Origin: Xenococcus sp. MO_188.B8 | GTDB taxonomy: Bacteria; Cyanobacteriota; Cyanobacteriia; Cyanobacteriales; Xenococcaceae | Assembly (NCBI GenBank): GCA_030065615.1 | Contig: JASJDR010000001.1 | Location: forward strand, 62,001 to 126,000 | Direction: 5' to 3' | Length of the DNA: 64,000 nt | In this document: in pieces, positions 1 through 64,000 of the stretch | Numbering within the stretch: the first letter of the stretch is position 1 | Layout: each line of letters starts with the position of its first letter | Program-made: the position numbers and the translations under genes | Notes under the pieces: generated by a model | The model's database searches: none | The model's input: the letters and a program-made list of their open reading frames with translations, nothing else | Told to the model about the DNA's origin: nothing

Positions 1-2428
1 AGCTAGCTGTAGAAATATCTCTTACTTCCCAAAGAGGTAAGACTAAATTTGATGCACCAGAAAGAAATAAAGAACGAGATAAACCTAATACGCCATCTCT
101 AGTTAATAACCCTCTTCCTGTATCGCAAGCACTGATAACCACTAAGTCTGCATTAATGCTTAAATCTAAAATTTCCGATGATGTTAATAATCCATCGTCG
201 CTATTAGATTCTGCGAAAGAGATTGCACCAGGTATCCCAGTATTAAAAAAGTCGTCAAGTAAACCATGAGTCGCAAAGTGAATGATATCTGCCGAGTTGA
301 TTTTTTGTTTAATTAGAGTTTCTGTGGCAGCCGAGCCAATTATAGCTTCTGTATTTACAATTTGAGCAATATTAATTGCTTCATCTTTTGCTGACGGTAG
401 ATCAGTAAGATTTAATGGGATAGTACCTTTCCCTGGAACAGCAATATTAGTAGGGCTAGTGGGATTACCAATCACTAAAGCATTACTACTATTAGCAGAA
501 TTATTATTTTCAGTTATAAGTTGTAAGACTTGTATTGTAGGTGCGGTTAAAATAGAATGCTTTTCTATGAGGTAAGTTCCACTGTTATCTTGTAAGGCTG
601 GGAAAGAAATTTGGAATAATTCTTGTTGGGGAATAAAAATTATTGGTGACTCAACATTTGTCGGCAGTAAATCTGCTATGGGTGTGATTAAAACTTCATG
701 CAAAGATTGATGAATAGTATCAAAGGGAAGTTTTAATTTATCTTTTTCTTTTGATAAAATCTGAATGACTTCGTTGCTCGTAACTGTTGTTTTCTTGTTG
801 TTGTTCAAATAGTTTTGAATTATATTTTTTGCTTGCCATTGATTTGCCCAATTTCCCGCTTGTTTGATTAAATCAGCTTGTTGAGGTGTTAATTCCACTG
901 TCCTAAAAGTAACTTCTCCAGTGGGTTTAATGACCCAAATATGAATTTTTATATATTTTCCATATAATTTACCCTGGGCTACAAAGTTTTCGTCGGCAAT
1001 AAAACTATATTCCACTAAAGTGGCATTTTGCTGTTGGGCAACTTGTTTAATTTGTTCGATAGTTGGAGGTGAAATTCTTTGTTCCAAAGCTTGAGTGGAT
1101 GAACTATTAGAAGATATTCGTGTTGCTAATAATCGGACAAAAGCTCTGGCTCTTTCAGCTTCTGAAATTTCTAAAGCAGATTCATATTTATTTTGGGCTA
1201 CCAATACTCTTCTCAATAGCGGATAACTCTGTAACTGAGTATCAAATAAAGAAACTCGATCTAAGTCACTTAATCCTTGACGCATTTCGTCTCTTAGAGA
1301 AATTGCTTGTCTAAAACTAGTTTCGGCTTCGGTCAGTTGGTTTAACTGCCACTGAGCAAAACCAAGGTTATGCCAACTTTCCGCTTCTAATAAGCGATCG
1401 CCTGATTGTTGGGCAATAGCTAAGCTTTGTTCAAGATAAGTTTTAGCTTGTGGGAAGTCATCTAAACTAAGATAAAGCGATCCCATACCACTAAGGATGA
1501 TTCCCTTAAGAGCAGAAAAATTATTTTGTTCGACAAGTTCTAAACTCTTTTGATAATAGTCTAATGACTGAGAATAGTTCATCTGAGCATGGGCAGCGCT
1601 ACCTAAGTTATTGAGAGTTTGGGCTTTGAGCTTTTGACTCAGATTAGGATTGTCTAAATTTTGAATAGTTTCGAGACTTTGTTGGTATTGTTGAATAGCT
1701 TGTGGATAGTCTCCTTGGTTGGCATAGATCGCACCGATGCTATTGTAGGAATATACTAAGCCTGGGATATCGTTAAAACTACGAGCGATTTCTAAACTCT
1801 GCTGATGGAAATCAAGAGCTTTTTCATAGTTACCAAGAGCTATTTGTACATTCCCCAAACCTCTTAAGACTAGTCCTTCTGCTGCCATATTTCCTAACTC
1901 TTGCCACAGAACTAAAGATGCTTGGTAAGATTCCAATGCTTGAGGATAGTTACTCAACCTTAAATAATTATTGCCTAAGTTTCCTAAAATACTTGCTTTA
2001 AGTTGCTGATTTTCTGTCTGTTTAACTACTGTTAATGCTTGCTGAAAATAATCTACAGCCTGAGGATAATTTTCTTGTGCTTCGGCAGCAAGTCCTAACC
2101 TACCTAGTACTACAGTTATTCCTAGATTATCTTGTTGTTGTCGATAAATTTCTAAGGCTTGCTGCCAAGATTTAATTGCTAATTCTATTTGATTAGCTTG
2201 ATATTGTTGATTGCCCTGTTCGTATAATTTTTCGGCTTTACTTTGATTTTGAGCGAGAAAATAATCACTAACTAAAAAATTACTCTGTTGATTATAGATT
2301 TGTTGTTGAGAGAGTAATGTTATTGATACAGAATTTATTTGGGCTTTCGCAACTTTGCAAAATAATAAGAGTAGGGAGAGCGCTAATGTGTAATTGTTGA
2401 GTTTAAATATTTGTTGAAAAACTAACAT
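1..2428 (-). CDS. Exported TPR-CHAT domain peptidase (C-terminus beyond window)
   Basis: This frame is open from an ATG at 2428 to the window edge, giving 809 visible residues and no stop, so the gene is cut at its 3' end. The first ~29 residues form a signal peptide: a hydrophobic LALSLLLLF core and an AKA cleavage site. A long array of TPR repeats follows (about residues 70-430). The C-terminal part is a CHAT (caspase-like) domain. It shows HFATHG with His721, VISACDTGRG with Cys768, and then GASNLVLPLWEVRD, the expected His-Cys dyad of clan CD peptidases. CHAT proteins are proteases that cleave partner proteins. Here the signal peptide puts the enzyme outside the cytoplasm. It lies 91 bases downstream of, and on the same strand as, the TpsA exoprotein, an arrangement I believe is common in cyanobacteria. 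A role in processing that exoprotein is inference. Confidence 0.9.
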   Translation of the reverse strand, partial: MLVFQQIFKLNNYTLALSLLLLFCKVAKAQINSVSITLLSQQQIYNQQSNFLVSDYFLAQNQSKAEKLYEQGNQQYQANQIELAIKSWQQALEIYRQQQDNLGITVVLGRLGLAAEAQENYPQAVDYFQQALTVVKQTENQQLKASILGNLGNNYLRLSNYPQALESYQASLVLWQELGNMAAEGLVLRGLGNVQIALGNYEKALDFHQQSLEIARSFNDIPGLVYSYNSIGAIYANQGDYPQAIQQYQQSLETIQNLDNPNLSQKLKAQTLNNLGSAAHAQMNYSQSLDYYQKSLELVEQNNFSALKGIILSGMGSLYLSLDDFPQAKTYLEQSLAIAQQSGDRLLEAESWHNLGFAQWQLNQLTEAETSFRQAISLRDEMRQGLSDLDRVSLFDTQLQSYPLLRRVLVAQNKYESALEISEAERARAFVRLLATRISSNSSSTQALEQRISPPTIEQIKQVAQQQNATLVEYSFIADENFVAQGKLYGKYIKIHIWVIKPTGEVTFRTVELTPQQADLIKQAGNWANQWQAKNIIQNYLNNNKKTTVTSNEVIQILSKEKDKLKLPFDTIHQSLHEVLITPIADLLPTNVESPIIFIPQQELFQISFPALQDNSGTYLIEKHSILTAPTIQVLQLITENNNSANSSNALVIGNPTSPTNIAVPGKGTIPLNLTDLPSAKDEAINIAQIVNTEAIIGSAATETLIKQKINSADIIHFATHGLLDDFFNTGIPGAISFAESNSDDGLLTSSEILDLSINADLVVISACDTGRGLLTRDGVLGLSRSLFLSGASNLVLPLWEVRDISTAS

Positions 2429-2472
2429 TATTATATTTTCACTAGATAAAACTAATTTAATAAAATTTAAAG

Positions 2473-2495
2473 CCCCTCTCTTATTAGGAGAGGGG
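2473..2495 (-). terminator. Candidate terminator after the TpsA gene
   Basis: An 8-bp perfect stem (CCCCTCTC at 2473-2480 pairing with GAGAGGGG at 2488-2495) has a 7-base loop. Read on the minus strand it comes just after the TpsA stop and is followed by CTTTAAATTTTA, a weak T-rich tail. It separates the exoprotein gene from the CHAT gene and could give partial read-through. Confidence 0.5.
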
Positions 2496-2519
2496 TTGGG
2501 GAGAGGTTTTATTCAAGAA

Positions 2520-5500
2520 CTATTTCGTTTCAGAAGAAAACCAAGGAAATTTAATAGGATTACCTTCTCGATCTTGAGGAATTGTAAATTTCCAACTGGT
2601 GTTTCCGTCTGGTGTGATTAGTTCGGAAATAACTTCTCCGGTTAACAATTCTGGTAATAGTTCTTCGTCAACTGGAATGGGATTACCATCTTTATCTCTA
2701 GGTTGAGTAAAGATAAAGGATAAACTTTGACCCCCACAGGTAACTTTTACTTTATTAGTACCAGCGATGGGAGCAATAGTAAGTGCTTCACCACAGAAAA
2801 CAGCTTCTTCTTGTTCAGTTGAGGATGAAGCAATTTTCTTATCAGGGTCATCGCTTTCAAGATCTCGCAGATTATCAAAAATATCATCCTCTCGATTATC
2901 ATCAGGTTCTTCACTGTCTTCATCCCCAGGGCCATCACCCGGACCTGCACCGGGACCATCACCCGGACCATCTCCCGGACCATCACCCGGACCTGCACCG
3001 GGACCATCACCGGGACCATCACCAGGACCATCTCCCGGACCATCACCCGGACCTGCACCGGGACCATCACCCGGACCATCTCCCGGACCATCACCCGGAC
3101 CATCACCCGGACCATCACCCGGACCATCACCCGGACCTGCACCCGGACCCGCACCCGGACCTGCACCCGGACCATCACCCGGACCATCACCCGGACCTGC
3201 ACCCGGACCATCACCCGGACCATCACCCGGACCATCACCCGGACCATCACCCGGACCCGCACCCGGACCATCACCCGGACCTGCACCCGGACCATCACCC
3301 GGACCTGCACCAGGGCCATCACCCGGACCCGCACCCGGACCTGCACCCGGACCATCACCCGGACCATCTCCCGGACCATCTCCCGGACCATCTCCCGGAC
3401 CATCACCCGGACCTGCACCCGGACCTGCACCCGGACCATCACCCGGACCCGCACCCGGACCATCTCCCGGAATGCCACCGGTTTCTCCTCCGGGAAGCAA
3501 ACTGAAAGTTTGGTTATCTATAGCAATCTTGCCATTAGTTGCTGAACCATTGGTTGATACAATCTCAATAATTTTTGGTGTTTCAACAATACCGCTCACT
3601 GACGGAATAGAAGCTAAGTTTTTATCAATGATAAAAGAGGTATCTTGACGCAACAAAATATCTATTGTTGCCTCTGCGTTTTCGTTCCCTAGTTGAGAAA
3701 AAGACGGTGGTGGTTGTCTATCTTCTGGAAAGCCATCAAAGCGAACGCTGAATTTAAGATTTGGTTCGGGCTCACTATCTGTTCCAATGCTATCAAAACC
3801 AGCTAAATAAGCTACTCCAAAATTGAAATTTACGAAATTACTTGTAACATCTGTACCTACTCCTTTTTCTGTTGTTGCTTCTGTAGCCCTAAAACTTTGA
3901 GCCTCTATAGAGAGGGAAGTATTTCGATTAGTAGTAATTCCGCCAAGAAGCTTAATATCACCGTTAGGCGCTTTTATTTGACCAACAGGTTCACGTTTTC
4001 CTAATCCTTCATTAAGTTCACCACTTGCAAATGTTAATTCTTCACGTTTAATACCAATCAAAATGTTTACTGGTTGGGCTTTAACTGCTTCTCCTTGATC
4101 ATTAGTGAGTTTAGGCACAAATTCAGGAGTAAGATTACCTATATTAATATCGCCTTTCTCACTTATAATTTCTAAATTTTCTAATGCTTCTATTTCACCA
4201 TTGATGGTGATGTCACCTTCTACACTAGTTATTTTGACTTCATCACCAACAATCCTTTCTTTTGTATCAAAGAAATTTATCGTATCTATGTCTTCTCCAT
4301 TATCGCCCGCACCTTCAAGTACTATTTCCTCGATTCCATTGGGTGTAAGATTAATGTCGATATCAGATTTACTTTTAATTTGTATCTGATTAGCACTATC
4401 AATCCTTGTGGTAATGTCGTCTATATCACCAATTTTACTAGCTGCAATACTGATTTTATTGCCTCGGATAAGTATATTTCCATCACTATTAAGCGCTCCA
4501 GAGATAACAGCGACCCCAGCACTTTGATCGGGAATTTCTATATTACTCTCAGTTAATTTAACAACTCCATTATCTCCAACTTCTACTCCTATAGCCTCAG
4601 GAACATCTTTCCCCGTAAGCAAATTAGGCAAAGACAAAGATTCTATAGAACGGGCATTAGATAATAATCGATGATTCACTGCATTAGGTAAAGCTAAACT
4701 CAAAAGACTATCTTCAGGGGTAATCTTAACTAATTGCTTATCTTTTACTCCAATGATGTTAATATTTCCGCCAGGAGCTTTAATAGTTCCAGTATTAATC
4801 ACAATGCCGCCAGCCAAAGTTACCGTCTTATCTTGCTCTACGGCTAAATTACCAGCATTGACGATATTGCCTATTTTAGATTCATTTTGCACAAAAGCAA
4901 AACCTTCAGGATCACCAACTAACTGAGAAAAATTAGGTTCATCTATTAACTTGCCATAGGAATTACTGCCCAAAGCATCAAACCAAAAGTCGTTAATTTC
5001 AATCCCATTGGCAGTAGTTGCGGTAAAAGAGCCAGTAATGTCTAGACTGGAATTAGGCCCAAAAATCATCCCAGCTGGATTGATTAAAAACAGGTTGGCA
5101 TTATCATTAGTAACATTAGTAACTTTGATTGTTCCATCAATCTCAGAAGCTTTATTCCCCGTTACTCTTGCCAAAATATTGTCAATACCTTGCTGGGCAA
5201 CAAAATTAGCTGTATGGTCTTTTTCAAGCTTGAAATAAGTAAAACTATGGAAAAGGTTATTTCCTGATCTAGTACCACCTGTTTCCGGTGTTGTAATTGT
5301 TATGGTATTGGAGTTTTCTTCTAGTACTGTATCAGTAGTTCCATCAAGGCTAATATCACTAATTAGACAGTCGCACGTATCAGTCGCATCAGACTTATCG
5401 GTAGTATCAGACATATCAGCGGTGTCAGTGATATCTAAGGTATCAGTAGTGTCGGATGTATCAGATGTGTCAGTAACGTCGGTAGTGTCAGACTTGTCAG

Positions 5501-6710
5501 CGATTTCAGTGGTCTCTGAGGTATCAGTAGTGTCGGACGTAGCAGATGTCTCAGTAACATCAGTGGCGTCAGTAGTATCGGACTTATCAGAGGTCTCAGA
5601 TGTCTCAGTAACGTCAGTGGTCTCAGTAGTGTCGGACGTATCAGATATCTCAGTAGTGTTAGTGCTATCTGTAGTATTAAGATCTATTTCAGAGCCGAAA
5701 AGATTTGTCGTGCCTGTCGTTGAATTAGAAGGATCAAAAGTATTGATAGTTCCCGCATTAGCTATGGTGCCTGGAACTTGAGGTATAACCGTATCACTAC
5801 CAGTTAACCTAACAACACCATTCTCGCTAACTACTACACCTGTAGCCTCTGGCACACCTTCCCCAGTCAGCAAAATTGGCAAAGAAAAAGAATCAATAGA
5901 AGCAGCATTAGGGATTAATTGATTCTGTGCTGAAGTCGGTAAAGCCAAACTCAACAGACTACCTTCGGGGGTAATCTTGACTAATTGCTGATCTGGAACT
6001 GCAACAATATTTATATTCCCGCCCGGAGCCTCAATAGTTCCAGTATTAATCACAATACCACCAGCCAAAGTTATCGTTTCACCTTGAGGTACCGCTAAAT
6101 TACCAGCATTGACGATATTGCCAATTTCCGATTCATTTTTCACAAAAGCAAAACCAGTAGGATCGCCAACTAACTGAGAAAAATTCGGCTCATCGATTAA
6201 CTTTTCATAAGTATTATTCCCCAAAGCATCAAACCAGTAGCCGTTAATTTCAATCCCATTAGCCGTAGTTGCGGTAAAAGAGCCATTAAGATCCAGACTA
6301 GAATTAGGCCCAAAAATCATCCCAGCCGGGTTAATTAAAAACAGATTGGAATTGCCCCCCGATACTTTTAGTAAGCCATCAATAACCGAGGGATCTCCTC
6401 CTGTAATCCGACCCAGAATATTTTTGATATTGGGATTAGAAAGAAAATTAGCAATTTGACCTTGAGTTAGTCCAAATTTTTCAAAACTGTGAAAGAGATT
6501 CTCTCCTGCTGTTGTACCACCACCAATATCAAATTGATTACCTTTATTGGTTACTGTAGTTCCAGCACTACTATCAGGAACAGGTTTAGCTTGAACAACC
6601 TTGCTCCCAAATATATTGAAGATTGCTAAGGAAGCAAAGATACAAGTAACTTGCTTAAATTGTTGCCAGGAATAACTTGATTGTTCGAACTGAGATTTAG
6701 GTGCCAACAT
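2520..6710 (-). CDS. TpsA-type exoprotein with two filamentous-haemagglutinin TPS domains
   Basis: This is a two-partner-secretion exoprotein of about 1396 residues. The frame is also open to a TTG at 6824, but I chose the ATG at 6710 because it directly starts a normal signal peptide (IFASLAIFNIFGSKVVQA, then KPVPDSS). The first TPS (haemagg_act) domain, about residues 40-290, contains NLFHSF and NLFLINPAGMIFGPNSSLD. A Ser/Thr/Asp-rich linker follows (about 348-445). A second complete TPS domain (about 505-750) repeats the same motifs almost verbatim. A beta-helix-like part and a 45-unit GPGD/GPGA repeat (about 1079-1260) come next, then an acidic stretch and a C-terminal domain with a Cys pair. 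Such proteins cross the outer membrane through a TpsB pore, which is encoded divergently next door. Two TPS domains in one chain is unusual. It probably acts as a surface adhesin or filament, by inference. Confidence 0.9.
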   Translation of the reverse strand: MLAPKSQFEQSSYSWQQFKQVTCIFASLAIFNIFGSKVVQAKPVPDSSAGTTVTNKGNQFDIGGGTTAGENLFHSFEKFGLTQGQIANFLSNPNIKNILGRITGGDPSVIDGLLKVSGGNSNLFLINPAGMIFGPNSSLDLNGSFTATTANGIEINGYWFDALGNNTYEKLIDEPNFSQLVGDPTGFAFVKNESEIGNIVNAGNLAVPQGETITLAGGIVINTGTIEAPGGNINIVAVPDQQLVKITPEGSLLSLALPTSAQNQLIPNAASIDSFSLPILLTGEGVPEATGVVVSENGVVRLTGSDTVIPQVPGTIANAGTINTFDPSNSTTGTTNLFGSEIDLNTTDSTNTTEISDTSDTTETTDVTETSETSDKSDTTDATDVTETSATSDTTDTSETTEIADKSDTTDVTDTSDTSDTTDTLDITDTADMSDTTDKSDATDTCDCLISDISLDGTTDTVLEENSNTITITTPETGGTRSGNNLFHSFTYFKLEKDHTANFVAQQGIDNILARVTGNKASEIDGTIKVTNVTNDNANLFLINPAGMIFGPNSSLDITGSFTATTANGIEINDFWFDALGSNSYGKLIDEPNFSQLVGDPEGFAFVQNESKIGNIVNAGNLAVEQDKTVTLAGGIVINTGTIKAPGGNINIIGVKDKQLVKITPEDSLLSLALPNAVNHRLLSNARSIESLSLPNLLTGKDVPEAIGVEVGDNGVVKLTESNIEIPDQSAGVAVISGALNSDGNILIRGNKISIAASKIGDIDDITTRIDSANQIQIKSKSDIDINLTPNGIEEIVLEGAGDNGEDIDTINFFDTKERIVGDEVKITSVEGDITINGEIEALENLEIISEKGDINIGNLTPEFVPKLTNDQGEAVKAQPVNILIGIKREELTFASGELNEGLGKREPVGQIKAPNGDIKLLGGITTNRNTSLSIEAQSFRATEATTEKGVGTDVTSNFVNFNFGVAYLAGFDSIGTDSEPEPNLKFSVRFDGFPEDRQPPPSFSQLGNENAEATIDILLRQDTSFIIDKNLASIPSVSGIVETPKIIEIVSTNGSATNGKIAIDNQTFSLLPGGETGGIPGDGPGAGPGDGPGAGPGAGPGDGPGDGPGDGPGDGPGDGPGAGPGAGPGDGPGAGPGDGPGAGPGDGPGAGPGDGPGDGPGDGPGDGPGAGPGDGPGDGPGAGPGAGPGAGPGDGPGDGPGDGPGDGPGDGPGDGPGAGPGDGPGDGPGDGPGDGPGAGPGDGPGDGPGDGPGAGPGDGPGDEDSEEPDDNREDDIFDNLRDLESDDPDKKIASSSTEQEEAVFCGEALTIAPIAGTNKVKVTCGGQSLSFIFTQPRDKDGNPIPVDEELLPELLTGEVISELITPDGNTSWKFTIPQDREGNPIKFPWFSSETK
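2929..3474. repeat. 12-bp tandem repeat coding GPGD/GPGA, about 45 units
   Basis: Units of the type GGACCATCACCC or GGACCTGCACCC (plus strand) run for about 546 bases inside the TpsA gene. They encode alternating Gly-Pro-Gly-Asp and Gly-Pro-Gly-Ala on the minus strand. Because the unit is a multiple of three, gain or loss of units keeps the reading frame. All other frames across it are also open, which explains several long spurious ORFs on both strands. Confidence 0.95.
5375..5665. repeat. Ser/Thr/Asp-coding degenerate repeat between the two TPS domains
   Basis: The minus strand encodes roughly 97 residues made almost only of Ser, Thr, Asp, Val and Glu (patterns such as TSDTTD and VTETS). 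The DNA is an imperfect array of GTATCAG/GTGTCGG-like units. It behaves as a flexible, acidic linker between the two TPS domains and is a likely place for slippage or recombination. Confidence 0.85.
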
Positions 6711-7047
6711 ATTACTACATATAACTCTTGGGTAAAAATTCGCAAAAAAAATTAATATACAGCTAAAAAATATCTGTAAAAAAAGATTTGAATAATTGTG
6801 TTTAAAACTACGTAACTTTACCAATATTAAGTATTAAATATACCAAAAAATACTGATCAAAAAAAAGCTATGGATGTAAAGAGAGTGTAAAAAATGCGTG
6901 TTTTTACGATGAAAAAAATAGTTCAATCCTGGAAAACAATTAAAAATAAATTGATTTGAATTTTCTTGGTAACTTTGTGTTAAATGTGATTTTTTCTAGA
7001 GAAGGTTTATATTGGCGTACAGTAATCTTTTTTCAGGAAATACCAAT
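6711..7047. promoter_or_regulatory. Divergent intergenic region between tpsA- and tpsB-type genes
   Basis: A 337-base AT-rich stretch separates the divergently read exoprotein and transporter genes and must hold both promoters. AAAGGAAA-like A/G-rich sequence (AGGAAA at 7035-7040) sits 7 bases before the transporter ATG at 7048 and serves as its ribosome binding site. No clear sigma-70 pair or operator stood out by eye. Confidence 0.5.
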
Positions 7048-8826
7048 ATGAGGAGTGCTATTTTTTCCCGTAGCTTATTAATGTTATCTCTGGGCTTGCT
7101 CTCGGATTTTAATAATCCTCTCCAAGCTGAAGTCTTATCTCCAAAAAATTCTCCACAAATAACAAGTAATGAAATATGCTGTTTGGATGGCACAACTCAG
7201 ATAATTAGCCAAACAACAGATGATAATAGGGAACGCTTTTTGCAACCTAGTCCTGAACCTTTACCCCCAGAACCAGAAGAAACCGAACCAATTCTGCCTG
7301 AATCAGAAAAAACGCCAAAGATCCCTCCTTCAGATGGTCAAGGAGAGGCCATTCAATTTTCCGTAACCAAAATCAATATCACTGGTAGCACAATCTTTCA
7401 ACCAGAAGACTTTCAAGATCTTATACAACCCCTAGAAGGCAGAACCGTGAATTTCCAGGAAGTTCAAGAGATAGCCAAGGCAATTACCAGACAATATTTA
7501 GAACAAGGTTATATTACTAGCCGTGCCATCATACCCGAACAAGAAATTACCGATGGCGTAGTCGAAATTCGCATTATTGAAGGCAGTATCTCCGAGATCC
7601 AAATCGAGGGTAACCGGAGATTACGAAATTCCTATATTCGTAAACGGTTGGAATTAGGAACCGATGCTCCTGTTAGAGTAGACCGCATTGAAGGGCAATT
7701 GCAATTACTCAAAGCCAACCCTCTCATCGATAATATTGAAGCCAACATCCAACCAGCAACCGGAGAAGGAGAAAGTTTCCTAGCAGTAGAAGTCGATGAA
7801 GCCAATCCTTGGGTACTCGGAGCTAAGATCGATAACTACGATAATGTTAGTACTGGTGCCGAAAGATTTGGCGTTACCCTTGGACATCTCAATTTAACAG
7901 GTAATGGCGACAGCATCTTAACTTCTTTTAATCGTGCTTTTGCTGGCGACAGTTGGAAGTTAGACGCCAACTATAGCATTCCTGTCAATGCTAAAAATGG
8001 CACTTTACAATTACGAACCTATATTGAACGCAACGAAATTGTTAATCTGGACAATGAATTTGACGGCTTGAATTTAGAAGGCGCAACAGAACTCTACGAA
8101 ATTAGTTTTCGCCAACCTTTAATCCGTTCTCTGCGAAAAGAATTTGCCCTATCTTTGGGTTTTAGCCGTCAGAGTAGTCGTAATTTTACTAATGATGTTC
8201 TTCTGGTGGAACCCGATAGAACTAGTGTTCTAAAATTCGGTCAAGACTTTACCCGTCGAGATCCACAAGGAGTTTGGGCATTACGTTCTCAGTTCAATTT
8301 CGGACTTGATATTTTTAACGCCACCGTTGACAAAGATAATCCTCAAGGTGATGCTCTTTTCTTTAGCTGGCTGGGACAAACACAACGATTACAGCGTTTA
8401 AATGCCAATAATTTACTGATTATCCAAAGTGATATTCAATTGACTCCTGATAATTTATTGCCCTCAGAACGGTTTACAATTGGTGGGTTTTACTCAGTAA
8501 GAGGTTATCGAAACAATGCTCGTTTAGGCGATAATGGTTTCCGGCTTTCGGTAGAAGATCGCATTACCTTAGCTAAAAGTAAGGATAGCAGGCCTTTATT
8601 TCAAGTTGCTCCTTTTGCTGAGCTAGGGGTAGTTTGGGATAATGAGGAACGGTTTCAGTCGCCCGATCAAAAGTTTCTCGCAGGAATTGGTCTAGGACTA
8701 TTGTGGCAACCTATATCAGGGTTAAATATTCGCCTTGATTATGCACCTCCTTTAGTCGATTTAGATGATAAAGGGGATAATGTTCAAGAAGACGGCTTTT
8801 ATTTCAGCATTAATTTCCGCAATTAA
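7048..8826 (+). CDS. ShlB/FhaC/HecB-family TpsB outer-membrane transporter
   Basis: This is the outer-membrane pore of a two-partner-secretion system, 592 residues from the chosen ATG. A TTG 36 bases upstream is in frame, but AGGAAA precedes this ATG. A signal peptide ends near PLQAEV. A Pro/Glu-rich segment (about 60-95) follows, as is common before the POTRA region. POTRA-like sequence spans about 105-250, with GSTIFQPEDF, YLEQGYITSRAIIPEQ and VEIRIIEG. The rest is a 16-strand-type beta barrel with the VRGYR motif (FYSVRGYRNN) of the conserved L6 loop, ending in an aromatic/Asn-rich strand (YFSINFRN). It faces the TpsA exoprotein gene, its presumed cargo. It belongs to the Omp85 superfamily. 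The family is clear, but cargo specificity is inferred from adjacency. Confidence 0.93.
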   Translation: MRSAIFSRSLLMLSLGLLSDFNNPLQAEVLSPKNSPQITSNEICCLDGTTQIISQTTDDNRERFLQPSPEPLPPEPEETEPILPESEKTPKIPPSDGQGEAIQFSVTKINITGSTIFQPEDFQDLIQPLEGRTVNFQEVQEIAKAITRQYLEQGYITSRAIIPEQEITDGVVEIRIIEGSISEIQIEGNRRLRNSYIRKRLELGTDAPVRVDRIEGQLQLLKANPLIDNIEANIQPATGEGESFLAVEVDEANPWVLGAKIDNYDNVSTGAERFGVTLGHLNLTGNGDSILTSFNRAFAGDSWKLDANYSIPVNAKNGTLQLRTYIERNEIVNLDNEFDGLNLEGATELYEISFRQPLIRSLRKEFALSLGFSRQSSRNFTNDVLLVEPDRTSVLKFGQDFTRRDPQGVWALRSQFNFGLDIFNATVDKDNPQGDALFFSWLGQTQRLQRLNANNLLIIQSDIQLTPDNLLPSERFTIGGFYSVRGYRNNARLGDNGFRLSVEDRITLAKSKDSRPLFQVAPFAELGVVWDNEERFQSPDQKFLAGIGLGLLWQPISGLNIRLDYAPPLVDLDDKGDNVQEDGFYFSINFRN

Positions 8827-8906
8827 ACAATTTTTTCGACAGATAAGAAACTTCAATAGAAATATAATTAATTTCATACTTACTATCTCAAACTCCAGCT
8901 TAAGAG

Positions 8907-9659
8907 ATGAACCGACAAAGCTTAAATATTGTCTTATCTGTCTTATTTTTTATAGCTATATTGACAAGCTCTTCCCCAGCCAAAATTTCTGATTCCTCCC
9001 AGAGATATTTTTCTCAAAGCCAACTCAATCAATATGCTAAATCAGTCACGGTAAGGATATTTACCACCAAAAATCCAGATCGTGGTGGTTCTGGGGTATT
9101 AATCAAACAAGATGGTAATTTATATACTGTGGTAACTAATAACCATGTAATTGACAATCAACAAGACTCTTATCAAATACAAGCTCCTGATGCTCAAATT
9201 TACTCCGCAGATATACTTGAAATTTCCCAATCTGAAGATGATATTGGTTTTCTAGTATTTTATAGTCCTGATTCGATTTATCAGATTGCTACGACTCTTC
9301 AAAAGCCTATGATCAGAAAAAGAATATCCGTCACAGCGGGAGGATTTCCCTATACCGATAACTTCAAACAATCTCATAAATTCCAAATTACTAAAGGTCA
9401 AATTACCGAAATTCTAAATCGTCCTTTTGTGGGAGGATATCAAATTGGTTACACTAATTTGGTTGCTAATGGTATGAGTGGCGGTCCCTTACTTAACAAC
9501 TATGGAGAGTTGATTGGAATTAATGGCATGGGACAAGAACCTTTATTTGGCAATCCTTATATCTTCAAAGATGGCTCTACGATTTCAGAAACTGACTGGG
9601 AAAGATTTAACAATTTGAGTTGGGCGATTCCCATGCAAGTTATCAATAAGCTACTATAG
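8907..9659 (+). CDS. Exported trypsin-like serine protease
   Basis: This 250-residue protein has an N-terminal hydrophobic signal (IVLSVLFFIAILTSSSPA) and a single S1-type trypsin fold. The catalytic triad is visible: His80 in TNNHVID, Asp112 in DDIGFLVF and Ser191 in GMSGGPL. It resembles the two protease domains of the larger protein at 22423-25761, sharing the GGSGVL start, the YQIGYTNLVANGMSGG block and the SWAIPMQ end, so the two are paralogues. It follows the TpsB gene by 80 bases on the same strand and may be co-transcribed. It would act in the periplasm or outside the cell. A link to processing of the TPS exoprotein is only suggested by position. Confidence 0.85.
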   Translation: MNRQSLNIVLSVLFFIAILTSSSPAKISDSSQRYFSQSQLNQYAKSVTVRIFTTKNPDRGGSGVLIKQDGNLYTVVTNNHVIDNQQDSYQIQAPDAQIYSADILEISQSEDDIGFLVFYSPDSIYQIATTLQKPMIRKRISVTAGGFPYTDNFKQSHKFQITKGQITEILNRPFVGGYQIGYTNLVANGMSGGPLLNNYGELIGINGMGQEPLFGNPYIFKDGSTISETDWERFNNLSWAIPMQVINKLL

Positions 9660-9701
9660 TAAGATTAATTATCGGCCCTTTGATTACTATTAATTATTAG
9701 C

Positions 9702-10349
9702 TTATGGTTTAACTGGTAACTTTTCCCGTTTGATGCGATCGCTAACTTTTCTCAAGACTCCATTAATAAAGCGAAACCCTTCATCATCAGAGTATCTTTT
9801 AGCTAATTCTACGGCCTCATCGATCGCCACCCTAATTGGTAGTTCGAGATATAACATTTCGGCCACAGCGATCCGGAGAATATCTTGATCGATTTTCGGC
9901 AACCGACTGAGTTGCCATGCTACTAATACTTCTTCAATATAATTTTCAATATCTGAGCGATGTTCTTTGACAGTGGTAATAATCGCGATCGCATATTCTT
10001 GGACTTTGCCTTGATTACTTAACTGGACAAATTCAGGAATTTCAATCGCATTTCCCAATCTATTAATCGCCTTTTGTGCTAACTTAACAGCATCAGAGAC
10101 CATTAACTTCGCACTATCAAAATCATTGCTGCGGGTTTGACTACTAAGAAGACGTTCTTCTCCACGTTTAGTTTCAGCGCTAGCAGTTTCTAAAATATCT
10201 TGAACTTCTGCGGTTAAAGTTCTAACCGCACCTAAAATTAGATCTTCTAAATCTTGTTCGGCAATTTTACTGGAACTAGTTTTGATTTGACTAATACTTA
10301 AAAGTGCTAATTCGCGAGCAATACTTCGAGGTTGTTGACGAGGTGGCAT
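9702..10349 (-). CDS. nusB: Transcription antitermination factor NusB
   Basis: This 215-residue protein starts SIARELALLSISQI, and its C-terminal NusB RNA-binding fold shows LPKIDQDILRIAVAEMLY, IRVAIDEAVELAKRY and FINGVLRKV. NusB binds boxA RNA with NusE (ribosomal protein S10) and supports rRNA transcription antitermination. The cyanobacterial form is longer than the ~140-residue E. coli protein because of an inserted helical region (about residues 30-110), which is seen here. It lies 48 bases downstream of a DUF502 gene on the same strand, a pairing that recurs in cyanobacteria as far as I recall, so the two probably form an operon. Confidence 0.92.
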   Translation of the reverse strand: MPPRQQPRSIARELALLSISQIKTSSSKIAEQDLEDLILGAVRTLTAEVQDILETASAETKRGEERLLSSQTRSNDFDSAKLMVSDAVKLAQKAINRLGNAIEIPEFVQLSNQGKVQEYAIAIITTVKEHRSDIENYIEEVLVAWQLSRLPKIDQDILRIAVAEMLYLELPIRVAIDEAVELAKRYSDDEGFRFINGVLRKVSDRIKREKLPVKP

Positions 10350-10397
10350 GGGTCTGTCACTTACATAATTGTTTAGTTGCTGGTTATGAGAAAAAAA

Positions 10398-11105
10398 TCA
10401 TGAATCTTCGACCATAGGTGTTTCTAATGATAACTTTTTATAAGCTGTGGGGATGGGAAGAGATACATTAGGGACAGAAGTTTCTGGATTAACAATCCCA
10501 CCAGAAATCAGAACTTTAAAAGCATCTTCTATAGAGATATCTAGATCGATGGTTTCTTTCTCTGGAACCATAGCATACCATCCTGAAGTTGGATTAGGAG
10601 TCGTCGGAATAAACACACTAATCATTTTTTCAGGGAGATGGGATTGTAATTTGGCACTAACTGACCCAGTCACAAAGCCAATAGTCCAAATACCCTTACG
10701 GGGATATTCCAGCATTATCACACGACTGAACCGATTCTTCGAATCTCGCAATAGAGTTTCAAGGATTTGCTTTAACGTTTTATAAACTGAGCCCGCCAAA
10801 GGAATCGCTTGTAACAACTGTTCCCCAAAATCCAGTAACCAGCGCCCGACAATATTTCTTGCCATCAAGCCAATCACAAGAATCGACAATAACGGTACCG
10901 CAAATCCGACCGAAAGATTAAGAATATTGGTTAAAATTGGGTCTAGACTATCAAAAGGATTAACCTGTTTGGGTATCCGAGTTAACAGGTCGATTACCCA
11001 CTTAGCGATGGTGATAGTCAACCAAATGGTTGTAGCAAGGGGAATTACGACTAAAAACCCTGCTATCAAATCATTCTTTAAATCCTGCTTTAAGCGTTGC
11101 AGCAC
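10398..11105 (-). CDS. DUF502 family membrane protein
   Basis: This 235-residue protein reads from a GTG start. It has two N-terminal membrane segments (IAGFLVVIPLATTIWLTITIA and LLSILVIGLMARNIVGRWLL). A conserved soluble part follows, with GSVYKTLKQILETLL, the FSRVIMLEYPRKGIWTIGFVTG block, and FIPTTPNPTSGWY. This is the DUF502 signature, found widely in bacteria and in chloroplast-bearing plants (COV-like proteins). No enzymatic function is established. It is read together with nusB downstream. A 7-bp hairpin (11172-11192) lies in the 243-base gap upstream and could be regulatory or the end of another transcript. Confidence 0.88.
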   Translation of the reverse strand: MLQRLKQDLKNDLIAGFLVVIPLATTIWLTITIAKWVIDLLTRIPKQVNPFDSLDPILTNILNLSVGFAVPLLSILVIGLMARNIVGRWLLDFGEQLLQAIPLAGSVYKTLKQILETLLRDSKNRFSRVIMLEYPRKGIWTIGFVTGSVSAKLQSHLPEKMISVFIPTTPNPTSGWYAMVPEKETIDLDISIEDAFKVLISGGIVNPETSVPNVSLPIPTAYKKLSLETPMVEDS

Positions 11106-11348
11106 AGAGCGCTAACTCTCCTAATTATTCTGACAATAAAACTGATCCCGAACTATCTATTATTTGTAAGGCTTGCAAAGAATTATTGCAAGTATTGACT
11201 TAGTAATCTTTGTATGTATATTCCAACGATAGCAAAAAATTAATTTCTTAGTTAGTGATAGATCTGTTTAATATTTTACCCTGTGCCGCCTTGCTCGCAA
11301 TCAAAAAAAACCGAAGAGATTGCTACTTATAATTTTCTATCAGTCTGC

Positions 11349-12149
11349 TTAAGCTTTTTTCTTACTAAACCTCGCGGCACTACTATTAGTATTTTGTAGT
11401 CCAAACCAACCCATCAATAAATAGCCAATAGCTAATAGTAAACTACTGATCCCCGTACGCAAACTCTGTTTGATAGCCTCAGTTTTCGTTCTGCTTTTTT
11501 GTTCTAAAGTTTCTGTTCTCAATTTAGTTTGTGCTTCGTTGAGTCGGGCATCGAGTATTGCTGGGTCTTTGGCATTTCTGCTTAAACTTTCTAGTTGTTG
11601 TTTCGTACTAGTCAATTGTTGTCGTTGTTCGGGATTGATGGTCACTCCATCTAGTTTGCCACTATTTAAAGCTTGATCAATATCTTCAATTCTTTGGGCG
11701 ATGAGCTGAACATTTTGCGGATTTTTGAGTTGTTCGTATCTCTGGCTGATCAGGGATTGGGCTTCTTCTGTACTGGCATCAATTTGAGCCAAATTCTGAG
11801 AACTAATAACTCTTAAATTATTCAGATGCCAAGGAACTAGCAGAAAAAAGACGACCCCTAAAAGCAAAGACAAGCAAAATGCTGGTAATCTAAGATCAAA
11901 ACCTTTGCTGATTGTAGCTTTTGAGAGATTTGATTCCACCCAATAACTCAGGACAATAAATGCTATTCCTACCATCGGGACAATTCCCCGATCTACAACT
12001 TGACTCACAACCTCAATTTGCCAGAGAGCATCTGAGCCTTGAAAAGGAAAAAACGATGTTACATAGTCTAAAAGAGAAGTCAGAACTAGAATTCCACCAA
12101 TAGTTTTGAGACAGAGGGATGTAAAGTTGGCAATTTTAGAGCTACTCAT
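11349..12149 (-). CDS. HpsJ-like membrane protein
   Basis: This is a 266-residue protein with four hydrophobic segments: near the N-terminus (IGGILVLTSLLDYVTSFF), at GIVPMVGIAFIVLSYWV, at FCLSLLLGVVFFLLVPW, and at the C-terminus (ISSLLLAIGYLLMGWFG). The third and fourth are separated by a ~100-residue polar coiled-coil region (about 125-225) rich in Gln, Leu and Glu. This layout and the SLLDY...FPFQ start match the cyanobacterial HpsJ family, linked in filamentous species to hormogonium polysaccharide and motility. The function here is not known; the name rests on recalled family similarity. It ends in Arg/Lys-rich residues in the cytoplasm. Confidence 0.7.
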   Translation of the reverse strand: MSSSKIANFTSLCLKTIGGILVLTSLLDYVTSFFPFQGSDALWQIEVVSQVVDRGIVPMVGIAFIVLSYWVESNLSKATISKGFDLRLPAFCLSLLLGVVFFLLVPWHLNNLRVISSQNLAQIDASTEEAQSLISQRYEQLKNPQNVQLIAQRIEDIDQALNSGKLDGVTINPEQRQQLTSTKQQLESLSRNAKDPAILDARLNEAQTKLRTETLEQKSRTKTEAIKQSLRTGISSLLLAIGYLLMGWFGLQNTNSSAARFSKKKA

Positions 12150-12438
12150 AGTTTTTGTAAGAATATGACTTGTGATCTTAACGAGAAACGCGCACCAAGA
12201 GTGGGTTACCCTTCGTTTTGAATAAGGTATCAGCGTGCGAGTTGGACAAACCTTCTAACCTGCATATCTTAACCGCTACAACGTGAATTGGCTCCCCCCT
12301 GTTGCCACTATTTCTAATGCCCTGATGCCCCATGAGCGAGACTAATTCTCTTAGCTTTGAAGAAATAGTTAAAATTTTCCACTATCAAGATTACGATCTC
12401 TTAAGATAGATTGGGTCATAATATTTAAATTTAGACTA

Positions 12439-13173
12439 ATGAAAAAAATTGTTGAAGTGTTAGCGGATAAAGTATCTCTCATAGAGAGATCGCAAGTACT
12501 AGTGGTAGACAAAATTCAATCCGCGATCGCATCTAGAGGTCAATGTTCCATTGCTTTAGCAGGGGGCAGTACCCCTAAACCTTTATACGAAGCCTTAGCT
12601 CAGGAAAATCTGCCCTGGGATAAGATTCATATTTTTTGGGGTGATGAACGTTATGTAGCGCCTAACCATCCAGATAGTAATCAACTGATGGCTCGTCAGG
12701 CTTGGTTGGATAAAATTGAGATTGCCGAAACGAATATTCATCCGATCCCCACTGAGGCTAATAATCCTGAAATAGATGCTCAAAGTTACGAAGCAGAGCT
12801 TAGAAAAGTATTTGCTGCTTCCCCGGAGGAATTTCCAACATTTGACATTATACTGTTAGGTATGGGTGATGATGGACATACAGCCTCTCTTTTTCCCCAT
12901 ACTTCCGTATTGAACGAAGCTAAAAAAGCGATCGCCGTAGGCAACAAAGATGGTCAACCCCGTATTACTTTTACTGTGCCTTTACTCAATCAAGCTCGTT
13001 GTGTTTTATTCTTAGTAGCAGGAGCTAATAAACAAGCTGCATTAGAACAGGTTTTTGCTGCTCAAGGAGACGCAATGACTTATCCTTCTCGCTTAATCAA
13101 TCCTCAAGGGGAATTATGGTGGTTGCTAGATCGAAATGCAGGAGCAAAAATTAATGTGCCTATTTCCTGTTAA
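12439..13173 (+). CDS. pgl: 6-phosphogluconolactonase
   Basis: This 244-residue enzyme hydrolyses 6-phosphoglucono-1,5-lactone to 6-phosphogluconate in the oxidative pentose phosphate pathway, in the cytoplasm. Diagnostic motifs are ALAGGSTPKPLYEAL (residues ~38-52), WDKIHIFWGDERYV (~60-73), LLGMGDDGHTASLFPHT (~134-150) and ITFTVPLLNQA. The length is normal for the bacterial family, and the ATG at 12439 is the only sensible start. It stands alone, transcribed away from the HpsJ-like gene, and 71 bases before the FHA protein gene on the same strand. In cyanobacteria this pathway supplies NADPH in the dark. No regulation is visible. Confidence 0.95.
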   Translation: MKKIVEVLADKVSLIERSQVLVVDKIQSAIASRGQCSIALAGGSTPKPLYEALAQENLPWDKIHIFWGDERYVAPNHPDSNQLMARQAWLDKIEIAETNIHPIPTEANNPEIDAQSYEAELRKVFAASPEEFPTFDIILLGMGDDGHTASLFPHTSVLNEAKKAIAVGNKDGQPRITFTVPLLNQARCVLFLVAGANKQAALEQVFAAQGDAMTYPSRLINPQGELWWLLDRNAGAKINVPISC

Positions 13174-13244
13174 TTTGCTAACTATTCAAGTTTAGATTAA
13201 TTAATAAATACTAGAGAATCAACAAGGTACTGAACAAAGTAATT

Positions 13245-14375
13245 ATGATTATTTGTACCAACTGTAATCACCAAAATCCAGAAGGCTCTGTACAATGTGA
13301 AAATTGCTACGCTCCTTTACCGAAAATTTCACCTTGTCCCCATTGTGGAGCTCCTGTGCAAAGTAATGCGACTTTTTGTGGCCAATGTGGCTACAATCTC
13401 CAGTTAGAAGAGCCATGTTCTTTAGTAGACTCAGACGATTATGACAAGCTTGAGCTTCTGGAGGAAGACGCAATTCCTACTGACGGAGGAAATTCTGCCC
13501 TACGAAGCCCCTGGGATACAGATACAGGGGAAGAACTAATAGACGCAAGACAAGATGTTTCTTTCAACCCAATGCTGTCTCGAGAAAGGGAGCTAATGTC
13601 TTCGGAATCATCGAATTTCGCAGCAGACATTCCTGAGGAGTCAGCAGTGAATGCCTATGAAGTAGAGAATCTAGAAGAATTCGTAGCAGAAGAATCATTT
13701 TATCCTGATACAAATCTCGAAAATGATAGTTTGGAGCCAGATTTTGATACAGCTCTAGATCTTGCTTTAGATGCTGAACTTCCAGAAATGTCTGATATAG
13801 AGGAGTTAGAAGCTACAACTGCCGGACTAGCATCGGCAATTCCTGAGATCCCTAAAATTGCCGAACTTTCAACTCCAGAGGAACTAGAAATAGCAACTTC
13901 CGAATTAGAGCTCGAAGCTGAAATCCATGAAATTGCCGAACTTTCAACTTCAGAGGAACTAGAAATAGCAACTTCTGAACATCCAGTATCCCCCTCTAAA
14001 TCCATAGGTTCATTATCAGAATCAGTAACTCGACTACAGTTACAGCGGATTATTTTATCTCATGTTCAAACTGGTACTGAAATCGAAATTACACATCATT
14101 CAGATATCATCCGTATTGGCAAACCCAATAGTCAAATCCCGCCTGATATTGATGTTTCCGGCTTTCCTGATTCGAATATCGTCTCCCGAGTACATGCCAA
14201 TATTCGAGTGGAAGGAGATACTTACTTTATTGAAGATTTAGGGAGTTCTAATGGAACTTATGTTAACCATAAACCTTTGATGACAGGCAATAGACATCGC
14301 TTGCGTTTCGGAGATCGTATTTCTCTAGGAAAAGGAGATCTCATGACTTTTATTTTCAAAATCATTGACGAATGA
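13245..14375 (+). CDS. Double zinc-ribbon and FHA domain protein
   Basis: The 376-residue protein starts with two C4 zinc ribbons (CTNC...CENC at residues 4-20 and CPHC...CGQC at 31-48). A very acidic, low-complexity middle (about 60-250) contains two near copies of AELSTPEELEIATSE. It ends in an FHA domain (about 265-376) with IRIGKP, SRVHANI, EDLGSSNGTYVN and a typical terminal strand. FHA domains bind phosphothreonine peptides, so the protein is probably a cytoplasmic partner of Ser/Thr kinases; one such kinase is encoded at 26208-27632, though there is no direct tie. No secretion signal is seen. Confidence 0.85.
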   Translation: MIICTNCNHQNPEGSVQCENCYAPLPKISPCPHCGAPVQSNATFCGQCGYNLQLEEPCSLVDSDDYDKLELLEEDAIPTDGGNSALRSPWDTDTGEELIDARQDVSFNPMLSRERELMSSESSNFAADIPEESAVNAYEVENLEEFVAEESFYPDTNLENDSLEPDFDTALDLALDAELPEMSDIEELEATTAGLASAIPEIPKIAELSTPEELEIATSELELEAEIHEIAELSTSEELEIATSEHPVSPSKSIGSLSESVTRLQLQRIILSHVQTGTEIEITHHSDIIRIGKPNSQIPPDIDVSGFPDSNIVSRVHANIRVEGDTYFIEDLGSSNGTYVNHKPLMTGNRHRLRFGDRISLGKGDLMTFIFKIIDE

Positions 14376-14618
14376 CACCATGTCTTGTCTTCGTGGTAAA
14401 GCCGTTTATTATTGAGTGAAGTAGAGGAGCTAGAAGGATTTTTTAGGCCAAGATTGGAGGATTTCGTTAAAATTATTTTTATAGGTCAATGAATGGGCAA
14501 ATTGACAATTCACTTGTCCCCTCTTCGCAGGACTTGTACCATCCTAGTGGGACAATATCCTCGGATGGCGATAACATCCTATCTAAGTTGGTAAATAAGG
14601 GAACGCGCGAGTTGCGAC

Positions 14619-14646
14619 GTAGGGGCGCATCGCGATGCGCCCCTAC
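14619..14646. repeat. 28-bp perfect palindrome
   Basis: GTAGGGGCGCATCG is followed immediately by its exact reverse complement. It is in the 319-base gap between the convergent FHA and TrbI-like genes and may act as a two-way terminator. The outer GTAGGGGC...GCCCCTAC arms are the same as in the core of the MITE copy at 15520-15620. Confidence 0.8.
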
Positions 14647-14653
14647 AGGTGTC

Positions 14654-14700
14654 TGATAAATCTGATCAAAACTTGGTAAAAATATTTCGATAAATCACCT
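14654..14700. repeat. 47-bp dispersed repeat, copy 1
   Basis: The 47 bases from TGATAAATCT to AAATCACCT match 41 of 47 positions in the copy at 27844-27890, without gaps. This copy overlaps the stop codon of the TrbI-like gene. It directly follows the 28-bp palindrome. Confidence 0.75.
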
Positions 14701-15366
14701 TAAGACTAGGTCAGAATCTAGGATAATATCTAAATCTTGGTTGGGATCAATCGAAATTAGTTCTGCTTCATTTCCTCCCAAAAGCAATCCCGCAATGGCT
14801 CCTAATCCTGCACCACCAAGAACTTCTCCCACACTAATATTACCAAAGATTCCTGATAAGACGGCGGCGGCGGCGGCTCCAATAGCTGCACCTTTGAGAA
14901 CATCACCGGCATCTTTTCCTTTGCTAACAGTTTCCGTGCGGGTCACGGGTTGAGATCTGGCATTGATATATTGTCTTGTCCCATCAGCAAAAATTAATTC
15001 TTCTGCCACAAAAATAGAACCCACATAACCATTGCCAACTGGTTCTATTTGTCCTTCAACTTCTGTACCATAAGGAATTAGCATGTTGCGGGAGCGATCG
15101 CGGATATTGGCGGCTACAGTAAGAGTAACTGGAATAGTTTCTTCTTTGGTAACTAAAATCTTTTCTTTGTCGTATTCTAAGGGAATGATTGTGCCTGCGG
15201 GGATTACGATACTATCATCAATACTATTACTATTACTCCGAGATGGTCCTGGAGAGGGAAATAACTGGGCGTTAGCAGGGTATAAACTGGCGAGGGGGGC
15301 CATCATCATGGTGCTAAGACTGAGTCCAATAGCAAGGGCTGGCTTATAGTATCTAACTTTAAACAT
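14695..15366 (-). CDS. Exported glycine-rich TrbI-like protein
   Basis: The 223-residue protein has a signal peptide (ALAIGLSLSTMMMAPLASLYPANA). A beta-rich part (about 50-150) follows, with VIPAGTIIPLEYD, IPYGTEVEGQIEP and FADGTRQYINA. It then has an Ala/Gly-rich double hydrophobic hairpin (about 155-200: GAAIGAAAAAVLSGIFG and GAGLGAIAGLLLGG) that resembles a glycine zipper. Cyanobacterial proteins of this type are often labelled as TrbI/VirB10-like because of the PAGT...G and PYGT...G pattern. No conjugation genes are nearby, so a transfer role is not supported. It is probably a periplasmic or envelope protein. Its last codons lie inside a dispersed 47-bp repeat. Confidence 0.65.
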   Translation of the reverse strand: MFKVRYYKPALAIGLSLSTMMMAPLASLYPANAQLFPSPGPSRSNSNSIDDSIVIPAGTIIPLEYDKEKILVTKEETIPVTLTVAANIRDRSRNMLIPYGTEVEGQIEPVGNGYVGSIFVAEELIFADGTRQYINARSQPVTRTETVSKGKDAGDVLKGAAIGAAAAAVLSGIFGNISVGEVLGGAGLGAIAGLLLGGNEAELISIDPNQDLDIILDSDLVLR

Positions 15367-15519
15367 AATTCTTTAATTAGCGTCATAATGCATCGGGATT
15401 ACTAGCAAAGACGCCAAAGGTTCGAAAAGAGTTCCAAAAACATTGAACATTAAACATTGACGAGCGACCCTACAGATTCGTGATCCGCGTTGGCGTAATG
15501 AGGTTTATCCCGCAATGTT

Positions 15520-15620
15520 ATACCAAATTAAACAATATTCACGACAGATCATGGTGGTAGGGGCGAACGGCCGTTCGCCCCTACAGAATCATTTGTTGTA
15601 TTTCTATTTTAAATTGGTAT
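15520..15620. mobile_element. 101-bp MITE-like element, copy A
   Basis: The ends are ATACCAAATTAAA and, inverted, ATACCAATTTAAAA. The centre is a 28-bp perfect palindrome (15557-15584, GTAGGGGCGAACGG and its complement). A second element at 25862-25962 has the same length, ends and core, and a 49-bp core-deleted copy is at 46578-46626. There is no coding capacity, so it would need a transposase in trans. It sits in the 733-base gap between the TrbI-like and Uma2-like genes. Confidence 0.75.
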
Positions 15621-15907
15621 TAAACATTAGCAAATATCTGAATACAAACCATGCTAGAGTCAGAACTATTACGCAAACTTTGCTATGGGGATAGATATTG
15701 TAGAGAAAATAATGATTTTTGGAAAGTTATAGAAAAAAAATCATAGAAAAGTTGTACTCTTAATCTGTAATTTTATAACCTAGATCCCGCAGAAAAATTT
15801 TAGTTCTCAATCAATTAATTTAGTATGTATCTCTCAATACCTTGTCAGATAAGCATTGAAAGTCATTTCTTTTGTTATAGATCACAATTAATGACTAAGA
15901 ATCATTC

Positions 15908-15949
15908 TTGTTTGCGATCGCTAATTTGTTTATATGCGATCGCAAACAA
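15908..15949. repeat. Hairpin made of two HIP1 sites
   Basis: TTGTTTGCGATCGC (15908-15921) and its exact complement GCGATCGCAAACAA (15936-15949) form a 14-bp stem with a 14-base loop. Each arm carries the HIP1 octamer GCGATCGC. The remaining sequence of 15621-16099 is AT-rich with no gene that I can support. Confidence 0.8.
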
Positions 15950-16099
15950 TAAGCGAAAACGAGCTAAAATCTACTAAATTAGCTTAATATATTTAATTCA
16001 AAACTTGCACACTCAGCTTTTAAATTAATTCATTGTTACTCTATCTTTTTTCTGCGGAATGTGGGTTATAAGTAAGTGTACAAAATCAATTATCATTAA

Positions 16100-16768
16100 T
16101 CAAAAAGAATTGATATCTTTGATAAACTCTCTCTTGCCAGTGTTTGGAGTTTTTTCTTGCATGATTTCTACATATTTTTGAACCATATCTGATTTTAGTG
16201 GAGTTAAAACCTTACTTTCTTGGCTTTTTCTATATTTTTTAGCTTCTAAAATATAAAACTCAAGTTGATTGTTTCTATTCCAGATCCAAACTTCTGGTAT
16301 GCCCAGTCTTCTGTATTTCTCTAAATCATCAATACTGCCACTGCTATAGTTTACTTCAACAGCAATATCTGGTAAATCTTTATTGGTTTCAATTGCATAG
16401 CTTGTATCAGGTTCTTTCCCAGTTATTAATTCTTTATTTCTCAAGGTTGTAGAGCCAATGGGAAAGCATTCTATGTCTTTGTCATAACAATAGGTAGTAA
16501 TAATTATACTAGTTAGTTCTTTAATAGTTTCGTGTTTTCTGCCAGGAGACATTATCTCTAATAATCCGTCTAAATATGATACCTTACACCAAGATACATC
16601 TCCTAGTTCTTGTAAAAGTTTCTCATAATCTTCCCATGACACATCATTAATGAAAAAAGTTCTATCTTTTTCCTCTAGATTTTTAAATTTATCAATCTCA
16701 GCGATGAGATTCAGCATTTGGGGCGTTATCTTGAGGGTCTTGATATCCACGATCACATCTTGAGCCAA
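16100..16768 (-). CDS. Uma2-family (DUF820) nuclease-like protein
   Basis: This 222-residue protein belongs to the Uma2/DUF820 family, which is greatly expanded in cyanobacteria and has a PD-(D/E)XK nuclease-like fold. It contains VSYLDGLLEIMSPGRKHE (about 83-100), the Glu-Pro-Asp stretch GKEPDTSYAI, PDIAVEVNYSSG with the acidic/Glu active-site pair, and LGIPEVWIWNRNNQLEFY. The frame opens at a TTG (16768), and an ATG at 16717 (MLNLIAEIDKF) is an equally good start. Substrate and role are unknown. A VOC gene lies 52 bases upstream on the same strand, so they may be co-transcribed. Confidence 0.85.
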   Translation of the reverse strand: MAQDVIVDIKTLKITPQMLNLIAEIDKFKNLEEKDRTFFINDVSWEDYEKLLQELGDVSWCKVSYLDGLLEIMSPGRKHETIKELTSIIITTYCYDKDIECFPIGSTTLRNKELITGKEPDTSYAIETNKDLPDIAVEVNYSSGSIDDLEKYRRLGIPEVWIWNRNNQLEFYILEAKKYRKSQESKVLTPLKSDMVQKYVEIMQEKTPNTGKREFIKDINSF

Positions 16769-16820
16769 TTATCAGCCCAATTGTAACTAATTAGAGACGA
16801 TTAGAGCCAATTAAGAAGAC

Positions 16821-17258
16821 TTAGGAATAAACCCGAATAAACTCTAAAGGTAAACCATCACTGTCAGCAATAAAAGTAACCTCATAAATGCGATCGCAGA
16901 TCTGTTGTTGTCGAGGTTCTAGTAAAATCTTCAGATCTGTTCCTAAATTGGGATTCTCCTGCGCTGCGTTGGAGAACTTAGTTTGTAATTGCTGCAACCA
17001 GTTGGGTAAATTATCGGTAAGATTCGTCAGGTCGAAAGACAGATGATAATAACCTACATAATGCTCATCATCAAAAATATCAGGAACAGGTTTAGGCTGA
17101 GGAATTTCTATCAGTTCGATTCTCCCACCCAAGCCTTCGAGCCAACAAGCAAGAGTAAATCCTGTGGTAAATCGCTCTTTAACTTCAAAACCTAGCAACT
17201 CATAAAAAGCGATCGCTCTTCGGATATTAGCAGTACGAATCGAAGCATGATGAAACAT
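16821..17258 (-). CDS. VOC-superfamily (glyoxalase/dioxygenase fold) protein
   Basis: This 145-residue single-domain protein has two beta-alpha-beta-beta-beta halves. The first opens with HHASIRTANIRRAIAFYELLGFEV and has LEGLGGRIELIEIPQP. The second has YYHLSFDLTNL and ends EVTFIADSDGLPLEFIRVY. Metal-ligand positions fit the His near the start (HHASI), the Glu in RIELIEI, the His in YYHLSFD and the terminal Glu in LEFIRV. The VOC family includes lactoylglutathione lyases, epimerases and dioxygenases; substrate cannot be read from sequence. It lies between the Uma2-like and TIGR02652-like genes on the same strand. Confidence 0.8.
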   Translation of the reverse strand: MFHHASIRTANIRRAIAFYELLGFEVKERFTTGFTLACWLEGLGGRIELIEIPQPKPVPDIFDDEHYVGYYHLSFDLTNLTDNLPNWLQQLQTKFSNAAQENPNLGTDLKILLEPRQQQICDRIYEVTFIADSDGLPLEFIRVYS

Positions 17259-17311
17259 AAGTAGTTACTAATATAAGTATCCAAGAAAGACTGATAACTG
17301 ATTAATCTTAC

Positions 17312-17818
17312 CTATTCAAAAAGAAAACGATAAGGATAGTGACGAGGTTTTCCTGGTTCGGTTTCTAAGCGGAAATTAATCACTTCCCAATAAGGTTCAT
17401 CAGCAGATTCAGAACTAAAAAATACTGGTAAACCATAAAGTTGAGGAGTTTGTGAATTTTCTGCTTTTTGCCAAGGTTGATGACGTTCGAGATAGGAGCC
17501 AACTAAATCTTTATAACGATGGGCAATAGTTATCTTAGTAGCCCGAAAACCTTCTGTATACAGTCGATCTAAGGCTTCATGAATTTCAAAACGAATTCCA
17601 TCGGGATGAGTATGTTGACGATACCATTTATCCTCCCAGAGTCGCCAAGATCTTCCCGAAGGCAAATGGATTAACTCTTGGGTTTTGGGATTAGCTTCAA
17701 ATGCTCCGTGACGTGAGCAGATATAGCTATCAGTCAAGGTGATGGCAGCAATTGTTTGTCGACAATGGGGACATTTAATTTCCGCCCCAAATATAGGATA
17801 CTGTAAACTCTGATTCAT
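17312..17818 (-). CDS. TIGR02652-like cyanobacterial conserved protein
   Basis: This 168-residue protein starts at the ATG giving MNQSLQYPIFG; the frame extends 14 codons further to 17860, but that extension is basic and does not look conserved. It has a zinc-ribbon-like CPHC (residues ~13-16) and a CSRHGAF motif, then LPSGRSWRLWEDKWYRQHTHPDGIRFEIHEALDRLY, AHRYKDLVGSYLERH and a Pro/Tyr-rich end. I recall this pattern as the TIGR02652 family, restricted to cyanobacteria and of unknown function. It is 53 bases upstream of the VOC gene on the same strand. Confidence 0.7.
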   Translation of the reverse strand: MNQSLQYPIFGAEIKCPHCRQTIAAITLTDSYICSRHGAFEANPKTQELIHLPSGRSWRLWEDKWYRQHTHPDGIRFEIHEALDRLYTEGFRATKITIAHRYKDLVGSYLERHQPWQKAENSQTPQLYGLPVFFSSESADEPYWEVINFRLETEPGKPRHYPYRFLFE

Positions 17819-18142
17819 TATATAAATGCCTTTTCTTCTACCATACAACATCCTTTCCAACTTACTTGATCATTCTTAACGAGATTTTTAGCTAATTGAC
17901 TAATTGTTAGTAGCTTTTTTGTTCTTGATTTTAAGTTGAAAGGTAATAAACTTAACTCTACCGGCTCCAAGCCCCTAAAAGTCAACTCGCGCGTTCCCTG
18001 ATCGAGGTTTAATCGCCAAGGGGAGAAGAGGGTTTTGATTGATTAATTAGTTAGTATCTCTAGTTAATCTCATTTGTATTTAAGCCCCCTTCCCGCGCTC
18101 GTCAAATTACACTAAGTATAGCTTATATAACTTGCGATCGCC

Positions 18143-18658
18143 ATGAGTAAATCCTTAAGCCCCCATCCAAATTGTTCTACTCCTGATTTATCTGCTGCTG
18201 CTTTTGTTGCCGATAATGCAAGGGTTATGGGAGACGTCTCTATAGGAGTTGGCTCCAATATCTGGTATAGCGCTGTAGTACGCGCTGATGTAGAGAAAAT
18301 CATAATTGGCGAATATACCAATATTCAGGATGGTGCTGTGTTACATGGCGATCCTGGTTTCCCGACAATTTTAGAGGATTACGTTACGATTGGTCACCAA
18401 GCAGTGATCCATTCAGCTCAGATAGAAAGAGGATGCTTGATTGGTATTGGGGCAGTGGTTTTAAATGGGGTTACGGTAGGTGCAGGAAGTATTATTGGTG
18501 CTGGCTGTATTGTTACGAAAGATGTACCAGAGCGATCGCTAATGGTGGGAATTCCCGCCAGAAGAATTCGCCATGTCACTGATGAAAAAGCTCAAGAATT
18601 AATCGAACATGCTCAACATTACTATGAATTAGCATTAGTTCACGCCCAAAAAAATTAA
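18143..18658 (+). CDS. Gamma-class carbonic anhydrase family protein
   Basis: The 171-residue protein is a left-handed beta-helix of hexapeptide repeats (VMGDVSIGVGSNIWYSAVVRAD; GVTVGAGSIIGAGCIV), followed by a C-terminal helix. Metal-site histidines of the gamma-carbonic anhydrase family appear at HGDPG, IGHQAVIHSA. The residue before the first is in the conserved NIQDGAVLHGD block. Family members are trimeric zinc enzymes or acetyltransferase-like proteins (YrdA/PaaY type, and CcmM N-terminal domain). At this length, without RbcS-like repeats, it is a stand-alone gamma-CA-like protein and not CcmM. It starts at an ATG inside a HIP1-linked sequence. A hairpin terminator follows it. Confidence 0.88.
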   Translation: MSKSLSPHPNCSTPDLSAAAFVADNARVMGDVSIGVGSNIWYSAVVRADVEKIIIGEYTNIQDGAVLHGDPGFPTILEDYVTIGHQAVIHSAQIERGCLIGIGAVVLNGVTVGAGSIIGAGCIVTKDVPERSLMVGIPARRIRHVTDEKAQELIEHAQHYYELALVHAQKN

Positions 18659-18729
18659 TAATCACCCCAAGACGGTCAAGAGCTTAAGGCTTATAGCTTA
18701 CAGCTAATCCCTTGGCGAGCAAAAAAACA

Positions 18730-18747
18730 CCAGCGACACTTCGCTGG
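18730..18747 (+). terminator. Candidate intrinsic terminator after the carbonic anhydrase gene
   Basis: A 7-bp perfect stem CCAGCGA/TCGCTGG with a CACT loop is preceded by a run of A and followed by CTTCTTTAGTTGTTGTTG. It lies 72 bases after the stop. The rest of the gap to 19115 is AT-rich and holds nothing else that I can support. Confidence 0.6.
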
Positions 18748-19115
18748 CTTCTTTAGTTGTTGTTGTTTTAATCCTGGAGAAATCTTAACCCTGCGTTCCC
18801 AAACCTGCAACGATAAGATGTTTTCCTACTTAAGAATCGTAACAGAGGATACGAGATAATGTAAAAAAAAATTAAAAATATCAACTATTTCTATGAATTT
18901 ACGATAGGAATTTTTAGCTTATATTCAATGCTCTATTTATCTTTAAGGTTTTTTATAGTTATTTTGTACTAATAAAATATGATTATCCATCACTTTCAAG
19001 TGGGAATCTCTTACCTTAAAGCGTAAAAAAACGCAACTATTAACTATTTGCCAGCAACCAATGTCTTTTAGCGTTACAATTTTTAACAAAATATTTAAAT
19101 ATTTGTTATGCCATT

Positions 19116-19895
19116 ATGAAAACAGCTTTAGTTACAGGTGCATCCTCAGGGATTGGTGCCGAATTTGCTCGACAACTAGCAGCGAAAAAAAATAATCTGG
19201 TCTTAGTTGCTCGTTCAGGAGATAAGCTACAAGAGTTGGGGCGACAATTACAATCAGAACATGGCATTCAAACCTATGCGATCGCCCAAGATTTAACTGC
19301 ACCCCAAGCGGTCGCGACTATTTTCGAGAAAATTCAGTATCAAGGACTAACAATTGATTTATTAGTGAATAATGCAGGTTTTGGTGATTACGGCAAGTTT
19401 AGCGATCGCCCTTTAGAGAAACAACTGAGCATGATTCAACTTAATGTCAATGTTTTAGTCGAGTTAACAGGCTTATTTTTACCAGCCATGAAACAGCGGG
19501 GGGAAGGGGGAATTATTAATATTTCCTCTATTGCAGGATTTCAACCTTTCCCCAAGATGTCCGTTTATGCAGCGACCAAAGCCTTTGTCCTCAACTTTAC
19601 CGAAGCCTTATGGGCAGAAAACAAAGATACAGGTGTCCAGATTTTAGCAGTTTGTCCTGGTCCGACAGAATCTCAATTCTTTAAAGCAGCTGAATTTCCC
19701 GTCTCAATGATGGCAAAAAACCAAAACGGCATGAAACTAACATCTAATAAAGTAGTTGTGTCAGAAGCGCTGCAAGCTTTAGAGAAAAAGCAACCTAACG
19801 TAGTCACTGGAGGCTTTCTCAATCAATTTATTGTTAATCTACCAAGATTTGTTCCCAGAGACTTATTAGTGCGGCAATTAGCCAAAATGTTCTAG
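19116..19895 (+). CDS. Short-chain dehydrogenase/reductase (SDR)
   Basis: This 259-residue classical SDR has the NAD(P)-binding motif TGASSGIG (residues ~7-14), the NNAG motif (LVNNAGFGDYG), the catalytic Ser in INISSIAGF and the YAATK Tyr-Lys pair. Arg in VARSGDKL at the end of strand 2 suggests NADP preference. The general pattern (FVLNFTEALWAE, AVCPGPTESQF) fits the DltE/YqjQ-like SDR group; substrate is unknown. It is alone on its strand, with a GT4 glycosyltransferase 177 bases downstream. Confidence 0.9.
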   Translation: MKTALVTGASSGIGAEFARQLAAKKNNLVLVARSGDKLQELGRQLQSEHGIQTYAIAQDLTAPQAVATIFEKIQYQGLTIDLLVNNAGFGDYGKFSDRPLEKQLSMIQLNVNVLVELTGLFLPAMKQRGEGGIINISSIAGFQPFPKMSVYAATKAFVLNFTEALWAENKDTGVQILAVCPGPTESQFFKAAEFPVSMMAKNQNGMKLTSNKVVVSEALQALEKKQPNVVTGGFLNQFIVNLPRFVPRDLLVRQLAKMF

Positions 19896-20072
19896 TAATT
19901 AAAGCATTGAGTCCAACTCGCTTATTAATTACTCTCAAGAATGTATCTGTTTTTCAATTTAGTGATAACGTCATCTGGTAAATTATCTAAAGTTGACAAA
20001 TAAAATACGCAAGTTCTAATTTGTTAACTAAAATTTACTTTATATTGTCTTTTAAGAGTACAGATTACCTGG

Positions 20073-21221
20073 ATGCATATTGCTTGGTTGGGAAAAAAAT
20101 CACCATTTTGCGGTAACGTGACCTATAGTCGAGAAATAACCAATGCACTGTTAGACAGAAATTATCATGTCAGCTTTCTCCATTTTGCCCAAGCTGAAAG
20201 TAGTCGTGATAATTGTTCTAACTGTCCAGAAGTTTTATTGCCATTTATTTATAAATCTCAGGTTTATACAATACCGGCATTAAAAGCGAGTAAAGTGTTA
20301 ATGCGATCGCTACAAAAGTTAAAGCCTGATGTTGTTCATGCTTCTCTGACTTTATCTCCTTTAGATTTTGCTCTTCCTGAAATTTGTGAAGAATTAAATT
20401 TACCTTTGATTGCGACATTTCATCCACCCTTTGACAGCAAACTCCGTAACCTCAAATCCAGCACCCAATATCTTACTTATCAACTTTATGCACCTTTTTT
20501 AGCTCGCTATGATCGGGTAATTGTTTTTAGTGAAATCCAAAGGGATTTATTGATTAAATTAGGAGTTGCTGCGGCAAAAATTGCCATTATTCCCAACGGA
20601 GTTGATGAAAATAAATATTCTCCAGGTTATTCTCATCTCAAATATCAATTACAAGCTAATAGATTATTTGTTTATCAGGGACGGATTGCTACTGAAAAAA
20701 ATATTGAAGCCTTACTCAAAGCTTGGAAACATTCCCATCTGGGAAATGATTGTAAACTATTAATCGTCGGCGATGGTCCGTTAAGAAATTCTCTCCAGAC
20801 TAGTTATGACAAAAAACATAATATTATCTGGTTGGGTTTTGTTGCAGAAGAAGAGCATCGTATTGATATTTTGAGAGCAGCCGATGTCTTTATTTTGCCT
20901 TCTTTAGTAGAAGGTTTATCGATCTCTTTATTGGAAGCTATGTCTTGTGGAGTAGCTTGTATTGCCACTGATGCTGGGGCAGATGGAGAAGTATTAGATG
21001 CTGGTGCGGGAGTGGTGTTGGATACTCAAGGAGTTGCTACCCAGTTAAAAACCTTATTGCCTCTGTTTCGCGATCAACCAGAAATGACTGATTTATTAGG
21101 AAATAAGGCGAGACAGAGAGTGTTACAACGCTATAATTTGCGGCAAAATCTTGATAAGCTAGAGAGTCTTTATGCTGAAGTTGTAAATGCTCAACCTTTG
21201 TCAGTTATTGGTAATAGATAA
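20073..21221 (+). CDS. GT4-family glycosyltransferase
   Basis: This 382-residue GT-B fold enzyme starts MHIAWLGKKSPFCGNVTYSREI. It has an acceptor domain with PDVVHASLTLSPLDFALPEI, and a nucleotide-sugar domain with IPNGVDENKYSPG, FVYQGRIATEKNIEALLKAW, LLIVGDGPLRNSL and the EX7E motif EGLSISLLE. It would transfer a sugar from a nucleotide donor to a lipid, polysaccharide or small acceptor in the cytoplasm. Acceptor and donor cannot be read from the sequence. No polysaccharide cluster surrounds it. The following 369 bases (21222-21590) are very AT-rich without a recognised element. Confidence 0.88.
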   Translation: MHIAWLGKKSPFCGNVTYSREITNALLDRNYHVSFLHFAQAESSRDNCSNCPEVLLPFIYKSQVYTIPALKASKVLMRSLQKLKPDVVHASLTLSPLDFALPEICEELNLPLIATFHPPFDSKLRNLKSSTQYLTYQLYAPFLARYDRVIVFSEIQRDLLIKLGVAAAKIAIIPNGVDENKYSPGYSHLKYQLQANRLFVYQGRIATEKNIEALLKAWKHSHLGNDCKLLIVGDGPLRNSLQTSYDKKHNIIWLGFVAEEEHRIDILRAADVFILPSLVEGLSISLLEAMSCGVACIATDAGADGEVLDAGAGVVLDTQGVATQLKTLLPLFRDQPEMTDLLGNKARQRVLQRYNLRQNLDKLESLYAEVVNAQPLSVIGNR

Positions 21222-21590
21222 GTTTAACAACCAAATAATAGATTAGTAGGATAATAATATTGTCCTAGTGGTGAACCAAATTTGCTCCTAGACAGTTTAT
21301 ATGTTCTTGTGATTTGCTTTGACTGCTATAGTTTTTGGGTTTATATTACTATTCCTTAATTTATTATTACTAAATATTAAATATTTTTTGATCTGCAATC
21401 TGATTTTTGAGTTTGTACTATATTGAGAATTATAGGCTAGAGTAGTGTAATTTTTCACTTACAAATAAATTAAGAGAATAAATCTTATTTTTTTAAGTAA
21501 TAAAAAAACTTCAATTGCATATCTTAGCCTTAAGCTACTTAATCTAAGTAATAAACCTTAGTTTAAAATCTATCAAGCAAAAGTAAGAAT

Positions 21591-22172
21591 ATGAATTTTC
21601 GTTTTTTAGTTAGCTTTATTTTAGCAATCACCAGCGTCAGTCTAATAGCTAAAGCTACTCAGAGCCAACCCGAGAGTCAGAATAATTTTGATCGCGTTAC
21701 TTTTTTTTGCGGAGAAGCCACAGATGCTGCTACTGGGGATAAACTTCCGACCACCTTAGCTTGGATTCCCCAAAGAGGTAAGAATATACCCATTATCTAT
21801 TGGAAATCCTATCCTTTCAGAGGTGCCGCATGGACTAACCAAAAAAGATGCGAGAATGTATCTCCTAAATTTCAAACATTTTACGAAAAGGGTCTTTTGG
21901 AGTATCTAACTCATGGTATTTATCAAGGTTCTCCAGTAATTTGTGCAGTGGTTAAAGATCCTGGACAATGCAATAGTGAAAATCAACTAATTCAACTCAA
22001 ACCCGATCAAGAAGGGGGTGAAGTCCTAATGAGTTTGATGGACATCTTGGAAAATAGAACCGCTCAACCTTTATATCAAAATTCTGGGGAACAGGTATAT
22101 GTTCCAATGGACAATTTTCTGGAAAAAGCACCAGCAGTAGATTCAGGCGATATTACCCAGAATTCATTGTAA
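21591..22172 (+). CDS. COP23-domain exported protein
   Basis: This 193-residue protein has a signal peptide (FLVSFILAITSVSLIAKA). The mature part matches the COP23 family: FFCGEA, TTLAWIPQRGKNIPIIYW, RCENVSPKFQTFYEKGLLEYLTHG, SPVICAVVKDPGQCNSENQL. It has four conserved Cys that likely form disulfides. COP23 was described as a circadian-oscillating, membrane-associated protein in a unicellular cyanobacterium; its activity is unknown. It is directly upstream of a double-trypsin/TPR protein, a neighbourhood I recall from other cyanobacteria, but they are separated by a 134-bp palindromic element. Confidence 0.8.
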   Translation: MNFRFLVSFILAITSVSLIAKATQSQPESQNNFDRVTFFCGEATDAATGDKLPTTLAWIPQRGKNIPIIYWKSYPFRGAAWTNQKRCENVSPKFQTFYEKGLLEYLTHGIYQGSPVICAVVKDPGQCNSENQLIQLKPDQEGGEVLMSLMDILENRTAQPLYQNSGEQVYVPMDNFLEKAPAVDSGDITQNSL

Positions 22173-22185
22173 ATACTAGCTAGAT

Positions 22186-22319
22186 CCCCCTAAATTTCCC
22201 TCAATAAAACAATACCCCTGAAAGGAGAGGTAGGAAGAGGTGGGAGACATCTGTCGTCCCTCCTTTCAGGAGGGAATGATGGAGGTGGGAGGGTTAGGTA
22301 GAGGTGGGGATTTAGGGGG
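22186..22319. repeat. Nested inverted-repeat element (MITE-like)
   Basis: Outer arms CCCCCTAAAT (22186-22195) and ATTTAGGGGG (22310-22319) enclose inner arms CCTGAAAGGA (22217-22226) and TCCTTTCAGG (22261-22270). The strand is purine-rich with several GAGGTGGGA units. It has no coding capacity and is probably a non-autonomous mobile or REP-type element between the COP23 and protease genes. Confidence 0.65.
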
Positions 22320-22422
22320 CTAAATTCATGTCAAAACAGATCGATAAATAAATTAATAGAGGGGATCGAAATCGATAAATAATAACTATAAAATTTTCGA
22401 TTTCAAAAAAATTTAAAAACCT

Positions 22423-25400
22423 GTGATTAAAATCTCTTTACCAATTATTGCATCATTAATTCTGCTTCCCATACCTGTTATTGCTGCTGATTATCAACCT
22501 CTCTTCCAACGCTTTGACGAACCTGATTCCCTGCTAAATGAATCGAGTAATGAAAATAGCGAGGAATCAGAAATAATTGCTCAGAATATCGCTCCACAAT
22601 TAGATCCGCAATTATTAGAATTTGCCAAAAATATTATTGTAAAGGTAACTACTGATAGAACTGGCGGTTCAGGAGTTATTTTTGCTAAAAAAGATAATAC
22701 CTATTTGGTGCTTAGTAGTGGTCATGTGATTCGAGACAGCAAAAGTATTACGATTCAAACTGTTGATAAGACAAATCATCAAGCAAGCTTAATTCCCATT
22801 AATCAAGATCTCGATTTAGCATTACTAGAATTTACCAGCGAGAATGATTATGAAATTGCTTCTCTAAACTATACAGATTTTCCTCGCACAGAAGAAAAAA
22901 TTCTGGCGGGGGGTTATTCGGCGGAAACAAGAGAATTAGTAAATATAGAGAGCAAAATCACTCAAATACCAGATAAAAAATTAAAATTAGGTTATCAAAT
23001 AGGCTTTACCGGGGATTTAGTTTCGGGAATGAGTGGTGGTGCAATTGTTATTGCTGATGAATATGGCGGAGATTTAATCGGGATTAACGGTATTGGAAGA
23101 TATCCGATATTGAACACAGGATATACCTATCAAGATGGCACTAACCCCAGTCCAGCAGAAATAGAATCGATGAGGGAACTCAGTTGGGGAATTCCAATTT
23201 ATACTCTGTTGGCACAAATAGATCCTGAGATTATGACTGCTTACAATCTCAAGCCACCTTCGACGGTTGCGGAGATAGAAAATATTCCCTTAACAGGATG
23301 GTTAGGAGAATTAGAACAGAAAGCCAAAGCCATTACGGTCAGAATTGAGAATACTAATGGTTTAAACAACGGTTCAGGAATTATTGTTGCTCAAGAAGGT
23401 GATGTTTATGCTGTTTTGACGGCAGATCATGTAATCTGTGAACAAGGTGACGAGCGGAATAACTGTAAAGGTTTTACTTATGAAATAGTTGCTCCTGATG
23501 GTCAGAGATATTCTATTGAGAGGAGTAACATTAAGCGACAGGAAGGGGTAGACTTAGCAGTCGTCAGATTTAGTAGCGATCAGGATTATCAGATAGCAGA
23601 GTTGGCTAATTACAATGTCAAAAATGATGATCCCGTATTTGTTGCTGGATATCCTAGGTTAAGTCAGACAAGAGCTCCTAAATGGTTATTTAGTTTGGGA
23701 TATGGTTTAGAAAAAGAACAGGGATTACTAGAAGTGAGCGATTCTTCTTTAACTCACAATGGCTCTAGTTTTGTTAGTAGTAAAGCTAGTTTAGCTGGAG
23801 GATATGAGCTAGTTTATACCAGTATTACCTATGGGGGAATGAGTGGCGGTGCGGTATTAGATAGAGAAGGAAGAGTTATCGGAATTCATGGGCTAGCTGA
23901 AGGAGAATCCACCATTGAGGAAAGTAGTGGTAATATCAAAAGAATTCAACTGGGATATAGCTTAGGTATTCCCATGAATACTTGTTTGGGTTTGCAGGAA
24001 AAATTTGATTTGAAACAGTTACAAATACAAGATACTCCTGTTAATGAATTCAACTCTCAAGAGAAAAATGCTTTTGAAGCCGCTATTCTTAGTGTAGAAA
24101 TCCCTCAAGGGAATACAGAAACTTCTCAATGGTTACAAAGAGGTAATCAACTTTGGCGTTTAAAGCGTTACCAAAAAGCAGTGCAAGCTTTTGAACACGC
24201 TAGTGCTCCTAATGCCAAGTCTAATTATTTAGCCTACTACGGCAAAGGTATGGCTTTAAAGGATCAAGGAGCAAATCGTGCAGCATTAAAAAGTTTTGAG
24301 CAAGCTACAATTGCTAATCCCAACTTTGCTCCTGCTTTTTCTGATAAAAGCGCAGTTTTAAGCAATTTGAATCAACTAGAATCTGCTTTAGATGCGATTA
24401 ATAGAGCGATCGCTATTCAAGAAAATAATGCTAATTTATATGATCAAAAAGCGAGTATACTATCAAGTTTAAAACGCTATCAAGAAGCTGAAGCAGCTTA
24501 CAACCTAGCAATTACTAAAAGTCCTCGCGCTAATTTTTACCAAAATCGGGGTTTTGTTTACTTCAATCAGGAACAATGGGATTTAGCTCTAGACGACTAT
24601 AATAAGGCGATTGCGCTTAATCCCGAAGATACTAAAGCTTATATTGATCGGGGTTTTGTTTACTTCAATCAGAAACAATGGGATTTAGCTCTAGACGACT
24701 ATAATAAGGCAGTTGCGCTTAATCCCGAAGATGCTAAGGCTTATATTAATCGTGGTGTTCTTTACGAAAGGCAGGAACAATGGGATTTAGCTCTAGCTGA
24801 CTTTAATAAAGCGATCGCGCTTAATCCAGATAATCCAGAACTTGCTTATGCTTACAGAAATCGGGGACATGTTTACTTCGAGCAGGAACAATGGGATTTA
24901 GCTCTAGCTGACTCCCATAAGGCGATCGCTCTTGCTCCCGAATTTGCTCATACTTACGTAAATCGGGGATATCTTTACTTCAAGCAGGAACAATGGGATT
25001 TAGCTCTAGACGACTATAATAAGGCAGTTGCTCTTGCACCCAAAGATGCTCATGCTTACGGAAATCGGGGGGAACTTTACGCTAAACAGGAACAATGGGA
25101 TTTAGCTCTGGCTGACTTTAATGAGGCGATCACTCTTGCTCCCAAAGATGCTAGAGGTTACATTGCTCGGGGTGCTATTTACGCTAAGCAGGAACAATGG
25201 GATTTAGCTCTGGCTGACTTTAATGAGGCGCTCGCGCTTAATTCTGAATATACTTTGGCTTACAGAAATCGGGGTGCTATTTACGCTAAGCAGGAACAAT
25301 GGGATCTAGCTCTAGCTGACTTTAATCAGGCGCTAGCGCTTAATCCTCAAGATGCTAGAAGTTACATTGCTCGGGGTGCTATTTACGCTAAGCAGGAACA

Positions 25401-25761
25401 ATGGGATCTGGCTCTGGCTGACTTTAATCAGGCGCTCGCGCTTAATCCTAAAGCTGATTATGCTTACAAAAGTCGGGGCGCTCTTTACTATGATCAAGGA
25501 GAACTGAAATTGGCTCTAGATAATTTCAAACAAGCAATTGACCTCAATCCTAAAGATGCCGAACCCCAACTGGCTCTTGCTGTAACTTTATTTACTCTAG
25601 GGGAATCGGAAAAAGCTTTATCAATGGCGCAAACTGCTTTAAGTGTGGATAAGCGACATGCTGATATTAAATTTCTTAAAGAAAATCTTTGGGGCGATAA
25701 GTTAATTGCTGATACGGAAAAATTACTATCTCATCCTAAAATTCAAGCATTATTAAATTAG
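22423..25761 (+). CDS. Exported protein with two trypsin-like domains and a TPR array
   Basis: This 1112-residue protein reads from a GTG start that gives a signal peptide (SLPIIASLILLPIPVIAA). The first trypsin-like domain (about 60-290) has SSGHVI, DLDLALLEF and SGMSGGAIV. The second (about 295-540) has TADHVI, VDLAVVRF and GGMSGGAVL. Both triads look complete. After a linker comes a TPR array (about 560-1080) of some 14 units. Its central ten are nearly identical and carry QEQWDLALADFNKAIALNP, pointing to recent unit duplication. It is paralogous to the small protease at 8907. It would act in the periplasm with TPRs as a binding scaffold. Substrate is unknown. COP23 is the upstream neighbour. 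Confidence 0.88.
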   Translation: MIKISLPIIASLILLPIPVIAADYQPLFQRFDEPDSLLNESSNENSEESEIIAQNIAPQLDPQLLEFAKNIIVKVTTDRTGGSGVIFAKKDNTYLVLSSGHVIRDSKSITIQTVDKTNHQASLIPINQDLDLALLEFTSENDYEIASLNYTDFPRTEEKILAGGYSAETRELVNIESKITQIPDKKLKLGYQIGFTGDLVSGMSGGAIVIADEYGGDLIGINGIGRYPILNTGYTYQDGTNPSPAEIESMRELSWGIPIYTLLAQIDPEIMTAYNLKPPSTVAEIENIPLTGWLGELEQKAKAITVRIENTNGLNNGSGIIVAQEGDVYAVLTADHVICEQGDERNNCKGFTYEIVAPDGQRYSIERSNIKRQEGVDLAVVRFSSDQDYQIAELANYNVKNDDPVFVAGYPRLSQTRAPKWLFSLGYGLEKEQGLLEVSDSSLTHNGSSFVSSKASLAGGYELVYTSITYGGMSGGAVLDREGRVIGIHGLAEGESTIEESSGNIKRIQLGYSLGIPMNTCLGLQEKFDLKQLQIQDTPVNEFNSQEKNAFEAAILSVEIPQGNTETSQWLQRGNQLWRLKRYQKAVQAFEHASAPNAKSNYLAYYGKGMALKDQGANRAALKSFEQATIANPNFAPAFSDKSAVLSNLNQLESALDAINRAIAIQENNANLYDQKASILSSLKRYQEAEAAYNLAITKSPRANFYQNRGFVYFNQEQWDLALDDYNKAIALNPEDTKAYIDRGFVYFNQKQWDLALDDYNKAVALNPEDAKAYINRGVLYERQEQWDLALADFNKAIALNPDNPELAYAYRNRGHVYFEQEQWDLALADSHKAIALAPEFAHTYVNRGYLYFKQEQWDLALDDYNKAVALAPKDAHAYGNRGELYAKQEQWDLALADFNEAITLAPKDARGYIARGAIYAKQEQWDLALADFNEALALNSEYTLAYRNRGAIYAKQEQWDLALADFNQALALNPQDARSYIARGAIYAKQEQWDLALADFNQALALNPKADYAYKSRGALYYDQGELKLALDNFKQAIDLNPKDAEPQLALAVTLFTLGESEKALSMAQTALSVDKRHADIKFLKENLWGDKLIADTEKLLSHPKIQALLN
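24545..25480. repeat. 102-bp near-identical TPR-coding repeats
   Basis: The segment carries repeated blocks such as CAGGAACAATGGGATTTAG at about 102-base spacing (34 codons, one TPR). Neighbouring units differ at few bases, so unit number may vary between strains by unequal recombination without frame loss. Confidence 0.85.
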
Positions 25762-25861
25762 GGAGTTTGAGGGAGCGATAAAACTCCGTCCTCAATGACG
25801 AGTGTTTGTTAATATAAATGCCAGACTATTGCGTAATAAATTAAGAGAAAGAGAAGAATTG

Positions 25862-25962
25862 ATACCAATTTGAAAAAACAATACGACAGATACGGTAGGG
25901 GCTTGGCACTGCCAAACCCCTAGATAAATTATATTTGTCGCAAAGATTATTTAATTTGGTAT
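25862..25962. mobile_element. 101-bp MITE-like element, copy B
   Basis: It has the same terminal inverted repeats (ATACCAATTTGAA and TTAATTTGGTAT) and the same length as the element at 15520-15620. Its central palindrome is GGTAGGGGCTTGGCACTGCCAAACCCCTA, an imperfect form of the copy A core. It lies in the 446-base gap before the kinase gene, otherwise AT-rich. Confidence 0.75.
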
Positions 25963-26207
25963 GAGTAATGATGTAGGCTTGATGTGAGTTAGTTGTGTTC
26001 ATTTTCTAGTTCTTAGCTCTTGGAGTTTTTGATATTAACTTGATTGGTTTATCTTATTTATGATGCTTGACATCTTGGAGTAAGCTTTTTATGCTCAAGT
26101 AATTTATGATAGCAACCAAGATACAGTAATTACATAGCTAATAGGTTTTAAAAATCGTGGCTCCGTTTAATTTACATTAGACGTAATGTATAACTTTGTT
26201 TGATAAA

Positions 26208-27632
26208 ATGAGCACTAGGATACAACAGGATACAATAGTTCGCCAAAGATATAAAATTACTCAACATATAGGTGAAGGGGGGTTTGGAGATACTTACTTA
26301 GCAATAGATCTCGATTTTCCCGGTCAACGTCAGTGCATAGTAAAACATCTCTCGCCACACAATCCTAGTCCAGAAATATTAGCAATAGCTCAAAGACTAT
26401 TCAAAACCGAAGCAAAATGCCTATCTCGTTTAGGAGAACATAATCAAATACCCCGTCTATATTCTTACTTTGAAGAAGATGGACAATTTTATCTCGTACA
26501 GGAATTTATCCAAGGACATAATTTAACTCAAGAGTTTCAGCCAGGGGAAAAATGGACTGAAGCCGAAACAGTTGAATTTCTCCTAGAACTCCTAGAAATC
26601 TTGACCGTAGTACATAAACAAAACACAATTCATCGAGATCTTAAACCAGATAATATTATGCGTCGTGATAGCGATGGCAAATTAGTTTTGATCGATTTTG
26701 GTGCAGTCAAAGAAGTCGTAACCGTAGACAAAAAGGGACAAACAAATTCCACTGTTGCTATTGGTACTAGCTCTTATATGCCTCCAGAACAAGCTAAAGG
26801 AAAGCCTGGAAAATATAGCGATATTTATGCAGTAGGAATGTTAGGCATTCAAGCTCTTACAGGTTTAAAATCTAAAGAATTACCAGAAGACTCAGAAAGC
26901 TTACAACAGCTATGGCAAGATTTGGATATTAAGGTTAGTTGTAACTTAAAATCTGCCCTGAATAACATGGTGAGTTATCAATATAAAGAACGTTATCAAG
27001 ATGCAGTTGAAGCTAGAGAAGCATTTATCCCCCAAGCAACAAAAATTATTAATCAAGGGAAAATAACAAATTACTCTGGGAGATTTTTTTTTATTTCTCA
27101 ATTAAAAATTAAACTATTACTTTTATTTTTAGGGATTATGGGGTTAGCTGGTATAGGATTTTATGTGTTTTCTAATAAACCTAAATACGCTCAATTAGAA
27201 GAATATCTAAAAAATGATCAATGGCAACAAGCCGATGCGGAAACTGACAGACTAATCTTAAAAATCGCAGGAGAGAATAATTCTTTAGGCTCAGAATCTA
27301 TTAACAAACTACCTTGTGAATCTCTCCAGAAAATTGATGAACTTTGGCAAGAAAATAGTAACGGACGTTTTGGTTTGACTCCTCAAAAGAAAATCTATTT
27401 AGATACAGGAAATCAAATCGGTCAATATAGAGAATCTAGTTATGAAGAATTTGGCAACAAAGTTAAATGGAGAACTATTTCTGATGTATGGAGCTTATAT
27501 GGAGATCTTAAATTTACTGATATAGCTCCGGTAGGACATCTTCCCAGTCCAGGTAAAATATCTTCAGATAGAAATGATTTACGTTGGCAGGAAAGAGGTA
27601 TGTTATTGTCGCGATTTGATGCTTGTGGTTGA
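26208..27632 (+). CDS. Membrane Ser/Thr protein kinase fused to a GUN4 domain
   Basis: This 474-residue protein starts at the chosen ATG MSTRIQQD; a TTG 12 bases upstream is in frame. The kinase domain (about 10-280) has GEGGFGDTYLA, the catalytic loop HRDLKPDN (His142) and LIDFGAVK, with TNSTVAIGTSSYMPPEQ as activation segment. A single membrane segment follows (about 302-322, LLLLFLGIMGLAGIGFYVF). The C-terminal GUN4 domain (about 326-474) has QADAETDRLIL, LPCESLQKIDELWQENSNGRFGLTPQKKIY and APVGHLPSPG. GUN4 binds porphyrins or bilins and stimulates magnesium chelatase, so this fusion may sense tetrapyrroles and signal by phosphorylation. Kinase-GUN4 fusions are known in cyanobacteria; the ligand is inference. 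Confidence 0.9.
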   Translation: MSTRIQQDTIVRQRYKITQHIGEGGFGDTYLAIDLDFPGQRQCIVKHLSPHNPSPEILAIAQRLFKTEAKCLSRLGEHNQIPRLYSYFEEDGQFYLVQEFIQGHNLTQEFQPGEKWTEAETVEFLLELLEILTVVHKQNTIHRDLKPDNIMRRDSDGKLVLIDFGAVKEVVTVDKKGQTNSTVAIGTSSYMPPEQAKGKPGKYSDIYAVGMLGIQALTGLKSKELPEDSESLQQLWQDLDIKVSCNLKSALNNMVSYQYKERYQDAVEAREAFIPQATKIINQGKITNYSGRFFFISQLKIKLLLLFLGIMGLAGIGFYVFSNKPKYAQLEEYLKNDQWQQADAETDRLILKIAGENNSLGSESINKLPCESLQKIDELWQENSNGRFGLTPQKKIYLDTGNQIGQYRESSYEEFGNKVKWRTISDVWSLYGDLKFTDIAPVGHLPSPGKISSDRNDLRWQERGMLLSRFDACG

Positions 27633-28247
27633 TAATCTTATTTTTCTGATAAGTTTCCACAGTGCACAAGAGAGAGTTCATCAGAAACGAGACCATTTCT
27701 GACTTCCCAAAAGCACAACAGCTAAATGACGCAGAATAATATTGCTAAGGACAAGCACGCACCAAAAGAAACGACGGACGGAGCGTACGAGTTCCGCCGT
27801 AAGATGACGGAATCAGCCCTTCAGCTTCCTCTAACTTCGTGAATGATAAATCTAAGCAAAACCTGGTAAAAATATTTCTGGAAATCACCTAAAACCTCGG
27901 CTTGCTCTGCAGTGTAAATATTAAGAACTATAGGTGAAAGATTAAGAATAAAATCAGTCTAGAAATTGCACGGTGAATTTTCATTAAGATTGGGTATCGT
28001 AAATATATAAGAACTTATTCCGCTTGTCCCGCGAAGACGAGGCAAATGGGGTAATGGGCAGCACATATTTGAATTAAGATAAGTGGTGGAGCTACTAACC
28101 AACTTCAAGCTCTCAGCCTGGTTTAATTCTCTCTATATGTGAGTAAAAAGGCTAATCCCCATTGGAGGATATCATCCCACTTGAAGGGACAAGTAGCTTA
28201 GAAATTATAGCTAATCGCAAAGCGGTTGTACCAAGAAATTTTGGATT
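27633..28247. other. 615-base intergenic region with repeats only
   Basis: No ORF here looks coding. It contains the second 47-bp dispersed repeat (27844-27890), a GACGGACGGAG...CCGCCGTAAGATGACGGA stretch with short repeats (27773-27814), and near 28160-28197 a degenerate, inverted likeness to the CTTGTCCC...GTGGGA...TATCCTC stretch at 14515-14575. The gap separates the kinase gene from tamB. Confidence 0.6.
27844..27890. repeat. 47-bp dispersed repeat, copy 2
   Basis: It matches 41 of 47 positions of the copy at 14654-14700 in the same orientation. It lies about 210 bases after the kinase-GUN4 gene, in non-coding sequence. Confidence 0.75.
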
Positions 28248-31200
28248 ATGACTAAGTCAATTGACAACAATCCTCCCAATCCTGAACCAAAAAAACAAAG
28301 TTCTCTTGAGCATTTATTAGAAAGTTTGAAAAAACCGAGCAAAAAATTAACTTTCGGGGTTGCTGCGATCGCAACTTTGGGGATCTTGGGTTATGTAGGA
28401 GTACAATACTTAGTCAGGGCCAAATTACCACCGTTTTTGGAAACACAGATTGGCAATATTATAGATCGCCCGATAGATTTAGGAGAGGTCAAGGGGTTTT
28501 CCCTAGGAGGCATTGAATTTGGTCAGACGACGATTCCTGCTACAGCTCAAGATCCTGACAAGGTATCTGTAGAGGGAATCAAAATCGATTTTAAGATCTT
28601 TCCCCTGATCTTTCGCCGCACTTTACCTGCCGACATTACTTTAATTCAACCCGAAGTTTATCTAGAACAATCAGCCAATGGGCAATGGCTCAACCTTGAT
28701 TTCTTACCTAGCGATTCTAATCAAGAAAAAAAACCATTACCTCTTAAATTAAATTTGGGTGTTGATTTAGAAGCTACTACCATTACCCTGGTACCCCATA
28801 AACAATCTCCGCTGACAATAAAAATCGATGGCACTGCTAGATATAATCAAACTGAAGCAGAATTAGTGGCTTACGATTTCGAGACTACTATTGCCAAAGC
28901 CCAAGCGACGCTCAAAGGGGAAACGCGACTAGAAACTGGGAAAACTGATACTAAATTACTAGTAAAAGATTTAGCTTTAGCAGATGTCACAACTTTATTA
29001 CCCAATTCTCCCGTTATCCTCAATAGTGGAGTTTTAAATACCGATTTAGATATTGATATTCCTTCTTTTACAGAAATTACGGCGGCTAGTATTAAGGGAT
29101 TGGTTAGCGTCAATGATGTCGCTGGAGAAGTTACTGCTTTATCTTCGACAGTTAAAGCCGAGTCAGAATTAGATTTTGATGGTAAAAATGCCGAGGTTAA
29201 ACAAACTCAAGCTAGTTTAGGAGATATTGTTGCTCAAGTTGATGGAACGGTAAATTTAGAAAGCGGTTACGACTTAGATGTTGAGGTGTTACCGTTTCGG
29301 TTGTCTAGTATACCAACTGAGATCTCCAAGCAATTACCTGTGGCTCTTGGGGGAGAAGTTGTAGCAGCTTTACAGTTGCGAGGAGACATTCAAGAACCTT
29401 TATTAATGGGGAGAGTTAACAATACTCGCATTATCAATGTAGATAAAACCCAGTTTAAAAAAATTCAAGTCGATTTTAAGGCGGATTTGACAGAAGCTGT
29501 CTTAGAAAATTTGCAAATTACTCCTGTTGCTGGCGGAGAAATTACCGCTGAGGGAATAATTGTAACTAAGATAGGAGAAGCCTTAGCGAGCAAACAAGTC
29601 ATAGACTTGACAAAAATGCCTTTGGAGTTTGATTTTCTGGCAGAATTACCTAGCAAAGACTTAGTTGAGCCTTATTATCAACTTCCGACTGCAGTAACAG
29701 TAAATAATCTTAACGCAGTTGGAAAAGTGACTGGTACGATAAATAATCTAGATGCTGTAGTCAATTGGCAAATCCCCGAAGCAAATACTACTAATAGAGA
29801 AAATATTTCCGGCTCAGGGGAACTGCGGCTAGCGAATAATCAATTACAGTTACAGAATACTCAAGTCAGATTGGGTAAGGGGTTTGCTGAAGTTCAAGCT
29901 CAGGCGAATTTAGAGAATAAACAATGGCAAGCAGATATTGCAGCTAATTCTTTGCCCCTAACTCCCTTTTTAACTCAGTTAACGATACCTAATCTCAATC
30001 TCGATCGCCCGATTGCGTTACAGAATGGGGATCTTCAATTCAATGGCAAGTTAGACGAGCTTAACCCTAATCAAGTAACAGGAGTTGCGGACATAAAGTT
30101 AAATATCGATCGCGGTACAGTTGCCGTAAACAGCAAATTAGATTCGGGAATCATTAGTGGCAACGTTAATACCAATGAAATTAACTTAAATCAACTTATA
30201 GCCAGTTTACCCGTAGCTGCTACAGTGCGATCTAGTGGTATTAATTTTTCTGGTGAATTACAACAGTTACTGACTTTTCAGGAAAATCCCAATCTTAGTA
30301 GTTTTCAAATAGATGTCGATGCCGACTTAAATTTAGCGGGTGGAACGGTAAACGCGATCGCAAATTTAAATAATAATCAATTTTTGACTAACATCAATGC
30401 CAATAATATTAGTTCAACTATACTCTTAAATACTTTTGCCCCCCAAAACCTAGCCGCTCTCGATTTAGATAATATCAACGCTCAGATAGATGTTAGTGGT
30501 GCTATCAATCCTGTAATTAATAACGAAGTTAATATTCCTCTCACTATTGAACGTGCTGCCATCCAGTCTGGAGCGCAAACTCTTGATGCTCAAGGTAATT
30601 TAACCTTATCTAACATCACCACTAATCTCGATGTTGCCAATACTAACTTAGATGTTAATGCTAATCTCGATTTTGATCGCTTGCCGATCAAACAACTGGC
30701 GGTTTCAGTTAATGAAAATAATCAATTAGTAGTAGATAGAATTAACATTCAGGGAGCAGTTGAGTTTGACGGAGCATTTAGCGGAAAAAACCTCATTTCT
30801 GCCCCCTTAGAACCAGGTAATATCTCTTTAATCGGAGACTTAAGACTAGTAAATTTTGCCTTTAATGATATTGAATTTGATCCTGTAATCGCCGGAAAAG
30901 TAAATATTGTCTCAGGCTCACAAATCGCTTTAAACCTACAAGGGGAACAAGATGTTATTGCTGCATCAGCTGTACCTTGTAAGGGTGATAACTGTCGCTT
31001 ACCCTATTTACCAACTAACTTAGAATTCCGTCTTGGAGAAAATACAACTCAACCAATAATTGTTACAGGGAATCAAAACCAGGAGAGATTCTCTTTAGAT
31101 ATTAATAATTTTCCGTTAGTATTACTCAATCTCTCCCCAGGTAGAGCCGCAGGAATTCGAGGTGCCCTAAAAGGAAAAACCACGGGCAAGATCGATCTCA

Positions 31201-33806
31201 ATCTTGATACCCTGGCTGCTAATGGTCAAGTAACAGTCGAAAAACCAGGAGTTGGCTATATCATAGCCGATCAATTTGCTATCGACTTTAACTTTGATCC
31301 AGATAATAATGTCGCTGAAATAACATCTGCCTCTTTAGATTTAGGGAACAGTAGATATAACGTCAATGCCTCTTTAAATTTACAAACAGGAGCTATCGAT
31401 GGCAAATTAGATATTCCTGAAGCTTATATTCAAGATGTCTTAACTACTTTTCGCTGGTTTACCATCGAAGATTTAACTGATTTGTTTAATATTCCTGATT
31501 ATGTTCCTACAGCAGCAATTATGCCAACTAATGAAATATATACGTTAGGCAAACCTGTAGTCATAAAACTGGATAAACTTATCCAAGTAGAAAATAAAAT
31601 CCAGCAGATTGCTGCAGCTAAAGAAAAAGGTGGCATTCCCACCCAATTAGATTTTCGAGGAAAATATACTGGTTCAATTACCTTTGGCGGTACCCTAGAA
31701 CAACCAGAAGCAACCTTTAGGGTAGAAGGCAATAACTGGCAATGGCAACCCCAAGCAAAGTTTGACTATTTGGTTGAATGGGACGGATTAGTTACAGAAA
31801 AAAACCCAGAAATAGTTAAAGAAGAAGACCCAGAAATTGCCATTCCTCAGCTGTTAATTGCAGGTAATTTACGAGGGACGGATCTAGATCTCGAAGTTGC
31901 CAAACTGCAACTAGAAGATGCTACTTTCTCCGCTTCAGGTAAGCTATCTCCAGCACAAGAAGATCTTAATTTTAAAGTAACTAATCTCACTATAAATGCG
32001 ATTGATAAAATTATTGAACTGCCAGTTGATTTAGCAGGAGTAATTGATGTTACCGGTAAATTAACAGGTACGCTTAACAAGCCTCAGATTGCAGCAGAAT
32101 TAGCTTTTGTTGATGGCGCATTGAACGATAAACCTTTACCTCAAAAATTTTTGGCTAACTTTGATTACGACGGGACAAAACTTCAGGTTGATACTAGCGA
32201 ACCATCTTTTATCCAACTAACTGCTACTGTGCCCTATCCCATAGTACCCGAAAAGAGTGATCGCTTAGCCGCAGAAGTCAAACTAGATCCCGAAGCTTTT
32301 GAATTGTTGGATGTTGTCAGCCAAGGCTATTTAAATTGGCTCGGTGGTTCGGGAGATGCCGATCTCAAAGTTGATGCTCGCCTCGATTTAAAACGAGACA
32401 TTCCCATCTATGAGCTCAATGCTAGAGGAATAGTTAACCTAGACAACTCTCAAGTTAATCTAGAAACTCCCTTTTTCTCCGCACCCTTTCAAGGCACCGG
32501 AAAAGTTACAGTTAATAATCAAATATTGACCGTAGAAAGTTTAGAAGGAACGTTTGCCGAGAAAGATTTATCTATCAATGGTGTATTACCAATACTTACT
32601 GCCGTTAATAACTTAGAAAATCCCTTAACAATTAACATTCCTGAGGGCAAAATTAATCTGAGACAAGTATATAGAGGCGGTATTTCCAGTAACATCAAAG
32701 TCACAGGCGCAGCATTAAAACCAATCATAGGTGGAGAATTTACCCTCAACAATGGTAGAGTTTATATCCCTAAAACTGAGACAACTAAACCTAATAGCGA
32801 TCTGACAGAAACAGCAGACAAAGCTACCCGTAGAGACACCGCAGTAAACATTACTAATAGCCAAAGTAGGCAATCTGCTTTTGTAACTACACTGAATGAT
32901 TTTCAAGTTAACTTAAAAAACGTAGCAGCTGAAGACAGACCGTGGTATAGATTCAGTGTGAATGGGGACTTGCTTCTCAACGGCACTGTCGATCAACCTG
33001 ATAGCATTAAACCTCAAGGTACTATTACTTTAAGACAAGGCTGGGTAAATTTTTTGAGTAACGAATTTGATCTTAATCGTTTACGAGAAAATACTATTGT
33101 TTTTACCCCTAATGCCGGGATACTAAATCCTTATGTAGATATTCATTTTAGAACCATAATTAACGAATTCGATCAGGCAGCTACTAGAATACTTGAGACA
33201 GGAGAAAGTGAAATTAGAGATCCAATTTCTCAAGCCGAGGGCAGAAATTCTGTTGTAGTGAATTTGATTATTGATGGAGAAACAGAAACAATATTACCAG
33301 GTTTAGCTCAGAAAAATAATTATTGTGAGATACGCCCCAATAACGCTTCTTTAGCAGAGTCTGATCCGCATTACACGGTAGCAGAGCTGGAACGACTTAC
33401 CGAATGTTTTAATAATAGAGCCCTAGCTGAAGATAAAGAACTCTTGAACTTATCTGCTATAAAATTAACCAGTATTCCCTTCCGCAGTGAAGAGGAAATT
33501 GTCAGTTTGATGGGAAATGAATTCTTGGCTTTTGGCGAAAGGTTAAGAGACAGTAGTCAATCTGAATTATTTAACTTAGGTGTCAACACCTTTATTATCA
33601 CTCCTCTTTATAGAAGAGCTCTCTATACAGTAGATACTCAAGTGGTTAAATTGGGGAGAAAAATCGGCTTAGACTATTTACATCTTTTGCCTCAATTAGA
33701 AGGAGTCTATGAATTTAATAAGAAATCGGCTTTGCGATCTACTTATAACTATGGAATTACTAATGATGCCCATGAAGTTAAACTAGAGTATCAACTTAGG
33801 TTTTAG
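28248..33806 (+). CDS. tamB: TamB-family translocation and assembly module protein
   Basis: This 1852-residue protein has one N-terminal membrane anchor (about 35-57, TFGVAAIATLGILGYVGVQYLV) followed by AsmA-like sequence and a very long beta-rich region with repeated short strands. It ends in the TamB/DUF490 C-terminal domain (about 1500-1852), with GGEFTLNNGRVYIP, PQGTITLRQGWVNFLSNEFDLNR and a final YGITNDAHEVKLEYQLRF. TamB proteins span the periplasm as a hydrophobic groove, thought to carry phospholipids to the outer membrane and to help Omp85-dependent assembly. Cyanobacterial homologues are longer than E. coli TamB (about 1260 residues). No tamA-like gene is next to it. Its 3' neighbour ndhL is 208 bases away. 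Confidence 0.92.
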   Translation: MTKSIDNNPPNPEPKKQSSLEHLLESLKKPSKKLTFGVAAIATLGILGYVGVQYLVRAKLPPFLETQIGNIIDRPIDLGEVKGFSLGGIEFGQTTIPATAQDPDKVSVEGIKIDFKIFPLIFRRTLPADITLIQPEVYLEQSANGQWLNLDFLPSDSNQEKKPLPLKLNLGVDLEATTITLVPHKQSPLTIKIDGTARYNQTEAELVAYDFETTIAKAQATLKGETRLETGKTDTKLLVKDLALADVTTLLPNSPVILNSGVLNTDLDIDIPSFTEITAASIKGLVSVNDVAGEVTALSSTVKAESELDFDGKNAEVKQTQASLGDIVAQVDGTVNLESGYDLDVEVLPFRLSSIPTEISKQLPVALGGEVVAALQLRGDIQEPLLMGRVNNTRIINVDKTQFKKIQVDFKADLTEAVLENLQITPVAGGEITAEGIIVTKIGEALASKQVIDLTKMPLEFDFLAELPSKDLVEPYYQLPTAVTVNNLNAVGKVTGTINNLDAVVNWQIPEANTTNRENISGSGELRLANNQLQLQNTQVRLGKGFAEVQAQANLENKQWQADIAANSLPLTPFLTQLTIPNLNLDRPIALQNGDLQFNGKLDELNPNQVTGVADIKLNIDRGTVAVNSKLDSGIISGNVNTNEINLNQLIASLPVAATVRSSGINFSGELQQLLTFQENPNLSSFQIDVDADLNLAGGTVNAIANLNNNQFLTNINANNISSTILLNTFAPQNLAALDLDNINAQIDVSGAINPVINNEVNIPLTIERAAIQSGAQTLDAQGNLTLSNITTNLDVANTNLDVNANLDFDRLPIKQLAVSVNENNQLVVDRINIQGAVEFDGAFSGKNLISAPLEPGNISLIGDLRLVNFAFNDIEFDPVIAGKVNIVSGSQIALNLQGEQDVIAASAVPCKGDNCRLPYLPTNLEFRLGENTTQPIIVTGNQNQERFSLDINNFPLVLLNLSPGRAAGIRGALKGKTTGKIDLNLDTLAANGQVTVEKPGVGYIIADQFAIDFNFDPDNNVAEITSASLDLGNSRYNVNASLNLQTGAIDGKLDIPEAYIQDVLTTFRWFTIEDLTDLFNIPDYVPTAAIMPTNEIYTLGKPVVIKLDKLIQVENKIQQIAAAKEKGGIPTQLDFRGKYTGSITFGGTLEQPEATFRVEGNNWQWQPQAKFDYLVEWDGLVTEKNPEIVKEEDPEIAIPQLLIAGNLRGTDLDLEVAKLQLEDATFSASGKLSPAQEDLNFKVTNLTINAIDKIIELPVDLAGVIDVTGKLTGTLNKPQIAAELAFVDGALNDKPLPQKFLANFDYDGTKLQVDTSEPSFIQLTATVPYPIVPEKSDRLAAEVKLDPEAFELLDVVSQGYLNWLGGSGDADLKVDARLDLKRDIPIYELNARGIVNLDNSQVNLETPFFSAPFQGTGKVTVNNQILTVESLEGTFAEKDLSINGVLPILTAVNNLENPLTINIPEGKINLRQVYRGGISSNIKVTGAALKPIIGGEFTLNNGRVYIPKTETTKPNSDLTETADKATRRDTAVNITNSQSRQSAFVTTLNDFQVNLKNVAAEDRPWYRFSVNGDLLLNGTVDQPDSIKPQGTITLRQGWVNFLSNEFDLNRLRENTIVFTPNAGILNPYVDIHFRTIINEFDQAATRILETGESEIRDPISQAEGRNSVVVNLIIDGETETILPGLAQKNNYCEIRPNNASLAESDPHYTVAELERLTECFNNRALAEDKELLNLSAIKLTSIPFRSEEEIVSLMGNEFLAFGERLRDSSQSELFNLGVNTFIITPLYRRALYTVDTQVVKLGRKIGLDYLHLLPQLEGVYEFNKKSALRSTYNYGITNDAHEVKLEYQLRF

Positions 33807-34014
33807 GCAAAACTAAGGTAATGGTTGGTAAGATAGGTAAGCGAAGGAAGCTTGGGTTCAGGGGGAGAAGAAAAATCCCGAATCCTAGTAATGGAGGTCT
33901 TTTTCCCTATTATCTCATCCTCAAGATTAAGGTCTTGACCAGTAAATGAATTGCCAAGTCGTGTATATTATTATTGATATCAAATATTGTCATTAAAAAA
34001 GCTCAAAGGAAATT

Positions 34015-34254
34015 ATGCCAATTATACCAGTAACGGAAACTCAATTAGTTGCCTTATTGTATTTAGTCCTCAGTGGAACTTATCTCGTAGTGTTACCTGC
34101 ATTGGTATATTTTTATCTCAATATTCGTTGGTACAATGCTAGTTCAGTAGAACGATTGATTATGTATTTATTCGTGTTCTTGTCCTTCCCTGGAATGTTG
34201 CTTCTTAGTCCCTTTCTCAATTTTCGTCCCAAACCTCGTAAACTTAAAGCTTAA
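34015..34254 (+). CDS. ndhL: NAD(P)H-quinone oxidoreductase subunit L
   Basis: This 79-residue protein has two membrane helices (LVALLYLVLSGTYLVVLPALVYFYL and VERLIMYLFVFLSFPGMLLLSPFL) with the conserved NIRWYNASSVERL between them and a basic tail. It is an oxygenic-photosynthesis-specific subunit of the NDH-1 complex in the thylakoid membrane, serving cyclic electron flow, respiration and CO2 uptake. An AAAGGAAATT Shine-Dalgarno precedes the ATG. It is followed after 9 bases by the DUF3007 gene, a linkage conserved in cyanobacteria. Confidence 0.95.
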   Translation: MPIIPVTETQLVALLYLVLSGTYLVVLPALVYFYLNIRWYNASSVERLIMYLFVFLSFPGMLLLSPFLNFRPKPRKLKA

Positions 34255-34263
34255 TCATTTAAT

Positions 34264-34569
34264 ATGCGTAGAATAGATGCGATCGCGATTTCTTTGGGTA
34301 TTTTTGTTACCGGAGGAATCATTTTTTTATTTTTCAATTTTGCTGGTTTAGATAGTATCTCAGCGGGAATTTGGAGTCAAACTATCTTAATTGCTGGGGT
34401 AATTGGTTGGTCTTTAACCTATTTGTTTCGGGTATTAACCAAAAATATGACCTATAACCAGCAGTTGAAGGACTATGAAGAGGCGGTGCTGCAAAAACGT
34501 CTGGAAGAAATGTCTCCTGAAGAGTTAGCGAAATTGCAGGAAGAAGTAGCAAAGGAAAAACAATCTTAA
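34264..34569 (+). CDS. DUF3007 family membrane protein
   Basis: This 101-residue protein has two membrane helices (AIAISLGIFVTGGIIFLFFNFAG and WSQTILIAGVIGWSLTYLFRV) and an acidic/basic helical tail (YEEAVLQKRLEEMSPEELAKLQEEV). This matches DUF3007, found in cyanobacteria and chloroplast proteins and commonly next to ndhL. The plant relatives have been discussed with photosynthetic complex assembly, but the function is not settled for the bacterial protein. It is 9 bases from ndhL and so surely in its operon. Confidence 0.9.
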   Translation: MRRIDAIAISLGIFVTGGIIFLFFNFAGLDSISAGIWSQTILIAGVIGWSLTYLFRVLTKNMTYNQQLKDYEEAVLQKRLEEMSPEELAKLQEEVAKEKQS

Positions 34570-34670
34570 ACCTTAAAGGTTAGTGAGTTCCCAATCCTTA
34601 ATCGTCTCACAGCATTTCTCAGAGTCATGAGGAACTCTATTTTTCCTTGTTACCCATTCCCTAAAGCAGA

Positions 34671-35411
34671 ATGACTAATCACGAAGATATTTCTAATTCC
34701 TGGAAAAAAGATAATACAGATAATACTTCTACTTCCGAGAAAGAAGATAACTTGATCGCGCAATCCTTTCCGAAGGAGCTTAACTGGAGTCAGAGCAATA
34801 GAAATGAATCTTTGCAAAAGGTCTATAATTTTGTGAATGCCGAGTGCAAGAATGCTATCAGTTGGTACTATAAAAGCAAGAAGTGGAAAAAAATATGGGG
34901 ATATGGTCTTCGTTTTTTTGCCATTCTTGCAGTAGCGATAGCTGGAGTGATCCCTATTTTGGATGAAATTTTCGAAGAGTTTGATACCCTGTGGTTATCT
35001 CCAACCTGGGCAACACTATCACTTGCATTAGCTGCTTTGTTTATTGCATTGGATCAACTAGGTGGTTACACCACTGGTTGGGTGCGATATGTCAGGACAG
35101 CGCAAAAATTGACTATTCTTCAAGGGAACTTCCGACTTGATTGGGAGGAGACCTGTCTCAGTATTTATGACAAAAGTGATAAAAGTAGTGAAGACAATAG
35201 CAATGAAAGGATTATAGATTCTGAGACCGCCAAAAAATGCCTTAAGCTTTGCAAGAATTTCCTTAAATCTGTAAACTCTGAGGTTCAAGCTGAAACAGAT
35301 GCCTGGGCTCAAGAATTTCAACAAGCGCTTCTTGATATCGACCAACAATCGGATGCGAATAAACGAAGAGCAGGTAACACCTGGGGTGTTGATCCTGTAT
35401 CCCATAAATAA
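34671..35411 (+). CDS. SLATT-like two-membrane-helix protein
   Basis: This 246-residue protein has an acidic N-terminus, a basic pre-membrane helix (ISWYYKSKKWKKIWGYGLR), and two membrane helices (FFAILAVAIAGVIPILDEIF and WATLSLALAALFIALDQLGG) with a short loop. A cytosolic helical part follows (TTGWVRYVRTAQKLTILQGNFRLDWEE) and a charged tail. This organisation fits the SLATT superfamily (2TM proteins often linked to SMODS/SLOG nucleotide-signalling defence systems), or the related DUF4231 group. Here no nucleotide cyclase or SLOG sensor is adjacent, so it would be a solitary form. A defence role is inference. It is about 100 bases after the DUF3007 gene. Confidence 0.65.
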   Translation: MTNHEDISNSWKKDNTDNTSTSEKEDNLIAQSFPKELNWSQSNRNESLQKVYNFVNAECKNAISWYYKSKKWKKIWGYGLRFFAILAVAIAGVIPILDEIFEEFDTLWLSPTWATLSLALAALFIALDQLGGYTTGWVRYVRTAQKLTILQGNFRLDWEETCLSIYDKSDKSSEDNSNERIIDSETAKKCLKLCKNFLKSVNSEVQAETDAWAQEFQQALLDIDQQSDANKRRAGNTWGVDPVSHK

Positions 35412-35501
35412 CTCTGTTTTTCGCAGGGGAGAAGGGAGCGGGGAGCATGGGGAAAAATTTATCCCTCAAAACAAAGTTGACGCTCTACTAGGTAACACCC
35501 C

Positions 35502-37550
35502 CTAACCTTTTCCCTGAACCATGAGCCAACTTCTTAATACTTCGGCGACACTCCAGGCTTGGGCAAAACAACCTCTAGGAGTAAAAGGCACATCGGCATC
35601 AAAAATTTCGCTAATGCTTCCGAGACAACCATCCTGTAAATGGTTAGCCATTGGCTCGATAAAACTACGAGCTAGTTCAGGATTTTGGTAAATTTTTAAG
35701 TGAGCCTGAACAAAATGACCAATCAACCAACCCCAAGTAGTTCCCTGATGATAACTCCCATCACGCTGTAATTGATTGCCACCATAGATTCCGACATAAT
35801 CAGGATGATTAGGAGCAAGAGAGCGCAATCCATAGGAAGTCAGTAAAATTTGTCCTACCTTATCTACTACCATTTTTTGCTGTGATTTCTGGAGGAGCGC
35901 TGAGTATTCGCCCGCAACCTTCTGCAAACTCATTGAAGGCAAAGAAATAGCAAAAATTTGATTGGGACGAAAACTAGGATCATTCCCTTCAGGAGTATCA
36001 ATTACGTCGTAGCAGTAACCGCCAGCTTCATACCAAAATCTCTTGAAATGCGATCGCGTTTTGGCTATTAGCTCTTGATATTTAAGCGCAGATTCACCCA
36101 AAATTTGAGCAAAATAGACCATACAGACTAAAGCATTGTACCAAAGAGCATTTACTTCTACAGGCTTACCAATACGCGGTGTAACTACCCAATCTCCCAC
36201 TTTGGCATCCATCCAAGTAAGCTGTACTCCTGCTTCTCCAGCATAGAGTAAACCATCATCATCCATCTGAATCTTGTAACGAGTACCTTTAATATGCCAG
36301 TCAATGATTTCCGCTAAGAGAGGAAATAATTCGGCTAAGAATTCTCGATCTGCTGTCGCTGTGTAATAGTTGCCAATCGCCTCAAAATACCACAAAGTAG
36401 CATCTACAGTATTGTATTCTGGAGTTGATCCAGCATCGGGAAACAGATTGGGTAACATTCCCCGATCTACATACTTAGCAAAGGTGCGGAGAATAGTTTT
36501 CGCTATCTCATAACGCCCTGTAGAGATCGTTAATCCTGGTAGAGCAATCATCGTGTCTCTACCCCAATCAGTAAACCAAGGGTAGCCTGCAATAATAGTT
36601 TTGCCTTCAGGGTTATCCTGTAACGGGCGATCGACAATAAATTGATCTGCTGCTAAAACTAACTGTTCGCTCCAATGGTTAGATTTACCAGGATCAGGGT
36701 TTGTAGCTAAAAAATTAGAAAAATACCAAAGATTGAGTAATTTACTTTCTCTACTACTTTTCTCCTGCAAACTAACTTTGCTATCTAATTGAGGGTCGTT
36801 CTTCGTACTAGCAACAACAGTTATCGAATCTCCTGGCTGTAAGCTAATCTTGCCTGTAGCAGCATGAAGATGATCTTCTAGATCGTCTAATCCTCGATAT
36901 TTCTCGACAGCTAAAGCAAAATCACGATACCAAGTATTATTGTTTTCCCAACGAAAGTTACTTTTTTGAGCTTCCTGGGTAGCCAATAAATATAAGCTTG
37001 GCGCATCAGCCCAGGCTTTAATTTCTAAACCTTGTTCTCGGTATCTATTGATCGAGAATAACGATCTCCCTTCAGTTTTGCCGTGATGATCGCGATAGTT
37101 AACTAATGCTTTGAGGAATAAAGTTAAAGACTGACTACCTCGCTGAAAGCTATAGCGAATATAGGTAGTATTTTCTCCCTGCTCCATCCAAATACGCTTT
37201 TCTAGTAACCCATCAGCAAAGGCAAAATACCAGACTGGGGTAGTACCTTCTAAATGAAAACTCTCTATATTCAGATATCCTTGGGGTTCAACTGTGCCAT
37301 CTGCCCAACGGTTAGTATAAAGATCGTAAAATTGTCCGTTGTACTGAACAACTTCATCAAATTTAGTTACTAGTAAACTTCGGGCTACAGGCGGTTTTAA
37401 AGCAGCGACCAGAAAACCATGATAGCGTCTGGTTAAGATATCTGCGATCGTTCCTGAAGCATAACCGCCAATCCCATTAGTAACTAGCCATTCTCGCGAC
37501 TCCGCAATTTTTAAGTTACTACATACTTCCCGCCCAAACTGGAGATCCAT
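35502..37550 (-). CDS. Amylo-alpha-1,6-glucosidase (GH133-type glycogen debranching enzyme)
   Basis: This 682-residue enzyme has the N-terminal GDE_N domain (about 10-210: REWLVTNGIGGYASGTIADILTRRYHGFLVAA). The C-terminal (alpha/alpha)6 barrel (about 290-680) contains GYPWFTDWGRDTMIALPGLTISTGRYE, LPNLFPDAGSTPEYNTVDATLWYFEAI, VQLTWMDAKVGDWVVTPRIGKPVEVNALWYNAL, PNQIFAISLP, YGLRSLAP and GSYHQGTTWGWLIG. This is the typical bacterial glycogen-debranching glucosidase pattern with acidic catalytic candidates in WGRD and VDATLW. It would remove alpha-1,6-linked branches from glycogen in the cytoplasm. Its upstream region (37551-38273) has nothing else clear. No other glycogen genes are in the window. 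Confidence 0.92.
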   Translation of the reverse strand: MDLQFGREVCSNLKIAESREWLVTNGIGGYASGTIADILTRRYHGFLVAALKPPVARSLLVTKFDEVVQYNGQFYDLYTNRWADGTVEPQGYLNIESFHLEGTTPVWYFAFADGLLEKRIWMEQGENTTYIRYSFQRGSQSLTLFLKALVNYRDHHGKTEGRSLFSINRYREQGLEIKAWADAPSLYLLATQEAQKSNFRWENNNTWYRDFALAVEKYRGLDDLEDHLHAATGKISLQPGDSITVVASTKNDPQLDSKVSLQEKSSRESKLLNLWYFSNFLATNPDPGKSNHWSEQLVLAADQFIVDRPLQDNPEGKTIIAGYPWFTDWGRDTMIALPGLTISTGRYEIAKTILRTFAKYVDRGMLPNLFPDAGSTPEYNTVDATLWYFEAIGNYYTATADREFLAELFPLLAEIIDWHIKGTRYKIQMDDDGLLYAGEAGVQLTWMDAKVGDWVVTPRIGKPVEVNALWYNALVCMVYFAQILGESALKYQELIAKTRSHFKRFWYEAGGYCYDVIDTPEGNDPSFRPNQIFAISLPSMSLQKVAGEYSALLQKSQQKMVVDKVGQILLTSYGLRSLAPNHPDYVGIYGGNQLQRDGSYHQGTTWGWLIGHFVQAHLKIYQNPELARSFIEPMANHLQDGCLGSISEIFDADVPFTPRGCFAQAWSVAEVLRSWLMVQGKG

Positions 37551-38273
37551 GATTAATATTTCATTGTTGATGGTTTTTATTTTATTTCCCTATCCCTCTT
37601 CACTATTACCTTAATTTTGCCAAGTTGTATTGGTTAATTTATGTGTAATTCGCTTTAAAGTATTGATAGATACTGTTAATTCAGCGACCACGCAGTGCCT
37701 CGCTTTGCGAGATCCCATTGAAATAGTAATTCAGCAACAACAAGATTACGAACAAACACCTTTAATTTTGAATTCTAGATCAAACTCGCTCGTCAAATTG
37801 GCATGACTCTAATCAAGTTATCCAAAGATAATTGTGTAATATACTGAATTTTATTTATAGTTTATAACTAATTCATGAAGTTTATTATTGATTGTAGATA
37901 GGATTTTCATGAAAATAATATATTTGTATGTTTTTTCGATGAATTAATTTAAAAAAACAGTATTTTCCATAATTTACTTGAGCAAAAAGTTTTTGCTAAA
38001 TTAATAAATAATCAAGTGAACTTCACAAAAACATAATCTTTCACAATAAAGAATAAATAATATTACAAAATACTCATAAAATATTCATAATATAGTCACA
38101 ACTTGTGCGCTTACCTTCTTATCTTCCCTAACGGGACGAATAGAGTTTTCCTTGCATCTTAAGTTGATGCGGAGTCGTTCGTCAAGATTAAGTATAGATT
38201 AAGCATAATAATTTGTGAAAATATTGTGCATGTAAGATGGAGTTTTTATCAAGAATAATTGGAAAACAAAAAT
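37551..38273. other. Long AT-rich intergenic region upstream of two divergent genes
   Basis: This 723-base gap holds the promoters of the debranching enzyme gene (minus) and of the lysozyme gene (plus). I see no ORF with coding character, no IS end and no RNA gene. The stretch 37840-38100 is extremely AT-rich, with several AAAATATT-like words. Confidence 0.6.
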
Positions 38274-39041
38274 ATGAAAAACAATTGTCAAAGTCAACTA
38301 ATTCCTCAAGCTATAGCAATTCTTACTCTCACTAATGTTTTTTTTCTGGTTTTTTCTCAAGCAGCTTTAAGTAACTCGATTAATCCTACAGGAACTCTAA
38401 GAGATTTTAGTGATCAACATCCTGACTTTGAACGCCAAAATAGACAACATGGATTTCATTTTGATTTAGAAACTACAACTCAAGAAAATTCTGATCAATG
38501 GTATAGAAATATCCCAAATATTAATCAAACTATGGAGTTTTCAATTGAGCTGACTGATGATAATAGTGATGGAGTTTATCGTTATCAAAAAGAAGAATTT
38601 TTATCCCAAGCTTTAAAAATAATCCAAGAATTTGAAGGCTTTCGTGAGCAGGCTTATATCGATACCGATGGTACTCCCGTGATTGGCTATGGTTTATCGA
38701 AAGTAGATGGTAGAAAAATCCAATTAGGAGATCGCATTTCTGTGGCTAAAGCTGATGCGGCTTTGAAGAAACAAGTGCTACATCTGCAAGAACAAATTAA
38801 GTCTATGGTTAAAGTAAAACTCAACAGCAATCAATTAAGCGCTTTAATTTCTTTTGCCTTTAATGTTGGTATCCATGGGGTGAAAAGAAGTACTTTGCTC
38901 AAGAAACTCAACGCCGGAGATTATGTGGGTGCTGCTAATGAATTCCCCCGTTGGAATAAAGCTCATGTTAGAGGTCAACTTGTTCCATTGGCAGGATTAA
39001 CCAGAAGAAGAGAGGCAGAAAAACAGTTATTTCTTGAGTGA
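38274..39041 (+). CDS. Exported GH24 (T4-type) lysozyme
   Basis: This 255-residue protein starts at the ATG MKNNCQSQ; a TTG 15 bases upstream is in frame. A signal peptide (AIAILTLTNVFFLVFSQAALS) is followed by a ~85-residue linker and a GH24 lysozyme domain (about 105-255). The catalytic Glu-Asp-Thr set of T4 lysozyme is visible: EFEGFREQAYIDTDGTPVIGYG. LNSNQLSALISFAFNVG and the RWNKAHVRGQLVPLAGLTRRREAEKQLFL end also fit the endolysin family. It would cut peptidoglycan outside the cell membrane. No holin or phage genes are nearby, so a housekeeping or competition role is more likely than prophage lysis. Confidence 0.9.
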   Translation: MKNNCQSQLIPQAIAILTLTNVFFLVFSQAALSNSINPTGTLRDFSDQHPDFERQNRQHGFHFDLETTTQENSDQWYRNIPNINQTMEFSIELTDDNSDGVYRYQKEEFLSQALKIIQEFEGFREQAYIDTDGTPVIGYGLSKVDGRKIQLGDRISVAKADAALKKQVLHLQEQIKSMVKVKLNSNQLSALISFAFNVGIHGVKRSTLLKKLNAGDYVGAANEFPRWNKAHVRGQLVPLAGLTRRREAEKQLFLE

Positions 39042-39060
39042 TCTCACAACAACCTGATAA

Positions 39061-39204
39061 CTTTATTTTTAATTGTTGAATAGACTTGATCGCCGCTTCA
39101 ACGATTAAGTCTGGTTGTCGCTGAAAAATAGCTTCCAGTTCATTCTATATTTGCAAGATTTCGGTTAAGCGACGTTTTGCATTTGGGTTAAAGTTTAGAA
39201 TTGT
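39061..39204 (-). pseudogene. Decayed nucleotidyltransferase (MntA-like) fragment
   Basis: Read on the minus strand, the sequence gives LNFNPNAKRRLTEILQI, an in-frame stop, then NELEAIFQRQPDLIVEAAIKS. This resembles the C-terminal half of small minimal nucleotidyltransferases (MNT antitoxin family), which typically have a stretch like FNPNAKRGL...DLEAIFGRKVDLI. Just upstream, ADNSKL in another frame fits a decayed active-site DSDLDLL-type segment. A stop and a frameshift make it a remnant. No HEPN partner is visible. Confidence 0.5.
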
Positions 39205-39456
39205 CAGCTTTAGAAGAACAACTCAAAGAATAGAAGCATGGCTCTTGGATTTTTTCGACAGACAAAATCAACATTCAGTAACAAAGTTAGCCAAAAAATC
39301 ATCCCTGTTATTATGATTTCTGAAAACAAGGATGATTAAACTTGATATCGCAAATTAACAACATCGATTAGTTATAGTTGATAAGACGCGATCGCTATAT
39401 GGCAATTCTGTAAGTATTGAACCAAGCGAGCGAATTACCACTAGAGCAGATCGTAT

Positions 39457-41196
39457 TTACATAGCTGAGAAATCTTCCAACTGAGCGGCAAAAAACGGAT
39501 TGTCTGGTAAGGTTTTAATATCAGCGTTCAGCTCAATAATGTCTGTGAGACTTAGTTGTGACAGCCAGTCTAAAGCCGTGCCGCTGCTACCTAAATGCAG
39601 TGTATCCCAGGAAACCAAATCTAGATCCTTTTGATACCAAAATCGATCGCCGTCGCGCAAACGCTCGAACTGGTCTTCTAAAATTGCTTCGTTTAGTTCA
39701 CCGATACTTGCACCAGCCAAGTGATCTTCAGCCAGCATTCCGATTATTGGGTCGATACGATCAACATTGCCATAAAGCGTTTCTAGTGATTTTGCTATTT
39801 CTGAGTTATGGGTGATGTCCTCAAAGCTAATTACTCTTTCTAGTCCATAAGCTTCTCTAGTATCGTTATAGGTTGACAAGCCATGGTCGCGACCGCGCTG
39901 AATGTCTAATGCAAGGAGATCGGTCCCGTTGGTAACTGGCCCACCACTAGGAGCACCAACAAACAATATATTGCGTAAGCTATCTACTACTTTTAAATCA
40001 GTCGCTTCTTGTACCTCCGTCCCCAAGCCGCGTAAAATCGGCTCTATCCCACCTGCTTCAATAATGATACTGGGATTGAAAAATGCTTGAGTTAAATCAA
40101 GCGAACCGGCGTCAATCGAACTGCCATCTTCCTTCAGACGGGGAATAGTCCCGGCATTCTGGCTGTGACCCATTCCCCGAAAACCTATGGTTGCAAATTC
40201 ATTGGTCACGGATGCATCTACGCTAGGATCATAACCAGTATAAGGGTCAAGGGTTACTCCTAGTGCCGGAAGAAACTCATTGTAGGTGATTGCTTGGATT
40301 TCAGCCCCAACAAGCTTACGAGCTCGTTGATAGATCTCTCCATCACGTTCAGCTGAATCGGTTGGTAAGTCTGTGTGGGTAGTATCGATTAGATCGGCTA
40401 GACGGTTATGCTCACGGACAAACAAGGTAGTCAGAGACGTTAGCGCCACATTTTCGTTAGCGCGAGTATCTCCCGCTATAAACAACTCAGAATCTATAGC
40501 GATGTTCTCAGTACTATCCATAGCTGGTGCATTAAATGCATTACCGCGAATGGGCAGCAAGTCTCCTGTTGAGTGTGGACTAACTTTAAGTTTGCCTTGC
40601 TCAAAAGTACGCAGCCAATTAGCCCGCTGTTCATCACTGCCATAAATCATACTACCGTCTATCCATGCAGTAACATTACTTATTTGTTGACGAGGATTGC
40701 TAGGATTATTCCCTGTACGGAGATCGAAAATCGATCTAGTGACAGGAATAACCGAACCTGATGGATAAATTGGATCGCCCTCGGGAATAGAAATGTCAAT
40801 AGTTTCAACTCCTTGAAATTGTGGCAGAAATAAAGGTGGACCAAAAGGCAGGAGAGGAGGGGCAGAGATGAGAAAGAATTGAGAATTGCCGTAGACCGAC
40901 TCAGTTCCCTGCCCTTGTTGACGCTGAGTAGAAACCAGATCGTGGTCGATAAATTGTCCCCACGCCCAGACATAATCACTGAGGTTTCTTTTATCTGGTA
41001 GAGATTCTGTCTGGTTCGACAATGTATTACTTATGAAACGGGGATTGGGGAAATCAAGATGCGCCAGTGCTGAAATTCCGTCGCTATAAGCAGCTGGTGC
41101 TTTACGGCTTAAATTCTCGCCAGCTCTTCCTAAGTTAAGGATTTTAGGGTTGTTGTAACTACCGTCAATAGAACGATATTTTGCAAATATGCTCAT
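39457..41196 (-). CDS. Animal-type haem peroxidase (bacterial peroxinectin-like)
   Basis: This 579-residue protein is in the peroxidase-cyclooxygenase superfamily. The distal His85 lies in WGQFIDHDLVSTQ, which also contains the covalent-haem-type Asp and calcium-loop residues. The proximal His344 lies in FATIGFRGMGHSQNAG with the distal-side Arg before it. LFVREHNRLADLI, NEFLPALG and DIQRGRDHGLSTYNDTREAYGL are further family blocks. It has no N-terminal signal peptide (MSIFAKYRSIDG). It ends LEDFSAM, similar to the ends of the two SBBP proteins encoded divergently next to it, consistent with a C-terminal (type I) secretion signal. Such enzymes oxidise halides or organic substrates with hydrogen peroxide; the substrate here is unknown. 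Confidence 0.9.
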   Translation of the reverse strand: MSIFAKYRSIDGSYNNPKILNLGRAGENLSRKAPAAYSDGISALAHLDFPNPRFISNTLSNQTESLPDKRNLSDYVWAWGQFIDHDLVSTQRQQGQGTESVYGNSQFFLISAPPLLPFGPPLFLPQFQGVETIDISIPEGDPIYPSGSVIPVTRSIFDLRTGNNPSNPRQQISNVTAWIDGSMIYGSDEQRANWLRTFEQGKLKVSPHSTGDLLPIRGNAFNAPAMDSTENIAIDSELFIAGDTRANENVALTSLTTLFVREHNRLADLIDTTHTDLPTDSAERDGEIYQRARKLVGAEIQAITYNEFLPALGVTLDPYTGYDPSVDASVTNEFATIGFRGMGHSQNAGTIPRLKEDGSSIDAGSLDLTQAFFNPSIIIEAGGIEPILRGLGTEVQEATDLKVVDSLRNILFVGAPSGGPVTNGTDLLALDIQRGRDHGLSTYNDTREAYGLERVISFEDITHNSEIAKSLETLYGNVDRIDPIIGMLAEDHLAGASIGELNEAILEDQFERLRDGDRFWYQKDLDLVSWDTLHLGSSGTALDWLSQLSLTDIIELNADIKTLPDNPFFAAQLEDFSAM

Positions 41197-41484
41197 GAGT
41201 CTTATTTCTATGGATATTGAGATAGTATTCGCAGATTTTAGTGGGTGGGCGATATCAAATATAAAACCTATATCACAGTAATTGCTTGGTCTGATTGTCT
41301 AAACCATTATTTAGTAATTCTTTGGGTATTTTATAAATAAATATACCTACCTACTTAAAAATAATATTAATTTTACATTTTAGCTAATTTTTTTATTTTA
41401 TAACATTTTTAATTTTACCGTATTTATTTCAAACAGCTAAAAATTGACATATAAAGGATTTTAAGAGTTTGAAATTGATAATAA

Positions 41485-41525
41485 TGTAGATTTTTTCTAC
41501 AATTTTTTATGTAGATTTTTTCTAT
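41485..41525. promoter_or_regulatory. Two copies of a 15-base GTAGATTTTTTCTAC element
   Basis: GTAGATTTTTTCTAC at 41486-41500 is itself an inverted repeat (GTAGA, 5 T, TCTAC). GTAGATTTTTTCTAT follows at 41511-41525. They lie 127-166 bases before the first SBBP gene and 290 bases or more before the divergent peroxidase gene. A third copy is upstream of the second SBBP gene, so a shared regulator-binding site is plausible. The rest of 41197-41651 is AT-rich. Confidence 0.5.
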
Positions 41526-41651
41526 AGACAACTTTTTAAAAATATATTTAAATGAATTATTAGCAATAGGTATAATGCTTATATTTGAGATTAGGAATAC
41601 TTACGAATATTCCGCATAAATTAAGAAAAAACTAACGTTAAGTTCTTTAAG

Positions 41652-43562
41652 ATGGATACAGCCAGCAATAATCTAGCTTTTGTAGACCCAAATGTAGTAA
41701 GACTCAGAAAAGAGCTCGTAGACCCAGTTTTAACTTTTGTCAAATTCTTGACGCCTAATAGCGAACCTAACTATTTTGCTGATGAAGAAAGTGAAATTAT
41801 CTGGGGACGCGATGGCAACGATAGCCTCTTAGGTTTCGATCCAGGTACGAACAATCGAGATCAAACACAAATTGATATTTTCTTAGGTGATAGTGAGGAT
41901 TTAGTAGCTGCAGCTTTTGGTACTGCAAATTTACCAGGAATAATTGCAGGTGTTAACGAGGTATTTTTTGGCACAGATACAAATATAGTTGAATTGGTCA
42001 GTAGGGAATTCAACGACAGATTGATTGCTGGAGCTCGTGATTGGCAAGACAGATATATTCTGGGTGATTGGCAACAGCCTTATTACGTCAGCGATTCAGG
42101 AGCCAGTTTAAGACAATTTGCTTCAATAGCTGATTTTAGTCCTAGCAAAGATATCATCCAGCTCCACGGCACCCCAGAAGATTATCAGTTGGTAGAAGCT
42201 TTTAACGCAACGGCAATATTCTGGCAGCAGGAAAGTGGCTCTGACCTAATCGCTTTTTTGCCGTTGGTTTCTGGTTTAAATTTAGAAGATGAATACTTTA
42301 AGTTCACTGGATATAGTCCTCCCCCAGGACCATTTATAGAGTCAGTTCAGCAAATTGGAACAGCGGGAATTGACTTTGTATTCAATTCAACTACCGATCC
42401 CGAGGGCAATGTATATATTGGGGGAGGAACTAGTGGGAATCTAGAAGGAACTGCTACAGGAATTAGAGATGCTTGGATAACTAAGTTTGACAGTCATGGC
42501 AATCAGTTGTGGAGTCAGCAGTTCGGTACTACTGATACAGAAAACTCTTGGGCTTTAGCCAATGATGGCAGCAATGTTTATGTAGCAGGAAATACTACTG
42601 GCGACTTGGTTGGAAGCAATTTAGGAGGAGAAGATGTTTATTTATCGAAGTTCGATAGCGATGGAAACCAGCTGTGGACTCGTCAATTTGGTAGTTCGAC
42701 TTTCGATCAATCTTTTGCTGTTGTTACCGACAGTCAAGGCAATATCTATCAGTCTGGTTACACTATAGGTAATGTGGGAGGCCCTAACAAAAATGAAGAA
42801 GATATTCAACCATCGACAGATCCCTGGCTGACGAAGTTCGATAGTGATGGCAATCAGCTATGGACTCGTCAATTTGGCACGATATCTAATGACGATACTT
42901 ATGGTCTAGCCACTGATAAAGATGACAACATCATTATGGGTGGATGGACTTTTAAGGATTTAGCTGGAGAGAATGCCGGATTCTATGATCCTTGGATCAC
43001 TAAATTTGATGGTGATGGCAATCAGCTGTGGACTCGTCAATTTGGTACCATCGATTATGACTTTCTGTGGGATCTTGATACTGATAGTCATGGTAATATC
43101 TATGCTACAGGTTGGACTCTAGGAGATTTAGGAGGGGTCAATGCTGGCTCTTATGATCCTTGGATAGCTAAATACGACAGCAATGGTAATCAAATGTGGC
43201 TGAAGCAGTTTGGCACTAGCAGTGATGATGGCTCTTTTTTGGGGGGCATCGAAATAGACTCCAATGACCATATTTTCTTGACTGGATATACCGATGGCAA
43301 CTTAGGGGGAGATAATGCTGGTTCTTACGATGCTTGGGTAGCTAAATACGATACAAAGGGTAATCAGCTATGGCTGGAACAGTTTGGCACTTCTGATTAT
43401 GAATATGCTGGCAGTGTTAGTTCTGACAATAATGGTAGTCTCTACGTCACGGGAGTAACAGAAGGCTCTTTAGGAGATCTCAATGCTGGGTCTTACGATT
43501 CTTGGGTCGCAAAGCTTGATATCGAGTCAGGTCACTTACAAGACTTTTCTGGAATGCTTTAA
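41652..43562 (+). CDS. SBBP-repeat beta-propeller surface or secreted protein (1)
   Basis: This 636-residue protein has no signal peptide. The N-terminal domain (about 45-215) contains IIWGRDGNDSLLGFDPG, RDWQDRYILGDWQQPYYV and IADFSPSKDIIQLHGTPEDYQL. This resembles a cyanobacterial calcium-binding/RTX-like module with GRDGND as a nonapeptide-like core. From about 225 on there are some seven SBBP repeats of ~60 residues with WLTKFDSDGNQLWTRQFGT and NIYATGWTLGDLGG, expected to fold as a propeller. It ends LQDFSGML. It is a paralogue of the next gene and divergent from the peroxidase. Surface or extracellular location and export by its C-terminus are inferences. Confidence 0.85.
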   Translation: MDTASNNLAFVDPNVVRLRKELVDPVLTFVKFLTPNSEPNYFADEESEIIWGRDGNDSLLGFDPGTNNRDQTQIDIFLGDSEDLVAAAFGTANLPGIIAGVNEVFFGTDTNIVELVSREFNDRLIAGARDWQDRYILGDWQQPYYVSDSGASLRQFASIADFSPSKDIIQLHGTPEDYQLVEAFNATAIFWQQESGSDLIAFLPLVSGLNLEDEYFKFTGYSPPPGPFIESVQQIGTAGIDFVFNSTTDPEGNVYIGGGTSGNLEGTATGIRDAWITKFDSHGNQLWSQQFGTTDTENSWALANDGSNVYVAGNTTGDLVGSNLGGEDVYLSKFDSDGNQLWTRQFGSSTFDQSFAVVTDSQGNIYQSGYTIGNVGGPNKNEEDIQPSTDPWLTKFDSDGNQLWTRQFGTISNDDTYGLATDKDDNIIMGGWTFKDLAGENAGFYDPWITKFDGDGNQLWTRQFGTIDYDFLWDLDTDSHGNIYATGWTLGDLGGVNAGSYDPWIAKYDSNGNQMWLKQFGTSSDDGSFLGGIEIDSNDHIFLTGYTDGNLGGDNAGSYDAWVAKYDTKGNQLWLEQFGTSDYEYAGSVSSDNNGSLYVTGVTEGSLGDLNAGSYDSWVAKLDIESGHLQDFSGML

Positions 43563-43682
43563 CCAAAAATATTTGAAGGAGATTCAGAAGCATTTAAAGA
43601 CTAGTATAATCTAATATGTTTAGAAGTTAATATAAATTCAATACTGAGTTTTGGGGGAAGCTTAACATTTTTGTAAGAAAGT

Positions 43683-43697
43683 GTAGATTTTTTCCAC
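43683..43697. promoter_or_regulatory. Third GTAGATTTTTTCYAC element, upstream of second SBBP gene
   Basis: GTAGATTTTTTCCAC lies 147 bases before the ATG of the second SBBP gene, close to the spacing of the copies before the first SBBP gene. It is followed by GGAAAAAATG. The match over 14 of 15 bases in both paralogous upstream regions supports shared regulation or simple duplication of the upstream region. Confidence 0.45.
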
Positions 43698-43843
43698 GGA
43701 AAAAATGAAAAATCTTATGTTAACTAAATCAGTAAGCGATGACAGATGCCACCTTAACTAAAAATTTGTTCCCAAATCACTTTCACACCTAACATCTGGC
43801 ATCTAAATTTTCTGTTTTTGGTTAAATTAATCCTACTTATCCT

Positions 43844-45649
43844 ATGACTAACGATCTTACATCGGGCTCCACTACTCAAGATTTCATATCTGGCCCCACT
43901 ACTCACGATTTTACATTTGGCCCCTTTGGTAATTCTTTAGGACTTGGCCCCATTGTGTTTGCCGCTTCCCCAGGCAGTGAATATGTCACTTCAATTCAGG
44001 AAAGTGCAATTTATTGGGGACGTGATGGCAGTGATACTTTTTTACTTGCTACTGACCCGGATAATCCCCTGCAAATCGATCTTGTGATTGGCGACTTAGC
44101 TGAATCAGAATTATTTCCAGAAGTGGGAGCCTCTTCTAGGGATTGGCAAAATCGATTTATTCTTGGTGACTGGAATCGTCCCTACTATGTTAACGATTCC
44201 CCATTCCCCTTAGGCTTGAACCAGTTTGCTGTAATTGCTGATTTCAATCCTGAGCTAGATCAAATTCAGTTACACGGTAATTTGGAAGATTATCAACTAG
44301 TAACAACACCACTAGGTACAGCAATGTTCTGGCAGCAATCCCCCACACCCGATCTTGTCGCTTTTGTTTATTCAGCTTCTGATTTAAGTCTAGAAAGTAA
44401 TTACTTTCAGTTTGAGGGCGATACTCCTCCAGAAGGTCCAGTAGAAAAGACCATTGAGCAATTGGGCACTGATGGAATTGACAGTATCATTAGTTCGACT
44501 ACAGATCCTTGTGGAAACGTTTATGTAGCTGGTGGAACCAAAGATAATATTTGGGTAGCTAAATACGATAATCATGGCAACCAACTATGGATTCAAGATT
44601 TTGGCACTGCTGATTTCGAGACTGCCACTGATATCGTAAGCGATCAAGAAGGAAATTTTTATTTAGTGGGAGTGACCAATGGTGATTTAGCAGCAGCAAA
44701 TGCTGGTTCTTTTGATGTTTGGCTAGCTAAATATGATAGTCACGGGAATCAACTGTGGATTGAACAATTTGGCAATGAGCTTGTCGATCTCTCTTATAGT
44801 ATTAATATTGATAGTAATAACAATATTTATTTATCAGGACACTCTGGCAGAGTAGCTTCAGAGGACGACGAAGAATCCCTATTAGGACAGACTCTCAATC
44901 CATGGATAACTAAATACGATAACGATGGCAATCGGCTATGGTTCCAAGAGTTTGAGGATACTGGCTTGAGCGAAGCTTACGATGTTGTGGTTGATAGTAA
45001 CGATAATGTTTATGCTACAGGATGGACTTTAGGGGATTTAGGAGGGGAAAATGAAGGACTTTATGATATTTGGCTAGCTCAGCTCGATAGTGATGGTAAT
45101 CCAGTTTGGAAAGAGCAGTTTGGAAGTGAAGATTACGAATTTCCCTGGGGTATTGATATTGATAGCCAGGGTAACACTTATACAACAGGATGGACTTTAG
45201 GAGATTTAGGAGGAGACAATGCTGGTTTTTACGATGCTTGGGTGGCTAAATATGACAGTCATGGCAACCAACTGTGGCTAAAGCAATTTGGAACTAGCGG
45301 CATTGAAGGTCCTGGAACCTTCTTCGGAGATATAAAAGTAGACTCTAATGATGATATTTACATAACTGGATATACCGATAATAACTTAGGGGGTGACAAT
45401 GTTGGTTTTTACGATGCTTGGGTAGCTAAATATGACAGTCATGGTAATCAACTGTGGACCCAACAATTTGGTACCCCGGAGTATGATTATGCTGGTGGTA
45501 TTAGTACTGACAATAGTGGCAACCTCTTTGTAACAGGAATCACTGAAGGCTCTTTGGGTGATATTAATGTTGGAGCTGTCGATGGCTGGATTGCTAAGCT
45601 CGATGCTGCATCAGGAATGCTAAAAGACTTTAACGACCATTTTGTTTAA
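43844..45649 (+). CDS. SBBP-repeat beta-propeller surface or secreted protein (2)
   Basis: This 601-residue paralogue of the preceding gene has the same plan: a ~40-residue Thr/Ser/Pro-rich start with two TTQDF/TTHDF units, then IYWGRDGSDTFLL, RDWQNRFILGDWNRPYYV and IADFNPELDQIQLHGNLEDYQL (about 60-195). SBBP repeats (about 205-590) follow, with WVAKYDSHGNQLWLKQFGT and NTYTTGWTLGDLGGDN. It ends LKDFNDHFV, like the DFSGML end of its neighbour but longer. It has no signal peptide. The two proteins are a tandem duplication that has diverged, with indels in the propeller. The function of SBBP proteins is unknown; a surface or matrix role is likely. Confidence 0.85.
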   Translation: MTNDLTSGSTTQDFISGPTTHDFTFGPFGNSLGLGPIVFAASPGSEYVTSIQESAIYWGRDGSDTFLLATDPDNPLQIDLVIGDLAESELFPEVGASSRDWQNRFILGDWNRPYYVNDSPFPLGLNQFAVIADFNPELDQIQLHGNLEDYQLVTTPLGTAMFWQQSPTPDLVAFVYSASDLSLESNYFQFEGDTPPEGPVEKTIEQLGTDGIDSIISSTTDPCGNVYVAGGTKDNIWVAKYDNHGNQLWIQDFGTADFETATDIVSDQEGNFYLVGVTNGDLAAANAGSFDVWLAKYDSHGNQLWIEQFGNELVDLSYSINIDSNNNIYLSGHSGRVASEDDEESLLGQTLNPWITKYDNDGNRLWFQEFEDTGLSEAYDVVVDSNDNVYATGWTLGDLGGENEGLYDIWLAQLDSDGNPVWKEQFGSEDYEFPWGIDIDSQGNTYTTGWTLGDLGGDNAGFYDAWVAKYDSHGNQLWLKQFGTSGIEGPGTFFGDIKVDSNDDIYITGYTDNNLGGDNVGFYDAWVAKYDSHGNQLWTQQFGTPEYDYAGGISTDNSGNLFVTGITEGSLGDINVGAVDGWIAKLDAASGMLKDFNDHFV

Positions 45650-45657
45650 TTTATCAG

Positions 45658-45792
45658 GCGTTGCTGAATCAGGCTACGAACGGTAAATTTATCACCTTCT
45701 ATATGTATTATCAAAAAGCTAATAGCCAAGAGTAAGCCTATTAAAGGCTATATCGGTATTACTATTTAATTTTTGTTTTGAATCAGCAACGC
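45658..45792. mobile_element. 135-bp MITE-like element with 14-bp terminal inverted repeats
   Basis: Left end GCGTTGCTGAATCA (45658-45671) pairs with right end TGAATCAGCAACGC (45779-45792), 13 of 14 positions. The interior has no ORF. It begins eight bases after the second SBBP gene. The terminal sequence looks like transposon ends, but no transposase of that type is in the window. Confidence 0.6.
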
Positions 45793-46139
45793 TATTTATT
45801 GTTATCTTATTTTCCGTAATTCTGGTAGAAGTAATAATTTATATATCAAAAGTTTGTAATTAATTTTGTGTAACTACATAAATCAGCTAAGGAATTTATA
45901 CAACAATTACTTAAAAATTCAAGCTTTTGAATTACATATATTATTCCCAGAAAAAATATATGACTATTTAGAAATTAATCTGGGATCATTCCTAATTACA
46001 GTATATTATATTTCAGCTCTATTTTATGTCATAAGAAAAACAATAGTAATAGCTATACCTTAAAAAATTAGATTTAAATTTAAAAAGGCTATTTTTTTAG
46101 CAACAGTTGCCACGAATTAAATCAATTAAGATTAAAATT

Positions 46140-46535
46140 ATGTTAAAAACCAATTTACACTCGATGGCAAATTATTTAGGAATTTTATCATCATTAGGAT
46201 TTGCCTTGGCATTTTTTTCCTTTATCGCCAACATCTCAAATTATAAATTTAATAATAGAGTGATATTTACAGTAGCTCATTGGGGCTTAATAATTTCTAT
46301 TTTCTCTGGCTTGGTTCATGGATTATTGATGGCAGAAAGAGAAAATATTAATTTTTATGATTTTAAGACATATTGGATTTATGCTGAAGGTTTATTAACT
46401 TTTAATTTACTGATTTTTTTTTCGTTTAGTTTTACCGAGTTCAAATTAAGCACTAAAAAAATAATTTATTTCACTTATGCTTTATTATTTCTTATCAGCT
46501 GTCATCTTTGGGTGTCGGTAATACATCTTTCTTAA
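46140..46535 (+). CDS. Small four-helix membrane protein, unknown function
   Basis: This is a 131-residue hydrophobic protein starting at an ATG (46140); an upstream in-frame TTG at 46107 would add eleven residues, and an ATG at 46164 is also possible. Four predicted membrane helices are visible: YLGILSSLGFALAFFSFIA, VAHWGLIISIFSGLVHGLLM, GLLTFNLLIFFSFSFTEF and FTYALLFLISCHLWVSVIHL. I recognise no family motif. It lies between a MITE-like element and the MITE/IS1 remnants, in very AT-rich sequence. It may be a recent arrival or a degenerating gene. The sequence between 45793 and 46139 holds no ORF that I support. Confidence 0.5.
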   Translation: MLKTNLHSMANYLGILSSLGFALAFFSFIANISNYKFNNRVIFTVAHWGLIISIFSGLVHGLLMAERENINFYDFKTYWIYAEGLLTFNLLIFFSFSFTEFKLSTKKIIYFTYALLFLISCHLWVSVIHLS

Positions 46536-46577
46536 TCATATTCTTAACTGCTAACGACTCTGTAATTACAACGATTA

Positions 46578-46626
46578 ATACCAATTTAAAATAAGAATAC
46601 AACATTAACATTATTTAATTTAGTAT
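46578..46626. mobile_element. 49-bp internally deleted MITE remnant, copy C
   Basis: ATACCAATTTAAAATAAGAATACAAC at the left and TTATTTAATTTAGTAT at the right match the outer parts of the 101-bp elements at 15520 and 25862. The central GTAGGGGC palindrome is gone. It ends 15 bases before the IS1-like remnant. Confidence 0.6.
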
Positions 46627-46641
46627 AAAAAACTGCTGCCA

Positions 46642-46830
46642 ATGCCAACTTGTCCGAATTGTTCTTCTGGGAAAACTGTCAAAAATGGTCATATTCACAA
46701 TGGAAAACAAAGGTTTCAATGCCATGAGTGCGATTGTCTGTCTTGGTGCGCGCCGGGAGGGAACTTTTTTTTGCCGAATGTTGATTTTTTCGACCGACAA
46801 ATTCAAATAGCCATGCTTCAATTACCTTAG
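46642..46830 (+). pseudogene. IS1-family transposase (InsA-like) N-terminal remnant
   Basis: MPTCPNCSSGKTVKNGHIHN followed by GKQRFQCHEC is the zinc-finger start of IS1 InsA-type proteins (CPNC...CHEC). After residue ~30 the sequence no longer resembles IS1. The frame stops after 62 residues, and no InsB part follows. It is a truncated relic just upstream of the PKS gene (gap 145 bases) and marks past insertion at this border. Confidence 0.7.
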
Positions 46831-46975
46831 ACGGTAAAAAAAGGAAAAATCCTCGAGCTTTTTTTCAACATCAGTTTGGAGTTATCTGGCTGACTAATTA
46901 TTCTTATTAATGGGGTTAGGAGCTAACACTTCAGCGGAAATATCTTTACAGTTTGAGTGAGAGATAACAAATTAG

Positions 46976-49900
46976 ATGGAACCCATAGCTATAATTGGAA
47001 CTGGTTGTCGTTTTCCCGGTGCTTTTGATATTGAGTCTTTCTGGCAGCTTTTGTGCCAAGGGATAGATGCGATCGCTGAAGTTCCTCCAGAACGATGGAA
47101 TATTAATACCTTTTACGATCCAGAGCCAGCGAAACCAGGAAAAATCAACAGTCGCTGGGGAGGCTTCTTAGAGCAGGTAGACCGTTTCGATCCTCAGTTT
47201 TTCGGGATTTCACCCCGCGAAGCCGAATATATAGACCCCCAACAAAGACTAATGTTAGAAGTGACTTGGGAAGCTTTGGAAAATGCTGGTTTAGTACCTG
47301 AAAAGCTATCTGGAAGTCAAACTGGAGTATTTGTCGGTATTAATGGTAGCGACTATGATCGTCTAGGGTGTAGAAATTTTGATAACTTATGTGCTTACAA
47401 CGGTACTGGTTCTGCCCCTGGTATTGCTGCTAACCGTATTTCTTACTCTCTGAATTTACGAGGACCCAGTGTCGGGCTTGATACTGCCTGTTCTTCATCC
47501 TTGGTCGCCGTTCACTTAGCCTGCCAAAGTTTGCGCAGTATCGAATCCGATTTGTGCCTGGTGGGAGGAGTCAATTTGATGCTGTGGCCCGGTCCCTCCA
47601 TTATTTTCTCTCAGGCTCAGATGACGGCAGCCGACGGTCGCTGTAAAACTTTTGACGCTTCAGCTGACGGTTATGTTCGGGGAGAGGGCTGCGGCGTAGT
47701 CGTGCTCAAACGCCTCAAGGATGCCCTAGACGATGGCGATAACATTCAAGCCATCATCAGAGGCTCGGCAGTCAACCAAGATGGTGCCAGCAACGGATTG
47801 ACCGCTCCCAATGGTCCTTCTCAACAGATGGTAATTCGTCAAGCTCTCAAAAATGCTGGGGTGACACCAGCTCAGATTAGTTATGTTGAGGCCCACGGTA
47901 CAGGCACTTCTTTAGGAGACCCGATCGAGGTCAAATCTCTCAAAGCCGTGTTAATGGAAGATCGCGACCCAGACAGCTCTTGTTGGATTGGCTCGGTCAA
48001 AACTAACATCGGTCATTTAGAAGCCGCCGCTGGGATCGCTGGTCTAATCAAGGTAATTTTACAATTACAACAGGGGGAAATTTTCCCTCACCTGCATTTG
48101 AAGCAGCTCAATCCCTATATTCGTCTGCAAGAAACGCCCCTTTCCATTCCTACTCAGCGCCAATCTTGGTCGGTTAGAGGCAGTCGTTTTGCTGGAGTCA
48201 GTTCCTTTGGCTTCGGGGGCACCAATTGCCATGTCATCCTCGAAGAAGCTCCGAGCCCAACACCGGTAGTTAGTGAAGTTAGTGACGTTGAGCGTCCTTG
48301 GCACCTACTCACTCTCTCTGCAAAAACTGAAAAGGCTCTCCAAGAATTAGTCACCTCCTATCAACAGTATCTGGAAAATCATCCAGAATTAGCGATCGCA
48401 GACATCTGTTTCACTTCCCATACAGGGCGATCGCATTTTAACCACCGTCTGGCTGTTATCACCTCTGACCAAGAAGAATTAGCCGCTCAATTAGCTAAAA
48501 TCAGCGAGGGAGAAGAATTTAACGGTGTATTTTCTGGACAACTCCCTAGTAATAATAAAGCACCTAAAATTGCTTTCTTGTTTACCGGACAAGGTTCTCA
48601 GTACATCAACATGGGAAGACAACTCTACTGTACCCAACCTGTATTCCGTCGAACCTTAGACCAATGCGAGCAAATTCTCCAATCTTATTTAGAAAAATCT
48701 ATTTTAGATGTTATTTATCCAGAAAATACTAAAGAATTAAATAATTTTGTCATTGACCAAACTGCCTATACCCAACCAGCTCTCTTTGCTATTGAATATG
48801 CCCTGACCCAACTATGGCAATCTTGGGGGATTCAACCTGATGTGGTGATGGGTCATAGTGTCGGAGAATATGTCGCCGCAACCATATCAGGAGTATTTAG
48901 TTTAGAAGATGGCTTGAAACTAATAGCACATCGTAGCAGGTTAATGCAGCAGTTGCCTGATGGAGGTGAAATGGTAGCTGTTATGGCATCAGAAGAGAAG
49001 GTAAATCAACTGATTGCCCCTTACAGAGATAAAGTAGTAATAGCTGCCATTAACGGACCCCAAAGTGTTGTCATTTCCGGTGCCTCAGAAGCGGTGGGGA
49101 TAGTTAAAGAAATCTTCGAAGAAGCAGGAATCAAGATCAAAAAACTACAAGTATCCCATGCTTTCCATTCTCCTTTAATGGAACCAATATTGGCAGATTT
49201 TGAAGTAGTAGCTAATCAAATAACCTACCATCAACCTCAGATTCCCCTGATTTCCAATATTACGGGTACCAAAGCCGACGAGACTATTGCTATAGCAAGC
49301 TACTGGGTTAATCATGTGCGTCAACCGGTGAAGTTTGCCCAGAGTATGGAGACCTTGCACCAAGCAGGGTATGAAATCTTTCTCGAAATTGGACCCAAAC
49401 CCATTTTGTTAGGGATGGGAAGGCGTTGTTTGCCAGGGGATGTAGGAATTTGGTTGCCTTCTTTACGTCCGGGTCAAGCAGACTGGCAGCAAATGTTACA
49501 GAGTTTGACAGAATTATATGTGCAGGGAGTTAAAGTAGATTGGTCAGGTTTTGAGCAAGATTATGCCCGCAGTAAAGTAGTATTGCCCACTTATCCGTTT
49601 CAGCGACAGCGCTATTGGGTGGAGGTCTCGGAAAATGGGCACCAAAAAGCAGGTACTTTATCCTTACAGAAGGCTCAGACCCCAATTTTTAACCTTCTCA
49701 ATCAGGGGAATAGTGAACAGCTTGCCCAACATTTAGAAACGGCGGAAAAACTCTCAGAAGAGGAGGTGAAATTACTGCCTAAGTTGCTGGAATTATTAGT
49801 TGAGCAACACCAACAGCAGCTAACTAAATCATTCATCGAAGATTGGCTTTACGAGGTAGAGTGGCAACCCAAGCCTCGAATCCTGAAGACTGCCCTAGAG

Positions 49901-51736
49901 AGAACCCAAGCTTCCGAACCGAGCAGTTGGCTGATTTTGGCCGATCCTGGTGGGGTAGGACAAACCCTGGCCGAACTTTTACGGGAGCAGGGTCATAGCT
50001 GTCTTCTGGTCTATGCTGGGGATACCTATCAGGCCAAAGAAAACGGAGCTTGGAGCCTCAACCCGTCAATCCCAGATGATTTTAAGCGTCTGTTCCAAGA
50101 GGATTGGGCAACAAGTCAGCCACCGTTAAGGGGAGTTATCCACCTGTGGAGTTTAGAAGCAGCCTCGCCAGATGCGCTAACCGTCTCCTCTTTAGAACAA
50201 GCGCAGGCTCTTGGTTGTGGGAGTGCGCTGCATCTAGTGCAATCCTTGGTCAAGCACCACAAGTTAGCCTCACCCCGATTGTGGTTAGTGACCAGGGGGG
50301 CAGTACCAGTCGGGCAGTCGCTGGCGGCAGTCGCTCAAGCTCCTCTTTGGGGACTGGGTAAAGTGATTGCCTTAGAACATCCGGAATTTTGGGGGGGTAT
50401 GCTGGATTTAGCGCCGGAGACCACTGGGGATGAAGCAGCAATGCTGCTAACAGAGATTGAGGATTCCCAAGGGGAAGACCATCTTGCTTTTCGGGAGGGA
50501 CAACGCTATGTAGCTCGCTTGATGCGGAGTCAACCATCAGAAAATCAAGAATTACAGTTATGCTCGGACAGCACTTACCTGATTACTGGTGGATTGGGTG
50601 CTTTAGGACATAAGGTAGCTCGGTGGATGGTGGAGCAGGGCGTACGGCATTTGGTGTTAACAGGGCGTCGTGGTGCTTCTTCTCAGGCACGGGAAGCCAT
50701 TACCTCCATGGAACGGGCAGGAGCTAAGGTTCTAGTTGCTCAGGCTAATGTGACTAACCAGGAGGAGCTGTTCAGGATGCTGGAAAAGGTTCAAGCATCA
50801 ATGCCTCCCTTGCGGGGAATTGTTCATGCGGCTGGTATCCTTGACGATGGCATTCTGTTACAGCAAAATTGGGCTCGCTTCCAGCAAGTCATGGCTTCAA
50901 AGGTTCAAGGAACCTGGAATTTGCACATCTTAACTCAGCAGTTATCATTGGACTTCTTTGTAATGTTTTCTTCTGCTGCTGCCTTGTTAGGCTCACCAGG
51001 TCAGGGAAATTATTCTGCTGCCAATGCTTTTATGGATACTCTGGCGCATTATCGTCAGTCTCAAGGTCTGCCTGGGTTAAGCATCAATTGGGGTCCGTGG
51101 GACGATGCGGGAATGGCAGCCAGTTTAACAAGCAGTTACCAGAAACGTATGGCCACCGGGGGACTGAATGCGATTGCTCCAAACCAGGGATTACAAGTGC
51201 TGAAGCAGGTACTAGGGCAAACCACTGCTCAAGTTGGCGTGTTGCTAGTCGATTGGTCAGTGTTTGGGCAACAATTTCCCTCTGATATATCGCTGCCGTT
51301 GCTCTCTGAGTTAGTTCATGAGACAAGGCCTCAGGAGCAAGCAGAACAGGGATTGAACCAGCGGTATGAGCTGTTACAACGCTTGGAAGAAGCTCCGGAT
51401 AGCGATCGCCAAAACATTTTAGTCTCTCACCTTCAAAATGAAGTAGCTCAGGTACTTCAAATGACTGCTTCCCAAATTAATTGGCAACAGCCTCTTAACA
51501 CCATGGGACTTGATTCCTTAATGGCTGTGGAATTGCGGAATCGTGTTCAAACTGATTTGGCAGTGGATGTGCCCATAGTCAAATTTATAGAAGATATCAG
51601 TATCGTCGATTTGGCGACTGAAGTAAACGGGCAACTGACCCAAATTGATAGGAATCAAGGAGTTGAGCAAGATGAGGACCAGCAAACTCTCTTAACTGAG
51701 GTGAAGGATAGTAATTGGATTGAGGTGGTGCTATGA
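46976..51736 (+). CDS. Type I polyketide synthase, KS-AT-KR-ACP
   Basis: This 1586-residue module has, in order: a ketosynthase (about 1-425; Cys172 in DTACSSS, His307 in EAHGTGT, His347 in [10 protein letters not shown]); an acyltransferase (about 530-850; Ser628 in [10 protein letters not shown], and HAFH at 728-731, the malonyl-CoA type signature); a ketoreductase (about 1000-1400; TGGLGALG at 1204-1211, LDD at 1289-1291 as in B-type reductases, Tyr1346); and an ACP (Ser1514 in MGLDSL). No DH, ER or MT domain is seen, so it should add a beta-hydroxy unit. There is no loading domain, so the starter must come from elsewhere. The stop overlaps the NRPS start (ATGA-type, 4 bases), showing translational coupling. 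KS and AT seem complete and active. Confidence 0.95.
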
Positions 51737-54700
51737 ATTTAGTTGAGTTTTTACAAGACCTTTCGCTAAAAGGCGTAAAGTTGTGGATTGAGGATGGACG
51801 ATTACGCAGTGGTGGTTCCCAGGAAGTATTAACCTGTGATGTGATCTTTCAACTCAAACAACACAAAACCGAAATCTTACAGTTACTGCGCGATCGCGCA
51901 GATATTTTGAACGTATATCCTCTCTCCTACGGTCAAAAGGCACTTTGGTTTTTGTGGCAATTAGCACCCCTAAGTCATGCTTATAACGTATCATTCCCCG
52001 CTCGTATTTATTCTGTAGTAGATATTACAGCAATGGAAAAGGCATTCGGAGCACTAAGGTCACGCCATCCTATCTTGCGTACTACTTTTCCAAAACAAAG
52101 ATCTGAACCAATCCAACAGGTGCATCAAAATCAGGAATTAGATTTCTTGGAAATTGATGCTCGCTCTTGGAGTGAAGATGAACTAAAAGCGAAAGTGATT
52201 GAGAGCCATCAACTTCCTTTTGACCTCGAACAAGGACCTGTTATGCGAGTTAGGTGGTTTACTCGTTCTAACAAAGAGCATGTCCTTTTGCTTACCATAC
52301 ACCACATTGCTTGCGATGGCTGGTCGATAGATCTGCTCATACAAGAGTTGCCACAACTCTACCAGGCACAACATACAGGTTTTGAAGCATCCCTCCCCCC
52401 TATGACGCATTCCTACCAAGATTACGTTTGTTGGCAGAGGGATATTTTGCAGGGGACTGAAGGGGAAAGAAACTGGAGCTACTGGCAGCAACAACTGGCA
52501 GGGGAGTTACCTGTACTGAATTTGCCGACAGATAGACCGCGATCGCCCATACAGACCTATAACGGTGCTTCTCATAAATTTAAATTATCTGACAAGCTAT
52601 CCTCGCAACTTAAGCAACTAGCTCAAAGAGAGGGAGTAACGCTTTACATGGTTCTCTTAGCTGCTTTTGAGGTGCTTCTGTATCGTTATACAGGTCAGGA
52701 AGATATTCTAGTCGGTTCTCCCACCTTAGGTAGGAGTCAACTTGAGTTTGCTCCGCTTATAGGCTACTTTGTTGACCCAGTTGTTATGCGGGCAAATTTA
52801 TCAGGCAATCCCAGTTTTAAGGAATTTTTGAGCCAAGTTCGTCAAACTGTCCTGGAAGCTCTCAAGCATCAAGATTATCCATTTGCTTTACTGGTAGAAA
52901 AGTTACAGCCACATCGTGACCCCAGTCGCTCGCCAATTTTTCAGGCTTCTTTTGCTCTACAAAAGTTACAAAAATCTCAAGATATACAGAAATTGTTGGT
53001 AAATGAAATAGAAAAGGATGTTGACTGGGGCGGAGTGAAGATAAATCCTTATGAAATCCCTCAACAGGAAGGTCTGTTTGATTTGACTCTAGAAATGATG
53101 GAGGGTAGTTCATCTGTTTTTGGGACTTTTAAGTACAATACTGACTTATTTGAGGGTTCAACCATTGAGCGGATGGCAGCTCATTTCCAGAACTTGTTGT
53201 CAGCGATAGTAAAAAATCCCCAACTTTCTGTGGCTGAATTACCCTTGCTCAGTAAAGCAGAACGTCATCAATTGTTGACCGATTGGAATCAAACCGAGAG
53301 TGAATATCCTAGTGATAAATGTATTCATCAGTTATTTGAAGAACAGGTAGAGAAAACCCCAGATGCTGTAGCGGTGGTATTTGAGAAGGAGCAATTAACT
53401 TACCAGCAATTAAATCAAAGAGCCAACCAACTAGCACATCACCTGCAAAGCTTGGGAGTCGGATCAGAGGTACTGGTGGGGATTTGCTTGGAACGTTCTG
53501 TTGAGATGGTAGTGGGACTGTTAGGGATACTTAAGGCTGGTGGTGCTTATGTACCCCTTGACCCCCATTATCCTCAAGAACGGCTGAGTTATATGTTGGC
53601 AGATTCGGCTGTTGAGGTGTTGCTTACTCAGAGATCATTATTGGAATCTTTGCCACAAAACCAAGCACGGGTGGTTTGTTTGGATAGCGATTGGGGTACC
53701 ATAGAGCAACAGAGTCAGGAGAATCTCGATGTTGGGATAGGTTCGGATAATTTGGCTTATGTGATCTACACTTCTGGTTCTACAGGAGTTCCCAAAGGGG
53801 TTTTAGTTGAGCACCAAGGTTTATGCAATCTAGCTCAAGCACAAAGAAATTTATTTGATGTAGAACCAACTAGTCGTATTCTTCAATTTGCTTCCGTAAG
53901 TTTTGATGCTTCTGTCTCGGAAATATTTATGGCTCTGACTTCTGGAGGAATGCTAATTTTAGCAACGGCTTCTGAGTTAATGCCCGGAGATGATTTGAAG
54001 CAAATCCTACATCAGTCCTGTGTGACTCATATTACATTACCTCCCTCTGCCCTGGCAGTATTACCCACCGCTCAATTGCCTGCTTTGAGCCACATAATTG
54101 TAGCAGGAGAAGCTTGTCCGATGGAATTGGTTAATCAATGGTCTGTTGGTCGGCGTTTCTTTAATGCTTATGGTCCTACTGAGTCTACTGTTTGTGCGAC
54201 GGTAGCTCAAATGAGCAATGATAGTGAGAAAATTACTATAGGTCGCCCTATTGCCAACACGCAAATCTACATCTTAGATCAGCACTTCCAACCAGTACCC
54301 ATAGGTGTACCCGGAGAACTATACATTGGAGGTGATGGCTTAGCCAGAGGCTACCTCAACCGCCCAGAATTAACAGGCGAAAAATTTATCCCCAATCCCT
54401 TCTCTAATTATCAATCAAAACGCCTTTACAAAACAGGCGACCTCGCTCGCTACTTGAGTGACGGTAACATTGAATTCCTCGGTCGCATCGATAATCAAGT
54501 GAAGGTGCGAGGCTTCCGCATCGAACTGGGAGAAATCGAATCTCTCCTCAACATCCACCCCCAAATTCAACAAACTGTAGTTATTGCCAGAGAAGACGTT
54601 CCTGGTAACAAACGCCTAGTAGCCTATGTAGTCAGTGAGGATGAATCACTCAGGACCAATCAACTGCGTGAATTCCTCGAACAGAAACTACCAGAATACA

Positions 54701-57700
54701 TGGTGCCTTTTGCCTTTGTTACCTTAGATACCCTACCCTTAACACCCAACGGCAAAGTAGATCGCAAAGCACTACCCGCACCTGATGGGGAAATTACCCG
54801 AGAACAGGAATATGTAGCACCAAGTACCCAAAGTGAAGAAATAATCGCCAATATCTTCGCTTCGGTTCTCAGTGTCTCAAATGTAGGAATCTATGACAAT
54901 TTCTTTGCATTGGGAGGACATTCCCTACTGGCAACCCAATTAATTTCGAGACTCAGACTAGCCTTCGAAGTAGAAATCCCCCTCCGGGCATTATTTGAAT
55001 CTCCCACCGTAGCTCAATTAGACCAGACATTAACCCAGTTACGCACTAATGATAGCGGATTAAGTCTTCCCCCGATTCAACCCAGAACTGAGAGGGAACA
55101 ATTACCCTTATCTTGGGCACAAGAGCGACTGTGGTTCCTCAACCAACTAGAAGGAGCCTCTGCTACTTACAACATGCCAGGAGCAGTCCGGATCACTGGT
55201 AACTTGGAGCTTAATGCCCTACAACAAGCATTATCAGAAATAGTCCGCCGGCACGAGGTACTACGTACTAGCTTCACAACAGTTAACGGCACACCTATTC
55301 AGGTAATTGACCCAGAAGCCACCATAAACATCAAGGTGCTGGACTTACAGGAAGTAGAAGTAACAGAACGGGAAACTGTCTTACCGCAACAAATACAACT
55401 TGAAGCAATTACCCCCTTTGACTTAGAAAGAGCACCATTAATCAGATGCAGTTTATGGCAGCTAGAGGCTACAGAATATGTATTATTACTGACCATGCAC
55501 CACATTGTTTCTGATGGTTGGTCAATCGGGGTCTTTATCCAAGAACTATATAGTTTATATCAAGCTTTTGCTGCGGGAGAACCATCCCCCTTGCCAGAAT
55601 TACCAATCCAGTATGCCGACTTTGCAGTTTGGCAAAGACAATGGTTGAGGGGAGAAGTACGAGAAACTCAACTCAATTACTGGAAACAGGAATTAGATGG
55701 TGCCCCCGAATTATTACAACTACCCACAGACCGCCCTCGTCCTTCTGTGCAAACTTTCCGGGGTACTACTCAAAGTTTTACGTTAAATACCGAGCTAAGT
55801 CAGAAGTTACAAACCCTGTCTCGGAAATCGGGGACAACTTTATTTATGACCCTCCAGGCGGCATTTGCCACTTTACTCTATCGCTACAGCGGTCAATCAG
55901 ATATTTTGATTGGTTCTCCCATTGCCAATCGTAACCGCAGTGAAATTGAGCCGCTGATTGGCTTTTTTGTCAATACTTTAGTGTTGAGAACCCGTTTTGA
56001 AGAGCATCCCAGTATGATGAGCTTACTAGCACAAGTGAGGGAAACCACTCTCAAAGCCTATGAATATCAAGATCTGCCTTTTGAACAGGTAGTAGAAGCA
56101 TTACAACCAGAACGCTCTTTGAGTCATTCGCCTCTGTTCCAGGTGATGTTTGTGCTGCAGAATGCCCCCATGGGTAAACTAGAATTACCCGGTGTGACTT
56201 GGACTCAATTAGCTCGAGAAAGCACCATTGCTAAGTTCGATCTAACCTTGTCAATGACGGAAACCGACCAGGGATTGGTGGGCTCATGGGAGTACAATAC
56301 AGACTTATTTGATGGCTCAACTATTAAGCGCATGGCAGGTCATTTTCAGAACTTGTTGTCAGTCATTGTAGAAAATCCCCAACTTTCTGTAGCTGAAATC
56401 CCCTTGTTGAGTGAAGCAGAACGCCATCAGTTATTGGTGGAGTGGAATGATACGGCAACGGAGTATCCCACTGATAAATGTATCCATCAATTATTCGAAG
56501 AGCAGGTAGAAAAAACCCCCGATGCCGTAGCGGTGGTGTTTGAGAATCAGCATTTAACCTACGAGCAATTAAATCGAAGAGCCAACCAACTGGCACATTA
56601 CCTGCAAAGCTTGGGAGTGGGGCCAGAAGTGCTGGTGGGTATTTGCTTGGAACGTTCTCTTGAAATGGTGGTGGGACTGTTGGGGATCCTCAAGGCTGGT
56701 GGTGCTTATGTCCCCCTGGACCCCAATTATCCAGCAGAACGGCTCGGTTATATGTTGGCGGATTCGGCTGTTGAGGTGTTGCTTACTCAGAGATCGTTAT
56801 TGGAATTTTTGCTAGAAAAGCAAGCACGGGTGGTTTGTTTGGATAGTGATTGGGGGGCAATTGAGCAACAGAGTCAAAAGAATCTTGATGTTGGGGTAGG
56901 TTCGGATAATTTGGCTTATGTGATCTACACTTCTGGTTCTACTGGAAAGTCCAAAGGGGTTACGATTGAACATCACTCTGTTCTAAATCTTAGAGAGGGT
57001 CTTAATAAAGCTATCTATGCCGAACTTAAAGATTCACCACTACGAATTAGCTTGAATGGTTCTTTTAGTTTCGATACTTTTGTAAAACAGTTTATTCAAT
57101 TACTTAATGGTTTCACTCTTGATATCATACCGACTATAGTGCGATTTGATGGAGATGCCTTATTATCCTACCTAAAAGACCACAAAATTGATGTATTTGA
57201 CTGCACGCTCTCACAATTGGAAATATTAATATCCGCAGGGTTACTTCTAGGCGATGATGTACCTAAATACATACTGATAGGAGGAGAAGCTATTACACCC
57301 GACCGTTGGCAAGCTTTGACTCAAGTAGAAAGCATTAATTTTTATAATGTTTATGGACCAACAGAATGTACTGTTGATAGTACATTGTGTAAGTTACGAA
57401 TATCTGATAATAAGCCAGTCATCGGTCGCCCCATCTCTAACACCCAAATATACATCCTAGACAAACACCTTGAAGCATTACCCATAGGGGTAACGGGAGA
57501 ATTGTACATTGGTGGTGATGGCTTAGCCAGAGGTTACTTAAATCGCCCAGAACTAACAGGCGAAAAGTTTATCCCCAACCCCTTCTCTAATTCACAATCC
57601 GAACGCCTTTACAAAACAGGCGACCTCGCCCGCTACGGTCGTGATGGGAACATTGAATTTCTTGGTCGCATTGACCATCAAGTGAAGATTCGGGGCTTCC

Positions 57701-59088
57701 GCATCGAACTGGGAGAAATCGAATCTCTCCTCAACACCTACCCCCAAATCCAACAAGCTGTAGTTATTGCCCGAGAAGATCTTCCTGGTAACAAACGCCT
57801 AGTTGCCTATGTAGTCAGTGAGGATGAATCACTCAGCACCCCTCAACTGCGTGAATTTCTCAAACAGAAGCTACCAGAATACATGGTGCCTTCTGCTTTT
57901 GTCACTTTAGACGCTCTACCCTTAACACCCAACGGCAAAATAGACCGCAAAGCACTACCCGCACCTGATGGGGAAATCACCCGAGAACAGGAATACGTAG
58001 CACCACGGACCCCAAGTGAAGAAATAATCGCCAACATCTTCGCAGAGGTTCTCAGTGTCTCAAATGTAGGAATCTACGACAACTTCTTTGAATTGGGAGG
58101 ACATTCCCTGTTGGCTGTCCGTCTCATGTCCGAGATTCAACAAAAATTCCAGATAAATTTACCTTTAGCCACCCTATTCCAAACTCCAACCATTGAACAA
58201 CTAGCCAGCATTATAAACTCTTCAGTAAATACACAAAGCTCCATATTAGTTCCCATAAAAACCAGTGGAAACCAACCTCCCTTATTCTGCATTCACCCTG
58301 TTGGTGGCAATGTCCTGTGTTATGCAGATTTAGCCCGTCATTTAGATCGAGATTACCCAGTATATGGCTTACAATCTGTCGGTTTAGATGGACAACAGCA
58401 ACCCTTAACTGACCTAGAGGAGATGGCATCCCATTACATTGAAGCAATACAGCAAATTCAACCCCAAGGCCCCTATCACCTAATAGGCTGGTCTATGGGA
58501 GGCGTAATTGCCTATGAGATGGCACAACAATTACAGGCTAAAAATCAGCCAGTTGCTCTTCTAACTTTAATAGACAGTTACGCACCCACTGTAATTCCTC
58601 GGCCTTCAGAAATAGATCAAGCAATGATAATCAACCAATTGGCTCAAGATTGGGTACGTCTCTATGGTCAAGAGTTAGATATCTCCCTAGAAACACTTAG
58701 AAAACTCCAACCTGACCAGCAAGTAAAACATCTATTTGAGCAAGCCAAACAGCAAGCCATCTTCCCCCCAGAAATAGAAATAGAGCAAATGCTTACTTTA
58801 TGGGAAGTTTTCCAAACCAATCTGATTGCCATGTATCATTATCAACCCAAAGCTTATTCAGGTTCAATTATCCTTCTCAATGCTAGTGAAACTACATCAG
58901 AAGTAATCGAAGACCCCACGCACGGCTGGGGGCATCTCGTTCTAGATGACATCACAATTCACACTATTACTGGAGACCATTACACCATTATGAAAGCACC
59001 ACAAGTGGAGGGTCTGACTGAAAAATTAAACGAGCATCTGAAGCTTATACAAACTCTAGAAGATAGGCAGTTAAAAATATTGGCATGA
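51733..59088 (+). CDS. Nonribosomal peptide synthetase, dock-C-A-PCP-C-A-PCP-TE
   Basis: This 2451-residue protein starts with a ~55-residue TubC-like docking domain. C1 follows (HHIACDG at 190-196), then A1 (about 525-1010; YTSGSTG near 680), PCP1 (Ser1064 in GGHSLL), C2 (HHIVSDG at 1256-1262), A2 (about 1576-2070), PCP2 (Ser2125) and a type I thioesterase (about 2190-2440; Ser2254 in GWSMGG, with the catalytic His in GDHYTIM). Reading the ten specificity positions by eye against GrsA, A1 gives DASTIAAVC(K), near the Phe/Tyr codes, and A2 gives DTKDLGVVD(K), near the Glu/Gln codes. There is no epimerase. It should extend the PKS product with an aromatic residue and then Glu/Gln, and release it by TE. 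It overlaps the PKS by 4 bases and the MFS gene by 4 bases. Confidence 0.95.
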   Translation: MNLVEFLQDLSLKGVKLWIEDGRLRSGGSQEVLTCDVIFQLKQHKTEILQLLRDRADILNVYPLSYGQKALWFLWQLAPLSHAYNVSFPARIYSVVDITAMEKAFGALRSRHPILRTTFPKQRSEPIQQVHQNQELDFLEIDARSWSEDELKAKVIESHQLPFDLEQGPVMRVRWFTRSNKEHVLLLTIHHIACDGWSIDLLIQELPQLYQAQHTGFEASLPPMTHSYQDYVCWQRDILQGTEGERNWSYWQQQLAGELPVLNLPTDRPRSPIQTYNGASHKFKLSDKLSSQLKQLAQREGVTLYMVLLAAFEVLLYRYTGQEDILVGSPTLGRSQLEFAPLIGYFVDPVVMRANLSGNPSFKEFLSQVRQTVLEALKHQDYPFALLVEKLQPHRDPSRSPIFQASFALQKLQKSQDIQKLLVNEIEKDVDWGGVKINPYEIPQQEGLFDLTLEMMEGSSSVFGTFKYNTDLFEGSTIERMAAHFQNLLSAIVKNPQLSVAELPLLSKAERHQLLTDWNQTESEYPSDKCIHQLFEEQVEKTPDAVAVVFEKEQLTYQQLNQRANQLAHHLQSLGVGSEVLVGICLERSVEMVVGLLGILKAGGAYVPLDPHYPQERLSYMLADSAVEVLLTQRSLLESLPQNQARVVCLDSDWGTIEQQSQENLDVGIGSDNLAYVIYTSGSTGVPKGVLVEHQGLCNLAQAQRNLFDVEPTSRILQFASVSFDASVSEIFMALTSGGMLILATASELMPGDDLKQILHQSCVTHITLPPSALAVLPTAQLPALSHIIVAGEACPMELVNQWSVGRRFFNAYGPTESTVCATVAQMSNDSEKITIGRPIANTQIYILDQHFQPVPIGVPGELYIGGDGLARGYLNRPELTGEKFIPNPFSNYQSKRLYKTGDLARYLSDGNIEFLGRIDNQVKVRGFRIELGEIESLLNIHPQIQQTVVIAREDVPGNKRLVAYVVSEDESLRTNQLREFLEQKLPEYMVPFAFVTLDTLPLTPNGKVDRKALPAPDGEITREQEYVAPSTQSEEIIANIFASVLSVSNVGIYDNFFALGGHSLLATQLISRLRLAFEVEIPLRALFESPTVAQLDQTLTQLRTNDSGLSLPPIQPRTEREQLPLSWAQERLWFLNQLEGASATYNMPGAVRITGNLELNALQQALSEIVRRHEVLRTSFTTVNGTPIQVIDPEATINIKVLDLQEVEVTERETVLPQQIQLEAITPFDLERAPLIRCSLWQLEATEYVLLLTMHHIVSDGWSIGVFIQELYSLYQAFAAGEPSPLPELPIQYADFAVWQRQWLRGEVRETQLNYWKQELDGAPELLQLPTDRPRPSVQTFRGTTQSFTLNTELSQKLQTLSRKSGTTLFMTLQAAFATLLYRYSGQSDILIGSPIANRNRSEIEPLIGFFVNTLVLRTRFEEHPSMMSLLAQVRETTLKAYEYQDLPFEQVVEALQPERSLSHSPLFQVMFVLQNAPMGKLELPGVTWTQLARESTIAKFDLTLSMTETDQGLVGSWEYNTDLFDGSTIKRMAGHFQNLLSVIVENPQLSVAEIPLLSEAERHQLLVEWNDTATEYPTDKCIHQLFEEQVEKTPDAVAVVFENQHLTYEQLNRRANQLAHYLQSLGVGPEVLVGICLERSLEMVVGLLGILKAGGAYVPLDPNYPAERLGYMLADSAVEVLLTQRSLLEFLLEKQARVVCLDSDWGAIEQQSQKNLDVGVGSDNLAYVIYTSGSTGKSKGVTIEHHSVLNLREGLNKAIYAELKDSPLRISLNGSFSFDTFVKQFIQLLNGFTLDIIPTIVRFDGDALLSYLKDHKIDVFDCTLSQLEILISAGLLLGDDVPKYILIGGEAITPDRWQALTQVESINFYNVYGPTECTVDSTLCKLRISDNKPVIGRPISNTQIYILDKHLEALPIGVTGELYIGGDGLARGYLNRPELTGEKFIPNPFSNSQSERLYKTGDLARYGRDGNIEFLGRIDHQVKIRGFRIELGEIESLLNTYPQIQQAVVIAREDLPGNKRLVAYVVSEDESLSTPQLREFLKQKLPEYMVPSAFVTLDALPLTPNGKIDRKALPAPDGEITREQEYVAPRTPSEEIIANIFAEVLSVSNVGIYDNFFELGGHSLLAVRLMSEIQQKFQINLPLATLFQTPTIEQLASIINSSVNTQSSILVPIKTSGNQPPLFCIHPVGGNVLCYADLARHLDRDYPVYGLQSVGLDGQQQPLTDLEEMASHYIEAIQQIQPQGPYHLIGWSMGGVIAYEMAQQLQAKNQPVALLTLIDSYAPTVIPRPSEIDQAMIINQLAQDWVRLYGQELDISLETLRKLQPDQQVKHLFEQAKQQAIFPPEIEIEQMLTLWEVFQTNLIAMYHYQPKAYSGSIILLNASETTSEVIEDPTHGWGHLVLDDITIHTITGDHYTIMKAPQVEGLTEKLNEHLKLIQTLEDRQLKILA

Positions 59089-60380
59089 GAACTTTTTTTG
59101 TCGTCTGGTTTGGTCAACTTATATCCTTATTTGGTTCTCAACTCACCAGCTTTGCTCTTGGTGTTTGGGTATATCAAAACACCGGCTCAGTAACTCAATA
59201 TGCTCTTATCTCTTTTTTCACAGTTCTACCAGGCTTAGTAATTGCTCCCCTAGCTGGAGCGTTAGTAGATCGTTGCGATCGGCGTTGGGTGATGATTTTC
59301 AGTGATTCAGTTGCTGGTTTGAGTACCTTCAGTATTGCCTTGCTAGTGATCGCGGGAAAACTACAAATCTGGCAGATTTATCTCGCTACCACCATCAGTT
59401 CCATCTCGAATGTTTTTCAATGGCCTGCTTATGTTGCCACCACCACCCTAATCATCCCAAAAAAACATTTTAGTCGCGCTAGTGGCATGACTCAGTTTTC
59501 ACAAGCTTTAGCTCTATTGCTAGCGCCAATTTGTGGGGGGTTTCTAGTAATTTTAATCCATTTACAGGGTGTAATTTTGCTTGATTTCATAACCTTTTTA
59601 TTAGCAATATTGATACTTTTAATTGTCAAATTTCCGAAACCAAAGACTACGATCGCTGGAAAATTAGGCAAAGGTTCTCTAATAAAGGAATCTATCTATG
59701 GCTGGAGATATATCCTGGCTCGACCAGGACTGATAGGACTGTTAATATTCTTCGCTATCAGTAACTTCGCCATCGGTACTACTCAAGTTTTATTCATTCC
59801 CCTAATTTTGTCTTTTACCTCTGCTAATGTCCTAGGCATAGTTATATCCATTGGGAGCAGTGGGATGTTAATCAGCAGCCTCCTTATGAGCATTTGGGGA
59901 GGTCTAAAACGTCGAATTTACGGTGTACTTGGTTTTGCGATCCCGCTGGGGCTGGGGATTTTCTTAGTAGGGCTGAAAACTTCTGTTATCTTAATTACGA
60001 TTGGAGTCTTTATGGCTTTTTTTACAATCCCTATTACCAGCAGTTCCTCTAATGCCATCTGGCAAACTAAGGTAGCACCTAATGTCCAAGGAAGAGTTTT
60101 TGCTATTAGACGTATGTTTGCTGGGTCATCACGACCTCTAGCTTATTTGCTCGCAGGTCCCCTAGCCGAAGAAATATTTGAACCTTTAATGACAGTTAAT
60201 GGCCCCCTAGCCAGCAGTATCGGACAACTTATAGGTACTGGACCAGGCCGTGGTATTGGTCTGATGTTTATGGTCATGGGAATCTTCACTATGTTAACCA
60301 CTATTATTGCCTATCAGTATGCTCCATTAAGGTTAGTAGAAGATCACTTGCCTGACGCCATCATTGATCCTATTGGCTGA
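59085..60380 (+). CDS. MFS transporter of the NRPS/PKS cluster
   Basis: The 431-residue protein has about twelve hydrophobic segments and the MFS A-motif-like GALVDRCDRRWVMIFSD (about 60-75) after the second helix. It belongs to the MFS_3/enterobactin-exporter-like group that begins FFVVWFGQLISLFGSQLTSFALGVWVYQ and has ASGMTQFSQALALLLAP. Its ATG overlaps the NRPS stop (ATGA). It is therefore the third gene of the PKS-NRPS operon and most likely exports the product or gives self-protection. The C-terminus carries a Gly-rich loop (IGTGPGRGIGLMFMVMG) between the last two helices. Confidence 0.92.
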   Translation: MRTFFVVWFGQLISLFGSQLTSFALGVWVYQNTGSVTQYALISFFTVLPGLVIAPLAGALVDRCDRRWVMIFSDSVAGLSTFSIALLVIAGKLQIWQIYLATTISSISNVFQWPAYVATTTLIIPKKHFSRASGMTQFSQALALLLAPICGGFLVILIHLQGVILLDFITFLLAILILLIVKFPKPKTTIAGKLGKGSLIKESIYGWRYILARPGLIGLLIFFAISNFAIGTTQVLFIPLILSFTSANVLGIVISIGSSGMLISSLLMSIWGGLKRRIYGVLGFAIPLGLGIFLVGLKTSVILITIGVFMAFFTIPITSSSSNAIWQTKVAPNVQGRVFAIRRMFAGSSRPLAYLLAGPLAEEIFEPLMTVNGPLASSIGQLIGTGPGRGIGLMFMVMGIFTMLTTIIAYQYAPLRLVEDHLPDAIIDPIG

Positions 60381-60543
60381 GAAAATATGAGTTCGATGAA
60401 CTTCATAAAGAATCAAGTTGGGGTTGGTTAAAGGGGAAAGGTAAGAGGCTATCTTCTCACACTTTAACCTATAGTTTTTTACTCTAAGCACAACTCATCG
60501 AACTGACGTTGAGAGAACTAACGTTGAGAGAGGGTTGCAATTG

Positions 60544-61215
60544 TTAAATCTTGGCACATTTCTTCAACAAAGTGACTGGATAAGCTGGGGAAAGACCAGC
60601 GTCTCTCACGCTCAATACCCATTCTTTGCTAAATTCCTGAGTCATCAAATTAACCCTAGAGGTTAATGTTGCAGCTAAAGATGGATTATAGGATCTAATA
60701 TGTGCGATCGCAAGTCCCAAGGTTTCTGTGACTAATTCTGGCTCAAATGTCCAAAATCCGTAACATTTACGCTCCCAATCTTTCCGAGGCTGTCCTAATG
60801 CCCCATAATCTGATTCAGACAATTCTTGACACAAAACCATTGCCGTATAGCTAGGAGACAAAATTATCAAATGCCATTCTTGAGCAACAGGATCTTCTGG
60901 TTTCAGATTCACAAGAGCAACATTATCCTTTTGACTAATGGGGTGAGTTTCAAATCCAGCATCGGATGTTGCCATAATTGCGATTTGCTGTGACTTATTA
61001 GCCAATTTACGATAACGTTCTGCTTCTTTAGGATACCATTTTCCCCGCTGAAAAGCTGTCACTATCAAGGGATTTTTATTGGATTCTAAAATAAAATCTT
61101 CTAAAGCATGACATAAAACTATCAAAGTATTTTTATAATAAACTTCTAAATTCAAAGGATTGCTACTATTTTGATGAGCTAATTTTAATTGTTTTAATAT
61201 TGAACCTTCAAGCAT
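60544..61215 (-). CDS. DICT-domain (sensory) protein
   Basis: This 223-residue cytoplasmic protein begins MLEGSILKQL. It contains a DICT-like sensory domain (VYYKNTLIVLCHALEDFIL, VTAFQRGKWYPKEAERYRKLANKSQQIAIMA) with NVALVNLKPEDPVAQEWHLIILSPSYTAMVLCQELSESDYG and a C-terminal WTFEPELVTETLGLAIAHI helix. DICT domains were defined as sensors in diguanylate cyclases and two-component systems, and cyanobacteria have stand-alone forms. The ligand is unknown. It is convergent with the MFS gene and downstream of the type II thioesterase. It may be a cluster regulator, but proximity is the only hint. Confidence 0.75.
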   Translation of the reverse strand: MLEGSILKQLKLAHQNSSNPLNLEVYYKNTLIVLCHALEDFILESNKNPLIVTAFQRGKWYPKEAERYRKLANKSQQIAIMATSDAGFETHPISQKDNVALVNLKPEDPVAQEWHLIILSPSYTAMVLCQELSESDYGALGQPRKDWERKCYGFWTFEPELVTETLGLAIAHIRSYNPSLAATLTSRVNLMTQEFSKEWVLSVRDAGLSPAYPVTLLKKCAKI

Positions 61216-61299
61216 TTCAGTTATCAGTTAGGGATTATAGTACTAAAAAAAATAGCCTCATTACTTCAAAGCCGATTTAGATCAAGCTTCTGTATCATC

Positions 61300-62052
61300 T
61301 CACTTAAAAATCAAGAGTTTTTGGATTTGCTGAGCTAGGGCTGGCTGTAGCTCACGGTTGCTAGTATGTAAAAAGAAATGATCGCCAGAAAACATTTGCA
61401 GACTAAACTCACTTTTAGTTTGCTCCCGCCAGGCAGCAAGTTCTTCTAGGCTGACTTTGTTGTCTTCTAAACCACCAAACGCCGCAATGGGAAAATCGAA
61501 GGCTTTTTCCTCGAGATAATGGTAAGTTTCTAATAACTCGAAATCAGCCCGTAAAGTTGGGAGAAATAACTGCATCAACTCTTGGTTTTCTAGCACTTCC
61601 TCTGGAATTCCCTTGAGACGCTCTAGTTTCTTGATAAACTTAGTATCAGCTAGGCGATGAATTGGTGGCTCAGGATCTGGCAGTTGGGGAGCACGGCTAC
61701 CAGAAACCAATAAGTAAACTGGGTTTGGCCAATTTCGTCGCCTAAATTCGCGTGCTAATTCAAAGCTCAACAATGCTCCCATACTATGACCGAAAAAAGC
61801 AAAGGGCTGATTTAGATATGGTCGAAGAACGGGGGCCAGATTTTCTATTATTGGTTTCAGCCTTTTTAAAGGAGCTTCCCTTTGTCGATTTTCCCTGCCT
61901 GGTAAGCGAATCGAGCAAATTTCTATTTCCGGTGGTAGACATCTAGTCCAAGAGCGGAAACAGGAACCCCCCCCTCCGGCATAGGGAAAGCAGAATAGAC
62001 GAAGACGGTTTTGAGGATTGGGTCGAGGGCAAACGATCCACGAGTTTGTCAT
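61300..62052 (-). CDS. Type II thioesterase of NRPS/PKS type
   Basis: This 250-residue alpha/beta hydrolase starts at ATG MTNSWIVCP, chosen because the family begins here; the frame is open 21 codons further to 62115. It has LRLFCFPYAGGGG near the N-terminus, the nucleophile Ser in FFGHSMGALLSFELA, and a GDHFFLHT segment with the catalytic His. Type II thioesterases remove wrong or stalled acyl groups from carrier proteins of the PKS and NRPS. The gene sits on the opposite strand to the PKS-NRPS-MFS operon, 95 bases after a frameshifted carrier-protein gene. It completes the cluster on its right side. Confidence 0.9.
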   Translation of the reverse strand: MTNSWIVCPRPNPQNRLRLFCFPYAGGGGSCFRSWTRCLPPEIEICSIRLPGRENRQREAPLKRLKPIIENLAPVLRPYLNQPFAFFGHSMGALLSFELAREFRRRNWPNPVYLLVSGSRAPQLPDPEPPIHRLADTKFIKKLERLKGIPEEVLENQELMQLFLPTLRADFELLETYHYLEEKAFDFPIAAFGGLEDNKVSLEELAAWREQTKSEFSLQMFSGDHFFLHTSNRELQPALAQQIQKLLIFK

Positions 62053-62147
62053 TGGTAACAAGGTATGTAAGTTATCAAGGGGCTTTAAGAAAAGAATGAC
62101 AGAAAACCTGGTCACAAATATAGTTTTTGTCGAGAAAGGAACAATTA

Positions 62148-62523
62148 TTAGCTTTTGCTTGGTTTTTCGCTGTCTTCTAACAATCTAAAAATCTCTAAAC
62201 ATTTCTGCTCAAAGTTGTCTTGAAGCTGCTTTCTTAATTCAGTCGCTATCTAAAGAATCGAGACCCAGGTCGGAAAAATGCTGTTGCCAGTCTAATTCGG
62301 AAGCAGAAGGTCTCATCACTTGCTTCAAATTGCGGTCAAAATCTCGGGCAATCTCCACTGCTGCACGACCTTTGATATTCGCTTCTTCTGCGGTTAAAAA
62401 GATACTGTCAAAGTTGAATGCGATACCTGAAAAGTCAATAATACTAAAACTATACAGTTGATCTAAAGAACAATAAATTAATAAGGTATAGCCATCAATT
62501 CCGATTATATTTTGAATTTTCAT
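62148..62523 (-). pseudogene. Frameshifted small protein ending in a carrier-protein (ACP) domain
   Basis: An ATG at 62523 with a strong AGGAG site (spacing 7) opens a 94-residue frame whose last residues are DWQQHFSDLGLDSLDSD. LGLDSL is the phosphopantetheine attachment motif. Right after it the frame is lost; the next frame continues as ATELRKQLQDNFEQKCLEIF and runs to a stop at 62148. Together these read as an almost normal ACP helix II/III (LGLDSLxATELRKQLQ). One extra base in 62247-62250 accounts for the change. The first ~58 residues (MKIQNIIGIDGYTLLIYCS) match no domain I know. It may be a true mutation, a programmed or sequencing frameshift, or two fused pieces. The thioesterase follows on the same strand. 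Confidence 0.6.
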
Positions 62524-62673
62524 TGTGGACTCCTGTATAAAGACAATTACTTAAAACTATTATTTTCAAGTACTGTTAATAGCAAATAAAGCAATTACCT
62601 GTTGGCAAGGTTGTCTTGACATCGTTCTGTTAGTCAGAGCTTTATCTTTTCTCAGTAAAATATTAGCTTGACA

Positions 62674-62775
62674 ATGTTAGATTTACGAAAACTGGCAATT
62701 GTAGCCTTCACAACTTCGGTTTTAGTCCTCGTTATTCCACAAGATATCAATAGTTTTATCGAGCTGTCCAGCTAA
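62674..62775 (+). CDS. Possible 33-residue hydrophobic small protein
   Basis: A short frame encodes MLDLRKLAIVAFTTSVLVLV followed by 13 more residues. It has one hydrophobic stretch typical of a single-pass membrane peptide. It overlaps one arm of a 13-bp inverted repeat and lacks a clear ribosome binding site, so it could be random. No homologue is recognised. It is included only as a candidate. Confidence 0.25.
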   Translation: MLDLRKLAIVAFTTSVLVLVIPQDINSFIELSS

Positions 62776-62842
62776 TTTAACATTGTCAAGGTATAATTCA
62801 GGGATTATTCAATTTAAATAAATTAGCCTGTTAATTAAACGC

Positions 62843-62876
62843 AATATTAACATTAAGAAAATGTTAATATTTTCTT
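62843..62876. promoter_or_regulatory. Two overlapping, mutually exclusive hairpins
   Basis: AATATTAACATT (62843-62854) pairs perfectly with AATGTTAATATT (62860-62871) around AAGAA. AAGAAAAT (62855-62862) pairs with ATTTTCTT (62869-62876) around GTTAAT. The stems share bases, so only one can form. It is in the 547-base gap (62524-63070) upstream of the small gene at 63071 and of the divergent carrier-protein frame. Confidence 0.55.
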
Positions 62877-62953
62877 AACTAGGGAACTTTACAGCAGATT
62901 TTTCAATCTCATAACTTCAACAGCAAAAAAAAAGCAGCAAAAAAAAGATCAAC

Positions 62954-63039
62954 CTTAAACAAACAAAGTACAAAAAATAAGACAAAACTTAAACAAACAA
63001 AATACAAAAAATAACACAAAACTTAAACAAACAAAGTAC
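62954..63039. repeat. 34-bp tandem repeat, about 2.5 units
   Basis: CTTAAACAAACAAAGTAC starts at 62954, 62988 (as AAATAC) and 63022, with spacer AAAAAATAAGACAAAA between. The exact period is 34 bases. It ends 31 bases before the ATG of the small gene at 63071, a promoter or operator position. It is not CRISPR-like because the repeat covers the whole period. Confidence 0.85.
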
Positions 63040-63070
63040 GATAGAAATATTAGAGGTAAAATTATTCCAA

Positions 63071-63310
63071 ATGAATCAACATCAAGACGAATATTCCCAA
63101 ATTTATGTTCAAGTTTATTGTACTCTGCTAGCCAAGTCAGGCACTTCTGGCGTTGTACAGTCAACTCCTTCTAATCAAGACAGGGAGCGAGCAGCTTCGA
63201 TTGCCAAACTCGCGGGAGTCCACACTGATGCAATTGTTGAATATCTCATGGCAAATTTTTCCCGAGAACTACAATCAAGCAGATATTCCGTAGATCTTGT
63301 CCAAAGTTAG
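63071..63310 (+). CDS. Small protein of unknown function (79 residues)
   Basis: MNQHQDEYSQIYVQVYCTLL is followed by a Ser/Thr-rich part and a helical segment (RERAASIAKLAGVHTDAIVEYLMANFSRELQ). It is soluble and lacks a signal peptide. I recognise no family with confidence. It is preceded by 34-bp tandem repeats and an AGAGG sequence 14 bases before the ATG, slightly far for a good site. The upstream repeats suggest regulated expression. Confidence 0.5.
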   Translation: MNQHQDEYSQIYVQVYCTLLAKSGTSGVVQSTPSNQDRERAASIAKLAGVHTDAIVEYLMANFSRELQSSRYSVDLVQS

Positions 63311-63533
63311 AGCAATGCACATTTGCGACTCTACAAATAGGATCAAGTTCTTTTGAATTTTAACATTGATAGAGTCTTTAAGACTCTTACTATGCTAAGG
63401 ATAGTGGTGCTTAATATCGGAGCGGTCAACAGCTATTTTTGATTGGGCTTGGTCATCCACCAGTTTTTATTGATTAATCCTAGCACCACAAAGCGGATCT
63501 TTTTGAGCTTGTAGACTACCAAAATACAAAACT

Positions 63534-63827
63534 TCAAAACGAGGGATAGCGTGGTGCGGTTAAATAGGTCTCATCAACTAACTGGCGTTCTCCAGAGAGC
63601 CATTTCTTCGCAATTGTAGCTGCTAACTTTTTCACTCGCCTAGATGGATTATTCTTTAAATAAGCTCTCATTGTCTGAGGTTCTAAGCATAGCTCTTCTG
63701 CTGCTTGTTCATGAGTTAGCCCGAAAGCCATGCGGAAATCTAAAGGATGCAATTCACCAAGCTCCTCCAGCTGACTAATAATCTGATTAGTATCAATTTG
63801 ACAGTTGTTTTTATGAGTTACGATCAC
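63534..63827 (-). CDS. Small protein with possible helix-turn-helix
   Basis: The frame starts at TTG 63854, but a GTG at 63827 preceded by AAAGAGG with 9-base spacing is better. It gives 97 residues. The centre (LDFRMAFGLTHEQAAEELCLEPQTMRAYLK) looks like a helix-turn-helix, and the end is basic (NPSRRVKKLAATIAKKW). It begins just after the stop of the partial gene at 63860, so the two form one unit. Function unknown; a DNA-binding regulator or antitoxin-like role is possible but unproven. Confidence 0.55.
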   Translation of the reverse strand: MIVTHKNNCQIDTNQIISQLEELGELHPLDFRMAFGLTHEQAAEELCLEPQTMRAYLKNNPSRRVKKLAATIAKKWLSGERQLVDETYLTAPRYPSF

Positions 63828-63859
63828 TTTACTATACCTCTTTAGATCAATCAAGCAAT

Positions 63860-64000
63860 TTACAGATTTGAAGTGTATTTATTTGGCTGTAGTTTCTCTA
63901 ATAAAGATTCAGTTTGAGTCCACAAATGCAAAAACTCGGCTTTACTTTGAGGATTTTCGCTCCAATCAGAAACCACCTTCAAGCTCCCCTCTTTAAACCC
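63860..64000 (-). CDS. C-terminal end of an unknown protein, cut by window edge
   Basis: The minus strand is open from the window edge to a TAA at 63860-63862, giving 46 residues (GFKEGSLKVVSDWSENPQSK, then a helical Leu/Glu-rich end). No family is recognised from this part. It is directly upstream of the small HTH-like gene (stop only 5 bases from the alternative TTG start), so they are probably co-transcribed. Confidence 0.45.
   Translation of the reverse strand, partial: GFKEGSLKVVSDWSENPQSKAEFLHLWTQTESLLEKLQPNKYTSNL

Follow-up and report, generated by a model that had tools for sequence, protein, structure and literature searches.

A three-gene operon at 46976-60380 (plus strand) of the 64,000-nucleotide stretch of Xenococcus sp. 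MO_188.B8 DNA analysed here (the window) encodes a polyketide synthase (PKS), a nonribosomal peptide synthetase (NRPS) and an MFS exporter in intact open reading frames (ORFs), and probably makes a small fatty-acyl peptide composed of a hydroxy fatty acid, Tyr or Phe, and Glu or Gln. The ketosynthase (KS) with which it begins appears to have been copied from a starter KS that, elsewhere on this contig, is linked to a CylC-type halogenase, and we favour, with moderate confidence, a model in which a FAAL-activated, possibly chlorinated fatty acyl-ACP supplies both ketosynthases, the acyl group taken by the operon KS being built into an acyl-dipeptide.

The three ORFs (46976-51736, 51733-59088, and 59085-60380, all plus strand) overlap by 4 bp at each junction, an ATGA gene overlap also present in two of the compared loci (L047 and L109). 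Pfam placed KS, AT, KR, and ACP domains on the 1586-aa PKS, which starts with its KS at residue 1, has no loading domain, and carries a malonyl-type AT (48575-49534) and a KR (50570-51106); its catalytic motifs were found (32 protein letters, not shown, plus HAFH; YSAANA in the KR; GLDSL in the ACP), and a ten-letter KR segment (not shown) is what we take to be the B-type signature. The 2451-aa NRPS is ordered TubC-C-A-T-C-A-T-TE, with one TubC_N, two C, two A, two T, and one TE domain by Pfam, HHxxxDG in both C domains, GGHSL in both T domains, and GWSMGG in the type I thioesterase (TE; 58276-59034) predicted to release the product. Its N-terminal TubC docking domain (51742-51891) scored 47.3 bits against a cut-off of 26 and follows a PKS that ends in an ACP, as in TubC-type PKS-NRPS docking, while the third gene product matched MFS_1 and is a predicted exporter. 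Read directly from the sequence, these domains and motifs bear out a preliminary description that had proposed the same module order, malonyl-type AT, B-type KR, absent loading domain, TubC-like dock, TE release, and MFS export; its cluster range of 46976-62523 held as far as the operon end at 60380, and 60544-62523 proved to contain minus-strand genes outside the operon.

The residues read by eye in that description, aromatic and then Glu/Gln, agree with the codes that we extracted. The first A domain (53323-54792, plus strand) gave DASTIAAVC(K) and the second (56473-57957, plus strand) gave DTKDLGVVD(K), which fit a predicted aromatic residue (Tyr or Phe) followed by Glu or Gln. A literature search on five A-domain codes recovered a single one of them, DAQDLGVVD, stated to recognise Glu and Gln.

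The operon KS (tract 46976-48325, plus strand) is 89% identical to a KS of the neighbouring PKS locus L080 on the same contig, which lies 108 bp behind CylC. Nucleotide identity between the two is 83-93% per 50-aa bin up to residue ~450 and 49-55% in the next three bins, so that both the ancestry and the breakpoint of the copied tract are visible in the DNA itself. The PKS 5′ leader (46845-46975, plus strand) is also homologous to CylC-KS intergenic spacers: its last ~50 bp align with the spacer of L080 (score 64; best of 200 shuffles, 27), and all 131 bp align with that of G003:C62, a longer match scored at 78 without a shuffle control. A search of 150 genomes (the own genome and 149 relatives; E ≤ 1e-180; operon KS itself excluded) returned 30 KS matches, 17 of which had CylC 38-1382 bp upstream, including 10 of the best 12. 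A 57-row KS tree, built from loci picked for matching KS, PKS, NRPS, MFS, or FAAL, contained one 24-row clade (98/86) comprising all 15 CylC-adjacent KSs, one HctB-linked KS, the operon KS, four rows that follow an ACP but have no CylC match, and three unclassified rows. Here the operon KS is sister to the L080 KS (100/82) and groups with those of G026:C412 (98/89) and G003:C62 (100/100), all CylC-adjacent. Because of the four ACP rows without CylC, the three unclassified rows, and some weak inner forks, this starter-KS clade would support a fatty acyl-ACP more firmly than a halogenated acyl-ACP as the substrate.

This ancestry also explains how a PKS can do without a loading domain, since most KSs of the clade are preceded by a stand-alone ACP belonging to a FAAL line, usually accompanied by CylC. 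The same missing domain would suit a KS primed by acetyl- or malonyl-derived units and hence a 3-hydroxybutyryl-type cap, which we regard as highly improbable given the KS clade and the FAAL next door. Unlikely, though a more serious alternative, is an ordinary FAAL lipopeptide whose KS takes an unhalogenated acyl chain from a FAAL-loaded ACP, with CylC serving only the neighbouring PKS/glycosyltransferase line: the four CylC-free rows are 4 of the 24 in the clade, 13 of the 30 KS matches had no CylC in front, and the window lacks CylC, whereas the nearest KS relatives (those of L080, G003:C62, G026:C412, and G091:C2) are all CylC-adjacent. One of these 13, a locus with a 76% identical KS (G067:C87), carries a FAAL, a desaturase, and an ACP without a CylC match.

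The starter had been left unspecified in the preliminary description; the KS clade, a FAAL at the window end, and an ACP-CylC pair located 20 kb past the operon now point to its source, and on these grounds the starter question appears largely answered. The C-terminal end of a stand-alone, 615-aa FAAL occupies 63860-64000 (minus strand), 3.5 kb beyond the MFS gene, and the gene continues past the window as C124:125860-127707. It matched AMP-binding and fatty-acid-AMP ligase models with scores below their NCBIfam cut-offs, is 86% identical to a FAAL from a CylC cluster, and gives the operon the linked stand-alone FAAL of a FAAL-initiated PKS-NRPS lipopeptide pathway. Directly behind it, a 106-aa ORF (63534-63854, minus strand) has counterparts at the equivalent position in G026 and G021 (88% and 82%). 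Another FAAL could serve instead, as the genome holds at least four further FAAL-like matches of ≥54% among the matches listed, and this multiplicity also speaks for an unhalogenated lipopeptide. A free-standing 109-aa ACP of the kind used in FAAL pathways (C124:142413-142742) lies 20 kb from the operon, beside a CylC-type protein (C124:142799) whose motifs QERSH and HFLDESLH match the QExxH and HxxDExxH motifs described for CylC-type dimetal halogenases in PMC12101540. This protein scored below the cut-off of the AurF Pfam model, had no match in PDB or NCBIfam, and is the one CylC match in the whole genome, ~34 kb from the operon PKS start; since it does not stand directly before the PKS, the operon itself is not classed as a CylC cluster. 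At E ≤ 1e-3 the window itself gave no match to CylC, a free ACP, or a type III PKS. That FAAL, ACP, and CylC all lie outside the operon is an observation against the model.

The ACP and CylC adjoin another PKS line, L080, with three PKSs at C124:144328-157016, the last of which lacks a TE. Their position on the same contig and this missing TE could mean that the three act first and pass their chain to the operon PKS in a single ~50 kb pathway. We consider this very unlikely, as the operon KS begins at residue 1 and falls in the first-module clade, not that of the later L080 KSs, and an L080-type cluster occurs without the operon in the stretch examined of another genome (G003:C62:8000-31770).

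To the right of the operon, the minus-strand region 60544-62523 contains a DICT gene, a TE, and a broken ACP fusion. The TE (61300-62115) is 79% identical to the TE at the C-terminus of a G026:C10 PKS, and we rejected it as a helper TE for the operon because it corresponds to the C-terminal part of a PKS that has been lost at this locus. The ORF at 62239-62523 was likewise rejected as a working ACP: its residues 1-64 correspond to a small gene behind the FAAL in G021, residues 62-91 to part of a PKS ACP, and the frame is then lost, marking a deletion scar. Judged by these comparisons, a FAAL/CylC/PKS cluster has been lost here, leaving the TE and broken ACP as its remnants and an intact FAAL that runs past the window end. 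To the left, a small ORF (46107-46535, plus strand) without a Pfam match has a 46% homologue upstream of the ACP-CylC-KS genes in G026:C412 and is a putative operon member. Between it and the PKS leader lies an IS/MITE-like remnant (46640-46841, strand not assigned) whose frame we read as IS and whose segment 46761-46841 recurs in several loci. Such debris on both sides, together with degenerate MFS pieces (79-80%) in G015, would suit a silent or decaying locus in which an intact operon, with no ACP-CylC of its own, makes nothing; we hold this to be improbable, as the checked PKS and NRPS motifs are intact in open frames and the decayed genes are part of a different cluster.

In the pathway that we favour, the FAAL would activate a fatty acid and load it onto a free-standing ACP, most likely that at C124:142413-142742, where the neighbouring CylC-type halogenase may chlorinate the bound acyl chain. 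We infer that the operon KS, a copy of the KS normally taking acyl from that ACP, accepts the chain from it and would add one malonyl unit, and the KR would leave a 3-hydroxy group on the extended chain. The chain would cross the TubC dock to the NRPS, whose first module would add Tyr (or Phe) and whose second would add Glu (or Gln); the TE would release the product, presumably as a free acid or lactone, for export by the MFS protein. Masses calculated for C6-C16 starters give, for a C12 starter, 536.3098 for 3-hydroxy-C14-Tyr-Glu, 535.3258 for the Tyr-Gln form, 570.2708 for monochloro Tyr-Glu, and 518.2992 for the Tyr-Glu lactone. Of these steps, a fatty-acyl starter is quite likely, its supply by this particular FAAL and ACP is reasonably probable, and its chlorination has slightly less than an even chance. 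The rest of the operon is, by its closest matches, a mosaic: the AT is nearest to a FAAL-ACP-KS-AT line of G049 (80%), the KR to a PKS of G003:C52, the dock is Tolypothrix-like, the core of the second A domain (aa ~1700-1900) resembles an own-genome NRPS (C291), and the TE is Moorena-like. The arrangement suggests that two products draw on one pool of activated, possibly chlorinated fatty acid. More tentatively, and as less likely than not, we propose that the duplicated starter KS acts as an address label, with leader and KS copy placed before an unrelated AT-KR-ACP/NRPS mosaic so as to route one chlorinated acyl-ACP pool (one FAAL, ACP, and CylC) into two competing lines on the contig, one of the polyketide/glycosyltransferase kind and one making a chlorinated lipodipeptide. 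If so, relocation of one starter KS can give rise to a new lipopeptide line, and such a KS alone is predicted to suffice for tapping the activated (halogenated) fatty acid of a neighbouring line.

The preliminary description could assign no named cyanobacterial product, and the searches run here still matched no characterised cluster or product. Among the matches listed for the NRPS in 100 genomes (the own genome and 99 relatives), no other was whole-length. The MFS protein was rejected as a cluster marker, with a match in 74 of 100 genomes (own included); none of ten stretches around MFS matches held this operon, while one (L025) had an NRPS end and another (L022) FAAL and PKS domains. A genome scan gave 22 loci, a count from which the own genome was possibly left out. 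Literature searches for a chlorinated 3-hydroxy lipodipeptide or a Tolypothrix VB511288 lipopeptide returned nothing usable. The NRPS itself resembles those of Tolypothrix campylonemoides VB511288 (L047; TubC, C1, A1, T1, and C2, 57-82%) and Moorena sp. SIO3I8 (L048; C2 75%, T2 72%, TE 81%), but both differ in module order and second residue code, and their adjoining PKS is different or absent; we know of no product for either.

In overall logic, the operon resembles the hapalosin (hap) and hectochlorin (hct) pathways, in which an ACP-bound fatty acid meets one 3-hydroxy-forming PKS module and then NRPS modules. For hapalosin, PMC4558948 outlines an activated fatty acid on an ACP, one KS-AT-..-KR-ACP module giving a 3-hydroxy acyl chain, the NRPS, and a TE proposed to close the ring with the 3-hydroxyl. 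The operon differs in having no HapB-like methyltransferase and no A-KR module (at E ≤ 0.01 the PKS matched no methyltransferase family and the NRPS no KR family), in its other residues, and in a halogenase that would be CylC-type and distant. HctB is described in PMC6218459 as a three-domain halogenase. An hct-like locus (G107:C11) with an HctB-like PhyH-ACBP-ACP protein matches the operon at KS (70%), TubC (59%), and C1 (60%). Clusters for microginin (mic), columbamide, puwainaphycin, and chlorosphaerolactylate combine FAAL, ACP, CylC, and type I PKS, with an NRPS as well for microginin, according to PMC8406957 and PMC12250027, and a FAAL-ACP-CylC-PKS-NRPS locus (G133:C271) has its KS in the same clade as the operon KS. 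The operon departs from this group in lacking an aminotransferase or monooxygenase domain (no aminotransferase family in PKS or NRPS at E ≤ 0.01) and in having CylC and ACP away from the PKS. Finally, in the scytocyclamide (laxaphycin, lxa) system as presented in PMC7524897, one starter-enzyme set serves two lines; there, FAAL and PKS enzymes are shared, whereas here the KS itself would be duplicated into the second line.

The operon comprises three plus-strand genes, delimited by open reading frames and Pfam domains, encoding a PKS (KS-AT-KR-ACP; 46976-51736), an NRPS (TubC-C-A-T-C-A-T-TE; 51733-59088), and an MFS exporter (59085-60380), with a 4-bp overlap at each junction and all catalytic motifs examined intact. 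The AT carries GHSVGE and HAFH, from which we presume a malonyl type, and the KR carries LDD, which we take to be the B-type signature. An IS/MITE-like remnant at 46640-46841, part of which recurs in this and related genomes, lies between a small ORF and the PKS leader; further left are an animal-type haem peroxidase (PF03098) and two adjacent repeat proteins, similar on visual inspection (39457-41196, minus strand; 41652-43562 and 43844-45649, plus strand). Degenerate MFS gene pieces, 79-80% identical to the operon exporter, occur in a relative (L023; G015:C7:3404760-3405373), with none of the other operon genes found within the ~33 kb fetched there.

The preliminary description read 46976-62523 as a compact PKS-NRPS cluster for a lipopeptide-like product and left its starter unexplained, a matter on which the ancestry of the operon ketosynthase (KS) bears. 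The window covers C124:62001-126000; beyond it, the same contig carries a second cluster (L080; C124:142413-158364) encoding an ACP (109 aa), a protein resembling the dimetal-type halogenase CylC (474 aa), three PKSs (KS-AT-ACP, KS-AT-KR-ACP, and KS-AT-DH-ACP), and a glycosyltransferase, with no adjacent fatty-acid-AMP ligase (FAAL); its ACP, CylC, and PKSs have a close relative in L100 (G003:C62). The L080 KS, 108 bp behind CylC, is 89% identical to the operon KS (87% in nucleotides). In 50-aa bins, nucleotide identity between the operon PKS and L080 is 83-93% as far as residue ~450; it falls to 49-55% over the three bins that follow and lies at 45-60% thereafter, bar one bin at 76%. Upstream, the last ~50 bp of the PKS leader align with the L080 CylC-KS spacer (score 64 vs a maximum of 27 in 200 shuffles), and the 131-bp leader aligns with the corresponding spacer of G003:C62 (score 78, given without a shuffle control).

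Across 150 genomes (this one plus 149 relatives), 30 KSs other than the operon KS matched at E ≤ 1e-180, with CylC within 1.5 kb upstream of 17, including 10 of the best 12; among the 13 matches without upstream CylC, one (G067:C87, KS 76%) has a FAAL, a desaturase, and an ACP but no CylC match. Conversely, a surveyed KS stood behind 17 of the 33 CylC places among the matches listed, which form the upper part of the match list, omit weaker matches, and include pieces of one gene. In a first tree of 36 KSs, the operon KS and all eight CylC-adjacent KSs fell on the same side of one branch (100/97). In a second tree of 57, a clade of 24 (98/86) contained the operon KS and 15/15 CylC-adjacent KSs, together with one KS behind an HctB-like halogenase-ACP, four behind an ACP without CylC, and three unclassified (one at a contig end; one with 0.4 kb of upstream sequence in the fetched stretch, from a genome without a CylC match; one with an ACP ~2.2 kb upstream). 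Tree loci were chosen by match to KS, PKS, NRPS, MFS, or FAAL, so that these proportions are not prevalences, and many of the genomes are drafts. The operon KS is sister to the L080 KS (100/82), and the pair is joined next by G026:C412 (98/89), G003:C62 (100/100), and G091 (99/96); deeper forks within the clade are partly weak. Later KSs of multi-PKS loci fall outside it. Given the CylC adjacency, the tree positions, and this exclusion of later KSs, most members of the clade appear to be first-module ketosynthases that accept fatty acyl chains from a free ACP, and the operon KS is a copy derived from a CylC-linked KS, most likely made within this lineage.

Outside the KS tract, the operon reads as a mosaic. 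When 80-aa tiles were compared with the loci fetched by then, own operon loci excluded, the closest sequences within this set were mostly FAAL-ACP-KS-AT lines of G049 for the AT and a PKS of G003:C52 for the KR. Across the ACP end, TubC, and C1, most tiles were nearest Tolypothrix campylonemoides VB511288 and two were nearest G107:C11; C2 tiles were nearest Tolypothrix, Moorena, or own contig C131. Own C131 and Tolypothrix were among the sequences nearest the A-domain flanks, own C291 was nearest the A2 core (aa ~1700-1900), and Moorena sp. SIO3I8 was nearest the T2 and TE tiles. Among the matches listed from 100 genomes, the NRPS had no whole-length match apart from itself, and the PKS-NRPS-MFS order was absent from all 22 named loci within the stretches fetched.

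To the right of the operon, the minus strand encodes a DICT-domain protein, a TE, a 94-aa ORF, a 106-aa ORF, a 615-aa FAAL that extends beyond the window end, and a NUDIX protein. Related clusters (G026:C10, G021:C250) run FAAL, 106-aa ORF, desaturases, ACP, CylC, PKSs, TE, and type III PKS, and shorter versions in G015 and G004 lack the 106-aa ORF and desaturases. In the 94-aa ORF, residues 1-64 correspond to a small G021 gene sited behind the FAAL and 106-aa ORF (73%) and residues 62-91 to the ACP in the last G026 PKS (score 103), after which the frame is lost; the following TE is 79% identical to that of a related cluster. The ORF is thus a scar left by a deletion, in which a small gene runs into the interior of a PKS ACP; together with the TE remnant beside it, it occupies 61300-62523 on the minus strand. 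These genes are the relic of a FAAL/CylC/PKS-type cluster that lost its middle, about 14-15 kb by G021 coordinates (L088, L089, and L083 compared), and kept the FAAL and a TE piece. CylC, free ACP, and type III PKS have no match left in the window.

The window-end FAAL, 86% identical to that of G026:C10, is by this resemblance of the CylC-cluster type; at least four further FAAL-like matches at 54% or more are among those listed for this genome (8.26 Mb, 354 contigs), with a single CylC match. From the KS ancestry, we infer the ACP and CylC of L080 to be partners of the operon. The CylC-like protein carries QExxH and HxxDExxH, motifs given for dimetal halogenases (PMC12101540); its AurF Pfam score lies below the cut-off, and no match was found in PDB or NCBIfam. 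In the pathway that is most likely as a whole, a FAAL would activate a fatty acid and load the free ACP, CylC may chlorinate the bound chain, and the PKS KS would accept it for addition of one malonyl unit and KR reduction; the NRPS would add Tyr/Phe and then Glu/Gln, before TE release as acid or lactone and MFS export.

Motif-anchored alignment gave the codes DASTIAAVC for A1, whose fragment was placed at 1amu residue 230 so that its D falls at 235, and DTKDLGVVD for A2. We take the former to be Phe/Tyr-like, and Tyr is favoured since Ser stands at 239 where PheA has Trp; the latter presumably resembles surfactin-type Glu/Gln codes, and with its Lys at 239 Glu is favoured. The near code DAQDLGVVDK accepts both Glu and Gln, according to PMC12283262. 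Two other NRPS fragments of this genome (L115, G000:C131; L099, G000:C291) have A domains 87% and 79% identical, whose codes are unchanged or almost so (DTKDLGLVD in L099), a likeness that points to A-domain exchange inside the genome.

FAAL-ACP-CylC-type I PKS clusters are on record (PMC8406957), and microginin is described as such a cluster with NRPS modules (PMC12250027). In the open-licence literature covered, no pathway was found in which a duplicated CylC-linked ketosynthase initiates a second line; for scytocyclamides, two NRPS lines are known to use common starter enzymes (PMC7524897). The G107:C11 locus (L109/L116) looks hectochlorin-like; it encodes a PhyH-ACBP-ACP protein resembling HctB, and its PKS-TubC junction is the one seen in the operon. 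Hapalosin and hectochlorin follow the logic proposed for the operon, in which a fatty starter meets a single PKS module and then an NRPS (PMC4558948).
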